A program made the translations under genes and the position numbers. From Megasphaera hominis (GTDB taxonomy: Bacteria > Bacillota > Negativicutes > Veillonellales > Megasphaeraceae), in the NCBI RefSeq assembly GCF_014269395.1, contig NZ_JACOGK010000029.1, positions 1 to 39,565 of the forward strand: a stretch of 39,565 nucleotides of DNA. The letters are read 5' to 3'. The notes under the pieces are model-generated. The model was not told the DNA's origin. It did no database searches and worked only from the letters and a program-made list of their open reading frames with translations. Positions 1 through 39,565 of this stretch are shown here, one piece after another (position 1 is the first letter of the stretch; every line of letters begins with the position of its first letter).

Positions 1-118
1 GTACAGAGGATTTGTTTACTGACAATCGTGCTACAGCATGAGATACTGATTCTTTTCCTGCAAGAATATCTAGCACCGTATGTAGTTTTTCTTCTGCACA
101 AACCTTAGTTCTATGCAT
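1..118 (-). CDS. IS3-family transposase OrfA-like, N-terminus only
   Basis: The minus strand from the ATG at 116-118 reads MHRTKVCAEEKLHTVLDILA and continues with GKESVSHAVARLSVNKSSV before the window ends. This is the charged N-terminal helix plus helix-turn-helix usually found at the start of IS3/IS150-type OrfA proteins, which bind the element's ends. Only 39 codons are visible, so neither the catalytic DDE part nor the frameshift region can be examined. A purine-rich ribosome binding site (AAGGGAG) precedes the start by about 7 bases and lies within an arm of the terminal inverted repeat. Confidence 0.68.
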   Translation of the reverse strand, partial: MHRTKVCAEEKLHTVLDILAGKESVSHAVARLSVNKSSV

Positions 119-123
119 AATAA

Positions 124-184
124 ATGCTCCCTTCCAAGTAGAGTGAGATTTTATTATTTCTCATGTCTACCTAGAAGGGAGCAT
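124..184 (-). repeat. Inverted repeat at the IS end, covering the transposase RBS
   Basis: ATGCTCCCTTC at 124-134 pairs with GAAGGGAGCAT at 174-184, with a partly complementary AT-rich interior. On a transcript read in from outside the element, this hairpin would bury the transposase ribosome binding site. Such a layout is known to shield insertion sequences from neighbouring transcription. The arms are seen directly; the role is inferred. Confidence 0.6.
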
Positions 185-188
185 ATCA

Positions 189-497
189 GAATCTCTCGTC
201 CTGACAGGTATCCTATTAGTAGTATTTATGATTGTCTACCCGTTTATTATCCGTTCGGAAGAAGCTAAGCTGCAGCGTCATTTTGGTTCTGCTTATACTG
301 CCTATGTGCAGGAAGTACCCCGCTTTTTCCCGGATTTCCGCCTGTATCACGAACCGAAAACCTACGCCGTAAGCCCGAAAGTGTTCCGGCATGCTGCCTT
401 TGACGTCCTCTGGTTCATCTGGGCTGTAGGCATTTTGGAATGTTTGGAAGGGCTTCAGGAGGCAGGAATTATTCCTTTATTATTACAAATTTACTAA
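189..497 (+). pseudogene. C-terminal remnant of an isoprenylcysteine methyltransferase-like membrane protein, cut by the IS
   Basis: An open frame continues out of the IS end (TGILLVVFMIVYPFIIRSEE) and ends at 497. The part RSEEAKLQRHFGSAYTAYVQ followed by VPRFFP matches the C-terminal signature of the ICMT/PEMT-like methyltransferases, in which a membrane helix is followed by E-E-x-L, F-G-x-x-Y-x-x-Y and a V-P-R-F-P stretch. Everything upstream, including most membrane helices, is missing and the IS sits at the break, so the gene is best read as disrupted. An internal ATG at 228 would give 89 residues, but no good ribosome binding site precedes it. A second hydrophobic stretch lies near the C-terminus. 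Confidence 0.65.
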
Positions 498-538
498 AAA
501 ATGGCCCGTATAACAGACTGTCTATTTACTCTTGACCC

Positions 539-570
539 ATTCCTTGAGATAATAAGGAATACGCTATAAA
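539..570 (+). promoter_or_regulatory. Possible promoter with overlapping inverted repeat
   Basis: ATTCCTT (539-545) and AAGGAAT (554-560) form a 7-base inverted repeat with an 8-base spacer. TTGAGA (544-549) and TATAAA (565-570), 15 bases apart, could be a weak promoter for the gene at 594. The short spacing makes this uncertain. Confidence 0.3.
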
Positions 571-593
571 TGGAATAAAAGGAGGCAGTTTAC

Positions 594-869
594 ATGCATG
601 ATGATGCAGCGTTCTCAGAAGAAGAACTGCAGATATTGCAACGGCTTGAACACAAGAATGAAGTTTTCGAAGCATCTGCTGATCCGTTGAGTACCTGGCA
701 GTCCGGCTGGAGTGAAGGCTGGCAGGAAGGTGCGCGGGATGAAGCTGAACGTATTATTGGCAACCTCTTGCAGCTGCATGCCGAAAGGGAGCTCATTTCT
801 CAGGCCACGGGCTGGTCCCAGGCGGAAATCGAAGCCGTCCGGGTACAGGCAGAAAAGGAGAAAGGCTGA
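594..869 (+). CDS. Small hypothetical protein, Rpn-nuclease-tail-like
   Basis: This 91-residue, strongly acidic and helical protein has a good ribosome binding site (AAGGAGG) about 10 bases before its ATG. Its middle (SGWSEGWQEGARDEAERI) and end (LISQATGWSQAEIEAV) resemble the C-terminal tail of Rpn/PD-(D/E)XK 'recombination-promoting nuclease' proteins, where a G-x-x-E-G repeat is followed by a short helix ending in x-x-A-E-I. The nuclease domain itself is absent, so it is either a stand-alone tail-like protein or a remnant. The stop codon overlaps the start of the next gene by one base (TGATG), so the two are probably translated together. Function unknown. Confidence 0.6.
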   Translation: MHDDAAFSEEELQILQRLEHKNEVFEASADPLSTWQSGWSEGWQEGARDEAERIIGNLLQLHAERELISQATGWSQAEIEAVRVQAEKEKG

Positions 870-1654
870 TGTACGAAAAGGAAATGGCTGCCCTTGTACA
901 ACGGGCCGGGGCGCTGCTGACAGACACTACGCAGGCACTGGAGATTACAGCGAAGGGACGCGCTAATTTTGTGACCCAGATGGATGTAGCCGTACAAGAA
1001 CAGCTGCGCCGGGATCTGCATGAATTAGATCCGTCTGTCGTACTGCTGGCAGAAGAACAGAAAAATGGGCAGCCCAAAATAGAGGGACGGTATTGGATTC
1101 TTGACCCTATTGACGGAACGCAGAACTTTATCCGCCATTTGGGCCTTTCTGCTGTCAGTCTGGCCTATTATGAAAACAGGCAGATTATGAGCAGTGTCAT
1201 TTATAACCCTTTTACCAAGGAACTATTTCAGGCCGTCCGCGGTCAGGGAGCTTTTTTGAATGGCCGGAAAATTCAGGTGACAGAAACAGCTTCATTGGAA
1301 GATTCCTTGGTCGCTGTCGGTACTTCACCGTATGAACGGGAATATACGGCGACTAACTTTGCCCTTTGGCAGGAAATATTCCGCCACAGTCTGGACATCC
1401 GGCGTTCGGGGAGCGCCTGTCTCGATTTGGCCTATGTAGCAGCCGGACGCTATGACTGCTATTTTGAACGAAATCTGAAGCCCTGGGATATGGCAGCGGG
1501 CATTCTTTTAGTAGAAGAAGCCCAGGGCCGGGTGACTAATTACGTAGGAGAACGTCCTGCTATTGTAGGTAATGACGATATTTGTGCAGGCAATGTACAC
1601 GTGCAGCCAGAGCTCCTTGCCTATATACAGCGGTTTTGGCACGATAATGGATAA
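869..1654 (+). CDS. Inositol monophosphatase family protein
   Basis: This 261-residue protein is a lithium-sensitive-type sugar phosphatase of the inositol monophosphatase/CysQ fold, about the usual length. The metal site is visible: E62-E63 in LLAEEQ, the D-P-I-D-G-T motif at 79-84 (D79, D82) and the second signature PWDMAAG with D207. Likely substrates are inositol phosphate, 3'-phosphoadenosine 5'-phosphate or a sugar phosphate; the sequence alone does not decide. It starts one base inside the preceding small gene. The glycine of the usual G-E-E motif is alanine here, which is a mild variant. Family assignment is firm, substrate is open. Confidence 0.88.
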   Translation: MYEKEMAALVQRAGALLTDTTQALEITAKGRANFVTQMDVAVQEQLRRDLHELDPSVVLLAEEQKNGQPKIEGRYWILDPIDGTQNFIRHLGLSAVSLAYYENRQIMSSVIYNPFTKELFQAVRGQGAFLNGRKIQVTETASLEDSLVAVGTSPYEREYTATNFALWQEIFRHSLDIRRSGSACLDLAYVAAGRYDCYFERNLKPWDMAAGILLVEEAQGRVTNYVGERPAIVGNDDICAGNVHVQPELLAYIQRFWHDNG

Positions 1655-1666
1655 CATTTTTTAATA

Positions 1667-1720
1667 AATAATTACTTTTAACTATTATCTAATAGTGCAT
1701 TATATTAAATAGTAATTATT
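1667..1720 (+). repeat. AT-rich nested inverted repeat
   Basis: AATAATTACT (1667-1676) pairs with AGTAATTATT (1711-1720), and CTATT (1682-1686) with AATAG (1691-1695) nests inside. It follows the phosphatase gene by about 12 bases and precedes the promoter of the XRE gene. It could be a weak transcription stop or a regulator site. No long T-run follows. Confidence 0.4.
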
Positions 1721-1762
1721 ACAAATTTTTCCACAATAAACAATATATTTTGGTGTATAACG

Positions 1763-1771
1763 TGGTATAAT
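1763..1771 (+). promoter_or_regulatory. Extended -10 promoter for the XRE gene
   Basis: TGGTATAAT is a perfect TATAAT (1766-1771) with an extended TGn element. No good -35 is seen at the usual spacing. It points to the XRE regulator at 1877, leaving a leader of about 100 bases. Confidence 0.55.
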
Positions 1772-1798
1772 GGTTGTAGAAAAAATATTTAGTAATGA

Positions 1799-1836
1799 TA
1801 TATAACGCAGATGCTTCTGCAGCTGCATTTTATATA
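1799..1836 (+). promoter_or_regulatory. Palindromic leader element before the XRE gene
   Basis: TATATAA (1799-1805) and TTATATA (1830-1836) are complementary, with ATGC (1811-1814) and GCAT (1824-1827) nested between them. It lies downstream of the -10 at 1766, so it could be an operator for the adjacent small HTH protein or a leader hairpin. Confidence 0.35.
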
Positions 1837-1876
1837 CTACGTCTCAGGTTTTGCACCATGACAGGAGAGATGACCT

Positions 1877-2125
1877 ATGCAAGAATACGGCAGACTGAGA
1901 GAATTACGGTATGAAGCCAGACGTTCCCAGCAGGAGATTGCAGACATGCTGCATTGCACACAGGTTGCTTACAGTTTGTATGAATCAGGAAAACGAAAAA
2001 TTTCGATTGCTAGGCTGGCTATTTTAGCACGTTTCTATGAAACGTCTATTGATTATCTGGTAGGACTGGTTGACGAACGTAAACCGGCAGGCCCTTACGT
2101 AAAGGACTGGAAAGAACTTCGCTAA
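1877..2125 (+). CDS. XRE-family HTH regulator (82 aa)
   Basis: A single helix-turn-helix domain of the Xre/Cro type fills most of the protein: SQQEIADMLHCTQVAYSLYE, then a K-R-x-I-x-x-x-x-L-x-x-L-A-x-x-Y block and SIDYLVGL, which is typical of small cytoplasmic regulators. There is no ligand or metal domain. The ATG has a ribosome binding site (AGGAGAG) about 9 bases upstream. It has its own extended -10 promoter and two inverted repeats in the leader that could be autoregulatory sites, and it ends at a strong terminator. The target is unknown; the neighbouring dehydratase is convergent, so control of that gene is not implied by position alone. Confidence 0.85.
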   Translation: MQEYGRLRELRYEARRSQQEIADMLHCTQVAYSLYESGKRKISIARLAILARFYETSIDYLVGLVDERKPAGPYVKDWKELR

Positions 2126-2130
2126 TGAAA

Positions 2131-2168
2131 AAGACTGTGTGACCGAAAGGCCACACAGTCTTTTTTTT
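2131..2168 (+). terminator. Bidirectional intrinsic terminator between xre and ilvD
   Basis: GACTGTGTG (2133-2141) pairs with CACACAGTC (2152-2160), with an A-run before and eight Ts after. It serves the XRE gene and, read backwards, the convergent dehydratase gene ending at 2184. Confidence 0.88.
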
Positions 2169-2183
2169 ATTTGCTTTTTATGC

Positions 2184-3845
2184 TTATTCGATGATCGCAC
2201 CATAATGGGCCGATTTGACCAGACGGGAATAGATGGAAAGATACCCGTCTTTGATCTTCGGTTCCGGTGCCGTCCAGGCTTTAAGCCGTGCGTCGATTTC
2301 TTCTTGCGGCACGAGGAGATCCAAGCGGCGCTTAGGAATATCGATGCGGATCTTGTCGCCATTTTTAACGATAGCCAAGGGACCGCCTTCGGCTGCTTCC
2401 GGTGAAATGTGGCCGACGAAGCCGCCCTTATTCGAGCCGGAGAAGCGCCCGTCTGTAATCAGGAATACGTCTTCAGCCAGCCCGTAGCCCAAGAGCAGTT
2501 CTAAGGGTGTGAACATTTCCCGCATGCCCGGACCGCCTTTAGGTCCTTCGTAACGGACGACGATAATATCGCCTTTTTCAATTTTATTATCATAAATGGC
2601 CTGGGTCAGGTCTTCTTCGCAATCGTATACCTTGGCAGGGCCTTCGAAGACATGATGTTCCAAGGGAATCGCAGCGGGCTTGCAAACGCCGGAAAGCGGT
2701 GCCAAATTGCCCTTGATAATGGCCAGACCGCCGTCGGGACGAATGGGATCGCTAATGGGATGAATGACTTCCGGTCTCAGGATGCGGGCATCCTTCAGGT
2801 TTTCTGCCATCGTCTTTCCCGTTACGGTCATGACATTGCCATGTAAGAGCGGTAAAATTTCATGCATGACAGCAGGTACGGCGCCGGCTTCGTAGAAATC
2901 TACCATATCGTACTTGCTGGCCGTCATGAGGCGGGCAATCTGCGGTGTAGAGCGGCTCAATTGTTCATAGTCATCGATGGTAAAGGGCACCTTGGCTTCA
3001 TGAGCAATGGCCAGGATGTGCATGATCAGGTTCGTCGAACCGCCGATTGCCATGCCTAAGCGTACGGCGTTTTCGATGGATTCCCGTGTAATGATATCGC
3101 GCGGGCGCAACCCTTCTTTTACCAGATCGACAATGCGGCGGCCTGATTGACGGGCTACATCCATGCGTTTCTTATCGACCGTCGGAATCATGGCAGAACC
3201 CGTAAGGGACATGCCCAGGCCTTCGGCGAGGCAGCTCATGGTGTTGGCTGTGCCGATCATCTGGCACGAACCCGGTGTCGGACAGGCAGCCCGTTCTACT
3301 TCTTCAAATTCTTCACGGCTGCATTTTCCCGAACGGAATTTACCAGCATATACGGCCGTTTCATTGACGTCAATGTCTTCCCCGTTGTGTTTACCCGGGT
3401 ACATGGGGCCGCCGTTTACGACGATGGCCGGCAGGTTAAGACGGGCTGCGGCCATGAGAATGGCCGGTACGATTTTGTCGCACGAGCCCAAAAGAACCAT
3501 GCCATCCAGCATATGGGCCTGTACCATGATTTCGATGCTGGCCGTAATGATTTCACGGGACGGCAGAATGTAATGCATGCCATCGTGGCCTTGGGCGATG
3601 CCGTCACAGCCGCCAATGGTGCCGAATTCGCAGGGTGTACCGCCGTTTTCTTCAATGCCGGCACGTACGTATTCAGCGACGCGTTTCAGGTTATACTGGC
3701 CAGGGCAGATATCATTCCACGTATTGACAATGGCAATAAAGGGTTTTTTAAAATTATTGTCATTGTACCCCATAGAACGGTATAAACCACGGGCTAAGGC
3801 ACCCTTATCAGGGTCGCCAATAAATGAAGCACTTCTCCAGGTCAT
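2184..3845 (-). CDS. ilvD: IlvD/Edd-family dehydratase (dihydroxy-acid or sugar-acid dehydratase)
   Basis: This 553-residue iron-sulfur enzyme removes water from a 2,3-dihydroxy acid to give the 2-oxo acid. The three cysteines that hold the cluster in this family are present: C47 in NDICPG, C122 in GSCDKI and C194 in PTPGSCQM, with the I-T-D-G-R-F-S-G motif near the C-terminus. In the biosynthetic E. coli IlvD the last motif reads PTCGSC; here it is PTPGSC, and the N-terminus (MTWRSASFIGDP) is also not the usual one. No other branched-chain amino acid genes are near. The neighbours are a GntR regulator and an HpcH/HpaI aldolase, so a catabolic sugar-acid dehydratase is a real alternative. The start has AGGAGG about 10 bases upstream and a near-consensus promoter. 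Family certain, substrate not. Confidence 0.85.
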   Translation of the reverse strand: MTWRSASFIGDPDKGALARGLYRSMGYNDNNFKKPFIAIVNTWNDICPGQYNLKRVAEYVRAGIEENGGTPCEFGTIGGCDGIAQGHDGMHYILPSREIITASIEIMVQAHMLDGMVLLGSCDKIVPAILMAAARLNLPAIVVNGGPMYPGKHNGEDIDVNETAVYAGKFRSGKCSREEFEEVERAACPTPGSCQMIGTANTMSCLAEGLGMSLTGSAMIPTVDKKRMDVARQSGRRIVDLVKEGLRPRDIITRESIENAVRLGMAIGGSTNLIMHILAIAHEAKVPFTIDDYEQLSRSTPQIARLMTASKYDMVDFYEAGAVPAVMHEILPLLHGNVMTVTGKTMAENLKDARILRPEVIHPISDPIRPDGGLAIIKGNLAPLSGVCKPAAIPLEHHVFEGPAKVYDCEEDLTQAIYDNKIEKGDIIVVRYEGPKGGPGMREMFTPLELLLGYGLAEDVFLITDGRFSGSNKGGFVGHISPEAAEGGPLAIVKNGDKIRIDIPKRRLDLLVPQEEIDARLKAWTAPEPKIKDGYLSIYSRLVKSAHYGAIIE

Positions 3846-3892
3846 AATTATTACGCCTCCTATAGTATCCTAGCATTCCAATTATACTGTAA

Positions 3893-3922
3893 ATTATAGG
3901 AGTAGCTCAGGGAGTATGTCAA
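3893..3922 (-). promoter_or_regulatory. Promoter of the ilvD-like gene
   Basis: On the minus strand, TTGACA (3922-3917) and TATAAT (3898-3893) stand 18 bases apart. Both hexamers match the sigma-70-type consensus exactly. Confidence 0.8.
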
Positions 3923-3934
3923 CGACTGCAGCGG

Positions 3935-3953
3935 CAACATATAGGGTATGTTG
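3935..3953. promoter_or_regulatory. Palindrome upstream of the ilvD promoter, candidate GntR operator
   Basis: CAACATA (3935-3941) and TATGTTG (3947-3953) are inverted repeats with a 5-base spacer, placed just upstream of the -35 box. A second, shorter one (GTAT, GAT, ATAC at 3962-3972) follows. The position between the GntR gene and its divergent or co-oriented neighbours makes these plausible binding sites for that regulator; this is inference. Confidence 0.45.
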
Positions 3954-4000
3954 TCAAATCGGTATGATATACAGAGGATACATCTGATTTGGTCATAAGA

Positions 4001-4024
4001 AAACCTCCGCGCAGGCGGAGGTTT
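4001..4024 (-). terminator. Intrinsic terminator after the GntR gene
   Basis: AAACCTCCGC (4001-4010) and GCGGAGGTTT (4015-4024) form a perfect 10-base stem with a 4-base loop. Read on the minus strand it ends in a T-run, 8 bases after the regulator's stop codon. Confidence 0.82.
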
Positions 4025-4031
4025 GAACAGC

Positions 4032-4721
4032 TTATACGAAATAATGGGGATACATTTTTTTTAGTGATTCGACGAGGGGCAGGACGCGGACAATGTGCTG
4101 GGACATTAACTCGACGATATTGGCAGCGTCTTGTCTGCGGATGGCGTCGACAATCTGGCTGTGCTGCTGATAGACGATTTCCATTTGTGTCGTCCCTGAA
4201 AGGGTGATCAAGACGCGTGTGCGCAAATAGTTCGGATCGGTCGTCGTCAAATAATCCCAAATGCGGGCCCGGTGGCAGCCTTCAAAAATCGTCTTATGCA
4301 GCGCTTCGTCCAGCTTAAAGAGGGCACTGTTATCGACGGCCAGGACGGCTTTTTCCTGGCGGACCAGATTATTTTCCAACCGCTTTAAATGGGTCTTGGG
4401 AAAATTCTTGCAGGCCTGCTGGATGATGATGCATTCGATGGCCTGGCGCATAAAGCACGAGTCATCGATTTGCTCTGTGCGGATGCGGGATACGGTCGTC
4501 TTGCGCTGGGGCACAATGTCCAGCAGCTGCAGCTGGGCTAAGCGGACGAAAGCATCGCGTACAGGCGTACGACTGATATGGAGCTGTGAAGAAATGTCTT
4601 GTTCCGAAATGCTGGTGCCCGGTTCCAGCTGGAAGGACATGATGTTGCTGTACATCATGCGAAAGACATATTCTCTGCTGTTTTCTCTTGGTTTGATGGG
4701 TGTAAGTTTTAGTTCCGACAT
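4032..4721 (-). CDS. GntR/FadR-family transcriptional regulator
   Basis: This 229-residue protein has an N-terminal winged helix-turn-helix (about residues 10-75; ISSQLHISRTPVRDAFVRLA) and a C-terminal all-helical FCD ligand domain (about 90-215). The FCD metal-binding pattern can be followed: D in FKLDEALHKTIFE with its histidine, H in QQHSQIVDAI and H in MSQHIVR. FadR-type proteins usually sense organic or sugar acids and repress catabolic genes. It is flanked by a dehydratase on the same strand and an aldolase transcribed away, and palindromes lie on the dehydratase side. The effector is probably the substrate of that pathway. Family is certain, target is inferred. Confidence 0.9.
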   Translation of the reverse strand: MSELKLTPIKPRENSREYVFRMMYSNIMSFQLEPGTSISEQDISSQLHISRTPVRDAFVRLAQLQLLDIVPQRKTTVSRIRTEQIDDSCFMRQAIECIIIQQACKNFPKTHLKRLENNLVRQEKAVLAVDNSALFKLDEALHKTIFEGCHRARIWDYLTTTDPNYLRTRVLITLSGTTQMEIVYQQHSQIVDAIRRQDAANIVELMSQHIVRVLPLVESLKKMYPHYFV

Positions 4722-4932
4722 AATGACCTCAGGTCTTTCTGCTATTTTTTTTAATTATAGCATAACTACAATAGATTATGCTAGAAATTTGTTCGTAAAT
4801 ACATTAAGTAAACGTGTCCGGTAGCCCGCACTGCTAGGGAATAACAGCCGTGTGTAAAGGGATAGTACTACTTGTATACTTTATTTAGATAGCAAGATTG
4901 TCATGTATGATAAATTGGTATTTTAGTTGCGT

Positions 4933-4960
4933 TTTACGTATGATGAAAAAGTGTTATGAT
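4933..4960 (+). promoter_or_regulatory. Promoter of the first aldolase gene
   Basis: TTTACG (4933-4938) and TATGAT (4955-4960) are separated by 16 bases, about 37 bases before the start codon. The rest of the 275-base gap from 4722 is AT-rich and holds nothing else I could assign. Confidence 0.5.
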
Positions 4961-4996
4961 AATCTTTAGTTAGAAAGTTCAAAAGGAGTGGTTGGA

Positions 4997-5758
4997 ATGA
5001 ATAAGTTTAAAGAAAAAATTCAAAATGGGGAAGCCGTACTCGGTACGTTCATCGAATTGAACAACCCTGCTATTGGCCAGATCGCAGGTATGGCCGGGTA
5101 TGATTTCGTCATTCTCGATGGGGAACACGGTGAAATCGCTGTGGAAGATGCAGCTGACTTAGCCCGCGCTGCTGCCTTAGCCGGCACGGCTGCTATTTTC
5201 CGCGTCAATGCCAACGATACGACGCTCATCGGCAAAGTACTCGATTGCGGCGCTGACGGTGTAGAAATTCCTGAAATCGGTTCGGCTGCAGAAGCACAGA
5301 AAGCGATTAACGGCGCTAAATTTACACCGGAAGGCGAACGGGGCTGCAACCGTTTTGTCCAGGCTGGTGAATATGGCCGCATGACGAGTGACCAGTTCTT
5401 TGGCGAATCCAACGCCAAGACGATCGTCGTTCTTCAGGTTGAAGGCCAGGACGGCGTCAATAACCTGCCGGAAATCCTGAAAGTAAAAGGCACAGACGTC
5501 GTTTTCATTGGGCCATATGACCTTTCGGCATCCTTAGGCGTTCCGGGACAGACGGAACATCCGAAGGTTCTCGAACAGATCGACAAGATCCTGGCTATGG
5601 GTAAGGAACAGGGCGTTGCTATCGGCCTTTATGTAGACAGCATCGAATCGGCTATTGCCTGGAAGAAGAGAGGCGTTCAGTATCTGGCCTTGCAGACAGA
5701 TACGGTCAGCCTGTATCAGCACTTTAAAGCCAATACAGATAAGTTCCACGCTGAATAA
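4997..5758 (+). CDS. HpcH/HpaI-family aldolase, paralog 1
   Basis: This 253-residue class II aldolase cleaves 2-keto-3-deoxy acids such as 2-dehydro-3-deoxyglucarate or rhamnonate to pyruvate or a related oxoacid plus an aldehyde. The known active-site positions of HpaI are all kept at the same numbers: H44 (DGEHGE), R69, and the metal ligands E149 (LQVEGQDG) and D175 (GPYDLSAS). The ATG at 4997 was chosen because AAGGAG ends 8 bases before it; an upstream GTG at 4988 lies inside that ribosome binding site. It is divergent from the GntR gene, suggesting control by it. A paralog, roughly half identical by eye, lies at 38324. The substrate is open. Confidence 0.88.
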   Translation: MNKFKEKIQNGEAVLGTFIELNNPAIGQIAGMAGYDFVILDGEHGEIAVEDAADLARAAALAGTAAIFRVNANDTTLIGKVLDCGADGVEIPEIGSAAEAQKAINGAKFTPEGERGCNRFVQAGEYGRMTSDQFFGESNAKTIVVLQVEGQDGVNNLPEILKVKGTDVVFIGPYDLSASLGVPGQTEHPKVLEQIDKILAMGKEQGVAIGLYVDSIESAIAWKKRGVQYLALQTDTVSLYQHFKANTDKFHAE

Positions 5759-5778
5759 AACCTACAGCCTTATGGCAT

Positions 5779-5820
5779 AAAAGACTATGCCGGGGATATT
5801 TCCCGGTCATAGTCTTTTTT
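5779..5820 (+). terminator. Intrinsic terminator after the aldolase
   Basis: AAAAGACTATG is paired with CATAGTCTTTT, and the stem continues through CCGGGGA/TCCCGG. Eight Ts end the structure. It starts about 20 bases after the stop codon. Confidence 0.88.
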
Positions 5821-5842
5821 TTAGGATTTTCTATTACGGATT

Positions 5843-5851
5843 TGCTATAAT
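5843..5851 (+). promoter_or_regulatory. Extended -10 promoter for the PPK2 gene
   Basis: TGCTATAAT gives a perfect TATAAT (5846-5851) with an extended TGn. It stands about 50 bases upstream of the PPK2 start. The -35 region is weak. Confidence 0.5.
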
Positions 5852-5900
5852 AGAGATGGAACTATTTGTAGAATGCTTTTATTTGCTAGGAGGGATTGGT

Positions 5901-6809
5901 ATGAATACGTCGCGCTACCGCGTAAAAGAGGGAGAAAAAATTGATCTGGCCAAGTTTCCTACAGGCTGCGATGTGGAGCAACTGGACAAAAAGAAGGTCA
6001 AGAATGAAGAAATGCCCAAGATGCTGGCAGAAATGAACGACTGGCAGGAAAAGCTGTGTGCTGATAATCACTATGGTATCGTCGTCGTCCTGCAGGCCAT
6101 GGATGCAGCCGGCAAAGACGGCACGGTAAAGCACGTTTTTACGAGTATGAATCCTGCCGGCGTACACGTGCACAGCTTTAAACAGCCGAGTGTGGAAGAA
6201 AAGGATCATGATTATCTGTGGCGTGTCAATAAAGCCTTGCCGGGGCGCGGAGAAATTGCCATTTTCAACCGTTCCCATTATGAAGACGTCATCGTTACGC
6301 AAATTCACGATATCATTAAGAGCGAAGGCATGCCTAAAAAATTGATCAGCCATGATATTTGGGACCAGCGCTATCGCCAGATTTGCGATTGGGAACGGTA
6401 TTTGACGGAAAATGGTTTCCTCTTTATTAAGATCTTTCTGCACGTATCGAAGGATGAACAGAAAAAACGCCTCATCGACCGGATCGTCACGAAGCAGAAA
6501 AATTGGAAGTTCTCCATGGCCGATATTAACGAACGCAAATACTGGGACCGCTATCAAAAAATATATGGCGAAGTCCTGGGGGCGACTTCGACCAAATACG
6601 CACCGTGGTATATCGTACCGGCTGATGACAAATGGTATACGCGTTACGTCGTTGCCCAGATCGTCCTCGATACGCTGCGCTACATCAAACCGTCCTTCCC
6701 CAAGCTGGCACCGGAAGTAGAAGAGCAGCTGAAACAGTTCCGGGCCCTCTTAAAAGAAGTGGATCTCGACGATTTGAAGACCATCGAGCAGGCCATTGAC
6801 AAGAAATAA
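5901..6809 (+). CDS. ppk2: Polyphosphate:nucleotide phosphotransferase, PPK2 family
   Basis: This 302-residue cytoplasmic kinase uses polyphosphate to phosphorylate nucleoside mono- or diphosphates (AMP, ADP or GDP). A Walker A-like loop is at 68-74 (DAAGKDG), and the lid region HDYLWRVNKALPGRGEIAIF and NRSHYEDV are the family hallmarks. The ATG at 5901 follows AGGAGGG by 6 bases; a frame extension to 5787 has no ribosome binding site and would run through the preceding terminator, so it was rejected. The length fits single-domain PPK2 enzymes. Which nucleotide it uses cannot be told by eye. It appears monocistronic, with no clear terminator in the gap that follows. Confidence 0.9.
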   Translation: MNTSRYRVKEGEKIDLAKFPTGCDVEQLDKKKVKNEEMPKMLAEMNDWQEKLCADNHYGIVVVLQAMDAAGKDGTVKHVFTSMNPAGVHVHSFKQPSVEEKDHDYLWRVNKALPGRGEIAIFNRSHYEDVIVTQIHDIIKSEGMPKKLISHDIWDQRYRQICDWERYLTENGFLFIKIFLHVSKDEQKKRLIDRIVTKQKNWKFSMADINERKYWDRYQKIYGEVLGATSTKYAPWYIVPADDKWYTRYVVAQIVLDTLRYIKPSFPKLAPEVEEQLKQFRALLKEVDLDDLKTIEQAIDKK

Positions 6810-6885
6810 TGTGAATTATAGTACTTAAAAAATAGGCACTATTACAGGATATAGAGAACAATACTGCCGGATAAAGCGTTTTATC

Positions 6886-6915
6886 TTGACTTGTTTTTCA
6901 CAATTTAAGTATAAT
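6886..6915 (+). promoter_or_regulatory. Promoter of the CoA-transferase gene
   Basis: TTGACT (6886-6891) and TATAAT (6910-6915) are 18 bases apart. The transcript would carry a leader of about 145 bases before the start codon at 7068. Confidence 0.75.
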
Positions 6916-6952
6916 AAAAAAGGTAACATATCTATTTTATATTCACTATTTG

Positions 6953-7017
6953 CTTCATGCCTTCCTGCCAGGCCGCCGACCGTGTTCAGACTACGGCCGG
7001 CAGGAAAGGAATGAAGG
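6953..7017 (+). promoter_or_regulatory. Long hairpin in the CoA-transferase leader
   Basis: CTTCATGCCTTCCTGCC pairs with GGCAGGAAAGGAATGAAG almost perfectly, with one bulge and a large loop that can fold further (GGCCG with CGGCC). It lies in the leader, 50 bases before the start codon. No T-run follows, so it is not an ordinary terminator. An mRNA-stabilising element or a regulatory structure is possible. Confidence 0.55.
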
Positions 7018-7067
7018 GCTATGTTTTGTCAGCACGATAAAACTACTTTAGGAGGCAACGAAAGAGC

Positions 7068-8420
7068 ATGTACAAACTTTCACAAATCGCAGAAGAATAT
7101 CAGAAGAAACTGGTTACACCGGCACAAGCGGCAGCTGTTGTCAAAAGCGGTGACCGCGTATCCTATGGCCTGGGCTGTTCTGCACCGTATGATACGGATA
7201 AGGCCTTGGCTGACCACATTAACAACGATGGCCTGAAGGGGATCGAAATCGTCAATGCAACCATCGTGAAGAACGAAGATTACTTCACCTTTACGGAAAC
7301 GGAATCGAATGACCAGGTCCGCTTCATGTCCGGCCATTTCAATGCCTTCGACCGCAAAATGAATAAAGCCGGCCGCTGCTGGTTTATGCCGCTCCTCTTC
7401 AATGAACTGCCGAAATATTGGGAAGATATTGATGTAGCTATTCTCCAGGTTCATGAAATGGATAAATGGGGCAACTTCAACTTAGGGCCTCAGGTAGCCG
7501 ATTTACGCGGTGTTCTGCGGGCGTCTAAAAAGGTTATCGTTGAGGTCAATAAAAATATGCCGAAGGCTCTGGGCTATGAAACGGAATTGAACATTGCCGA
7601 CGTAGACTACATCGTCGAAGGTTCCAACCACCCCATGCCGATTATTCCCAATAAGCCGGCTACACCGGTCGATGAAAAAATCGCTGATTTTGTCGTGCCC
7701 ATGATTGAAAACGGCAGTACGTTACAGCTCGGCATCGGCGGCCTGCCTGCAGCCATCGGTCATAAACTGGCTGAATCGGATATTCAGGATTTAAGCGGCC
7801 ATACGGAAATGCTCGTCGATCCGTATGTAGAACTGTACGAAGCCGGTAAGATTACAGGCAACAAAAACCGCGATAAGGGCAAGATCATCTACACCTTTGC
7901 CGGCGGTACACAGCGCCTGTATGATTTCATTGATGACAACCAGATTGTCTTCAATGCTCCGGTTAATTACGTTAACAACATTAACGTCGTAGCCAGCATC
8001 GATAAATTCGTTTCCATCAACAGCTGCATCAACCTCGACCTCTACGGCCAGGTCTGCGCTGAATCGGCAGGCTACCGTCACATCAGCGGTACCGGTGGTG
8101 CCCTTGACTTTGCCCAGGGTGCATACCTCTCCCGCGGCGGTAAAGGCTTCATTTGCGTACATTCTACACGGACCCTGAAAGACGGTACGAAGGAATCCCT
8201 CATTCGTCCGACCTTGACGCCGGGTTCCGTCGTTACGACACCGCGTTCGGCTGTTCATTACATCGTTACGGAATATGGCGTAGCGCTCCTCAAGGGCAAG
8301 TCTACGTGGCAGCGTGCAGAAGCACTGATCAACATTGCCGCTCCGGAATTCCGTGAAGAACTCATTAAAGAAGCAGAAAAGATGGGTATTTGGACGAACA
8401 CGAGCAAGACGTCCTACTAA
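7068..8420 (+). CDS. Acetyl-CoA hydrolase/transferase family CoA-transferase (butyryl/4-hydroxybutyryl-CoA:acetate type)
   Basis: This 450-residue enzyme moves CoA between an acyl-CoA and a free acid, usually acetate. The Glu that forms the covalent thioester in 4-hydroxybutyrate CoA-transferase corresponds to E247 in SGHTEMLVDPY. Other family marks are GIGGLPAAIG (222-231), SGTGGALDFAQGAYLSRGGK (340-359) and TPRSAVHYIVTEYGVALLKG near the end. It closely resembles the butyryl-CoA:acetate and 4-hydroxybutyrate transferases of butyrate-forming anaerobes; propionyl-CoA is another possible substrate. AGGAGG lies 10 bases before the start. It has its own promoter, a long hairpin leader and a strong terminator, as expected for a highly expressed fermentation gene. 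A 4-hydroxybutyryl-CoA dehydratase-like gene begins at the far end of this window. Confidence 0.88.
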   Translation: MYKLSQIAEEYQKKLVTPAQAAAVVKSGDRVSYGLGCSAPYDTDKALADHINNDGLKGIEIVNATIVKNEDYFTFTETESNDQVRFMSGHFNAFDRKMNKAGRCWFMPLLFNELPKYWEDIDVAILQVHEMDKWGNFNLGPQVADLRGVLRASKKVIVEVNKNMPKALGYETELNIADVDYIVEGSNHPMPIIPNKPATPVDEKIADFVVPMIENGSTLQLGIGGLPAAIGHKLAESDIQDLSGHTEMLVDPYVELYEAGKITGNKNRDKGKIIYTFAGGTQRLYDFIDDNQIVFNAPVNYVNNINVVASIDKFVSINSCINLDLYGQVCAESAGYRHISGTGGALDFAQGAYLSRGGKGFICVHSTRTLKDGTKESLIRPTLTPGSVVTTPRSAVHYIVTEYGVALLKGKSTWQRAEALINIAAPEFREELIKEAEKMGIWTNTSKTSY

Positions 8421-8440
8421 GCTATACTGTACATACAGAA

Positions 8441-8474
8441 AAAACCGTATTGCCGGCTGGCAATACGGTTTTTT
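8441..8474 (+). terminator. Intrinsic terminator after the CoA-transferase
   Basis: AAAACCGTATTGCC (8441-8454) pairs perfectly with GGCAATACGGTTTT (8459-8472) around a 4-base loop and ends in seven Ts. Confidence 0.92.
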
Positions 8475-8499
8475 TATCAGGCCCGGAAGCCTAAGAAAA

Positions 8500-8523
8500 A
8501 AGACACGTTTTGTCACGTGTCTT
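8500..8523 (-). terminator. Intrinsic terminator of the zinc-ribbon gene
   Basis: AAGACACG and CGTGTCTT form the stem. On the minus strand it begins within the stop codon of the gene ending at 8523 and runs into six Ts. Confidence 0.78.
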
Positions 8524-8723
8524 CAGGTGCCGAAGGCCTTCCATAAACCAAGGACGATAAAGCAGAGTACGATGAGAAAGCTGATGACCCGCGTTTTAGA
8601 GAATATTTTAGGGTCATTTACCGTGCCCGGTGTAGGCGTAGGAGCTTGGACCTGCTGCGTACCGCAGATGGGGCACATACGCACGCCGTCGCGCAGTTCG
8701 GTGCCACATTTTTTGCAAATCAT
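8523..8723 (-). CDS. Zinc-ribbon protein with C-terminal membrane anchor
   Basis: This 66-residue protein starts with a rubredoxin-like zinc ribbon (CKKCGTELRDGVRMCPICGT, four cysteines as two C-x-x-C pairs), followed by a proline-rich linker and one hydrophobic helix at the C-terminus (VISFLIVLCFIVLGLW). It is probably an inner-membrane protein with the ribbon in the cytoplasm. The second of two possible start codons was chosen because AGGAG lies 9 bases upstream of it and directly touches the first. The role is unknown. It is transcribed away from the hydrogenase-maturation operon and probably unrelated. Confidence 0.75.
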   Translation of the reverse strand: MICKKCGTELRDGVRMCPICGTQQVQAPTPTPGTVNDPKIFSKTRVISFLIVLCFIVLGLWKAFGT

Positions 8724-8822
8724 ACCTATCATCTCCTATTCCTATCATAGCATGAGTATCCCGTTGCTGGCTAGAGCCGGCCATTACTTTTCCGGCCGCC
8801 CGTATCACGAAGATTGTATTTA

Positions 8823-8831
8823 TGCTATAAT
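8823..8831 (+). promoter_or_regulatory. Extended -10 promoter of the hydrogenase-maturation operon
   Basis: TGCTATAAT holds a perfect TATAAT (8826-8831) with an extended TGn. The transcript would start near 8838, leaving a leader of about 160 bases before the first gene at 8999. No strong -35 is visible. Confidence 0.55.
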
Positions 8832-8837
8832 AAGGCC

Positions 8838-8982
8838 GTACCCGTGCGCCGAAAGACCTGTCTGACGGCAAACGGGAAAAAAGCCATAGCGTTTTTACTG
8901 CAAAGTGAATACTGCGCAGGTAAGGCGGGCGTACATGCGGCTTCAACAGACCTCTGTGCGGTTATGCCAGAGGTCTTTTTTA
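8838..8982 (+). promoter_or_regulatory. Structured leader with intrinsic terminator: candidate attenuator or riboswitch
   Basis: The leader folds as two units followed by a terminator. Unit 1: CCCGT (8841-8845) with ACGGG (8872-8876), enclosing GCCG (8848-8851) with CGGC (8866-8869). Unit 2: AAGCC (8881-8885) with GGCTT (8939-8943), enclosing about 53 bases. Terminator: AGACCTCTG (8948-8956) with CAGAGGTCT (8968-8976), then six Ts, ending a few bases before the ribosome binding site. A terminator between promoter and first gene implies conditional readthrough. I could not match it to a known riboswitch class or assign an antiterminator. Confidence 0.6.
8948..8981 (+). terminator. Leader terminator of the hydrogenase-maturation operon
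   Basis: A perfect 9-base stem (8948-8956 with 8968-8976), an 11-base loop and a six-T run lie between the promoter at 8823 and the first gene at 8999. The loop-side sequence AGACCT also occurs upstream at 8854-8859, so the 3' arm has an alternative partner in the leader. Confidence 0.75.
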
Positions 8983-8998
8983 TAGGGAGGATACGTGA

Positions 8999-9259
8999 AT
9001 GGGAACCAGAATGGCCTTGATAGGTATTATTGTCAGCGACCGGACAGCAACGGCACAGATCAATGCACTATTACATGAATATGGTGAATATATTGTCGGC
9101 CGTATGGGCATTCCCTGCAAGGAACGGCACGTATCGGTCATCAGCATCATCATTGACGCTCCTCAGGATATTATCAGTACCCTGGCCGGCAAGATCGGCC
9201 AGCTGCCGGCTGTAAGCACGAAGACTATTTACCCGCCCTTACCGGTGCAGGAGAAATAA
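8999..9259 (+). CDS. TM1266-type iron-only hydrogenase system putative regulator
   Basis: This 86-residue protein has the small ferredoxin-like/ACT-type pattern of the TM1266 family: MALIGIIVSDRTATAQINAL, a G-R-M-G-I-P segment, SVISIIIDAP, and a C-terminal LAGKIGQLPAVSTKT strand. The family is known from its repeated location beside the [FeFe]-hydrogenase maturation genes and is thought to be regulatory; no DNA-binding motif is obvious. The ATG at 8999 follows AGGGAGG by 8 bases. As the first gene of this operon it ties the Hyp/NifDK-like genes to an [FeFe] rather than a [NiFe] hydrogenase. Assignment rests on sequence pattern plus context. Confidence 0.75.
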   Translation: MGTRMALIGIIVSDRTATAQINALLHEYGEYIVGRMGIPCKERHVSVISIIIDAPQDIISTLAGKIGQLPAVSTKTIYPPLPVQEK

Positions 9260-9282
9260 TTTTTTTGGAAAGGAACTGGCAT

Positions 9283-10587
9283 ATGATGACGAAACAACAG
9301 GCCTACTCAATTTCTGCAGCCGACCTGGCTGCACGGGGACGCGACCAGATTCCGGCAGAATTGCTTTCTTCTACGCAGCTCATTTATAATTCACCGGCAG
9401 CGCTGGCCTTTAATTCGCCAGGTGCCCGTGGCTTTGGCGTCAAACGGGCCGGCCTTTCGATCCCCGGCTCGGTCATGCTGCTCATCGGCCCGGGCTGCTG
9501 CGGCCGTAATACGACTATCCTCAGTGCCGAAGGCGGCTATGGAGACCGTTTCTTTTTCTATGTACTGGATGAAACGGATATTGTCACAGGCCGGCATTTA
9601 TATAAGATTCCCCGGGCCGTCGAAGAAATCCTCGATGTACTGCCCCAGGCACCGAGTGCTGTCGTCTTGTGTTTGACCTGCGTCGATGCTCTCTTAGGGA
9701 CGGACATGGAACGGGTTTGCCGTAAAGCGGAGGCCCGGGTCCACTTGCCGGTCGTACCGTGCTATATGTATGCCCTGACGCGGGAAGGCCGGCGGCCGCC
9801 TATGGTGGCTGTGCGGCAGATGGTCTATTCCCTCTTAAAGCCCCAGCCGCGGCACCGGCGGGAAGCCAATCTTCTGGGCTTTTTCTCGCCCCTCCAGGAT
9901 GACTGCGAGCTCTACGGGTATTTGCAGCAGCTCGGCATCCAGACTGTGCGGGAAATTGGACGCTGCCGGACCATGGAAGACTATCATCAGCTGTCACGGG
10001 CTAATTTTAATCTCGTCCTGCACCCGGAAGCCCGCCTGGCGGCGCAGGATTTCGAAAAAAATCTGCACATTCCCAGTATCGAACTGACCCGTATTTACGA
10101 GACAGACCGGCTCAGCCGCCAGTATCAGGCCCTGGCGCAGGCCTTAGGCGGTACTATCGACGACCGGGCAGAACGGGAGGCAACAGAAGACCTCGTACGC
10201 CGCGTAGGCCAGCGCTGGCACGGTACGACCGTAGCGGTAGGGGAAATGCTTAACGGCAATGCCTTTGAGCTGGCCCTGACCCTGGCCCGGGCGGGCCTGA
10301 CTGTCAAGGAAATATACGGCAACGTTACGCCCCAGGACTTCGTCTGGATCAAGGCCCTGGCTGCGCTCGCACCGGAAACGAAAATCTATTGTAATTTAGG
10401 TCCTTCTATGCTCTATTATGACCGCAGTACAGGAGCTGCCGATCTGACCCTGGGCGCTGATGCGGCGTGGTATCATCCGCACAGTGTCCATGTCACCTGG
10501 GATGAAGACGTACAGCCCTTTGGCTACGCCGGTACACGGGCTTTATTTTCAGCATTGGATCGTGCCTTGAGCGGGAGGTCTTCATGA
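9283..10587 (+). CDS. Nitrogenase component 1-like protein, NifD/NifE-like
   Basis: This 434-residue protein has the fold pattern of the nitrogenase component 1 (PF00148) superfamily, which includes NifDK, NifEN, BchNB and CfbD. Landmarks line up with NifD: GPGCCGRNTT (C72, C73) with the NifD C88 region, ETDIVTGRHLYKIPRAVEEI with the DIVFGGDKKL segment, and CLTCVDALLGTDMERV (C130, C133) with the NifD C154 segment that normally reads C-P-x-x-L-I-G-D-D. The NifD C62 region (here FNSPGARGFG) has no cysteine, so a full P-cluster is unlikely; a simpler shared [4Fe-4S] cluster is possible. The ATG at 9283 follows AAAGGA by 8 bases. It overlaps the next gene by 4 bases (ATGA). No nif genes are near, so nitrogen fixation is not suggested. 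Confidence 0.75.
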   Translation: MMTKQQAYSISAADLAARGRDQIPAELLSSTQLIYNSPAALAFNSPGARGFGVKRAGLSIPGSVMLLIGPGCCGRNTTILSAEGGYGDRFFFYVLDETDIVTGRHLYKIPRAVEEILDVLPQAPSAVVLCLTCVDALLGTDMERVCRKAEARVHLPVVPCYMYALTREGRRPPMVAVRQMVYSLLKPQPRHRREANLLGFFSPLQDDCELYGYLQQLGIQTVREIGRCRTMEDYHQLSRANFNLVLHPEARLAAQDFEKNLHIPSIELTRIYETDRLSRQYQALAQALGGTIDDRAEREATEDLVRRVGQRWHGTTVAVGEMLNGNAFELALTLARAGLTVKEIYGNVTPQDFVWIKALAALAPETKIYCNLGPSMLYYDRSTGAADLTLGADAAWYHPHSVHVTWDEDVQPFGYAGTRALFSALDRALSGRSS

Positions 10588-11621
10588 GAGGGTTATGGAA
10601 ATATATTTCTCCTTTTGCGCCGGATCAGTCCGGTGCGGCAGCGGTTCTGTATGGCTTGGGCGGTCTCGTCGTCGTGTGTGACGCCGGCGGCTGTGCCGGC
10701 AACATTTGCGGCTTTGATGAGCCCCGCTGGTTTACCGGTGCCCCTAGCGCTGCCTTTAGCGCAGGCCTGCGTGACATGGATGCCATCCTCGGCCGCGACG
10801 ACCGGCTGGTAGATAAACTGTGCGCTGCAGCGGCACAAATTGCAGCCCCTTTTGCAGCCATTATCGGTACACCTGTGCCGGCCGTCATTGCTACGGATTA
10901 TCAGGCCCTGCGGCGTTTGGCAGAAAAGCGCTTGTCCCTGCCTGTCGTCACGATAGAAACAAAGGGGACAGAACGCTATGATACAGGTGCTTCTATGGCC
11001 TATGAAGGACTTTGCCGCCGCTTTGCTAGAAAAGAGCTGGCCCGGCAAAGAGGACGCCTGAACGTCCTGGGCGCCCTGCCCCTCGATACGGGCTGTACGG
11101 AGTATACCTTTTTGCAGGAATTCTTGCGGCACAGGGGCTGGCAGGATGTACGTATTTTTGGTACGCACGGCCTGACAGATTATGAAACCGCCGGCGCGGC
11201 AGAAAAAAATCTCGTCCTGGCCCCAGCGGGCCTGGCTGCGGCACGCTATCTGGAGGAAGCCTTTGGTACGCCCTATGTAGTGGCCTATCCGGTCTTGCCG
11301 AAAGTAGAAAAGCTGCCGCACGACGTGACGGGCAAACGGATTCTCATTGTCCATCAGCAGGTCCTGGCGAATGAAGTGCGCCGTCACCTCAAAGGGGCCG
11401 ATGTAACGGTTGCTACGTGGTTCCTCTTACAGGCTGATTTGGCTCAAGACGGAGACTGCCACCTGCAGGAAGAAGATGACTTTATTCAGTTGGCCGATAA
11501 CGATCGTTTTGATATTATCATAGGCGATGAATTTCTGCGGCGGGCCTTGCCCCACTTCCACGGTACCTTTATCGATCTGCCGCACTTTGCCGTTTCCGGG
11601 AGGTGCTGTGCCTATGACTGA
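10584..11621 (+). CDS. Nitrogenase component 1-like partner protein, NifK/NifN-like
   Basis: This 345-residue protein looks like the shorter, beta-type partner of the preceding gene. VCDAGGCAGNICGFDEPRWF (C32, C37, C42) corresponds to the NifK C95 segment (G-S-Q-G-C-x-x-Y ... E-P), and IIGTPVPAVIATDYQAL to the segment where NifK has C153 and G-D-D; that cysteine is lost here. ETKGTERYDTGASMAYEGL resembles the loop that follows in this superfamily. It is shorter than NifK (about 520 residues), so part of the C-terminal domains is reduced. Its start overlaps the preceding stop (ATGA), which favours equal production of a heteromeric complex, and its end overlaps hypF by 8 bases. Function is not established. 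Confidence 0.7.
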   Translation: MRGLWKYISPFAPDQSGAAAVLYGLGGLVVVCDAGGCAGNICGFDEPRWFTGAPSAAFSAGLRDMDAILGRDDRLVDKLCAAAAQIAAPFAAIIGTPVPAVIATDYQALRRLAEKRLSLPVVTIETKGTERYDTGASMAYEGLCRRFARKELARQRGRLNVLGALPLDTGCTEYTFLQEFLRHRGWQDVRIFGTHGLTDYETAGAAEKNLVLAPAGLAAARYLEEAFGTPYVVAYPVLPKVEKLPHDVTGKRILIVHQQVLANEVRRHLKGADVTVATWFLLQADLAQDGDCHLQEEDDFIQLADNDRFDIIIGDEFLRRALPHFHGTFIDLPHFAVSGRCCAYD

Positions 11622-13893
11622 TACGTGGGTCATTCGCGTCTACGGTATCGTCCAGGGCGTCGGTTTCCGTCCTTTCGTCAGCCGCCTGGCCCGGCGCTTT
11701 CGTCTGTGCGGGTCTGTCTGCAATAAAGGCTCGTATGTGGAAATACAGGTGCAAGGTGACGGATCTACGTGTCAAGCGTTTTGTCAGGCTCTGCCTAAGG
11801 AAGCGCCGCCCCGCTCGTCTATCCTGAAAATCGACGTGAACCGGGAAGCGCAGCCGCCCTATGAGGATTTCCAGATTATCGAAAGTATCAAAGAGGCAGG
11901 CGAAACCTTCGTTTCGCCGGATATTGCTATTTGCGATGCCTGCAAGCAGGAACTCTTTGATCCTGCGAACCGCCGCTATCTTCATCCCTTTATCAATTGT
12001 ACGGCCTGCGGCCCGCGCCTGACGATTCTGGACGGTATGCCTTATGACAGGGAACGGACGAGTATGGGGAAATTTCCCATGTGCCCGGCGTGCTACGAAG
12101 AATATACGCATGCCGAAACGCGTCGCTACGATGCCCAGCCCGTGTGCTGCAACGACTGCGGGCCTGAAGTCTATCTCTTAGGCCGGCCCGAGCGGCGCCA
12201 TGAAGCCATTAAAGAAACGCGCCGCGTCATTGCTGCCGGCGGCCTGGCAGCTATCAAGGGTATTGGCGGTTTTCATTTCTGCTGTGATGCTGCAAACGAA
12301 GACGCCGTCGGCCGTTTGCGCGCACTGAAACACCGGCCTGTAAAGCCCTTTGCCGTCATGGCCCGGGATCTTGCTGTCGTACGCCGCGAATGCGTGACGA
12401 CAGAAGCAGAAGAAGCGGTCCTGGACGGGCACCAGAAACCGATTATCCTATTGGAAAAACGTCCGGAAGGCCGCATCAGCCCGGTCGTTGCGCCGGACAA
12501 TCCCTTTCTGGGCGTCATGCTGCCCTATACACCGCTCCATTTATTGCTGTTTTCCTATCCCGACGGCCAGGACTTTCCGGACGCATTGGTCATGACCAGC
12601 GCCAATCCGTCCGGGGCGCCCTTGTGCCGCACGGACGAAGATATCCTGGCTCTGACGGATATGTGTGATTGTATCCTCAGCCACAACCGGGATATCCGCC
12701 TGCGGGCCGACGATTCGGTCATGATGTTTTATGAAGACGAGCCCTATATGATCCGCCGTTCCCGGGGTTACGCGCCTTTGCCGTATCTGCTGGAAGGGAT
12801 GGAGGGACACGTACTCGGTATCGGCGGCGAGCTGAAAAACACCTTTTGCCTGGGTAAGGACAGTCTCTTTTACCTGTCGCCCCACATTGGCGATATGGCA
12901 GACATTCGCACGCAGGAGGCCCTCAGGGAAAGCCTCGTGCGGCTGGAAGAGCTCCTGGAAACGACGCCGCAGCTCGTGGCCTGCGATCTCCATCCCCGCT
13001 ATGAAACGACGCAGCTGGCCGGGACCCTGGGCCTGCCGCTTCTCTCCGTCCAGCACCATTACGCCCATTTCGTTGCGTGTCTGGCTGAAAACAATATGCC
13101 CGGTCCGGCCATCGGTCTCATTTGTGACGGTACGGGCTATGGCACAGACGGCACGATCTGGGGCGGCGAAGTCCTGATTGGCGATTACCATGGCTTTCAG
13201 CGCTTCACGTCGCTCGTGCCCTATGATCAATATGGTGGTGATGCAGCGGCCCGCGAGGGCTGGCGCATTGCGGCCGCTCTGATTCATGCCTGTGCGCCAG
13301 AGGCGGCGGGCTCTATCGTAGAGACACTGGGCCTTTGCACGGCGCAGGAATTTGCTACCCAGCGCTTTATGTATGAGCATCGCCTGAACTGCGTTCGTTC
13401 TACCAGTACGGGCCGCCTCTACGATGCCGTCAGCGCCATCCTGGGCTTTTGCCGGGCTTCGACCTTTGAAGGAGAGGCGGCTATGCGCCTGGAATTTGCT
13501 GCCCGCCGCTGGCAAAAGCAGAAAAAAACGGCAGGAGAGGATACCCTGCCGCACGGGTCCGGTCCTTATATACGGACGGATGCGCTCATCCGGGAAATTG
13601 TAAAAAAACGGCTGGCCCATGCAGATCCGGACTATCTGGCCTGGTTCTTCCATGACCGCCTGGCAGGGCTTTGCGTCGCAGCCTGTGTGGCTGCCCGGGC
13701 GCAGAGCCATATAGAAACCGTTGCTTTAAGCGGCGGCGTATTTCAAAATCGCTTGTTCCTGGCTCTTTGTGAGAAAAAGCTGCAGCACGCAGGCTTTTCC
13801 GTGCTCCGGCATCATTTGGTGCCGGCCAATGATGGGGGTCTTGCCTTAGGGCAGGCCGTGCGCGCTGCTGTGTACCTGCAAGAACAGGAATGA
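11614..13893 (+). CDS. hypF: Carbamoyltransferase HypF
   Basis: HypF makes carbamoyl-AMP from carbamoyl phosphate and ATP and transfers the carbamoyl group to the C-terminal cysteine of HypE, the first step to the cyanide ligands of hydrogenase iron. The 759-residue protein shows the full domain order: acylphosphatase (VQGVGFRP at 13-20), two zinc-finger units (CDACKQELFD, CTACGP, CPACYEEY, CCNDCGP), a YrdC-like domain (about 200-380; KHRPVKPFAVM) and a Kae1-like transferase domain with HHYAHFVACL and a late SGGVFQNRL. The ATG at 11614 was chosen because GGGAGG lies 10 bases upstream; a longer frame starting at 11527 lies inside the previous gene. Length is normal. Confidence 0.95.
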   Translation: MTDTWVIRVYGIVQGVGFRPFVSRLARRFRLCGSVCNKGSYVEIQVQGDGSTCQAFCQALPKEAPPRSSILKIDVNREAQPPYEDFQIIESIKEAGETFVSPDIAICDACKQELFDPANRRYLHPFINCTACGPRLTILDGMPYDRERTSMGKFPMCPACYEEYTHAETRRYDAQPVCCNDCGPEVYLLGRPERRHEAIKETRRVIAAGGLAAIKGIGGFHFCCDAANEDAVGRLRALKHRPVKPFAVMARDLAVVRRECVTTEAEEAVLDGHQKPIILLEKRPEGRISPVVAPDNPFLGVMLPYTPLHLLLFSYPDGQDFPDALVMTSANPSGAPLCRTDEDILALTDMCDCILSHNRDIRLRADDSVMMFYEDEPYMIRRSRGYAPLPYLLEGMEGHVLGIGGELKNTFCLGKDSLFYLSPHIGDMADIRTQEALRESLVRLEELLETTPQLVACDLHPRYETTQLAGTLGLPLLSVQHHYAHFVACLAENNMPGPAIGLICDGTGYGTDGTIWGGEVLIGDYHGFQRFTSLVPYDQYGGDAAAREGWRIAAALIHACAPEAAGSIVETLGLCTAQEFATQRFMYEHRLNCVRSTSTGRLYDAVSAILGFCRASTFEGEAAMRLEFAARRWQKQKKTAGEDTLPHGSGPYIRTDALIREIVKKRLAHADPDYLAWFFHDRLAGLCVAACVAARAQSHIETVALSGGVFQNRLFLALCEKKLQHAGFSVLRHHLVPANDGGLALGQAVRAAVYLQEQE

Positions 13894-13923
13894 GAAGCGT
13901 ATTTTCTAAAAGGAGGAATTACT

Positions 13924-14133
13924 ATGTGTGTAGGGTTACCGGCACGAGTGGTAGAGGTAAAAAAAGGCATGGCATTGGTCGACGCATCCGGTGCCAAGCG
14001 GGAAGTTTCGGCGTCCCTCTTGGATGAACTGGATCCGGGCGATTACGTCATGGTCCACGCCGGCGTAGCTATTGCCAAGATTACGGCCAGTGATGAAGAC
14101 GAAAGCGACGAAATTTTGGAGGATTTGCTCTAA
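13924..14133 (+). CDS. hypC: Hydrogenase maturation chaperone HypC
   Basis: HypC is a small OB-fold chaperone that, with HypD, carries the iron while CN and CO are added. This 69-residue protein begins with the diagnostic MCVGLPARVVEV, in which C2 is the essential iron-binding cysteine exposed after removal of Met1. The core DELDPGDYVMVHAGVAIAKI is also typical, and the acidic tail is slightly short. AAAGGAGG lies about 8 bases before the start. The stop overlaps the hypD start by one base (TAATG), so HypC and HypD are likely made together. In [NiFe] systems HypC also escorts the large subunit; no such subunit is in this window. Confidence 0.95.
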   Translation: MCVGLPARVVEVKKGMALVDASGAKREVSASLLDELDPGDYVMVHAGVAIAKITASDEDESDEILEDLL

Positions 14134-15188
14134 TGTCTATAGAAAAAAAGGATCTGGCCCGCCATATCGTTACGTCCTATGCCGGGCCGAAAATCAGAAT
14201 CATGGAAGTCTGCGGCACCCATACGCACGAAATTTTCCGCTATGGCATCCGCCAGCTGCTGCCACCGGCAGTCGATCTTATTTCCGGCCCGGGCTGCCCG
14301 GTCTGCGTTACGCCGCCTGGATTTATTGACGAAGCTATCTATTTGGCCTTAGAAAAAGGGGCTGTTATTTGCACCTTTGGCGACCTCATCCGCGTGCCCG
14401 GTTCGGCGCAAAGCCTGGCTGATGCCCGCAGCCGCGGTGCGGCTGTTCAGGTCGTCTATTCCCAGCTCGATGCCGTGAAATATGCGGCAGCGCATAGAGA
14501 TAAGGAAGTCGTCTTTTTGTCGGTCGGCTTTGAAACGACAACACCCGGTGCCTGCCTGGCCGTACTTCAGGCCAGGGACGAAGGTATCACCAATTTCTCT
14601 CTCCTGACGGCCAATAAGACCATGCCCCAGGCCTATGAAGCCCTGAAGGATAGTGCCGATGCCTTCTTGTATCCGGGGCACGTCCAGGCTATTATGGGCA
14701 CGGAGATTTGCGAGAAATTAAAGGCTGACGGCATTTCCGGTGTCGTTACGGGCTTTACAGCGCGGGAACTCCTGACGGCCTTAGCCGTCGTTCTGACAGA
14801 ATTTCCTAAGGGCAAGCCCTTCTTCAAAAACTGCTATCCCCGGGTCGTCACGGCAGCAGGCAGCGTGAGCGGCCAGAAGCTCCTCTCTCAGGTCATGGAA
14901 GCGTGCGATACAGAATGGCGCGGTCTCGGCGTGATTCCCCAATCGGGGCTTACCCTGCGGCCGGAGTTTGCCGCGTACGATGCGCGTGTGAAATTTGCCG
15001 TGCCGCCTATGGACGGCCGCAGTAATCCGGCCTGCCGCTGCGGCGATATTCTGCGCGGTGATTGCCGGCCACCGCAGTGCCCGCTCTTCGGCAAGGTTTG
15101 TACGCCTGAGCACCCTGTCGGCGCCTGCATGGTATCCCGTGAAGGGGCCTGCTCGGCCTATTATCAGTATGGAGGTCTTACATTATGA
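14133..15188 (+). CDS. hypD: Hydrogenase iron-ligand assembly protein HypD
   Basis: HypD is the [4Fe-4S] scaffold on which Fe(CN)2CO is built together with HypC and HypE. The 351-residue protein carries all diagnostic motifs: EVCGTHTHE with C27, SGPGCPVCVTP with C55 and C58, FGDLIRVPGS, SVGFETTTPG, and a C-terminal cluster-binding block with cysteines in CRCGDILRGDC, PPQCPLFGKVC and the final GACMVSREGACSAYY. The start overlaps hypC by one base and the end overlaps hypE by four (ATGA). Nothing appears to be missing, so the ligand-assembly chemistry is probably intact. Confidence 0.96.
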   Translation: MSIEKKDLARHIVTSYAGPKIRIMEVCGTHTHEIFRYGIRQLLPPAVDLISGPGCPVCVTPPGFIDEAIYLALEKGAVICTFGDLIRVPGSAQSLADARSRGAAVQVVYSQLDAVKYAAAHRDKEVVFLSVGFETTTPGACLAVLQARDEGITNFSLLTANKTMPQAYEALKDSADAFLYPGHVQAIMGTEICEKLKADGISGVVTGFTARELLTALAVVLTEFPKGKPFFKNCYPRVVTAAGSVSGQKLLSQVMEACDTEWRGLGVIPQSGLTLRPEFAAYDARVKFAVPPMDGRSNPACRCGDILRGDCRPPQCPLFGKVCTPEHPVGACMVSREGACSAYYQYGGLTL

Positions 15189-16189
15189 GTGATGTCATTA
15201 CACTGGCCCATGGAGCTGGCGGTAAACAGACGGCCGAGCTGATTGACTCGGTCTTTAAGGCCCATTTTGCCAACCCGGAATTTACGGGCGATGATGCGGC
15301 TATTCTATCCCTGGGCGGCCAGGATCTGGCCTTTACGACCGATGGCTTCATCGTTTCGCCGTCTGATTTTCCCGGTGGCAATATCGGCAAATTGAGTATT
15401 TGCGGTACCGTCAATGACCTGTCCTGCATGGGGGCACAGCCGCTTTATCTGGCCTGCGCCTTTGTCATTGAAGAAGGCCTGCCTATGAGTGACCTGGAAC
15501 GGTACGCCGCAGCTATGGAAAAAACAGCGGCCGAAGCCGGCGTGCGCATTGTGGCCGGTGACACGAAGGTCGCCGGCAAGGGCCAGGTAGACCGCCTCTT
15601 TATTACGACGACGGGTATTGGCCGCCGTCTGCCCGGTGTCCGCCTGTCGGGCACAGAAGCGAAGCCCGGCGACGCCGTCATCGTGACCGGCGATATTGGC
15701 CGCCACGGCTGCACCGTCCTTCTGAGCCGCGAGCAGTTCGGCATCGATGCCGACGTGACCAGTGACTGCGCTCCTTTGTGGGGCACCGTAAAATCCATGC
15801 TCGGCGTCACACAGGATATTCACGTCATCCGCGATGCGACACGTGGCGGTGTCGGTACGGTCCTTTACGAAATTGCCGCCCAAAGCCACGTTGGCATCCG
15901 CCTGGACCGGGCCGCTATTCCTGTGGCACCGGCTGTCAGTGGCGTTTGTGGTATGCTGGGATTGGAACCGCTCTACCTGGCCTGCGAAGGACGGCTCGTC
16001 GTCTTTGCACCGCAGGCACAGGCGGACGCCATTGTCACAGCCTTGCGGCAAGGACCGTATTCCGGTAATGCAGCGATTATCGGCACGGTAACGGCAGAGC
16101 ACGCCGAACGGGTCACCATCCGTACGGAAATCGGTGCCGAAACGATTTTACCGCCACCAGGTGGCGAATTGCTGCCGCGTATTTGTTAA
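15185..16189 (+). CDS. hypE: Hydrogenase maturation dehydratase HypE
   Basis: HypE dehydrates the carbamoyl group received from HypF on its last cysteine to a thiocyanate, then donates cyanide to iron on HypC-HypD. This 334-residue protein has the AIR synthase/PurM fold: an N-terminal AHGAGGKQT loop, GDDAAIL, TTDGFIVSP, GTVNDLSCMGAQPLYLA and RDATRGGVGTVLYEIA. The chain ends with the diagnostic PRIC, so the carbamoyl-accepting cysteine is the last residue. It overlaps hypD by four bases. A 38-base gap with a repeated 11-mer separates it from hydF. Confidence 0.96.
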   Translation: MSDVITLAHGAGGKQTAELIDSVFKAHFANPEFTGDDAAILSLGGQDLAFTTDGFIVSPSDFPGGNIGKLSICGTVNDLSCMGAQPLYLACAFVIEEGLPMSDLERYAAAMEKTAAEAGVRIVAGDTKVAGKGQVDRLFITTTGIGRRLPGVRLSGTEAKPGDAVIVTGDIGRHGCTVLLSREQFGIDADVTSDCAPLWGTVKSMLGVTQDIHVIRDATRGGVGTVLYEIAAQSHVGIRLDRAAIPVAPAVSGVCGMLGLEPLYLACEGRLVVFAPQAQADAIVTALRQGPYSGNAAIIGTVTAEHAERVTIRTEIGAETILPPPGGELLPRIC

Positions 16190-16195
16190 CCGATA

Positions 16196-16226
16196 GGGTA
16201 TATAGAGAGAAATGAGGGTATATAGA
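16196..16226 (+). repeat. Direct repeat between hypE and hydF
   Basis: GGGTATATAGA occurs at 16196-16206 and again at 16216-16226, exactly 20 bases apart. The second copy ends one base before the hydF start codon. The GAGGG before the second copy (16214-16218) may act as the hydF ribosome binding site. Confidence 0.6.
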
Positions 16227-16227
16227 T

Positions 16228-17430
16228 ATGGGGATGAATGATACACCATCAGGGGAACGGGTGCATATCGGCTTTTTTGGCCGCCGTAATGCCGGTAAGT
16301 CCAGCGTCGTCAATGCTGTTACGGGCCAGAACCTGGCCATCGTTTCGGACACGAAGGGAACGACGACGGATCCCGTCTATAAGGCTATGGAATTATTGCC
16401 CTTAGGGCCGGTCATGATTATTGACACGCCGGGCATTGACGATACGGGAGCTTTAGGGGAACTGCGCGTGGAACGGACGCGGCAGGTCCTGGGTAAGACG
16501 GATATTGCCGTTTTGGTCGTCGATGCCACAGAAGGGCTGCAGCAGAGTGACCGGGATATTTTGCAGCTCATTGGCGAAAAGAAGGTACCGTATTTGCTCG
16601 TCTATAATAAGAGCGATCTTACGGCTGTACCGGAAACCGTGCCGGATACGGTCCTGTACGTCAGTGCCCTGCACGGCACGGGCATAGGAGAGCTCAAGGA
16701 ACGCCTGGCCCGTCTGAAGCCTGACACCGAGGCGGCGCCTATCGTAGCTGATATGGTACAACCGGGCGATTTCTTTGTCCTCGTCGTGCCTGTCGATTCG
16801 GCAGCTCCGAAGGGACGGCTCATCCTGCCGCAACAGCAGACCATCCGGGATATCCTTGATGCCGATGGCACAGCCATTGTCGTTAAGGAGACGGGTCTTA
16901 AGGAGACACTGCAAAAGCTGGGCCGGCCGCCGAAAATGGTCATCACGGACAGCCAGGCCTTTAAACGCGTAGCGGCCGACACGCCGGAGAGCGTGCCGCT
17001 CACGTCCTTTTCTATTCTCATGGCCCGTCATAAGGGCTTTTTGGCAACGGCTGTCCAGGGCGTAGCTGCCTTGAAGAATCTGCGCGATGGTGACCGCGTC
17101 CTTATTTCCGAAGGCTGCACCCATCACCGCCAGTGTGAAGATATCGGTACTGTAAAGATCCCGCACTGGCTAAGGGAATTTACCGGCCGGGACCTGGTGC
17201 TGGAAACGTCATCGGGCCGCGATTTTCCCATGGATTTGACGCCCTATGCCTTGGTCATCCATTGTGGTGGCTGCATGCTCAATGAACGGGAAATACAGAG
17301 CCGTATGGAACGGGCCAGCCGGCAAGGCGTAGCCATTACCAATTACGGCATCTTTATTGCCTACGTGCACGGCATTCTGGCACGCAGTCTTTCCATCTTT
17401 CCCGATTTGCAGCGGCTCATACAGCCGTAA
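16228..17430 (+). CDS. hydF: [FeFe]-hydrogenase H-cluster maturation GTPase HydF
   Basis: HydF is the GTPase and iron-sulfur scaffold that delivers the two-iron subcluster to apo-HydA of [FeFe] hydrogenases. The 400-residue protein has a GTPase domain (GRRNAGKSS at 18-26, DTPGIDD at 66-72, NKSD at 127-130), a dimerisation middle part, and the cluster-binding C-terminal domain with C297-T-H299 and H345-C346-G-G-C349, matching the C-x-H ... H-C-x-x-C pattern of the family. All key residues are present. It follows hypE by 38 bases with no terminator between, so it is probably in the same operon. Its usual partners HydE and HydG are not in this window. Confidence 0.94.
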   Translation: MGMNDTPSGERVHIGFFGRRNAGKSSVVNAVTGQNLAIVSDTKGTTTDPVYKAMELLPLGPVMIIDTPGIDDTGALGELRVERTRQVLGKTDIAVLVVDATEGLQQSDRDILQLIGEKKVPYLLVYNKSDLTAVPETVPDTVLYVSALHGTGIGELKERLARLKPDTEAAPIVADMVQPGDFFVLVVPVDSAAPKGRLILPQQQTIRDILDADGTAIVVKETGLKETLQKLGRPPKMVITDSQAFKRVAADTPESVPLTSFSILMARHKGFLATAVQGVAALKNLRDGDRVLISEGCTHHRQCEDIGTVKIPHWLREFTGRDLVLETSSGRDFPMDLTPYALVIHCGGCMLNEREIQSRMERASRQGVAITNYGIFIAYVHGILARSLSIFPDLQRLIQP

Positions 17431-17439
17431 GGAGTACGT

Positions 17440-18024
17440 ATGGATTATTGGCTCAGTAAAAAAATACAGAGCCTGTGCGCACCTTCCTGTCTGCGCACCG
17501 GTTCTATTTGGCTGGCCCGGGCCGGTTTCTGGGTCTATATTATCTACGGTATAGTCCAGTGGTTCCGGCCCGGTCGGCCGGAAGGGCAGCGACAGCGCCG
17601 CCGGTCTTTATTGGAGGCGCTCTTTTCTGTCCTGTGCAGTTCCCTTATGTCCTATGTCATCGCCCGTATTTGGCGGCGGCCGCGTCCTTTTGCAGCCCAT
17701 AGGGATATCCGGCAGTATGTAGCCCATAAGGATAATGCTTCTTTTCCCAGCAATCATACGATGAATGCCTTTGCTGCCGGTCTGGCTGTATTTTATCGTT
17801 CCAAACTGGCCGGCTTGTTCCTGATCCTCTGGAGCCTGCTCATTGGTTTCTCCCGTATCGTATGCGGCATTCACTATGTCAGTGATATTCTTGGCGGCCT
17901 GGTCCTGGGGCTGGCAGGCTGGCGCGTGACGGCAAGAAATAAAGGCCTGCGCTGGCTGGCTATGGGACTGCCTTGGTTGTGGACCTGGCTGACAGAAAGA
18001 ATCTGTCAGCGGGAGCGGCGCTGA
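17440..18024 (+). CDS. PAP2-family membrane phosphatase
   Basis: This 194-residue membrane protein has the three parts of the PAP2 phosphatase site: RRPRPFAAH, PSNHTMNAFAAG, and SRIVCGIHYVSDILGG, in which the serine-histidine and final histidine-aspartate positions are present. Several hydrophobic helices surround them. Members act on undecaprenyl diphosphate (BcrC type), phosphatidic acid or related lipid phosphates at the outer face of the inner membrane. The ribosome binding site TAAGGAG overlaps the hydF stop codon, so it is cotranscribed with the hydrogenase-maturation genes, but a functional link is not evident. It ends before a terminator. Confidence 0.88.
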   Translation: MDYWLSKKIQSLCAPSCLRTGSIWLARAGFWVYIIYGIVQWFRPGRPEGQRQRRRSLLEALFSVLCSSLMSYVIARIWRRPRPFAAHRDIRQYVAHKDNASFPSNHTMNAFAAGLAVFYRSKLAGLFLILWSLLIGFSRIVCGIHYVSDILGGLVLGLAGWRVTARNKGLRWLAMGLPWLWTWLTERICQRERR

Positions 18025-18132
18025 ATTCCAATGAGGGAAATATTGTGAAAACAAGGTATAATGTACAATAAAAGTATACTATTTAAGACGGTGGTACTAA
18101 ACTGGTACATAATAAAGTGCCAGTTTATAAAT

Positions 18133-18172
18133 AGGCGACAAAAGCGATATATAAGGCTTTTGTCGCCTTTAT
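18133..18172 (+). terminator. Intrinsic terminator of the hydrogenase-maturation operon
   Basis: AGGCGACAAAAGC (18133-18145) pairs with GCTTTTGTCGCCT (18156-18168), then TTTATT. It lies about 110 bases after the PAP2 gene and separates the operon from nifJ. Confidence 0.85.
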
Positions 18173-18218
18173 TAAATTTACATTAGAAATAATATTTAAC
18201 AAAATGATTTAAAACTCC

Positions 18219-18247
18219 TTGTGAAAAAATAATCTTTAGCATACAAT
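18219..18247 (+). promoter_or_regulatory. Promoter of nifJ
   Basis: TTGTGA (18219-18224) and TACAAT (18242-18247) are 17 bases apart, about 60 bases upstream of the ribosome binding site. A related arrangement, with 15-base spacing, lies at 18043-18069 before the terminator. Confidence 0.6.
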
Positions 18248-18316
18248 AAAAGTATCAATGAGTGGTACATATAGTATGCTCAAACGCTTATAAATTACAG
18301 GAGAGGTGAATTGATT

Positions 18317-21300
18317 ATGTCAGAAAAAGTTTTTAAAACAATGGATGGGAACGAAGCGGCTGCGTACATATCGTATGCTTTTACGGAAATTGCTTCTATC
18401 TTCCCGATTACCCCGTCGTCGCCAATGGCTGAACACGTAGATGAATGGGCTGCACACGGACGGAAAAACCTGTTTGGCACGACCGTACAGGTACAGGAAA
18501 TGCAGTCTGAAAAAGGTGCTGCCGGTGCGATGCACGGTGCCTTGAACGCCGGTGCCCTGACGACGACTTTCACATCGTCGCAAGGCATGATGATCATGCT
18601 TTCAAACATGTTCAAAATTTCCAGCGAATTACTGCCGGGCGTATTCCAGGTTGCTTCCCGTACGGTTGCTACGAACGGGTATACCATTTTTGCCGGTCAT
18701 GACGACGCTATGGCCATGCGTGGTACGGGCATCAGCATGATGGCTGAAGCCAGTGTCCAGGAAGTCATGGACCTGTCTGCTGTTGTTCATGCCACAGCTA
18801 TTTCCTGCCGCATTCCTATTCTGAACTTCTTTGATGGCTTCCGTACATCTCATGAAATTCAGAAGATTGAAGTCATTCCTTATGATGAACTGCGGCCAAT
18901 GCTCGACATGGATGCCGTTCAGGCCTTCCGCGACCGCGGCATGAATCCGGATAATCCGGAAGCTATTTCCTTCTGCGAACCGGCTGAAACCTTCATGCAG
19001 CATCGTGAATCGCTGAATAAATTCTATGACCGTGTACCGGATGTAGCCGAAGACTACATGAAGAAGATCAGTGAAATTACAGGCCGCGAATACCACCTGT
19101 TTAACTATACCGGCGCTCCTGATGCCGAATACGTTCTCGTAGCCATGGGCTCGGGCGCACAGACCATTGAAGAAACAGTCAAGCTGCTCGTTTCTAAGGG
19201 CGAAAAGGTCGGCTGTATCAATGTTCACATGTTCCGTCCGTGGTCGGAAAAACATTTCATTGCCGCCCTGCCGAAGACAGTCAAGAAGATTGCCGTTTTG
19301 GACCGCACGAAAGAAACCGGCGCCAATGGCGAACCGCTCTATCATAGTGTAGCCGCTACCTATGCCTGTGCCGATAACGCACCGAAGGTATATCATGGCC
19401 GTTATGGTATTGCTTCGAAGGAATTCCTGCCGGGCGACGTCGTAGCTGCCTTTGAAAACCTGAAAGCAGATAAACCGAAAAATGACTTTACGCTCAGTAT
19501 TGTCGATGATGTTACGTATAAATCCCTGCCGCGTGTACCGGGTATCGAAACGGGCGGCGAAGGCCTGAAAGCCTGCAAATTCTGGGGCTTCGGTTCTGAT
19601 GGTACAGTAGGTGCCAATAAGAGCGCGATCAAGATTATCGGCGATAATACCGATATGTATGCCCAGGCATACTTTGCCTATGACTCCAAGAAGTCCGGCG
19701 GCGTTACTGTATCCCACCTGCGTTTTGGCAACACGCCGATCAAGATGCCGTATCTGATCAACAGCGCTGATTTCATCGCCTGCCATCGTCAGTCCTACGT
19801 CCATGGCTTCGATCTCCTGCGCGGTATTAAGAAGGGTGGTACATTCCTTCTTAATACGGTTTGGAAACCGGAAGAATTGGATGCTAAATTACCGGCCCGC
19901 TTAAAACGCTCGATTGCCCAAAACGACGTAGATTTCTATATTATCGACGCTGTCGGCATTGCACAGGATCTGGGTCTCGGCGGCCGTATCAATATGATCA
20001 TGCAGTCGGCCTTCTTCAAACTGTCCGAAGTTATTCCTCTTGATCTGGCTATTGATAAACTGAAAGAATCGGTCGTACATTCCTATGGCAAGAAAGGCCA
20101 GAAGATCGTCGACATGAACAATGCTGCCATCGATAAGGGCCTCGAAGCTATCGTTAAAATCGACGTTCCCGCTGCCTGGGCAGATGCACAGGATGAACCG
20201 GTTGATCTTTCGCACCATACGCAGTTCTTTAGAGATTTTGCTATTCCTGTCAATGCCCTGGAAGGCGATGACCTGCCGGTTAGTGCATACAATGGATTTG
20301 AAGATGGCCGTTGGCCGACCGGTACGTGTGCAGAAGAAAAACGTGGCGTTGCCATGTTCGTACCGAGCTGGGATGCTGAAAAATGTATCGGCTGTAACCA
20401 GTGCTCCTTCGTATGTCCGCATGCAGCTATCCGTCCGTTCCTGATGACAGAAGCTGAAGCCGCCGCTGCACCGGAAGGCTATCAGGATAAAGAAATCAAA
20501 GCAGCACCTGGCTATAAGTTCAATATCGTTGTTTCCGTCATGGACTGCCTGGGCTGCGGCAGCTGTACACATGTCTGCCCGAAAGAAGCTCTGACTATGA
20601 CGCCGTTCGACGACGAAGAATACAAAGCAGCTCTCTGGGATTATGTCATTGCCCTGCCGGCCAAGAAGAACCCCATGGACAAGAACACAGTTATTGGCAG
20701 CCAGTTCGAACAGCCGCTGCTTGAATTCTCCGGCGCTTGCGCAGGTTGTGCTGAAACACCGTATTGTAAAGTCGTTACGCAGCTCTTTGGCGATCGCATG
20801 ATGGTAGCCAACGCGCATGGTTGCTCCAGTGTTTGGGGCGGCAGTGCACCGGACTGCGGTTACACGAAGAACAGTCAGGGTCACGGCCCGGCTTGGTCTA
20901 CATCCCTCTTCGAAGACAATGCAGAATATGGCTTCGGTATGTTCCTGGCTGAAAAAGCAGAACGCAACCTCCTCGAAAAATACATTGACGACGCTATGGA
21001 TGTCGCCAGCCCGAAACTCCAGGAAGCTTTCAAAGACTGGAAAGAACATAAGATGGAAGGCGACGGCTCCCGCGAACGTTCGGATACCATCATTGCTCTG
21101 TTAGAAGCAGAAAAAGCCGGCAAACCGGAACTGGAACAGGTTTATAACCTGAAGAAGTTCCTCGTTAAACGCAGCCAGTGGATCTTCGGCGGCGACGGCT
21201 GGGCTTACGATATCGGCTATGGCGGTCTGGATCACGTCCTGGCTCAGGGCGAAGACGTCAACGTCCTCGTATTCGATACAGAAGTATACTCCAATACGGG

Positions 21301-21829
21301 CGGTCAGTCCTCTAAAGCTACGCCGACGGCTGCTGTTGCCAAGTTCGCTGCTTCCGGTAAGAAGACGAAGAAGAAGGATTTGGGCATGATGGAAGCTACC
21401 TACGGCTACGTCTATGTTGCTCAGGTTGCTATGGGCGCCGATAAGAATCAGTTCATGAAAGCCCTGAAAGAAGCCGAAGCATACAACGGTCCGTCCTTGA
21501 TCATCGGCTATGCACCGTGCATCAACCACGGCCTGAAGATTGGCCAGGGCCAGAGCATGCTCGAAGAAAAACGTGCCGTAGAATGCGGGTACTGGCATCT
21601 GTGGAGATACAATCCGGACCTGAAGAAACAGGGTAAGAATCCGTTTATCCTCGATTCGAAGGAACCGAAAGCTAACTTCCGTGAATTCCTCATGGGCGAA
21701 ACACGGTACTCTTCGCTGAAACGGACCTTCCCGGATACGGCAGAAGCCCTCTTCGAAAAGACCGAAGAAGATGCAAAAGAACGGTACGAAGGCTATGTAC
21801 GCATGGCTCACGCCTACGATGCAAAATAG
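18317..21829 (+). CDS. nifJ: Pyruvate:ferredoxin (flavodoxin) oxidoreductase
   Basis: This single-chain, 1170-residue enzyme oxidises pyruvate with CoA to acetyl-CoA and CO2 and passes electrons to ferredoxin or flavodoxin. Visible parts are the N-terminal domain with FPITPSSPMAEH, a two-cluster ferredoxin domain (CIGCNQCSFVCP from about residue 690 and CLGCGSCTHVCP from about 744), the proximal-cluster cysteines in GACAGCAETPYC, and the thiamine diphosphate site GGDGWAYDIG (about 960) and YSNTGGQSSK (about 990). The ATG at 18317 has AGGAGAGG about 10 bases upstream. Codon use is strongly biased, as expected for a very abundant protein. It lies just after the hydrogenase-maturation operon, and its reduced ferredoxin is the expected electron source of an [FeFe] hydrogenase. 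Confidence 0.96.
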   Translation: MSEKVFKTMDGNEAAAYISYAFTEIASIFPITPSSPMAEHVDEWAAHGRKNLFGTTVQVQEMQSEKGAAGAMHGALNAGALTTTFTSSQGMMIMLSNMFKISSELLPGVFQVASRTVATNGYTIFAGHDDAMAMRGTGISMMAEASVQEVMDLSAVVHATAISCRIPILNFFDGFRTSHEIQKIEVIPYDELRPMLDMDAVQAFRDRGMNPDNPEAISFCEPAETFMQHRESLNKFYDRVPDVAEDYMKKISEITGREYHLFNYTGAPDAEYVLVAMGSGAQTIEETVKLLVSKGEKVGCINVHMFRPWSEKHFIAALPKTVKKIAVLDRTKETGANGEPLYHSVAATYACADNAPKVYHGRYGIASKEFLPGDVVAAFENLKADKPKNDFTLSIVDDVTYKSLPRVPGIETGGEGLKACKFWGFGSDGTVGANKSAIKIIGDNTDMYAQAYFAYDSKKSGGVTVSHLRFGNTPIKMPYLINSADFIACHRQSYVHGFDLLRGIKKGGTFLLNTVWKPEELDAKLPARLKRSIAQNDVDFYIIDAVGIAQDLGLGGRINMIMQSAFFKLSEVIPLDLAIDKLKESVVHSYGKKGQKIVDMNNAAIDKGLEAIVKIDVPAAWADAQDEPVDLSHHTQFFRDFAIPVNALEGDDLPVSAYNGFEDGRWPTGTCAEEKRGVAMFVPSWDAEKCIGCNQCSFVCPHAAIRPFLMTEAEAAAAPEGYQDKEIKAAPGYKFNIVVSVMDCLGCGSCTHVCPKEALTMTPFDDEEYKAALWDYVIALPAKKNPMDKNTVIGSQFEQPLLEFSGACAGCAETPYCKVVTQLFGDRMMVANAHGCSSVWGGSAPDCGYTKNSQGHGPAWSTSLFEDNAEYGFGMFLAEKAERNLLEKYIDDAMDVASPKLQEAFKDWKEHKMEGDGSRERSDTIIALLEAEKAGKPELEQVYNLKKFLVKRSQWIFGGDGWAYDIGYGGLDHVLAQGEDVNVLVFDTEVYSNTGGQSSKATPTAAVAKFAASGKKTKKKDLGMMEATYGYVYVAQVAMGADKNQFMKALKEAEAYNGPSLIIGYAPCINHGLKIGQGQSMLEEKRAVECGYWHLWRYNPDLKKQGKNPFILDSKEPKANFREFLMGETRYSSLKRTFPDTAEALFEKTEEDAKERYEGYVRMAHAYDAK

Positions 21830-21890
21830 CATAAAAGAAGATATCATGAGCCGCAAGGCCGATTGATATACACTCTTGCATTTATAAGCA

Positions 21891-21925
21891 CAAACACCTC
21901 CAGAACCTGGTTCTGGAGGTGTTTG
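21891..21925 (+). terminator. Strong hairpin after nifJ
   Basis: CAAACACCTCCAGAA (21891-21905) and TTCTGGAGGTGTTTG (21911-21925) form a perfect 15-base stem with a 5-base loop, about 60 bases after the stop codon. Few Ts follow (TAGTTT), so it may stabilise the 3' end as well as stop transcription. Confidence 0.7.
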
Positions 21926-21929
21926 TAGT

Positions 21930-22260
21930 TTAGCACGACGTTACGGAAGCTACGTGTACGCCTCTGCCAGCAGGGCTATCATTCAGGCCTGCTGGCAGGC
22001 AGCCTGTCTGAAACGTACGCGCAGACTGAACGTACAGGTATAGAGTCTGCGGCGTAATGGGCGGAGTCCCGGCTGCCTGAGTCTCATGGGGAGCGTGTTT
22101 TTGCCCCGCCAGGAGAACCTGGCCTTCCGCATCTCAGGTAGTGGTGACAGGTTCTCCTTTCTGCTGCCTATAGGGAAAGAACATTGCCGTTTGCTTTCAC
22201 TATAGGGCCCATTATTGTGCAGCCAGTTGTCGTTTCGCTTAGGATTCAGGCTGGCTGTCA
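21930..22260. other. Hairpin-rich stretch without a gene: possible structured RNA or dispersed repeat
   Basis: The 590-base gap between nifJ and the OPT gene is not empty. Four inverted repeats follow one another: CTGCCAGCAGG (21964-21974) with CCTGCTGGCAG (21988-21998); CGCAGACT (22020-22027) with AGTCTGCG (22044-22051); AGGAGAACCTG (22111-22121) with CAGGTTCTCCT (22148-22158); CAGCCAG (22219-22225) with CTGGCTG (22250-22256). AACGTAC is also repeated at 22012-22018 and 22029-22035. GC is as high as in genes, unlike the other gaps here. A minus-strand open frame (21983-22261) does not look like a protein. I do not recognise a known RNA family. Confidence 0.45.
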
Positions 22261-22328
22261 TGCGGCAGGATACCTTTTTCCTGGCGGTTAAAATTTTTTG
22301 GCTGGCGTAAACACATAATTATACAAGA

Positions 22329-22366
22329 AAAACAGGCACTAAATCCTTTAATTTAGTGCCTGTTTT
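22329..22366 (-). terminator. Intrinsic terminator of the OPT gene
   Basis: AAAACAGGCACTAAAT (22329-22344) pairs perfectly with ATTTAGTGCCTGTTTT (22351-22366) around a 6-base loop. It is symmetric enough to work in both directions and lies about 55 bases beyond the OPT stop codon. Confidence 0.88.
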
Positions 22367-22419
22367 GGTGATTTTTAATGAAATTTTAATCTTCTACTCA
22401 TTTTTATTTATCTGAGTTC

Positions 22420-24498
22420 CTATTTTTCCGGTGTGAACTTCGTAATGATAATGTGACGGATAAAGAGGAACATCGTGCCGACGAAGGCCAGGAGACCAAT
22501 CACATCGGCGATGGATTCGAAGTCTTTACCGACCAAAGCCAGCGGATTTTCGCTGCCGCCGGAAGTAACGGAAACGACGATGATCAAAGCGATGATAACG
22601 CCGACGAGGCTTTCGCCAACGATCAGGCCGGAAGCGAGGAGTACGCCGCGATGATTACAAGCTTCAACGTCTTCTTCTACATGGTCAGGGCTGCGGCGTT
22701 CTGCACGCTGACGCAGATGACGGTGAACGAGCCAGCCCATAACAGAGCCGATAACCAGGGGAATTTCCAGTGTTGGCGGCAGATAAATACCCATGCCGAC
22801 AGCCAGAGGCGGTAAGGCCAGAGCCGTTGTATGGCTCGTAAGGAGGGCGTCGATGATGATGACGACGACGCCAATGCCGATACCGAAGAGAATATAATTC
22901 CAGTCCAGGCTGGAAGAGAAGATGCCCTGGGCGATGGTTGTCATCAAGGTTGCCTGCGGAGCAGCCAGTGCCTGAGACGGATCCATGCCGGCGCGGGGCA
23001 GGGCGCCCGTGAAACCATAGGCCTGATAGAGGAGGTTCAGTACCGGGGCGATAGCAAAGGCACCGATGACGGAACCGAGGATCAAAGCGACCTGCTGTTT
23101 CCACGGTGTGGCACCGACGATATAGCCTGTTTTTAAATCCTGCAGGTTATCGTTGGAAATAGCAGCGATGCTGACGATGACGGCAGTGATGAAGATTGCT
23201 AATGCCGTGGCAAAGTCTGTACCACCGGGCAGATCAAATACACCGAAGGAGGTGCTGAGAGCCAGGACAACCAGGGACGAAACGATGATGCCCAAGATGC
23301 CGATCCCGGAAATCGGGCTGGCCGAGGTACCGATTAAGCCGGCCATATAGCCGCAGGCTGCAGCTACGAAGAAGCCCATGAGTACGGCGACGAGAATGCC
23401 GACGACGATGTACGTAATGGTAACCGAAAAGGGCAGGTTAGCGGCGCTGACAAAGGTGTAGAACGCAACGAACAGGCCGGCCAGGATGATCAGGAAAACG
23501 ATGCCGACGGATTTCGGGGATATATCAATATCCGTATGGTGGAGAGCCTGTTTTTCTTCCGTATCGTTGGAACGGATGGCGGCGATGGACATTTTAATGC
23601 CATCGACAACCGGTTTTGCCAGCTTGATCAGTGTCCAAATGGCGGCAATACCGATGCAGCCGGCACCGATAAAGCGAACCTTTTGTGCCCAGATCATATG
23701 CGCAAAGGCAGCGGCACTCTGGCCATCAGCCGGGGAAATAACCGACGTCAGGTAGGGGACGAAGACGACCCAGGCCAAGAGCGTACCACACAGGATGGCA
23801 ATACCGCTGGTAATACCGATGAGGTAACCGGCACCGAGAAGAGCCATGGAAAAGCCCATCGGGATCTGGGTAACGGCTTTGCCGATATGAATCCAGTGGC
23901 TGACTTCAGACGAAGCGATGTGCAGGCCGTTGGAGCAAAAGCTGAAAATACCGGCCAGGGCGGTACCAAAGACGATGTCTTTCATGCCCGTTTCCTTTTT
24001 GGACGTATCTTCGCCTTCTGCTTCTTCTTTACGAATTTCGCTGCCGACTTTTAAGATTTCTGCAGCTGCCCGGCCTTCAGGGTACGGCAGGTCGCTGTTG
24101 ACGACCATTGCCCGGCGTAAGGGAATCGTAAACAGTACGCCTAAAGAACCGCCACAGGCACATAAGAGCAGGGTTTGCCAGAACGGAAATCCCTGCCAGT
24201 ACCCGATCATGAGCAAACCTGGCAGAATAAAGATAATGGCTGACAAGGTGCCAGCAGCGGAAGCCTGCGTTTGAACCATGTTATTTTCCAAAATATTGGA
24301 ATTCTTGAACATACGCAGGATGGCCATTGAGATGACTGCGGCCGGAATGGACGAGGAGAACGTCAAACCGACTTTCAGACCCAGATACACGTTGGATGCC
24401 GTAAAAATGACCGTGATCAGCATGCCTAGGAACATGCCGCGGAAGGTCAATTCCGGTAGTGTCGGGTATGTGGCAGTCAGATTAGAGGATTTTTTCAT
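22420..24498 (-). CDS. OPT-family oligopeptide transporter
   Basis: This 692-residue polytopic inner-membrane protein has about 15 hydrophobic segments. The N-terminal ELTFRGMFLGMLITVIFTAS and NVYLGLKVGLTFSSSIPAAV are the hallmark of the OPT superfamily, and NNMVQTQASAAGTLSAIIF and PYPEGRAAAEIL follow as usual. Bacterial OPT proteins take up short peptides, or sometimes metal-chelate complexes, driven by protons. A cytoplasmic M20-type dipeptidase is divergently transcribed from the same intergenic region, which supports peptide import. GGGAGG lies about 8 bases before the start. A perfect 12-base palindrome overlaps its likely -35 region. Confidence 0.92.
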   Translation of the reverse strand: MKKSSNLTATYPTLPELTFRGMFLGMLITVIFTASNVYLGLKVGLTFSSSIPAAVISMAILRMFKNSNILENNMVQTQASAAGTLSAIIFILPGLLMIGYWQGFPFWQTLLLCACGGSLGVLFTIPLRRAMVVNSDLPYPEGRAAAEILKVGSEIRKEEAEGEDTSKKETGMKDIVFGTALAGIFSFCSNGLHIASSEVSHWIHIGKAVTQIPMGFSMALLGAGYLIGITSGIAILCGTLLAWVVFVPYLTSVISPADGQSAAAFAHMIWAQKVRFIGAGCIGIAAIWTLIKLAKPVVDGIKMSIAAIRSNDTEEKQALHHTDIDISPKSVGIVFLIILAGLFVAFYTFVSAANLPFSVTITYIVVGILVAVLMGFFVAAACGYMAGLIGTSASPISGIGILGIIVSSLVVLALSTSFGVFDLPGGTDFATALAIFITAVIVSIAAISNDNLQDLKTGYIVGATPWKQQVALILGSVIGAFAIAPVLNLLYQAYGFTGALPRAGMDPSQALAAPQATLMTTIAQGIFSSSLDWNYILFGIGIGVVVIIIDALLTSHTTALALPPLAVGMGIYLPPTLEIPLVIGSVMGWLVHRHLRQRAERRSPDHVEEDVEACNHRGVLLASGLIVGESLVGVIIALIIVVSVTSGGSENPLALVGKDFESIADVIGLLAFVGTMFLFIRHIIITKFTPEK

Positions 24499-24568
24499 AA
24501 TCAGACCTCCCTAAAATAAAAAATTCCGGTACGATATGTCTACGCACCATAGATTTGTTACCATTCAC

Positions 24569-24597
24569 AGTATACTCTATTTTTTCCTTTTCGTCAT
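24569..24597 (-). promoter_or_regulatory. Likely promoter of the OPT gene
   Basis: On the minus strand, ATGACG (24597-24592) and TATACT (24574-24569) are 17 bases apart. The -35 box is only partly consensus and is overlapped by a palindrome. Confidence 0.45.
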
Positions 24598-24604
24598 ATA
24601 TGAC
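24593..24604. promoter_or_regulatory. Perfect 12-base palindrome between OPT and dipeptidase genes
   Basis: GTCATATATGAC is its own reverse complement and overlaps the likely OPT -35 box. It is a good candidate operator for a dimeric repressor controlling peptide uptake. No regulator gene lies beside it. Confidence 0.5.
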
Positions 24605-24707
24605 ATTAATATAGGGTATGATGATTATATTCACTTTAAACTTATTTTTTTATGCAGTATAGACTGTAAGACAAGTGATACGGCCTAATGCCAGTTAAAA
24701 GAATACG

Positions 24708-24716
24708 TGTTATAAT
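24708..24716 (+). promoter_or_regulatory. Extended -10 promoter of the dipeptidase gene
   Basis: TGTTATAAT gives a perfect TATAAT (24711-24716) with an extended TGn, about 40 bases before the start codon. Confidence 0.5.
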
Positions 24717-24754
24717 AAAAAACAGAAAATCGTCTAGACGAAGGAGGTTTTTCC

Positions 24755-26209
24755 ATGGAAAACAAAGCAATTATAGAAGGGGTCTTACAGGAATTTGCCG
24801 GACTGGCAAAGCATCCCCGCAAATCGTATCACGAAAAAGCGGTCAGCGATTATATCGTAAGCCGTTTGGCCGCCTTAGGCATTACGGCCAAGCAGGATGG
24901 CGTCTATAATGTCATTGCCGATATTCCGGCAACACCGGGCTATGAAGCAGCTCCCGTGACGATGCTTCAGGGCCATATGGATATGGTCTGTGTAGCAAAA
25001 CCGGATCGTACCTATGATCCCCTTACGGATGAAATCGTCCTCAAACGGGATGGCAATATCTTGTCGGCCGATGGCACCAGCCTGGGCGCTGACGACGGCA
25101 TGGCCATTGCTATTTCCCTCTTCCTTATTCAGCAGCCCATCGTTCATGGGCCTCTGCGCCTGGTCTTCACGGTCGATGAAGAAGTGAGCATGACCGGTGC
25201 CACCCATCTCGATCCGGCACATGTACAGGATGTACGCTATATCATCAACATCGACTCCGAATCGATCGAAGCCCTGTGCGTCGCTTCGGCCGGCAGCTCC
25301 CACGCTACCTTTACGCGTCAGCTGTCGCGGCAGAAGGCAGACGGCCAGGCTGCCCTTGTGCTGAAAGCGGCGGGCTTCATTGGCGGTCATTCCGGCGAAA
25401 CGATCAACGAAGGCAAGAGCAATGCTATTAAAGCGATTGCTATCGGCTTACAGCGTCTCGCCCAGGCAGGCATTGCCTATACCCTTGCTGCCTTTGACGG
25501 CGGCGATGCAGCCAATGCCATTCCGTCCCACGCCCAGGCTGTCATCGTCCTCCCTGCAGACCAGGTAGAAAAGGCACAGGACATATTGGCTGCTGGCGCT
25601 GCTGATCACAAACTGGTCTATACGGATATTGAAACGTCGATTTCCTTAACGGCAGAACCGGCAGCCCTTCCGGAACAGACCGTTTCTCCGGCTGATACGA
25701 AAGCCATCGTACAGCTTCTGAACCTGCTCCATACAGGTGTCTTTGCCATGAACCGTCATTTACATGAATTGCCGGACCTGTCTGCCAATATCGGCACCAT
25801 TCAGTTGGCTGACGATATGGTAACGATCCAGTATTTCCCCCGTTCCTCTTCGGACGCGCGGCTGCGGGAATTCTTCGTTTCCCTGCCGGTCTTTGCTGAC
25901 GTTACGGGCTTTGACTTTGCCGCTACGGCGCCGTCTCCGGCCTGGGTCGAAAATACACACAGCGTCCTCACACCGGCTATGGCCAAGGTCTATGAACAGG
26001 AACTGGGGCATGCACCGCGTGTAGAAGCGATCCACGGCGGGTTGGAAACGGGCTATTTCTTCGCCATGAATCCCGATCTCGATATCGTTTCCGTCGGCCC
26101 GACGACCAACGCTATCCACAGTGCCGATGAATCGGTAGATCTCGATACGGTGGCTGATATTACAAAAGTCATTGCCGGCACGCTGGCCGTATTGGCAACA
26201 GAAAAATAA
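24755..26209 (+). CDS. pepD: Aminoacyl-histidine dipeptidase, M20 family (PepD type)
   Basis: This 484-residue cytoplasmic di-zinc peptidase cleaves short peptides. Metal and catalytic residues of the M20C group are in order: QGHMDMVCV (His and catalytic Asp), TSLGADDGMAIAI (bridging Asp), TVDEEVSMTGA (general-base Glu and metal Glu), NIDSE, and a late HGGLETGYF with a final metal His in NAIHSADESVD. Length fits PepD. A good ribosome binding site (GAAGGAGG) precedes the start. It is divergent from the OPT transporter, so the pair probably imports and hydrolyses peptides. Exact peptide preference is unknown. Confidence 0.92.
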   Translation: MENKAIIEGVLQEFAGLAKHPRKSYHEKAVSDYIVSRLAALGITAKQDGVYNVIADIPATPGYEAAPVTMLQGHMDMVCVAKPDRTYDPLTDEIVLKRDGNILSADGTSLGADDGMAIAISLFLIQQPIVHGPLRLVFTVDEEVSMTGATHLDPAHVQDVRYIINIDSESIEALCVASAGSSHATFTRQLSRQKADGQAALVLKAAGFIGGHSGETINEGKSNAIKAIAIGLQRLAQAGIAYTLAAFDGGDAANAIPSHAQAVIVLPADQVEKAQDILAAGAADHKLVYTDIETSISLTAEPAALPEQTVSPADTKAIVQLLNLLHTGVFAMNRHLHELPDLSANIGTIQLADDMVTIQYFPRSSSDARLREFFVSLPVFADVTGFDFAATAPSPAWVENTHSVLTPAMAKVYEQELGHAPRVEAIHGGLETGYFFAMNPDLDIVSVGPTTNAIHSADESVDLDTVADITKVIAGTLAVLATEK

Positions 26210-26227
26210 GTGCCCCTTACAGGCACT

Positions 26228-26263
26228 AAAAAAGCGTTTGGGATCAGTCCCAAACGCTTTTTT
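26228..26263 (+). terminator. Bidirectional terminator after pepD
   Basis: AAAAAAGCGTTTGGG (26228-26242) and CCCAAACGCTTTTTT (26249-26263) form a perfect 15-base stem with a 6-base loop. It serves pepD and the convergent gene ending at 26273. Confidence 0.92.
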
Positions 26264-26272
26264 AGCATGTAG

Positions 26273-26884
26273 TTAAAATAAATATTTTGTATCATAGCTC
26301 AAGTCCATGTACTGGGCAATGGTTTCGTCGTCAAAACCGTATTCCTCCGGTTTATTAAACCAATGGGCTACACGGAGCTGCATTTTTTTTGCCGCCGGCA
26401 TGGGCTCTTCGTATTCAATACGCAGCTGCCGCGCTTCGTCCGACCGGTCGGCTACGTGTACGAAAAGGCCTTCGTAAAAGGTCAGCTCATAGACCTTGCG
26501 AAACGCATGGGGAATCTGAAAGCCAAAGGGAACGAAGAACTTCTGAATGAAGCCGTGGGCAATCAGAATCGATCCCGTATAGGGGATTTCATGTTCCAGA
26601 TCATAGCGCAGGTCGCCAGCAGGGGAATGGAAGGCCGTAGGCATGACGCCGTCAATGGCCGGTGCCGGGCGTCCGTTGTTGTTGGTGAAGAGCTTGTGCA
26701 GGGCCAGCTTCTTTTCGTCTGTAACGCCGAAAATACAGGCGTAACCGCGCAGACATGATTCATCGTAAATGACCGGGTGCAGGCCATACTTTTCGATCTT
26801 GAAAAGCTCGTCTACGTGCTCTATGGCGACGATGCTGTATTTGTATTCGGAAAAATCGAAACCATCAAAAAATTGGGATCTCAT
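26273..26884 (-). CDS. Hypothetical protein (203 aa)
   Basis: I do not recognise this 203-residue protein. It has no signal peptide, membrane helix or cysteine cluster, and is rich in aromatic residues and histidine (for example GSILIAHGFIQKFFVPFGFQ and YELTFYEGLFVHVADRSD), suggesting a compact beta-rich cytoplasmic protein. The composition is like its neighbours and AGGAG precedes the start by about 7 bases, so it is a real gene. It ends at a shared terminator with pepD and stands about 65 bases downstream of xpt on the same strand, so it may be read from the xpt promoter. Confidence 0.7.
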   Translation of the reverse strand: MRSQFFDGFDFSEYKYSIVAIEHVDELFKIEKYGLHPVIYDESCLRGYACIFGVTDEKKLALHKLFTNNNGRPAPAIDGVMPTAFHSPAGDLRYDLEHEIPYTGSILIAHGFIQKFFVPFGFQIPHAFRKVYELTFYEGLFVHVADRSDEARQLRIEYEEPMPAAKKMQLRVAHWFNKPEEYGFDDETIAQYMDLSYDTKYLF

Positions 26885-26949
26885 AGTAAAACTCCTGAGG
26901 GTTACAAAGAAGGCAGGCAGTTATTATTATATGTATTATACCCGTACTA

Positions 26950-27525
26950 TTACTCTTTAAAGACCGGTTTGTTATCGCGGAATTCAGCAATGCGGGCCAG
27001 CGATTCTACGCGATAGCCCAAAGCTTCCAAACGGCTGCGGCCGGGCTGGAAGGATTTTTCGATGACAATGCCAATACCGGCGAGAGAACAGCCGGCCTGG
27101 GTAATGATATCTACGAGACCGACAGCAGCGGCACCGCTGGCCAGAAAGTCATCGATGATCAGCACGCGTTCGCCGGCGTGCAGGTAGGATTTGCTGATAC
27201 TGGCCACATACGTTTCTTCCTTTGTATACGAATAGATCGAAGCGGTATACACGGCGTCCTGCATGAGCAGGGACTTCTTTTTACGGGCAAAGACGACGGG
27301 CAGGTTGCCCATGGCCAGGGATGCAGCCAAGGCGATGGCAATACCTGAAGATTCAATCGTCACGATCCGGTCAATAGGGCAGTCTGCAAAGCGCTTGGCA
27401 AATTCGCGGCCCATGTTGAGTACAAGTGCAGGATCAATTTGTTGATTCAGGAAATTATCAACCTTCAGAATGCGGTTGTCGATGATTAAACCATCCTGCA
27501 ATATACGGTTTTTCAGTTCTTCCAT
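26950..27525 (-). CDS. xpt: Xanthine phosphoribosyltransferase
   Basis: This 191-residue enzyme salvages xanthine to XMP with PRPP. The PRPP loop VLIIDDFLASGAAA is the diagnostic motif, and MEELKNRILQDGLIIDNRIL with KVDNFLNQQIDP matches the start of Gram-positive-type Xpt. The ATG at 27525 follows AGGAGGATC; a longer frame to 27582 overlaps the promoter and was rejected. Unlike many Xpt genes there is no purine riboswitch: the promoter is only about 30 bases upstream of the start codon. It is divergent from purL. Confidence 0.92.
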   Translation of the reverse strand: MEELKNRILQDGLIIDNRILKVDNFLNQQIDPALVLNMGREFAKRFADCPIDRIVTIESSGIAIALAASLAMGNLPVVFARKKKSLLMQDAVYTASIYSYTKEETYVASISKSYLHAGERVLIIDDFLASGAAAVGLVDIITQAGCSLAGIGIVIEKSFQPGRSRLEALGYRVESLARIAEFRDNKPVFKE

Positions 27526-27553
27526 GGGGATCCTCCTAATAATTAATACTTTC

Positions 27554-27582
27554 AGTCTAATACGTTTTATGCATGAAGTCAA
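27554..27582 (-). promoter_or_regulatory. Promoter of xpt
   Basis: On the minus strand, TTGACT (27582-27577) and TAGACT (27559-27554) are 17 bases apart. The transcript would begin about 20 bases before the start codon. Confidence 0.6.
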
Positions 27583-27646
27583 CTTTCTTTTTTTACCGGA
27601 TTTTTTCTTTTATACTTATTGTTATAGCGCCTGTTCTTGCGGTTTA

Positions 27647-27689
27647 CAGGTAATTTTTCGTTTACTTCTGCAGGTAAAACAGGTATACT
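27647..27689 (+). promoter_or_regulatory. Promoter of purL with repeated CAGGTA motifs
   Basis: TTTACT (27661-27666) and TATACT (27684-27689) are 17 bases apart. CAGGTA occurs three times around them (27647, 27671 and 27680), which could be a regulator site. Confidence 0.5.
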
Positions 27690-27736
27690 AAAATTGTATG
27701 ACTGTTAATTATCTGTCTTTTAAGGAGGTTCATTGA

Positions 27737-30700
27737 ATGCAACCCATTCGCCGTTTGTATGTTGCTAAAAAGGATCCGTTTGCCCAGGACGCACAACGGA
27801 TGCTCAATGATTTGAAGAAAAACCTGCTTATTTCCGGTCTGACCGATATTAAGATTTTTCATCGGTATGACGTAGGTGGTCTGGATGATGCCGCTTTCGA
27901 AGCAGCTAAAAATATGATTTTCTCTGAACCCCCTGTCGATGCCGTATATGATGAGTTGCCGGCCCGTGCAGATGACACGGTACTGGCCATTGAATACCTG
28001 CCCGGCCAGTATGACCAGCGTGCCGATTCGGCCATGCAGTGCCTGCAGATGCTGACCATGGCTAACGACAGTGCTGTCCGCACGGCTCAGGTCATCGTCC
28101 TTTCGGGCACCTTATCCGCAGCAGATCTGCAGGCTATCAAACATTACTGCATCAACCCTGTAGAAGCACGGGAAGCATCGCTTGATCCGGTAACCAGCCT
28201 GGACCTGGCCTGGGAACAGCCGGACGACGTAGCCGTTCTGACGGATTTCAACAGTGCCAGCGATCAGGATCTGCGCGATCTCTCGGCCCGCATGGGCCTG
28301 GCCATGAGCTTTGACGACCTGAAGTTCTGCCAGACCTACTTCCGGGATGAAGAAAAACGCAACCCGACGGTAACGGAAATCCGCGTAATCGATACGTACT
28401 GGTCCGATCATTGCCGCCACACGACCTTCATGACCGAACTGACAGATGTGACCTTCGAAGATGGAACGTATACCCTGCCTATCCAGCGGGCCTATGAAGC
28501 CTATAAGACGACGCGGGCAGCGCTGCAGCGTAAAAAGCCACAGACCCTCATGGATATGGCTACTATTGCCGTAAAAGAATTAAAAGCAGCAGGCAAGCTG
28601 GAAAATCTTGACGCATCGGAAGAAATTAACGCCTGCACGATTATCATTCCCGTCGATGTCGATGGCAAAGAAGAAGAATGGCTCCTTCTCTTTAAGAACG
28701 AAACCCATAACCACCCGACAGAAATCGAACCCTTTGGCGGTGCCGCTACCTGCTTAGGCGGCTGTATCCGCGACCCCTTGAGCGGCCGTTCTTACGTCTA
28801 TCAGGCCATGCGCGTTACCGGTGCCGGTGATCCGCGCCAGTCCGTACAGGACACGCTGCCTGGCAAGCTGCCGCAGCGCACGCTGACTACAGGGGCTGCC
28901 AAGGGCTACAGCTCCTATGGTAACCAGATCGGCCTGGCTACAGGTGAAGTCAAAGAATACTATCATCCGGGTTTCATTGCCAAGCGTATGGAAATCGGCG
29001 CCGTCCTCGGCGCAGCACCGCGCTGCAATGTTATTCGTGAAGCTCCCGTAGCGGGCGATATCATCATCCTCTTAGGGGGTAAAACCGGCCGCGACGGCAT
29101 GGGTGGTGCTACGGGCTCTTCCAAGAAGCACACCGTATCATCCTTGGAAACGTGTGGCGCAGAAGTACAGAAGGGCAATGCCCTGACGGAACGGAAAATC
29201 CAGCGCCTCTTCCGCCGCCATGAAGTCACGGTGCTCATTAAACGCTGCAACGATTTCGGTGCCGGCGGTGTTTCCGTTGCCATTGGCGAATTGACAGACG
29301 GCCTCAACATCGACCTCGATAAGGTACCGAAGAAATACGAAGGCCTGGATGGCACAGAACTAGCCATTTCCGAATCGCAGGAACGCATGGCTGTCGTCGT
29401 CGCACCGGAACACGTAGATGAATTCATGAAATACGCAGCTGAAGAAAACCTGGAAGCTACCATCGTTGCCGTAGCCACGGATACGAAACGGCTGATTATG
29501 CATTGGCGCAATCAGACCGTCGTCAACCTGACACGGGCTTTCCTCGATACGAACGGTGTGACACAGCAGCGCAAGGCTGTCGTTACAGCACCGGAAAATA
29601 AAGATTTCTTCAAGGCCCCGGCCGTGACCGACCTGAAAGAAACGTGGCTCCACACCATGAGCACTCTCAATATTGCCTCTGAACAGGGCCTGGCCGAACG
29701 CTTTGACAGCACCATCGGCTCGCGGACCGTCCTCATACCCTTTGGCGGCAAATACCAGAAGACACCTGTAGAAGGCATGGTTGCCAAGATTCCCGTACCG
29801 GGCAGCAAGACGACGACGGCTAGCATCTTTACGCACGGCTACGATCCGGATCTCGCCGTTTGGAGTCCCTTCCACGGCGCTCTCTACGCGGTCATCCAGT
29901 CTGTCGCTAAATTAGTAGCTCTCGGCGGCGACCGCCGTCAGGCCTACCTGACGTTACAGGAATTCTTCCAGAGCCTGGGCACGAATGAAAAAGCCTGGGG
30001 CCAGCCGGTCAGCGCCCTCCTCGGCGCCTATGTGGCACAAAAGGAATTGCAGATTGCCGCTATTGGCGGTAAAGACAGCATGAGCGGTACCTTTGAAAAC
30101 CTGACCGTACCGCCGACACTCGTTTCCTTTGCCATCGTACCGGAAAAGACGAATCACATCGTTTCGCCGGAATTTAAGACGGCCGGCGATGCTGTCGTTC
30201 TCTTTGATCTGCCCCGGAATACGGAAGATATGCCTGATTTCGACGTCTTCCGCAGCCATTGCGACTTCCTCCACGCAGCCGTATTGCATGGCAAAGTAAA
30301 AGCTATGCACGCTGTGGGCCAGGGCGGTATGGGTGCAGCTCTGGCACAGATGGCCTTTGGTAACCGCCTGGGCTTTGCTGTGGCAGACGACGTGACGGCA
30401 CAGGAACTCTTCGACCTGCGCTATGGTGCTATTCTTGCGGAAACAGATGCGCCTACGGCAGCCCTCTGGGCACAGGCAGAAAACGTACGCCTCATCGGCA
30501 CCGTAACGGCAGAAGAAACGATCCGGGCCGGCGCTGTCACCCTTTCCCTTTCTGACCTGCAGGCCGCCTGGGAAGAACCACTCAATAAGATTTTCCCCAT
30601 TAAGAGCGAAAGCGCTGCAGACGACCCGGCCCTGCCCCTTTATACGACGTACGGCCCCAAACGGGCTGCGTCCTTTGGCCAGCCGCACGTCTTTATCCCG

Positions 30701-31480
30701 GTTTGCCCGGGCACGAACTGCGAATACGATTCGGCAGCTGCCTTTGAACGGGCCGGGGCTACAGCAGAAATCATGGTCCTGCGCAATGAAACGCCGCAGG
30801 CGCTGGCCGAATCTATCGCTGAAATGGCCAAGCGCATTGCCAAGGCCCAGATCATCATGTTCCCCGGCGGCTTCAGTGCCGGTGACGAACCGGAAGGCTC
30901 GGGCAAGTTTATTGCCACCCTCTTCCGCAGCCCGGCCCTGCGCGACGCCTTAAATGATCTCCTGTACCAGCGCGATGGCCTGGCTCTCGGTGTTTGCAAT
31001 GGCTTCCAGGCCTTGATCAAACTGGGCCTTCTGCCGTACGGCCAGATTCAGCCTTTGCGTCCGGACAGCCCGACCCTGACGTACAATACGATTGGCCGTC
31101 ACCTGTCGCGGATGGTCAATACGAAGGTCGTTTCCGTCATGAGCCCGTGGTTCAGCAACATGAAAGCCGGCGACGTTCACACCATCGCCATTTCCCACGG
31201 CGAAGGCCGTTTTGTCGCCACGCCGGAACAGATCCGCGAGCTGGCTGCCAAAGGCCAGATCGCTACGCAGTACGTCGATCTCAGCGGCAATGCGTCGAAC
31301 GACAGCGAATACAACCCGAACCAGTCCATCATGGCTGTCGAAGGTATTACCAGCCCGGATGGCCGCGTTCTCGGCAAGATGGCCCATACAGAACGCTTCA
31401 GCAATAGCGATATTTTTGAAAATATCAGCGGCAATAAGTTACAGCCCCTCTTTGCTGCCGGCGTAGCCTATTTTAAATAA
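27737..31480 (+). CDS. purL: Phosphoribosylformylglycinamidine synthase, single-chain
   Basis: This 1247-residue enzyme performs the fourth step of purine synthesis, turning FGAR, ATP and glutamine into FGAM. It is the fused form: an N-terminal PurS-like part, a linker, two PurM-like synthetase halves (FKNETHNHPTEIEPFGGAAT, then GAGGVSVAIGELTDGL), and a C-terminal class I glutamine amidotransferase with PGGFSAGDEPEGSGKF, the nucleophile Cys in GVCNGFQALIKLG, and the final HGEGRF. No separate purS or purQ is needed or seen. AAGGAGG precedes the ATG by about 8 bases. Length is typical of clostridial and proteobacterial fused PurL. Confidence 0.95.
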   Translation: MQPIRRLYVAKKDPFAQDAQRMLNDLKKNLLISGLTDIKIFHRYDVGGLDDAAFEAAKNMIFSEPPVDAVYDELPARADDTVLAIEYLPGQYDQRADSAMQCLQMLTMANDSAVRTAQVIVLSGTLSAADLQAIKHYCINPVEAREASLDPVTSLDLAWEQPDDVAVLTDFNSASDQDLRDLSARMGLAMSFDDLKFCQTYFRDEEKRNPTVTEIRVIDTYWSDHCRHTTFMTELTDVTFEDGTYTLPIQRAYEAYKTTRAALQRKKPQTLMDMATIAVKELKAAGKLENLDASEEINACTIIIPVDVDGKEEEWLLLFKNETHNHPTEIEPFGGAATCLGGCIRDPLSGRSYVYQAMRVTGAGDPRQSVQDTLPGKLPQRTLTTGAAKGYSSYGNQIGLATGEVKEYYHPGFIAKRMEIGAVLGAAPRCNVIREAPVAGDIIILLGGKTGRDGMGGATGSSKKHTVSSLETCGAEVQKGNALTERKIQRLFRRHEVTVLIKRCNDFGAGGVSVAIGELTDGLNIDLDKVPKKYEGLDGTELAISESQERMAVVVAPEHVDEFMKYAAEENLEATIVAVATDTKRLIMHWRNQTVVNLTRAFLDTNGVTQQRKAVVTAPENKDFFKAPAVTDLKETWLHTMSTLNIASEQGLAERFDSTIGSRTVLIPFGGKYQKTPVEGMVAKIPVPGSKTTTASIFTHGYDPDLAVWSPFHGALYAVIQSVAKLVALGGDRRQAYLTLQEFFQSLGTNEKAWGQPVSALLGAYVAQKELQIAAIGGKDSMSGTFENLTVPPTLVSFAIVPEKTNHIVSPEFKTAGDAVVLFDLPRNTEDMPDFDVFRSHCDFLHAAVLHGKVKAMHAVGQGGMGAALAQMAFGNRLGFAVADDVTAQELFDLRYGAILAETDAPTAALWAQAENVRLIGTVTAEETIRAGAVTLSLSDLQAAWEEPLNKIFPIKSESAADDPALPLYTTYGPKRAASFGQPHVFIPVCPGTNCEYDSAAAFERAGATAEIMVLRNETPQALAESIAEMAKRIAKAQIIMFPGGFSAGDEPEGSGKFIATLFRSPALRDALNDLLYQRDGLALGVCNGFQALIKLGLLPYGQIQPLRPDSPTLTYNTIGRHLSRMVNTKVVSVMSPWFSNMKAGDVHTIAISHGEGRFVATPEQIRELAAKGQIATQYVDLSGNASNDSEYNPNQSIMAVEGITSPDGRVLGKMAHTERFSNSDIFENISGNKLQPLFAAGVAYFK

Positions 31481-31499
31481 CTCTCTCAGGGACCGTGCC

Positions 31500-31530
31500 G
31501 GCAAGGGATTTCCTCATAAAGTCCCTTGCC
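31500..31530 (+). terminator. Hairpin after purL
   Basis: GGCAAGGGA (31500-31508) pairs with TCCCTTGCC (31522-31530). No T-run follows, so termination may be inefficient. Confidence 0.4.
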
Positions 31531-31545
31531 AGGCAGGTCTTGCTG

Positions 31546-31554
31546 TGATATAAT
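31546..31554 (+). promoter_or_regulatory. Extended -10 promoter of rpsF-ssb-rpsR
   Basis: TGATATAAT contains TATAAT (31549-31554) with an extended TGn. The leader to 31631 contains GCTT/AAGC (31561-31576) and GCCCTT/AAGGGC (31585-31604) hairpins. In other Firmicutes such a leader binds S6:S18; the known binding motif is not clear here. Confidence 0.5.
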
Positions 31555-31630
31555 TAATGAGCTTGATTTTTTAAGCATACCCTTGCCCTTTTGAGAAGAA
31601 GGGCCATAGTCCAGAAGAGGAGGTGATTTC

Positions 31631-31915
31631 GTGAATAAGTACGAAGTCATGTTTATCGCACAGCCGCTCGAAGAAGCGGAAGTAGATCCGATCGCTGAAT
31701 TTGTCAGCAACCTGATCACGAAAAACGGCGGCAAAATTGAAAAGGTTGATCGCTGGGGCAAACGCCACTTAGCCTACCCGGTAAAGAAACAGGCCGACGG
31801 CTACTATGTATTGATTAACTTTGATGCTGAAGCTGATGTCATCAAAGAAATCGACCGTGTTATGAAGATCCAGGAACCTATCCTGAAACACTTAATTATT
31901 AAGATCGAAGAATAA
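31631..31915 (+). CDS. rpsF: 30S ribosomal protein S6
   Basis: This 94-residue protein binds 16S rRNA in the platform of the 30S subunit together with S18. MNKYEVMFIAQPLEEAEVDP, KVDRWGKRHLAYPVKKQADG and YVLINFDAEADVIKEIDRVM are typical. The start codon is GTG (31631), preceded by AGGAGGTGATTTC, a strong ribosome binding site. It leads the conserved rpsF-ssb-rpsR operon. Confidence 0.96.
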   Translation: MNKYEVMFIAQPLEEAEVDPIAEFVSNLITKNGGKIEKVDRWGKRHLAYPVKKQADGYYVLINFDAEADVIKEIDRVMKIQEPILKHLIIKIEE

Positions 31916-31932
31916 TACGGAGGCGCAGAGGT

Positions 31933-32394
31933 ATGAATTCAGTACAATTATTAGGTAATTTGGCTCGTGATCCTGAAATCCGTTTTACGAAAACTGGCCG
32001 TGCTATGGCCAGATTCACCGTAGCGTGCACCAATACCTACATTCCGTATGGTGCTCAGGAACCGCGGGAAATAACTGATTTTGTTCCTTGTGTTGCATGG
32101 GGAAATTTGGCAGAAACCTGTGGCAATAACCTGGCCAAAGGCAGCCGTGTTTTCGTAGAAGGCCGTTATTCTACGCGTTCGTATGAAACGCCAGACGGCC
32201 AGAAACGGTACGTAACGGAAGTCGTAGCCAATTTTGTAGCACAGACAATGGGTTCGGAACACCAGGGCAATGGCCCTGCGGCACCGTCGTATGGCGCACC
32301 GCAGGCAGGCGCGCAGCAGCCGAAGGCAGCTGCACCGGGAGCTGGCTTTGACAGCATGGGCTCCAGCGCTCCCGATGACGATATCCCGTTCTAA
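31933..32394 (+). CDS. ssb: Single-stranded DNA-binding protein
   Basis: This 153-residue protein coats single-stranded DNA in replication and repair. The OB fold occupies residues 1 to about 105 (MNSVQLLGNLARDPEIRFT, VACTNTYIPYG, FVEGRYSTRSYETPDGQKRY). A low-complexity Ala/Pro/Gln linker follows, and the chain ends in the acidic protein-interaction tip DDDIPF. It sits between rpsF and rpsR, as in most Firmicutes, with GGAGG before its ATG. Confidence 0.96.
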   Translation: MNSVQLLGNLARDPEIRFTKTGRAMARFTVACTNTYIPYGAQEPREITDFVPCVAWGNLAETCGNNLAKGSRVFVEGRYSTRSYETPDGQKRYVTEVVANFVAQTMGSEHQGNGPAAPSYGAPQAGAQQPKAAAPGAGFDSMGSSAPDDDIPF

Positions 32395-32438
32395 AGTCAA
32401 ACACATCCCTTATTACATTTTAATAAGGAGGATATACA

Positions 32439-32669
32439 ATGAGAAGAGATCGCTCGAGAAAACCGAGAAGAAAAGTATGCAGCTTCTGCGTAGATCATGC
32501 TGAACAGATCGATTACAAAGACGTTGCAAAGCTCCGCCGTTTCACGACGGAACGTGGTAAAATTTTGCCGCGCCGCATTTCCGGTGTTTGCGCAAAACAT
32601 CAGCGTAAGCTGACCATCGCCATCAAACGTGCCAGAGCTATTGCTTTGCTTCCGTATACGGCAGACTAA
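32439..32669 (+). CDS. rpsR: 30S ribosomal protein S18, zinc-binding form
   Basis: This 76-residue protein partners S6 in the 30S platform. [32 protein letters not shown] and [14 protein letters not shown] are diagnostic. C14, C17, C51 and H54 form a likely zinc site, marking the 'C+' form of S18; many Firmicutes also carry a cysteine-free copy. AAGGAGG precedes the start. The operon ends at the terminator at 32676. Confidence 0.96.
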
Positions 32670-32675
32670 TCAAAT

Positions 32676-32710
32676 AAAAATACCGCACGATTATTCGTGC
32701 GGTATTTTTT
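32676..32710 (+). terminator. Bidirectional terminator of rpsF operon and dagK
   Basis: AAAAATACCGCACGA (32676-32690) pairs with TCGTGCGGTATTTTT (32695-32709) around a short loop. The stop codon of the convergent lipid-kinase gene (32691-32693) lies in the loop, so its last codons form one arm. Confidence 0.9.
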
Positions 32711-33668
32711 TTATGATTTTTTTGGGACTAGGCAAATGGGGCTTGCCATAGGGAAGGAAGTTCATGGCGTGGTGGGGCTGGGAGGGGACGCATACGTTGA
32801 GAAAGGACGGAATGACCTCGATATCGAGAGGAAAATCCGGACCCTGGTCACCATCCATATTCGTTGTCAGACTGCCTTCTACTAAGGTAATATTTACGTG
32901 CGTCGCCGTAGTGAGGCTCATGTATTCCGAACTGAGGGGCGTTCCGGCCATAAATTCCGGTATGGCCCGCAACAGATCGAGATAGGTAAAATCCTTGAAA
33001 ATGCCGAGCCAAAGCTTGCCGTCATCTACCTGGGCTGCCGGGGCAATATTGCGGAAACTGCCGACTGAATCGGTCAGCATGAGGACAATCAAGGGCGAGC
33101 GGTAAATATAAACGCCGTTATCGCTCTCTATTTTGAAGAGGTACGTTTCGTGATTTTGCAGGGCTTTTAAGCCAGTAAGAAAATACGCCAGAGGACCGAG
33201 GCGCGTTTTCTGCTCGATGGAAACGGCGCCTACCGCTTCGGGCATGAAGCCGGCAGCAATGGTGTTGACAAAGTAATGGTCATTGACGCGGCCAATATCG
33301 ACCTTTTGGTAATGAGGCTTCTTTAAGCCGGCAATAGCTGCTTCCGGGTGCAAGGGCATGTGCAGGGCCCGGCCCAAATCATTGACTGTACCCAAAGGAA
33401 CGAAACCGAAGGTGAGGGACGTGCGCCCAGCCTGGGCCAGACCGTTTACCGTCTCGTTCAGCGTACCGTCACCGCCCATGCAAAAGACGGCATCGTAGCC
33501 TGTGAGCGAGGCTTCGCGGGCCCAATCGGTGGCATCACCGGGACCATTGGTAATACGCATTTCTACTTCGTCGTACATGGTATCCAACTGGTCTTTCAAA
33601 GGCTGTTTATAATATTTGGCGCGTTCACGGCCTGCTGTCGGGTTAACAATCAACAAACACCGACTCAT
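32691..33668 (-). CDS. Diacylglycerol kinase-family lipid kinase
   Basis: This 325-residue protein belongs to the DagK/DgkB/YegS family, which phosphorylates diacylglycerol or related lipids at the membrane face. The N-terminal LLIVNPTAGRERA and the nucleotide site CMGGDGTLNETVNGL (about 75-90) are diagnostic, followed by PLGTVNDLGRALHMP and the beta-rich second domain with MDGDQGP. The start has AAAGGGGG about 9 bases upstream. The last dozen codons, rich in Lys, Ile and Pro, overlap the transcription terminator; this may be a drifted C-terminus. Confidence 0.9.
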   Translation of the reverse strand: MSRCLLIVNPTAGRERAKYYKQPLKDQLDTMYDEVEMRITNGPGDATDWAREASLTGYDAVFCMGGDGTLNETVNGLAQAGRTSLTFGFVPLGTVNDLGRALHMPLHPEAAIAGLKKPHYQKVDIGRVNDHYFVNTIAAGFMPEAVGAVSIEQKTRLGPLAYFLTGLKALQNHETYLFKIESDNGVYIYRSPLIVLMLTDSVGSFRNIAPAAQVDDGKLWLGIFKDFTYLDLLRAIPEFMAGTPLSSEYMSLTTATHVNITLVEGSLTTNMDGDQGPDFPLDIEVIPSFLNVCVPSQPHHAMNFLPYGKPHLPSPKKIIKKIPHE

Positions 33669-33730
33669 GAAAATTCCCCCTTTACTACGTTGCTGCAGGC
33701 ATGATCTGCATTAAAAACTTAGACTGTACT

Positions 33731-33759
33731 ATTATAGACGCAAAGCAGCAAGCAGGGAA
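33731..33759 (-). promoter_or_regulatory. Promoter of the lipid-kinase gene
   Basis: On the minus strand, TTCCCT (33759-33754) and TATAAT (33736-33731) are 17 bases apart. Confidence 0.5.
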
Positions 33760-33810
33760 GAGTCTGCCTGCGTTTTTTTTGCGTTGTCCGGCCAGGCCTG
33801 CTGACCGTCC

Positions 33811-33840
33811 TTAAAGAATGTGGTAAGATAAACCTATACT
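33811..33840 (+). promoter_or_regulatory. Likely promoter of the gamma-glutamyltransferase-like gene
   Basis: TTAAAG (33811-33816) and TATACT (33835-33840) are 18 bases apart, about 24 bases before the start codon. Confidence 0.4.
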
Positions 33841-33863
33841 AAGAGACGAAAGGATGTGTTTTT

Positions 33864-35477
33864 ATGACCTTGTCTTTTGATGCACAGCAGTATCCCTATC
33901 CGTCGCGGCGGGAAGTTGTCTATAGCCGGCGCGGTATGGTGTGTACGTCCCAAACTCTGGCAGCCCAGGCCGGCCTGGACATGCTCAAGCGCGGTGGCAA
34001 TGCCATCGATGCCGCCCTGGCGACAGCCATAGCCCTGACGGTGTTAGAACCAACGAGTAACGGCTTGGGCAGCGATGCCTTTGCCCTGGTCTGGACGGGC
34101 GGCAAGCTCTACGGCCTGAACGGCAGCGGCTGGTCACCGGAAAGATTGACGTGGGAAGCCTTACAGGCCCGGGGCCTGAAGGAAATGCCCTTGCGCGGCT
34201 GGACGCCCGTTATGGTACCGGGGGCGCCGGCAGCCTGGGCAGAGCTCCATGGCCGCTTTGGCAGGCTGCCCTTTGCCGACCTCTTTGAACCGGCTATTGC
34301 CTATGCAGCAGAGGGCTATGCCGTCATGCCCAACCTGGCGTGCATGTTTGCCGAAGGGGAGACGAGTTTTGCTCCCTATCGCACAGAAGAAGCGTTTCAA
34401 GGGCTTTTTTCCACCTTTTATCCTAAGGGAAAGGCCCTCAAAGCCGGGCAGATCCTGAAGCTGCCGGATCATGCCCGTTCCCTGCGTTTGCTTGCCCAGA
34501 GCCGGTGCCGTGATTTTTATGAAGGCGAAATGGCTGAGGCTATGGACGCGTGGGCAAAAAAGACAGGCGGCTATCTGCGCCTGGCTGACCTAAAGGAATA
34601 TAAGCCCCAGTGGGTAGAACCGATCCATACGTCCTACCGTGGCTACGATGTTTGGGAAATACCGCCTAACGGCCACGGACTGGTCGTCCTCATGGCCCTC
34701 AATATAGCCCGGGGTCTGGACTTTGCACAGCGTGATTCTGTAGAGACCTTCCACCGCCAGATCGAAGCCATGAAGCTGGCTTTTGTAGACGGTAAGGAAT
34801 ATATTGCCGACCCGCGCTTTATGCAGACCTCTGTAGAGTACTGGCTCTCTGAAGCGTACGCTGCCAAACGGCGCAGCGAAATAGGCCAGGCTGCCCTGCG
34901 GCCGAAGCCGGTCGACCCAAATTGTGGCGGTACGGTATATCTTTGTACGGCCGACGGAGAAGGCAACATGGTTTCGTATATACAGAGCAACTACACGGGC
35001 TTTGGCTCCGGTATTGTCATTCCTGGCTACGGTATTGCCTTGAGCGACCGGGGCCATAACTTTACGTTGAATCCGCACAGTGACAACTGTGTCGGACCGC
35101 GTAAAAAATCGTATCATACGATCATTCCGGGCTTTTTGTCCCAAAACGGACAGGCCATTGGCCCCTTTGGCGTCATGGGTGCGTTCATGCAGCCTCAAGG
35201 ACAACTGCAGGTACTCATGAATACGATAGATTTCCATCTGAATCCCCAGGCTGCCTTGGATGCGCCACGCTGGCAGTGGCTGGGCGGCCGGCGCATTGAA
35301 GTCGAACCGGGTGTGCCCGCTGCCATTGTCGAAGGCCTGAAAGCCCGGGGCCACGAAGTGACCATTCAGCCTGACCCCATTCCCTTTGGCCGGGGCCAGA
35401 TCATTTGGCGCAACGACGAAGGCACCCTCATGGGCGCCACAGAGCCGCGGGCCGATGGTACCGTAGCCGCCTGGTAA
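33864..35477 (+). CDS. Gamma-glutamyltranspeptidase-family protein (YwrD-like, cytoplasmic)
   Basis: This 537-residue Ntn-hydrolase precursor should cleave itself before T357 (CGG-TVYLCTADGEGNM) to give two subunits with Thr as nucleophile. KRGGNAIDAALATAIALTVL and EPTSNGLGSDAFALVW are typical of the large chain and GIALSDRGHNFTL of the small one. There is no signal peptide, unlike classical periplasmic Ggt; it resembles the YwrD/oxamate amidohydrolase (HpxW) branch. The substrate could be a gamma-glutamyl compound or another amide. The gene is convergent with a D-cysteine desulfhydrase-like gene, with only 3 bases between stops and no terminator seen. Confidence 0.85.
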   Translation: MTLSFDAQQYPYPSRREVVYSRRGMVCTSQTLAAQAGLDMLKRGGNAIDAALATAIALTVLEPTSNGLGSDAFALVWTGGKLYGLNGSGWSPERLTWEALQARGLKEMPLRGWTPVMVPGAPAAWAELHGRFGRLPFADLFEPAIAYAAEGYAVMPNLACMFAEGETSFAPYRTEEAFQGLFSTFYPKGKALKAGQILKLPDHARSLRLLAQSRCRDFYEGEMAEAMDAWAKKTGGYLRLADLKEYKPQWVEPIHTSYRGYDVWEIPPNGHGLVVLMALNIARGLDFAQRDSVETFHRQIEAMKLAFVDGKEYIADPRFMQTSVEYWLSEAYAAKRRSEIGQAALRPKPVDPNCGGTVYLCTADGEGNMVSYIQSNYTGFGSGIVIPGYGIALSDRGHNFTLNPHSDNCVGPRKKSYHTIIPGFLSQNGQAIGPFGVMGAFMQPQGQLQVLMNTIDFHLNPQAALDAPRWQWLGGRRIEVEPGVPAAIVEGLKARGHEVTIQPDPIPFGRGQIIWRNDEGTLMGATEPRADGTVAAW

Positions 35478-35480
35478 CCA

Positions 35481-36503
35481 TTAAAGGAGCGTAATTTGAC
35501 TGGCTACTTCTTTGGCCAGCTCTTCCCGGTGTTCCTTCGTATAGAGGCCGGGCAGACCGCCTGTGTGGAGGAGAATAACCGGGTTCAGCATCTTGATTTT
35601 CCGTTCCTTGATCATGTCGAGGACGGCGGCAAACATCTTGCCTGTATAGCAGGGGTCGAGAAGCAGCCCTTCCTGGCGGGCCATGGTGTAAATCGCCTGG
35701 CGCACGGCGGCATCCGGTTCATTGTAGCCGGCCCGGACATAGCCCGTTTCGATATGCATGTCGCTATCGTCAAAATCGAACCCGTACAGGTCCTTTACTT
35801 CCTGGAAATACGCGGCCAGCCGTTCCTTTTCCTTCTTTTCAAAGGGCAGGACGGCAATGCCCGTCAGCTTTAGTGTCGATTTGATGGCCTTTAAGCCGCA
35901 ATAGAGGCCCATAAAGGTACCCATGCTGCCAACGGCCGTGTAGACCGTAGCCCGGCCCAGATGGGCGGCCTTGGCCTGGGCATCGAGTTCGGCAGCACAG
36001 TCAAAATAACCGAGCATGCCTAAGGCGTTGCTGCCGCCAAAGGGGATATAATATACCGTTTCCCCTTTCTTTTCTTCTTCCTGCGTGACCTGTTCGACGG
36101 CTTCTGCCAGTTGTACGTCTGCATCCCGGCCATCGTCCTGTTTGATGATGACACGGGCACCGAAGATGCCGTCGAGGAGCAAATTAGCGCTTACTTCGCC
36201 CGGGTCGGCACCGAGGCAGATGATGATGCAGTGCAAGCCAAACTTGGCTGCCGCAGCGGCTGTCAGGCGGGCGTGGTTGGACTGTACGCCACCGACGGTA
36301 ATGATCGTCGTCGCTTCGCTGACCTGGGCTTCGCCAATAAGGTATTCCAGCTTGCGCAGCTTATTGCCACCGCCGCCGAGGGGCGTCAGATCGTCCCGCT
36401 TGATATACATTTCACGTAGTACCGTTTGTGATAAACCGGGTAAATATTGTAACGGCGTAGGCGTCGTCTGGAGCAGCGTAATTTTAGGAACATTGATGAG
36501 CAT
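35481..36503 (-). CDS. PLP-dependent D-cysteine desulfhydrase / ACC deaminase-like enzyme
   Basis: This 340-residue fold-type II PLP enzyme carries the motif PLGGGGNKLRKLEYL with the cofactor-binding lysine at K51, then TVGGVQSNHARLTAAAAAK and a C-terminal LLHTGGLPGLY phosphate loop. Family members release sulfide and pyruvate from D-cysteine, or deaminate ACC; L-cysteate sulfo-lyase is another relative. The ATG at 36503 follows AAGGAGGCC; an upstream extension to 36557 lies in the promoter. Substrate is unproven; D-cysteine is the most common for anaerobes. Confidence 0.85.
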   Translation of the reverse strand: MLINVPKITLLQTTPTPLQYLPGLSQTVLREMYIKRDDLTPLGGGGNKLRKLEYLIGEAQVSEATTIITVGGVQSNHARLTAAAAAKFGLHCIIICLGADPGEVSANLLLDGIFGARVIIKQDDGRDADVQLAEAVEQVTQEEEKKGETVYYIPFGGSNALGMLGYFDCAAELDAQAKAAHLGRATVYTAVGSMGTFMGLYCGLKAIKSTLKLTGIAVLPFEKKEKERLAAYFQEVKDLYGFDFDDSDMHIETGYVRAGYNEPDAAVRQAIYTMARQEGLLLDPCYTGKMFAAVLDMIKERKIKMLNPVILLHTGGLPGLYTKEHREELAKEVASQITLL

Positions 36504-36552
36504 GATAGGCCTCCTTGTGGGGTATCTGTTTTCCTTGTATTGTATCATAAAA

Positions 36553-36566
36553 CCCATTATTATGGG
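36553..36566. promoter_or_regulatory. Palindrome upstream of the D-cysteine desulfhydrase-like gene
   Basis: CCCATTATTATGGG pairs with itself (5-base arms, 4-base centre). On the minus strand TACAAT (36544-36539) may be the -10, and the palindrome covers the -35 region, so it may be an operator. Confidence 0.4.
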
Positions 36567-36633
36567 AATTATCGGGCGTAATGAGCATCTCCTAAGGATG
36601 TCTTTTTCTCATGAAAAAGATAAGAATTGGGGT

Positions 36634-36662
36634 TTGACATTTTAGTATGGTAATCCTATAAT
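36634..36662 (+). promoter_or_regulatory. Consensus promoter of the UxaA-like operon
   Basis: TTGACA (36634-36639) and TATAAT (36657-36662) are 17 bases apart, a full consensus promoter. The transcript has a leader of about 140 bases, in which GGGAAAA (36714-36720) and TTTTCCC (36739-36745) can pair. The gap 36504-36809 holds this and the palindrome at 36553. Confidence 0.85.
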
Positions 36663-36809
36663 GAAAAAGTAAAGGTTGTATATACACAATAGGTCTTATA
36701 TGCAAACGGATATGGGAAAAAACGTAATTTTATATGTATTTTCCCTTAGATTGTGTCTGATTGCACTATATAAAATTACTTAATGTACAGAAAGAGAGGT
36801 CTCATAGCT

Positions 36810-37094
36810 ATGATTAATGCCATGATCATCGACGGCAAAGACAACGTTGCTGTTGTTATCGAACCGGTAAAGAAAGGTGATACCGTTTCTTACGTCGATA
36901 TGGACAAGAAGACAGTCACATTCACAGCCATTGAAGATGTTCAGATTTACCACAAGATCGCAATTAAAGATATTCCTGCAGATGAACCGGTTGTCAAATA
37001 TGGCGAACACATTGGCCATGCTGCCCGTGAAATCAAGCAGGGTGAACACGTACATGAACACAACGTCAAAGCTGTACGTGAAAATTTAGGCTAA
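36810..37094 (+). CDS. UxaA-family dehydratase small subunit (SAF domain)
   Basis: This 94-residue protein is the separate SAF domain that in UxaA/GarD is fused to the N-terminus: MINAMIIDGKDNVAVVIEPV, KKGDTVSYVD and an AIKDIPADEPVVKYGEHIG segment ending in HVHEHNVK, the histidines that bind substrate or metal in this family. The ATG at 36810 was chosen over the frame start at 36783 because GAGAGG lies 10 bases upstream and the family begins here. The split arrangement is also that of SuyA of sulfolactate sulfo-lyase. The large subunit follows after 15 bases. Substrate open. Confidence 0.85.
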   Translation: MINAMIIDGKDNVAVVIEPVKKGDTVSYVDMDKKTVTFTAIEDVQIYHKIAIKDIPADEPVVKYGEHIGHAAREIKQGEHVHEHNVKAVRENLG

Positions 37095-37109
37095 GAGGAG
37101 GAACTGACA

Positions 37110-38270
37110 ATGAACTTTTGGGGATATAAACGTCCGGATGGACGCGTAGGTGTACGTAATTACGTTTTGATCCTGCCGGCTAGCGTTTGCGCTTCCGATA
37201 CAACGAGAATCATTGCCTCGCAGGTTAACGGAGCTGTAACTTTCAATAACCAGAACGGCTGCTCCCAGGTACCGCCTGATCAGCAGCTGACCATGGACGT
37301 CGAAGCAGGCTACGCTGCTAACCCGAACGTATACGGCACGGTTGTCGTATCGCTGGGCTGCGAAAACTGTCAGATGGACCTGGTTGTAAAAGCCATTCAG
37401 GAACGGACAAACAAACCGCTGAAACAGGTTATCATCCAGGAAGAAGGCGGCACGCTGAAAGCCATCGACAAAGCCGTCCGTTATGCCAAAGAAATGGTAC
37501 AGGAAGCCAGCATGATGCGCCGTGAAGAATGCGATATGAGCAAACTGATCGTCGGCACCGAATGCGGTGGTTCTGACCCGACTTCCGGCCTGGCTGCCAA
37601 CCCGACTATTGGTGAACTGAGCGATCGCCTCGTAGACCTGGGCGCTACGTCCATCTTGAGCGAAACGACAGAATTCATCGGTGCCGAACACATTCTGGCC
37701 CGCCGTGGTAAAAACGAAGAAGTCAAAAAGCAGATCCTCGGTATCGTACACCGCTATGAAGACGCACTGCGCCTGGTTGGTGAAGAAGTCCGCGAAGGCA
37801 ACCCGAGCCCGGGCAACAAAGCCGGCGGTCTGACGACACTGGAAGAAAAATCCTTGGGCTGCATCCATAAGGGCGGCCATCGTACGATCGAAGCCGTCTA
37901 TGACTATGGCAAACAGATCGATACGACCGGCTTGGTTATCATGGATACCCCGGGGAACGACCCGTCCTCCGTTGCCGGCATGGTTGCCGGTGGCTGCCAG
38001 GTAGTCGTATTCTCCACAGGCCGTGGTACACCGACAGGCAATCCGCTCGTTCCGGTTATTAAGATCACTGGCAACAAACTGACCTTCAAAAACATGGAAG
38101 ACAACATCGACTACGATGCCAGCCCGGTTATTTACGGCAAGAAGACCTTGGGCGAACAGGGCGACGAACTCCTGGCTATGACCATGGAAGTTGTCAACGG
38201 CAAACAGTCGAAGGCTGAATCCCTGGGCTATACGGAAATGGCCATTGCCCGTGTTTGCAATTACACCTAA
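37110..38270 (+). CDS. UxaA-family dehydratase large subunit (altronate/galactarate dehydratase or sulfolactate lyase type)
   Basis: This 386-residue protein is the catalytic domain of the UxaA/GarD family: GYKRPDGRVGVRNYVLILP at the start, VVSLGCENCQMD, ECGGSDPTSGLAANP, and MDTPGNDPSSVAGMVAGGCQ with VVFSTGRGTPTGNPLVPVIK near the end. These enzymes remove water (or sulfite, in SuyB) from a hydroxy acid to give a 2-oxo acid. An HpcH/HpaI aldolase follows, which would cleave a 2-keto-3-deoxy product, so dehydration of a sugar acid is the simplest reading. AGAGGAGG precedes the start. Confidence 0.88.
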   Translation: MNFWGYKRPDGRVGVRNYVLILPASVCASDTTRIIASQVNGAVTFNNQNGCSQVPPDQQLTMDVEAGYAANPNVYGTVVVSLGCENCQMDLVVKAIQERTNKPLKQVIIQEEGGTLKAIDKAVRYAKEMVQEASMMRREECDMSKLIVGTECGGSDPTSGLAANPTIGELSDRLVDLGATSILSETTEFIGAEHILARRGKNEEVKKQILGIVHRYEDALRLVGEEVREGNPSPGNKAGGLTTLEEKSLGCIHKGGHRTIEAVYDYGKQIDTTGLVIMDTPGNDPSSVAGMVAGGCQVVVFSTGRGTPTGNPLVPVIKITGNKLTFKNMEDNIDYDASPVIYGKKTLGEQGDELLAMTMEVVNGKQSKAESLGYTEMAIARVCNYT

Positions 38271-38323
38271 TAGGTTGTAGCGCTAAAGACGGTATGTGAC
38301 TTTTTTTCGGGAGGTTTTTTCAC

Positions 38324-39085
38324 ATGAGCATTTTTAAAGAACGTTTGAAAAAAGGTGAAAAGTTATTTGGGCCTTTCATCAACATGAATTACCCTGCCGT
38401 TGCTGAAGTAGCCGGCATGGCTGGCTTTGACTTCTGCATCATCGATAACGAACATGGCGAAATTCCTGTAGAAAGTACGCTGAACATGATCAGAGCGTGC
38501 AAACTGGCTAACATTCCGTCCATCGTCCGTGTCTATGAAGGCAATCCGGAACTGATCGACAAAGCACTGGATCTCGGCGCCGACGGCGTACAGATTCCTA
38601 ACATTGGCTCCAAGGAAGCAGCTGAAATCGCTGTCAGCGCAGCAAAATTCGCTCCCTTCGGCAGCCGTGGCTGTAACCGCTATGTCCGTGCCGGTAAATA
38701 TGGCTCTATCGATAAAGCTGATTTCTTCGGTAAAGCCAACGATGAAACGGCAGTAATCCTCCAGGTAGAAGGCCAGGATGGCGTACAGGCATTGCCGGAT
38801 ATCCTGCAGGTAAAAGGCTTCGATGTCCTCTTTGTAGGACCGTATGACCTTTCTGCTTCCTTAGGTATTCCGGGCCAGGTAAATCATCCAAAGGTTATCG
38901 CCCAGATGGAAGAAATCATGCGTCAGGCCAAAGAAGTAGGCGTAGCTGTTGGCTTCTTCTGCGATGACGTAGCTACGGCCGTAGAATGGAAGAACCGTGG
39001 CGTTCAGTACGTTTCCTTCTCTTCCGACATTGGCCAGCTCTACGAACGCTTTAAAGAAGCTGCTGATGGCTTTGCCAAAGGCTGA
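38324..39085 (+). CDS. HpcH/HpaI-family aldolase, paralog 2
   Basis: This 253-residue class II aldolase is the second copy in the window. It keeps the same catalytic positions as the first: H44 in DNEHGE, R69 in IVRV, E149 in LQVEGQDG and D175 in GPYDLSAS. It differs throughout otherwise, so it is an old paralog, not a recent duplicate. It lies 53 bases after the UxaA-like large subunit, in the same operon by spacing, with CGGGAGG about 8 bases before its ATG. It probably cleaves the dehydratase product. Terminator at 39116. Confidence 0.9.
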   Translation: MSIFKERLKKGEKLFGPFINMNYPAVAEVAGMAGFDFCIIDNEHGEIPVESTLNMIRACKLANIPSIVRVYEGNPELIDKALDLGADGVQIPNIGSKEAAEIAVSAAKFAPFGSRGCNRYVRAGKYGSIDKADFFGKANDETAVILQVEGQDGVQALPDILQVKGFDVLFVGPYDLSASLGIPGQVNHPKVIAQMEEIMRQAKEVGVAVGFFCDDVATAVEWKNRGVQYVSFSSDIGQLYERFKEAADGFAKG

Positions 39086-39115
39086 GTATAATCACATATA
39101 GGGAATGACCTGTTT

Positions 39116-39155
39116 ATAAGTGCAAAGGACCTGCCGGCCCTTTGCACTTATTTTC
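39116..39155 (+). terminator. Intrinsic terminator after the second aldolase
   Basis: ATAAGTGCAAAGG (39116-39128) pairs with CCTTTGCACTTAT (39139-39151), followed by a T-run. Confidence 0.88.
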
Positions 39156-39311
39156 ACATAATATACCGTTGCAGTGCAGATTCGTGACAAAAAGCGCCGC
39201 CTGTATTATAATTGAATAGCAAAACAAAGTGTTTAATCATGCGTTTTTTACATGGAGAATTCTTGTGCTTTGCTATTTTTTAAAGTACCCTGGGAAAAAC
39301 GGGTAAATGTA

Positions 39312-39340
39312 TTGACGCTCGCCCAGGAAGCACGTATAAT
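39312..39340 (+). promoter_or_regulatory. Strong promoter of the last gene
   Basis: TTGACG (39312-39317) and TATAAT (39335-39340) are 17 bases apart. The rest of the gap 39156-39311 is AT-rich with no feature I could assign. Confidence 0.8.
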
Positions 39341-39359
39341 TAACGTGTAATTCGTATAT

Positions 39360-39395
39360 ACGACACCATTCACATATATGAATAATACGTGTCGT
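39360..39395 (+). promoter_or_regulatory. Leader hairpin before the last gene
   Basis: ACGACAC (39360-39366) pairs with GTGTCGT (39389-39395), and ATTCA with TGAAT nests inside. It lies in the leader, between the promoter at 39312 and the start at 39447. Its role is unknown. Confidence 0.45.
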
Positions 39396-39446
39396 TATCG
39401 TAAGTTTGTGAAAATAAGTACGTCATAAAAGGAGTAGATGTTAATC

Positions 39447-39565
39447 ATGATGACAGGGAAAGAATACAAGGAAAGCCTGAAGAAACGCAATATCGTCGTA
39501 TATCTGCAGGGTAAGCGGATTCCGGCAGCAGAAGTACCGGACCATCCGTTCATCCGCGGCCACGT
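39447..39565 (+). CDS. 4-hydroxybutyryl-CoA dehydratase / vinylacetyl-CoA isomerase family protein, N-terminus
   Basis: Only 39 codons are in the window. MMTGKEYKESLKKRNIVVYL, then QGKRIPAAEVPDHPFIRGHV, matches the N-terminus of 4-hydroxybutyryl-CoA dehydratase (AbfD) and its 4-hydroxyphenylacetate 3-hydroxylase-fold relatives, where a T-x-x-x-Y-x-x-S-L pattern is followed by V-D-H-P-x-I-R. AbfD is a [4Fe-4S]/FAD enzyme of butyrate-forming fermenters, but the cluster cysteines lie beyond the window. AAAGGAG (39428-39434) fits either ATG 39447 or an in-frame ATG at 39438, so the start is uncertain. Confidence 0.7.
   Translation, partial: MMTGKEYKESLKKRNIVVYLQGKRIPAAEVPDHPFIRGH

What the first reader, a model, noticed from the sequence alone, without database searches (positions are those of the whole stretch)
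8999..17430. Mixed operon: TM1266-type protein, two NifD/K-like proteins, HypFCDE and HydF, a possible alternative [FeFe]-hydrogenase maturation route
Seen: the genes lie in tight order with overlaps (ATGA, 8 bases, TAATG, ATGA) and end in HydF. Known: HypFCDE makes Fe(CN)2CO for [NiFe] hydrogenases; HydF with radical-SAM HydE and HydG makes the H-cluster of [FeFe] hydrogenases. Here a complete HypFCDE set sits with HydF and no HydE, HydG, HypA or HypB. Inference: in this lineage Hyp proteins may supply the cyanide/CO-iron unit and the NifD/K-like pair may act as scaffold or reductase, with HydF handing over the product. If HydE and HydG are missing from the genome, this would be an undescribed maturation system.
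Basis: partly seen in the sequence, partly recalled or inferred. Interest (0 to 1): 0.92.

Follow-up and report, generated by a model that had tools for sequence, protein, structure and literature searches.

The report
HydG-less iron-hydrogenase assembly gene cluster
In many gut bacteria the enzyme that normally makes the carbon monoxide and cyanide parts of the iron-only hydrogenase active site seems to be missing, and a conserved gene cluster built from nickel-hydrogenase and nitrogenase-like assembly proteins appears to stand in for it; this is inferred from genomes, not yet shown at the bench.

Summary
In detail: window 8999-17430 is one tight gene run, TM1266 - NifD-like - NifK-like - HypF - HypC - HypD - HypE - HydF. 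It is a shortened copy of a conserved cluster, NifH1D1K1-HypFCDE-(TM1266)-NifH2D2K2, often with HydF and sometimes HydE, found in Megasphaera kin, Lachnospiraceae, acetogenic Clostridium and Coriobacteriaceae. No genome is held for the window, so relatives were tested. In two class draws (196 Clostridia, 120 Negativicutes) the cluster's NifD occurs in 17 genomes and HydG in 218, never together. Of 50 genomes picked for the cluster, 2 have HydG. Of 62 cluster genomes, 62 have HydA, 60 HydE and 59 HydF over cut-off, but only 11 a [NiFe] large subunit. The cluster's HypD is a separate lineage from [NiFe]-locus HypD. One genome has HydA, the cluster, HydF and HydE in one run, without HydG. Against it: 54 Clostridia and 10 Negativicutes have HydA with neither HydG nor the cluster, and the window lacks NifH and the second NifDK pair. 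A conserved leader RNA without an Rfam match precedes the cluster in many loci. Function is inferred.

The parts
8826..8981 (+). Leader: TATAAT (8826-8831), CTGACGGCAAAC at 8862, terminator-like hairpin 8948-8976 with T run 8976-8981, just before the first gene
   Evidence: sequence; fold -19.1 kcal/mol, z -2.41; the script finds such a hairpin before the first gene in 8 of 11 Megasphaera/Anaeroglobus-type loci (L001, L002, L004-L007, L014, L018; not L003, L008, L009); no Rfam match. TATAAT was read by eye; the promoter scan does not list it
8999..9259 (+). TM1266-family small protein (putative [FeFe]-hydrogenase system regulator)
   Evidence: TIGR03959, 113 bits, E 4e-33; PF21699
9283..10587 (+). 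NifD1: nitrogenase-component-1-like subunit, 434 aa
10584..11621 (+). NifK1: partner nitrogenase-like subunit, 345 aa (fused to NifD1 in 5 of 35 other loci looked at)
11614..13893 (+). HypF carbamoyltransferase
   Evidence: TIGR00143, 733 bits (run from 11608); VQGVGFRP, CxxC and HHYAH motifs
13924..14133 (+). HypC chaperone with N-terminal Met-Cys
   Evidence: TIGR00074, 69 bits; MCVG
14133..15188 (+). HypD of the cluster lineage
   Evidence: TIGR00075, 392.9 bits; on the cluster side of the HypD tree
15185..16189 (+). HypE with C-terminal PRIC
   Evidence: TIGR02124, 405 bits; PRIC end
16228..17430 (+). HydF GTPase, H-cluster scaffold/carrier
   Evidence: TIGR03918, 562.3 bits; P-loop, CTHHRQCEDIG and HCGGC

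Best explanation
The cluster replaces HydG in making the [2Fe] part of the [FeFe]-hydrogenase H-cluster. Shown by comparison: cluster genomes have HydA, nearly all HydE and HydF, but (with two exceptions in the picked set) no HydG over cut-off and mostly no [NiFe] large subunit; their HypD is a separate lineage, and the Hyp motifs checked are kept in nearly all copies. Inferred mechanism: HypF and HypE make cyanide from carbamoyl phosphate (instead of from tyrosine); HypC-HypD assemble an Fe-CN-CO unit; one or both NifHDK-like complexes act as ATP-driven low-potential reductases and/or NifEN-like scaffolds that reduce or rearrange this unit and perhaps supply CO; HydE and HydF then build and deliver the [2Fe] precursor to HydA. 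Which NifHDK complex does which step is not known.
For: Mutual exclusion: HydG over cut-off 126 of 196 Clostridia, cluster NifD1 7 of 196, both 0; HydG 92 of 120 Negativicutes, NifD1 10 of 120, both 0; one-sided Fisher 6e-4 and 1e-7, 0.0017 and 5e-7 without the centre genomes. HydG over cut-off in 2 of 50 genomes picked for the cluster (four of the 50, G001, G005, G007 and G039, are also among the 17 of the draws). Of 62 cluster genomes: HydA 62, HydE 60, HydF 59, HypD 62, [NiFe] large subunit 11, HypB 20. All 8 genomes with a second HypD are among the 11 with a [NiFe] large subunit. HypD tree: 72 cluster rows against 15 rows from [NiFe]/HypB regions, split by a 100/100 branch, the two copies of 7 genomes on opposite sides. 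Gene context: HydE-HydF between NifD1 and NifK1 in L035, L060, L064; HydF in 31, HydE in 15, HydG in 0 of 80 loci. L184 has HydA-NifH1-NifD1-NifK1-HypF-C-D-E-TM1266-NifD2-NifK2-HydF-HydE, all on one strand, its HydA with TSCCPGW, MPCLAKKHE and EVMACPGGCVGGG. NifH copies keep four cysteines in 147 of 147 aligned rows, two of them in the motifs recalled as the FeS ligands. C. ljungdahlii (G025) has one HydG-profile hit, of 68 bits (cut-off 312), at the place of its HydE; C. autoethanogenum, recalled as its close relative, yielded an [FeFe]-hydrogenase/formate dehydrogenase complex with activity (passages of PMC6288185).
Against: No biochemistry. Two cluster genomes also have full-length HydG. 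Lack of HydG does not imply the cluster: 61 Clostridia of the draw are HydA+ and HydG-, only 7 of them NifD1+; of 18 Negativicutes with neither, 10 have HydA. The window lacks NifH and NifDK2 and its genome is not held. Species are related, so the Fisher values overstate independence. The HypD tree warns of long branches that meet, among them the join of the [NiFe] and cluster rows. HypCD is known to make Fe(CN)2CO while HydG makes Fe(CO)2CN (recalled), so ligands would need rearranging. Many test genomes are drafts or MAGs, and the tool shows no completeness for them. HypA was not searched. PMC9431212 proposes a HydG for C. autoethanogenum, which I could not test.
Confidence: 0.72

Rival explanations
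1. The cluster makes a different, unknown Fe-CN-CO or reduced cofactor for another enzyme; HydF and HydE sit nearby only by shared regulation, and HydG is missing because these lineages load HydA in some other way.
For: The two NifHDK-like complexes have no known product; HydA+ genomes without HydG and without the cluster exist (54 of 185 HydA+ Clostridia; 10 Negativicutes), so another route to HydA exists there, or HydG is lost or missed.
Against: HydG exclusion in both classes, HydE-HydF inside the NifD1-NifK1 pair and the HydA-to-HydE run in L184. Neighbours other than the marker genes were not surveyed, so another client enzyme is not excluded.
Confidence: 0.15
2. Ordinary [NiFe]-hydrogenase maturation genes that happen to lie next to hydF; HydG is present but missed in drafts.
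For: 11 of 62 have a [NiFe] large subunit and 20 of 62 HypB; G022, G025 and G037 (C. ragsdalei, C. ljungdahlii, C. drakei) have a [NiFe] large subunit and a single HypD, so there the cluster's Hyp may serve both.
Against: 51 of 62 have no [NiFe] large subunit; the HypD split; the HydG profile found 218 of 316 genomes in the same kind of search, yet no HydG over cut-off in G039, whose locus title is the complete C. carboxidivorans P7 chromosome.
Confidence: 0.06
3. A redundant or conditional second route: the cluster is an alternative H-cluster pathway kept beside or alternating with HydG, for example for low tyrosine, low SAM or redox stress, rather than a strict replacement.
For: C. drakei and C. 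thailandense have both; a leader RNA before the cluster suggests control by a ligand.
Against: 48 of 50 picked and 17 of 17 sampled cluster genomes have no HydG over cut-off.
Confidence: 0.07

Closest known systems
HydEFG [FeFe]-hydrogenase maturation
   Same: HydF present; HydE and HydA present in nearly all relatives' genomes; TM1266 regulator family
   Different: HydG absent; HypFCDE and nitrogenase-like complexes in its place
HypABCDEF [NiFe]-hydrogenase maturation
   Same: HypFCDE with the catalytic motifs checked
   Different: No [NiFe] large subunit in 51 of 62 genomes, HypB in 20 of 62, separate HypD lineage, steady partnership with NifHDK-like proteins and HydF/HydE
NifEN / nitrogenase / DPOR (BchNB) and other nitrogenase-like reductases
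   Same: Component-1 fold, paired subunits, NifH-type partner in relatives; NifE the nearest solved sequence for NifD1, NifK1 and NifK2
   Different: Only 13-19% identity to solved chains in the structural alignments; two different pairs in one cluster; linked to hydrogenase maturation
Acetogenic Clostridium survey, PMC9431212 (passages seen)
   Same: Reports that hydG was not found in five of eight acetogens and that HypCDEF stand without HypAB in five of eight
   Different: Treats the two gaps as separate puzzles in the passages seen; its one hit for 'nitrogenase' is in the reference list

Membership tests
HydEFG H-cluster maturation system | HydF | tested here: met
   window HydF 562.3 bits; 59 of 62 cluster genomes over cut-off, G012 in two pieces, G009 and G050 without
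HydEFG H-cluster maturation system | HydE | tested here: met
   met in relatives only: 60 of 62 cluster genomes over cut-off, not G004, G012 in pieces; none in the window
HydEFG H-cluster maturation system | HydG | tested here: not met
   over cut-off in 2 of 50 picked and 0 of 17 in the class samples; below-cut-off hits of about 170-220 bits end near profile position 370-403 of 470 and look like ThiH (name recalled)
HydEFG H-cluster maturation system | a client [FeFe]-hydrogenase HydA | tested here: met
   62 of 62 cluster genomes by PF02906
[NiFe]-hydrogenase Hyp maturation | HypC, HypD, HypE, HypF | tested here: met
   all four in the window over cut-off; motifs
[NiFe]-hydrogenase Hyp maturation | client [NiFe] large subunit | tested here: not met
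   11 of 62 cluster genomes only
[NiFe]-hydrogenase Hyp maturation | nickel insertion protein HypB | tested here: not met
   over cut-off in 20 of 62 only
[NiFe]-hydrogenase Hyp maturation | nickel insertion protein HypA | not tested
   no search was made
Nitrogenase / NifEN scaffold | component-1 fold | tested here: met
Nitrogenase / NifEN scaffold | cluster-binding cysteine set of NifD/NifK or NifE/NifN | tested here: inconclusive
   invariant C72 C73 C130 C133 C160 in NifD1 and C37 C42 in NifK1; ligation not modelled, and stretches near these motifs have low model confidence
Nitrogenase / NifEN scaffold | NifH-type reductase partner | tested here: inconclusive
   NifH1 in 78 of 80 relative loci, P-loop and cysteines kept, but none in the window

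The most novel reading that the evidence does not exclude
A second natural biosynthesis of the H-cluster: cyanide from carbamoyl phosphate through HypF-HypE, Fe-CN-CO assembly on HypC-HypD, and two nitrogenase-like, ATP-driven complexes that reduce and rebuild this unit (and may make its CO from CO2), with HydE and HydF finishing the job, the whole set in many lineages under a new regulatory RNA class that senses a pathway ligand. It would have taken the place of radical-SAM HydG in lineages of Bacillota and Actinomycetota.
Probability: 0.4. Interest if true: 0.97.

Novelty: new variant of a known kind. Interest (0 to 1): 0.9.

Why it matters
HydG is taken as the source of the CO and cyanide ligands in H-cluster assembly. 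A HydG-free route would join three cofactor machineries (Hyp, Nif, Hyd) in one pathway, explain the missing hydG and the orphan hypCDEF of gas-fermenting Clostridium, cover common gut hydrogen producers, and offer a new maturation kit for making hydrogenases. It makes direct tests possible in organisms that already have genetics.

Tried and rejected
Own genome of the window: not held, so relatives stand in. Plasmid search with HypD-HypE gave 20 records at 66-73% DNA identity over at most 18% of the query, HypD/HypE genes or unannotated stretches; set aside. HydG-profile hits near 200 bits were not counted as HydG because they lie below the curated cut-off of 312 and miss the C-terminal part of the profile. 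Weak NifD hits (E 1e-20 to 1e-59) in G111, G113, G167, G175, G181, G245, G272 and G283 were not counted as NifD1: G111 and G245 are NifD2 sets with HydE nearby, G113, G167, G175 and G181 more distant NifHDK sets, G272 and G283 25% alike over NifD1. G020 was dropped from the 80-genome set to fit the limit; it had no HydG over cut-off. In 9 of the 10 HydA+ Negativicutes with neither HydG nor NifD1 (not G249) the genes shared by three or more genomes near hydF or hydE, besides HydF and HydE, read by eye as housekeeping genes; no HydG substitute stood out. Rfam gave nothing for the leader RNA: no match at gathering for the window; in seven loci only tRNA and CRISPR matches, none in the leader; none up to E 1 for window 8400-9100; for L005 and L043 only hits of 11.7 to 22 bits, all far below their cut-offs. 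Covariation of the leader RNA is weak: 0 of 5 predicted pairs has a change on both sides, and the outer stem is only suggestive. PMC10054779 (passages) lists HydE, HydF and HydG for a rumen OTU and was set aside as not about this cluster. Paper searches with answers; none of the titles and abstract starts listed there names a nitrogenase-like/Hyp route to the H-cluster, but lists were cut and the library lacks most subscription papers.
Full report
What is in the window. The stretch 8999-17430 holds TM1266, NifD1, NifK1, HypF, HypC, HypD, HypE and HydF on the + strand, each identified by profile. tblastn with reference proteins finds no HydE, HydG, HydA, NifH or second NifDK pair in the window. 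Downstream lie a PAP2 phosphatase (17440-18024) and a large ORF (18311-21829) that reads by eye as pyruvate:ferredoxin oxidoreductase; I did not count them as part.

Relatives. NifD1 has more than 2,400 protein relatives. One scan of the genome collection (one genome for each of 84,980 species) gave 483 stretches that encode a relative, the best 80 of which became loci L001-L080; what follows on lineages rests on these 80. Titles show Megasphaera and Anaeroglobus, Lachnospiraceae, acetogenic Clostridium, Oscillospiraceae and Ruminococcaceae MAGs, Coriobacteriaceae and Atopobiaceae MAGs, and one Lentisphaeria MAG. Mapping of marker genes shows a conserved cluster: NifH1-NifD1-NifK1-HypF-HypC-HypD-HypE, a second set NifH2/NifD2/NifK2, TM1266, and often HydF, sometimes HydE. 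In the 43 loci of at least 19 kb: NifD1, NifK1, HypF, HypC, HypD and HypE 43 each, NifH1 42, NifD2 42, NifK2 40, NifH2 31, TM1266 25, HydF 16, HydE 9, HydG 0, HydA 0. In L035, L060 and L064 HydE and HydF lie between NifD1 and NifK1, in L047 HydE alone. In 5 of 35 loci looked at NifD1 and NifK1 are fused.

Whole-genome tests. HydG over cut-off: 2 of 50 genomes picked because they carry the cluster (C. drakei and C. thailandense). In an even draw of 196 Clostridia, HydG 126 and NifD1 7, none with both; in 120 Negativicutes, HydG 92 and NifD1 10, none with both. NifD1 here means the hits with E below 1e-160; eight genomes with weaker hits were left out as other NifD types. One-sided Fisher 6.1e-4 and 1.1e-7; without the centre genomes 0.0017 and 4.8e-7, and 9.7e-6 for Negativicutes when three genomes already known to carry the cluster are left out. 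These values treat species as independent, which they are not. In the 14 control genomes HydG was over cut-off in one.

A set of 80 genomes (62 with the cluster: 49 of the 50 picked plus 13 from the draws; and the 18 Negativicutes with neither gene) was then searched. Of the 62: HydA 62, HydE over cut-off 60, HydF 59, HypD 62, HypB 20, [NiFe] large subunit 11. So 51 genomes hold HypD and HydA but no [NiFe] large subunit. Eight of the 62 have two HypD, and all eight are among the 11 with a [NiFe] large subunit. In the HypD tree the 72 cluster rows are one side of a 100/100 branch against 15 rows from [NiFe] or HypB regions (20 regions were fetched, 15 gave a row), and the two copies of seven genomes fall on opposite sides; the program warns of long branches that meet, so the exact join is unsure. 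The window's HypD lies in the Megasphaera group (99/92), 74% identical to the nearest row.

Results against the reading. HydG and the cluster together leave many genomes unexplained: HydA is in 185 of 196 Clostridia; 124 of these have HydG, 7 NifD1 and 54 neither. Of the 18 Negativicutes with neither, 10 have HydA, and of these 9 have HydE, 9 HydF and 5 HypD. Draft quality may explain some, not clearly all. Two of the 54 Clostridia, G111 and G245, carry HydE near a NifH2D2K2 set, which hints that this second complex is the one closest to HydE. The window locus itself lacks NifH and NifD2K2; whether its genome has them elsewhere is unknown.

Proteins. HypE ends in PR[IV]C in 71 of 71 cluster copies, HypC starts with Met-Cys in 74 of 74, HypD keeps the three motifs checked in 72 of 72; for HypF the acylphosphatase motif is kept in 72 of 73 and the histidine motif in 70 of 73. 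NifH1 and NifH2 keep the P-loop (101 of 101 and 52 of 52) and four cysteines in 147 of 147 aligned rows; some of these rows come from overlapping loci of one genome. Profiles of NifD1, NifK1 and NifK2 match solved NifE best (E about 6e-15, 2e-11 and 7e-23), NifD2 only weakly. AlphaFold models of NifD1 (pLDDT 85.3) and NifK1 (84.7) have the nitrogenase component-1 fold; short stretches are under pLDDT 50. A shared fold does not show a function.

Mechanism, inferred. HydG normally makes CO and cyanide from tyrosine (passages of PMC9431212). HypF starts from carbamoyl phosphate, and the HypC-HypD scaffold makes Fe(CN)2CO (abstract starts; the rest recalled). Fe(CN)2CO plus a further Fe and two CO has the 2 CN and 3 CO of the H-cluster, but the ligands must be redistributed and the iron reduced. 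NifH-driven complexes are suited to low-potential reduction and NifEN to scaffolding, and nitrogenase-type proteins can reduce CO2 to CO (all recalled). Hence the proposal; none of these steps is shown here.

Physiology. C. ljungdahlii (G025) gave one HydG-profile hit of 68 bits, at the place of its HydE. PMC9431212 also found no hydG there and reports orphan HypCDEF, without linking the two in the passages seen; it proposes a HydG with an unusual motif for C. autoethanogenum, which I could not test. C. autoethanogenum, recalled as a close relative, yielded a hydrogenase/formate dehydrogenase complex with activity (passages of PMC6288185; the primary paper was not read). PMC9004356 maps required genes of that species; passages seen do not name this locus and its table was not readable here.

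Leader RNA. A motif TGACGG..AGG-N-CC.AGC.G.AA stands before NifH1 in many loci: 24 pattern hits in the loci held at that point, all 43-484 bases upstream of NifH1 on its strand; three pairs are the same place held twice, so 21 places. A model from 18 copies found 37 matches at E up to 1 in 90 cluster loci (1.58 Mb; 17 of the 37 are training copies or the same place as one, and match by construction) and none in 91 other loci (0.91 Mb). Of the 37, 36 end 2-442 bases before NifH1 and one stands before HypC in L184. Sources include Lachnospiraceae, Coriobacteriaceae and Atopobiaceae records. No Rfam family fits. Clostridium loci have another conserved leader (9 pattern hits, 8 places, all before NifH1), and Megasphaera loci and the window a third form, in 8 of 11 Megasphaera/Anaeroglobus-type loci with a hairpin and T run found by script just before the first gene. 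Whether these are one class is open; the model did not find the window's leader at E up to 1.

Noticed in passing
L184 3437-3494 and 8887-8947; L045 9063-9118; 34 other matches upstream of NifH1 (list): Conserved leader RNA without Rfam match: 36 of 37 model matches end 2-442 bases before NifH1 and one stands before HypC; none in 91 control loci. Candidate riboswitch or attenuator.
   Followed up: partly
window 8826-8981: Leader with a terminator-like hairpin right before TM1266; 8 of 11 Megasphaera/Anaeroglobus-type loci show the like by script.
   Followed up: partly
L211 12429-16787 (G245) and L212 (G111): HydE with NifH2-NifD2-NifK2 nearby in Clostridia without HydG and without NifD1; in L211 genes that read as an ABC transporter follow.
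   Followed up: partly
G249, G257, G322, G358, G361: Negativicutes with HydA but no HydG over cut-off, no NifD1 and no HypD: no known CO/CN source for the H-cluster.
   Followed up: partly
54 genomes of the Clostridia draw: HydA+ genomes with neither HydG nor NifD1; HydE and HydF not searched in them.
   Followed up: no
L213-L216: More distant NifHDK-like sets (NifD and NifK 30-41%, NifH about 60% alike to set 2) without Hyp or Hyd neighbours among the markers mapped.
   Followed up: no
L024, L063, L180, L181, L182: NifD1 and NifK1 in one reading frame of 791-870 aa, 5 of 35 loci looked at.
   Followed up: no
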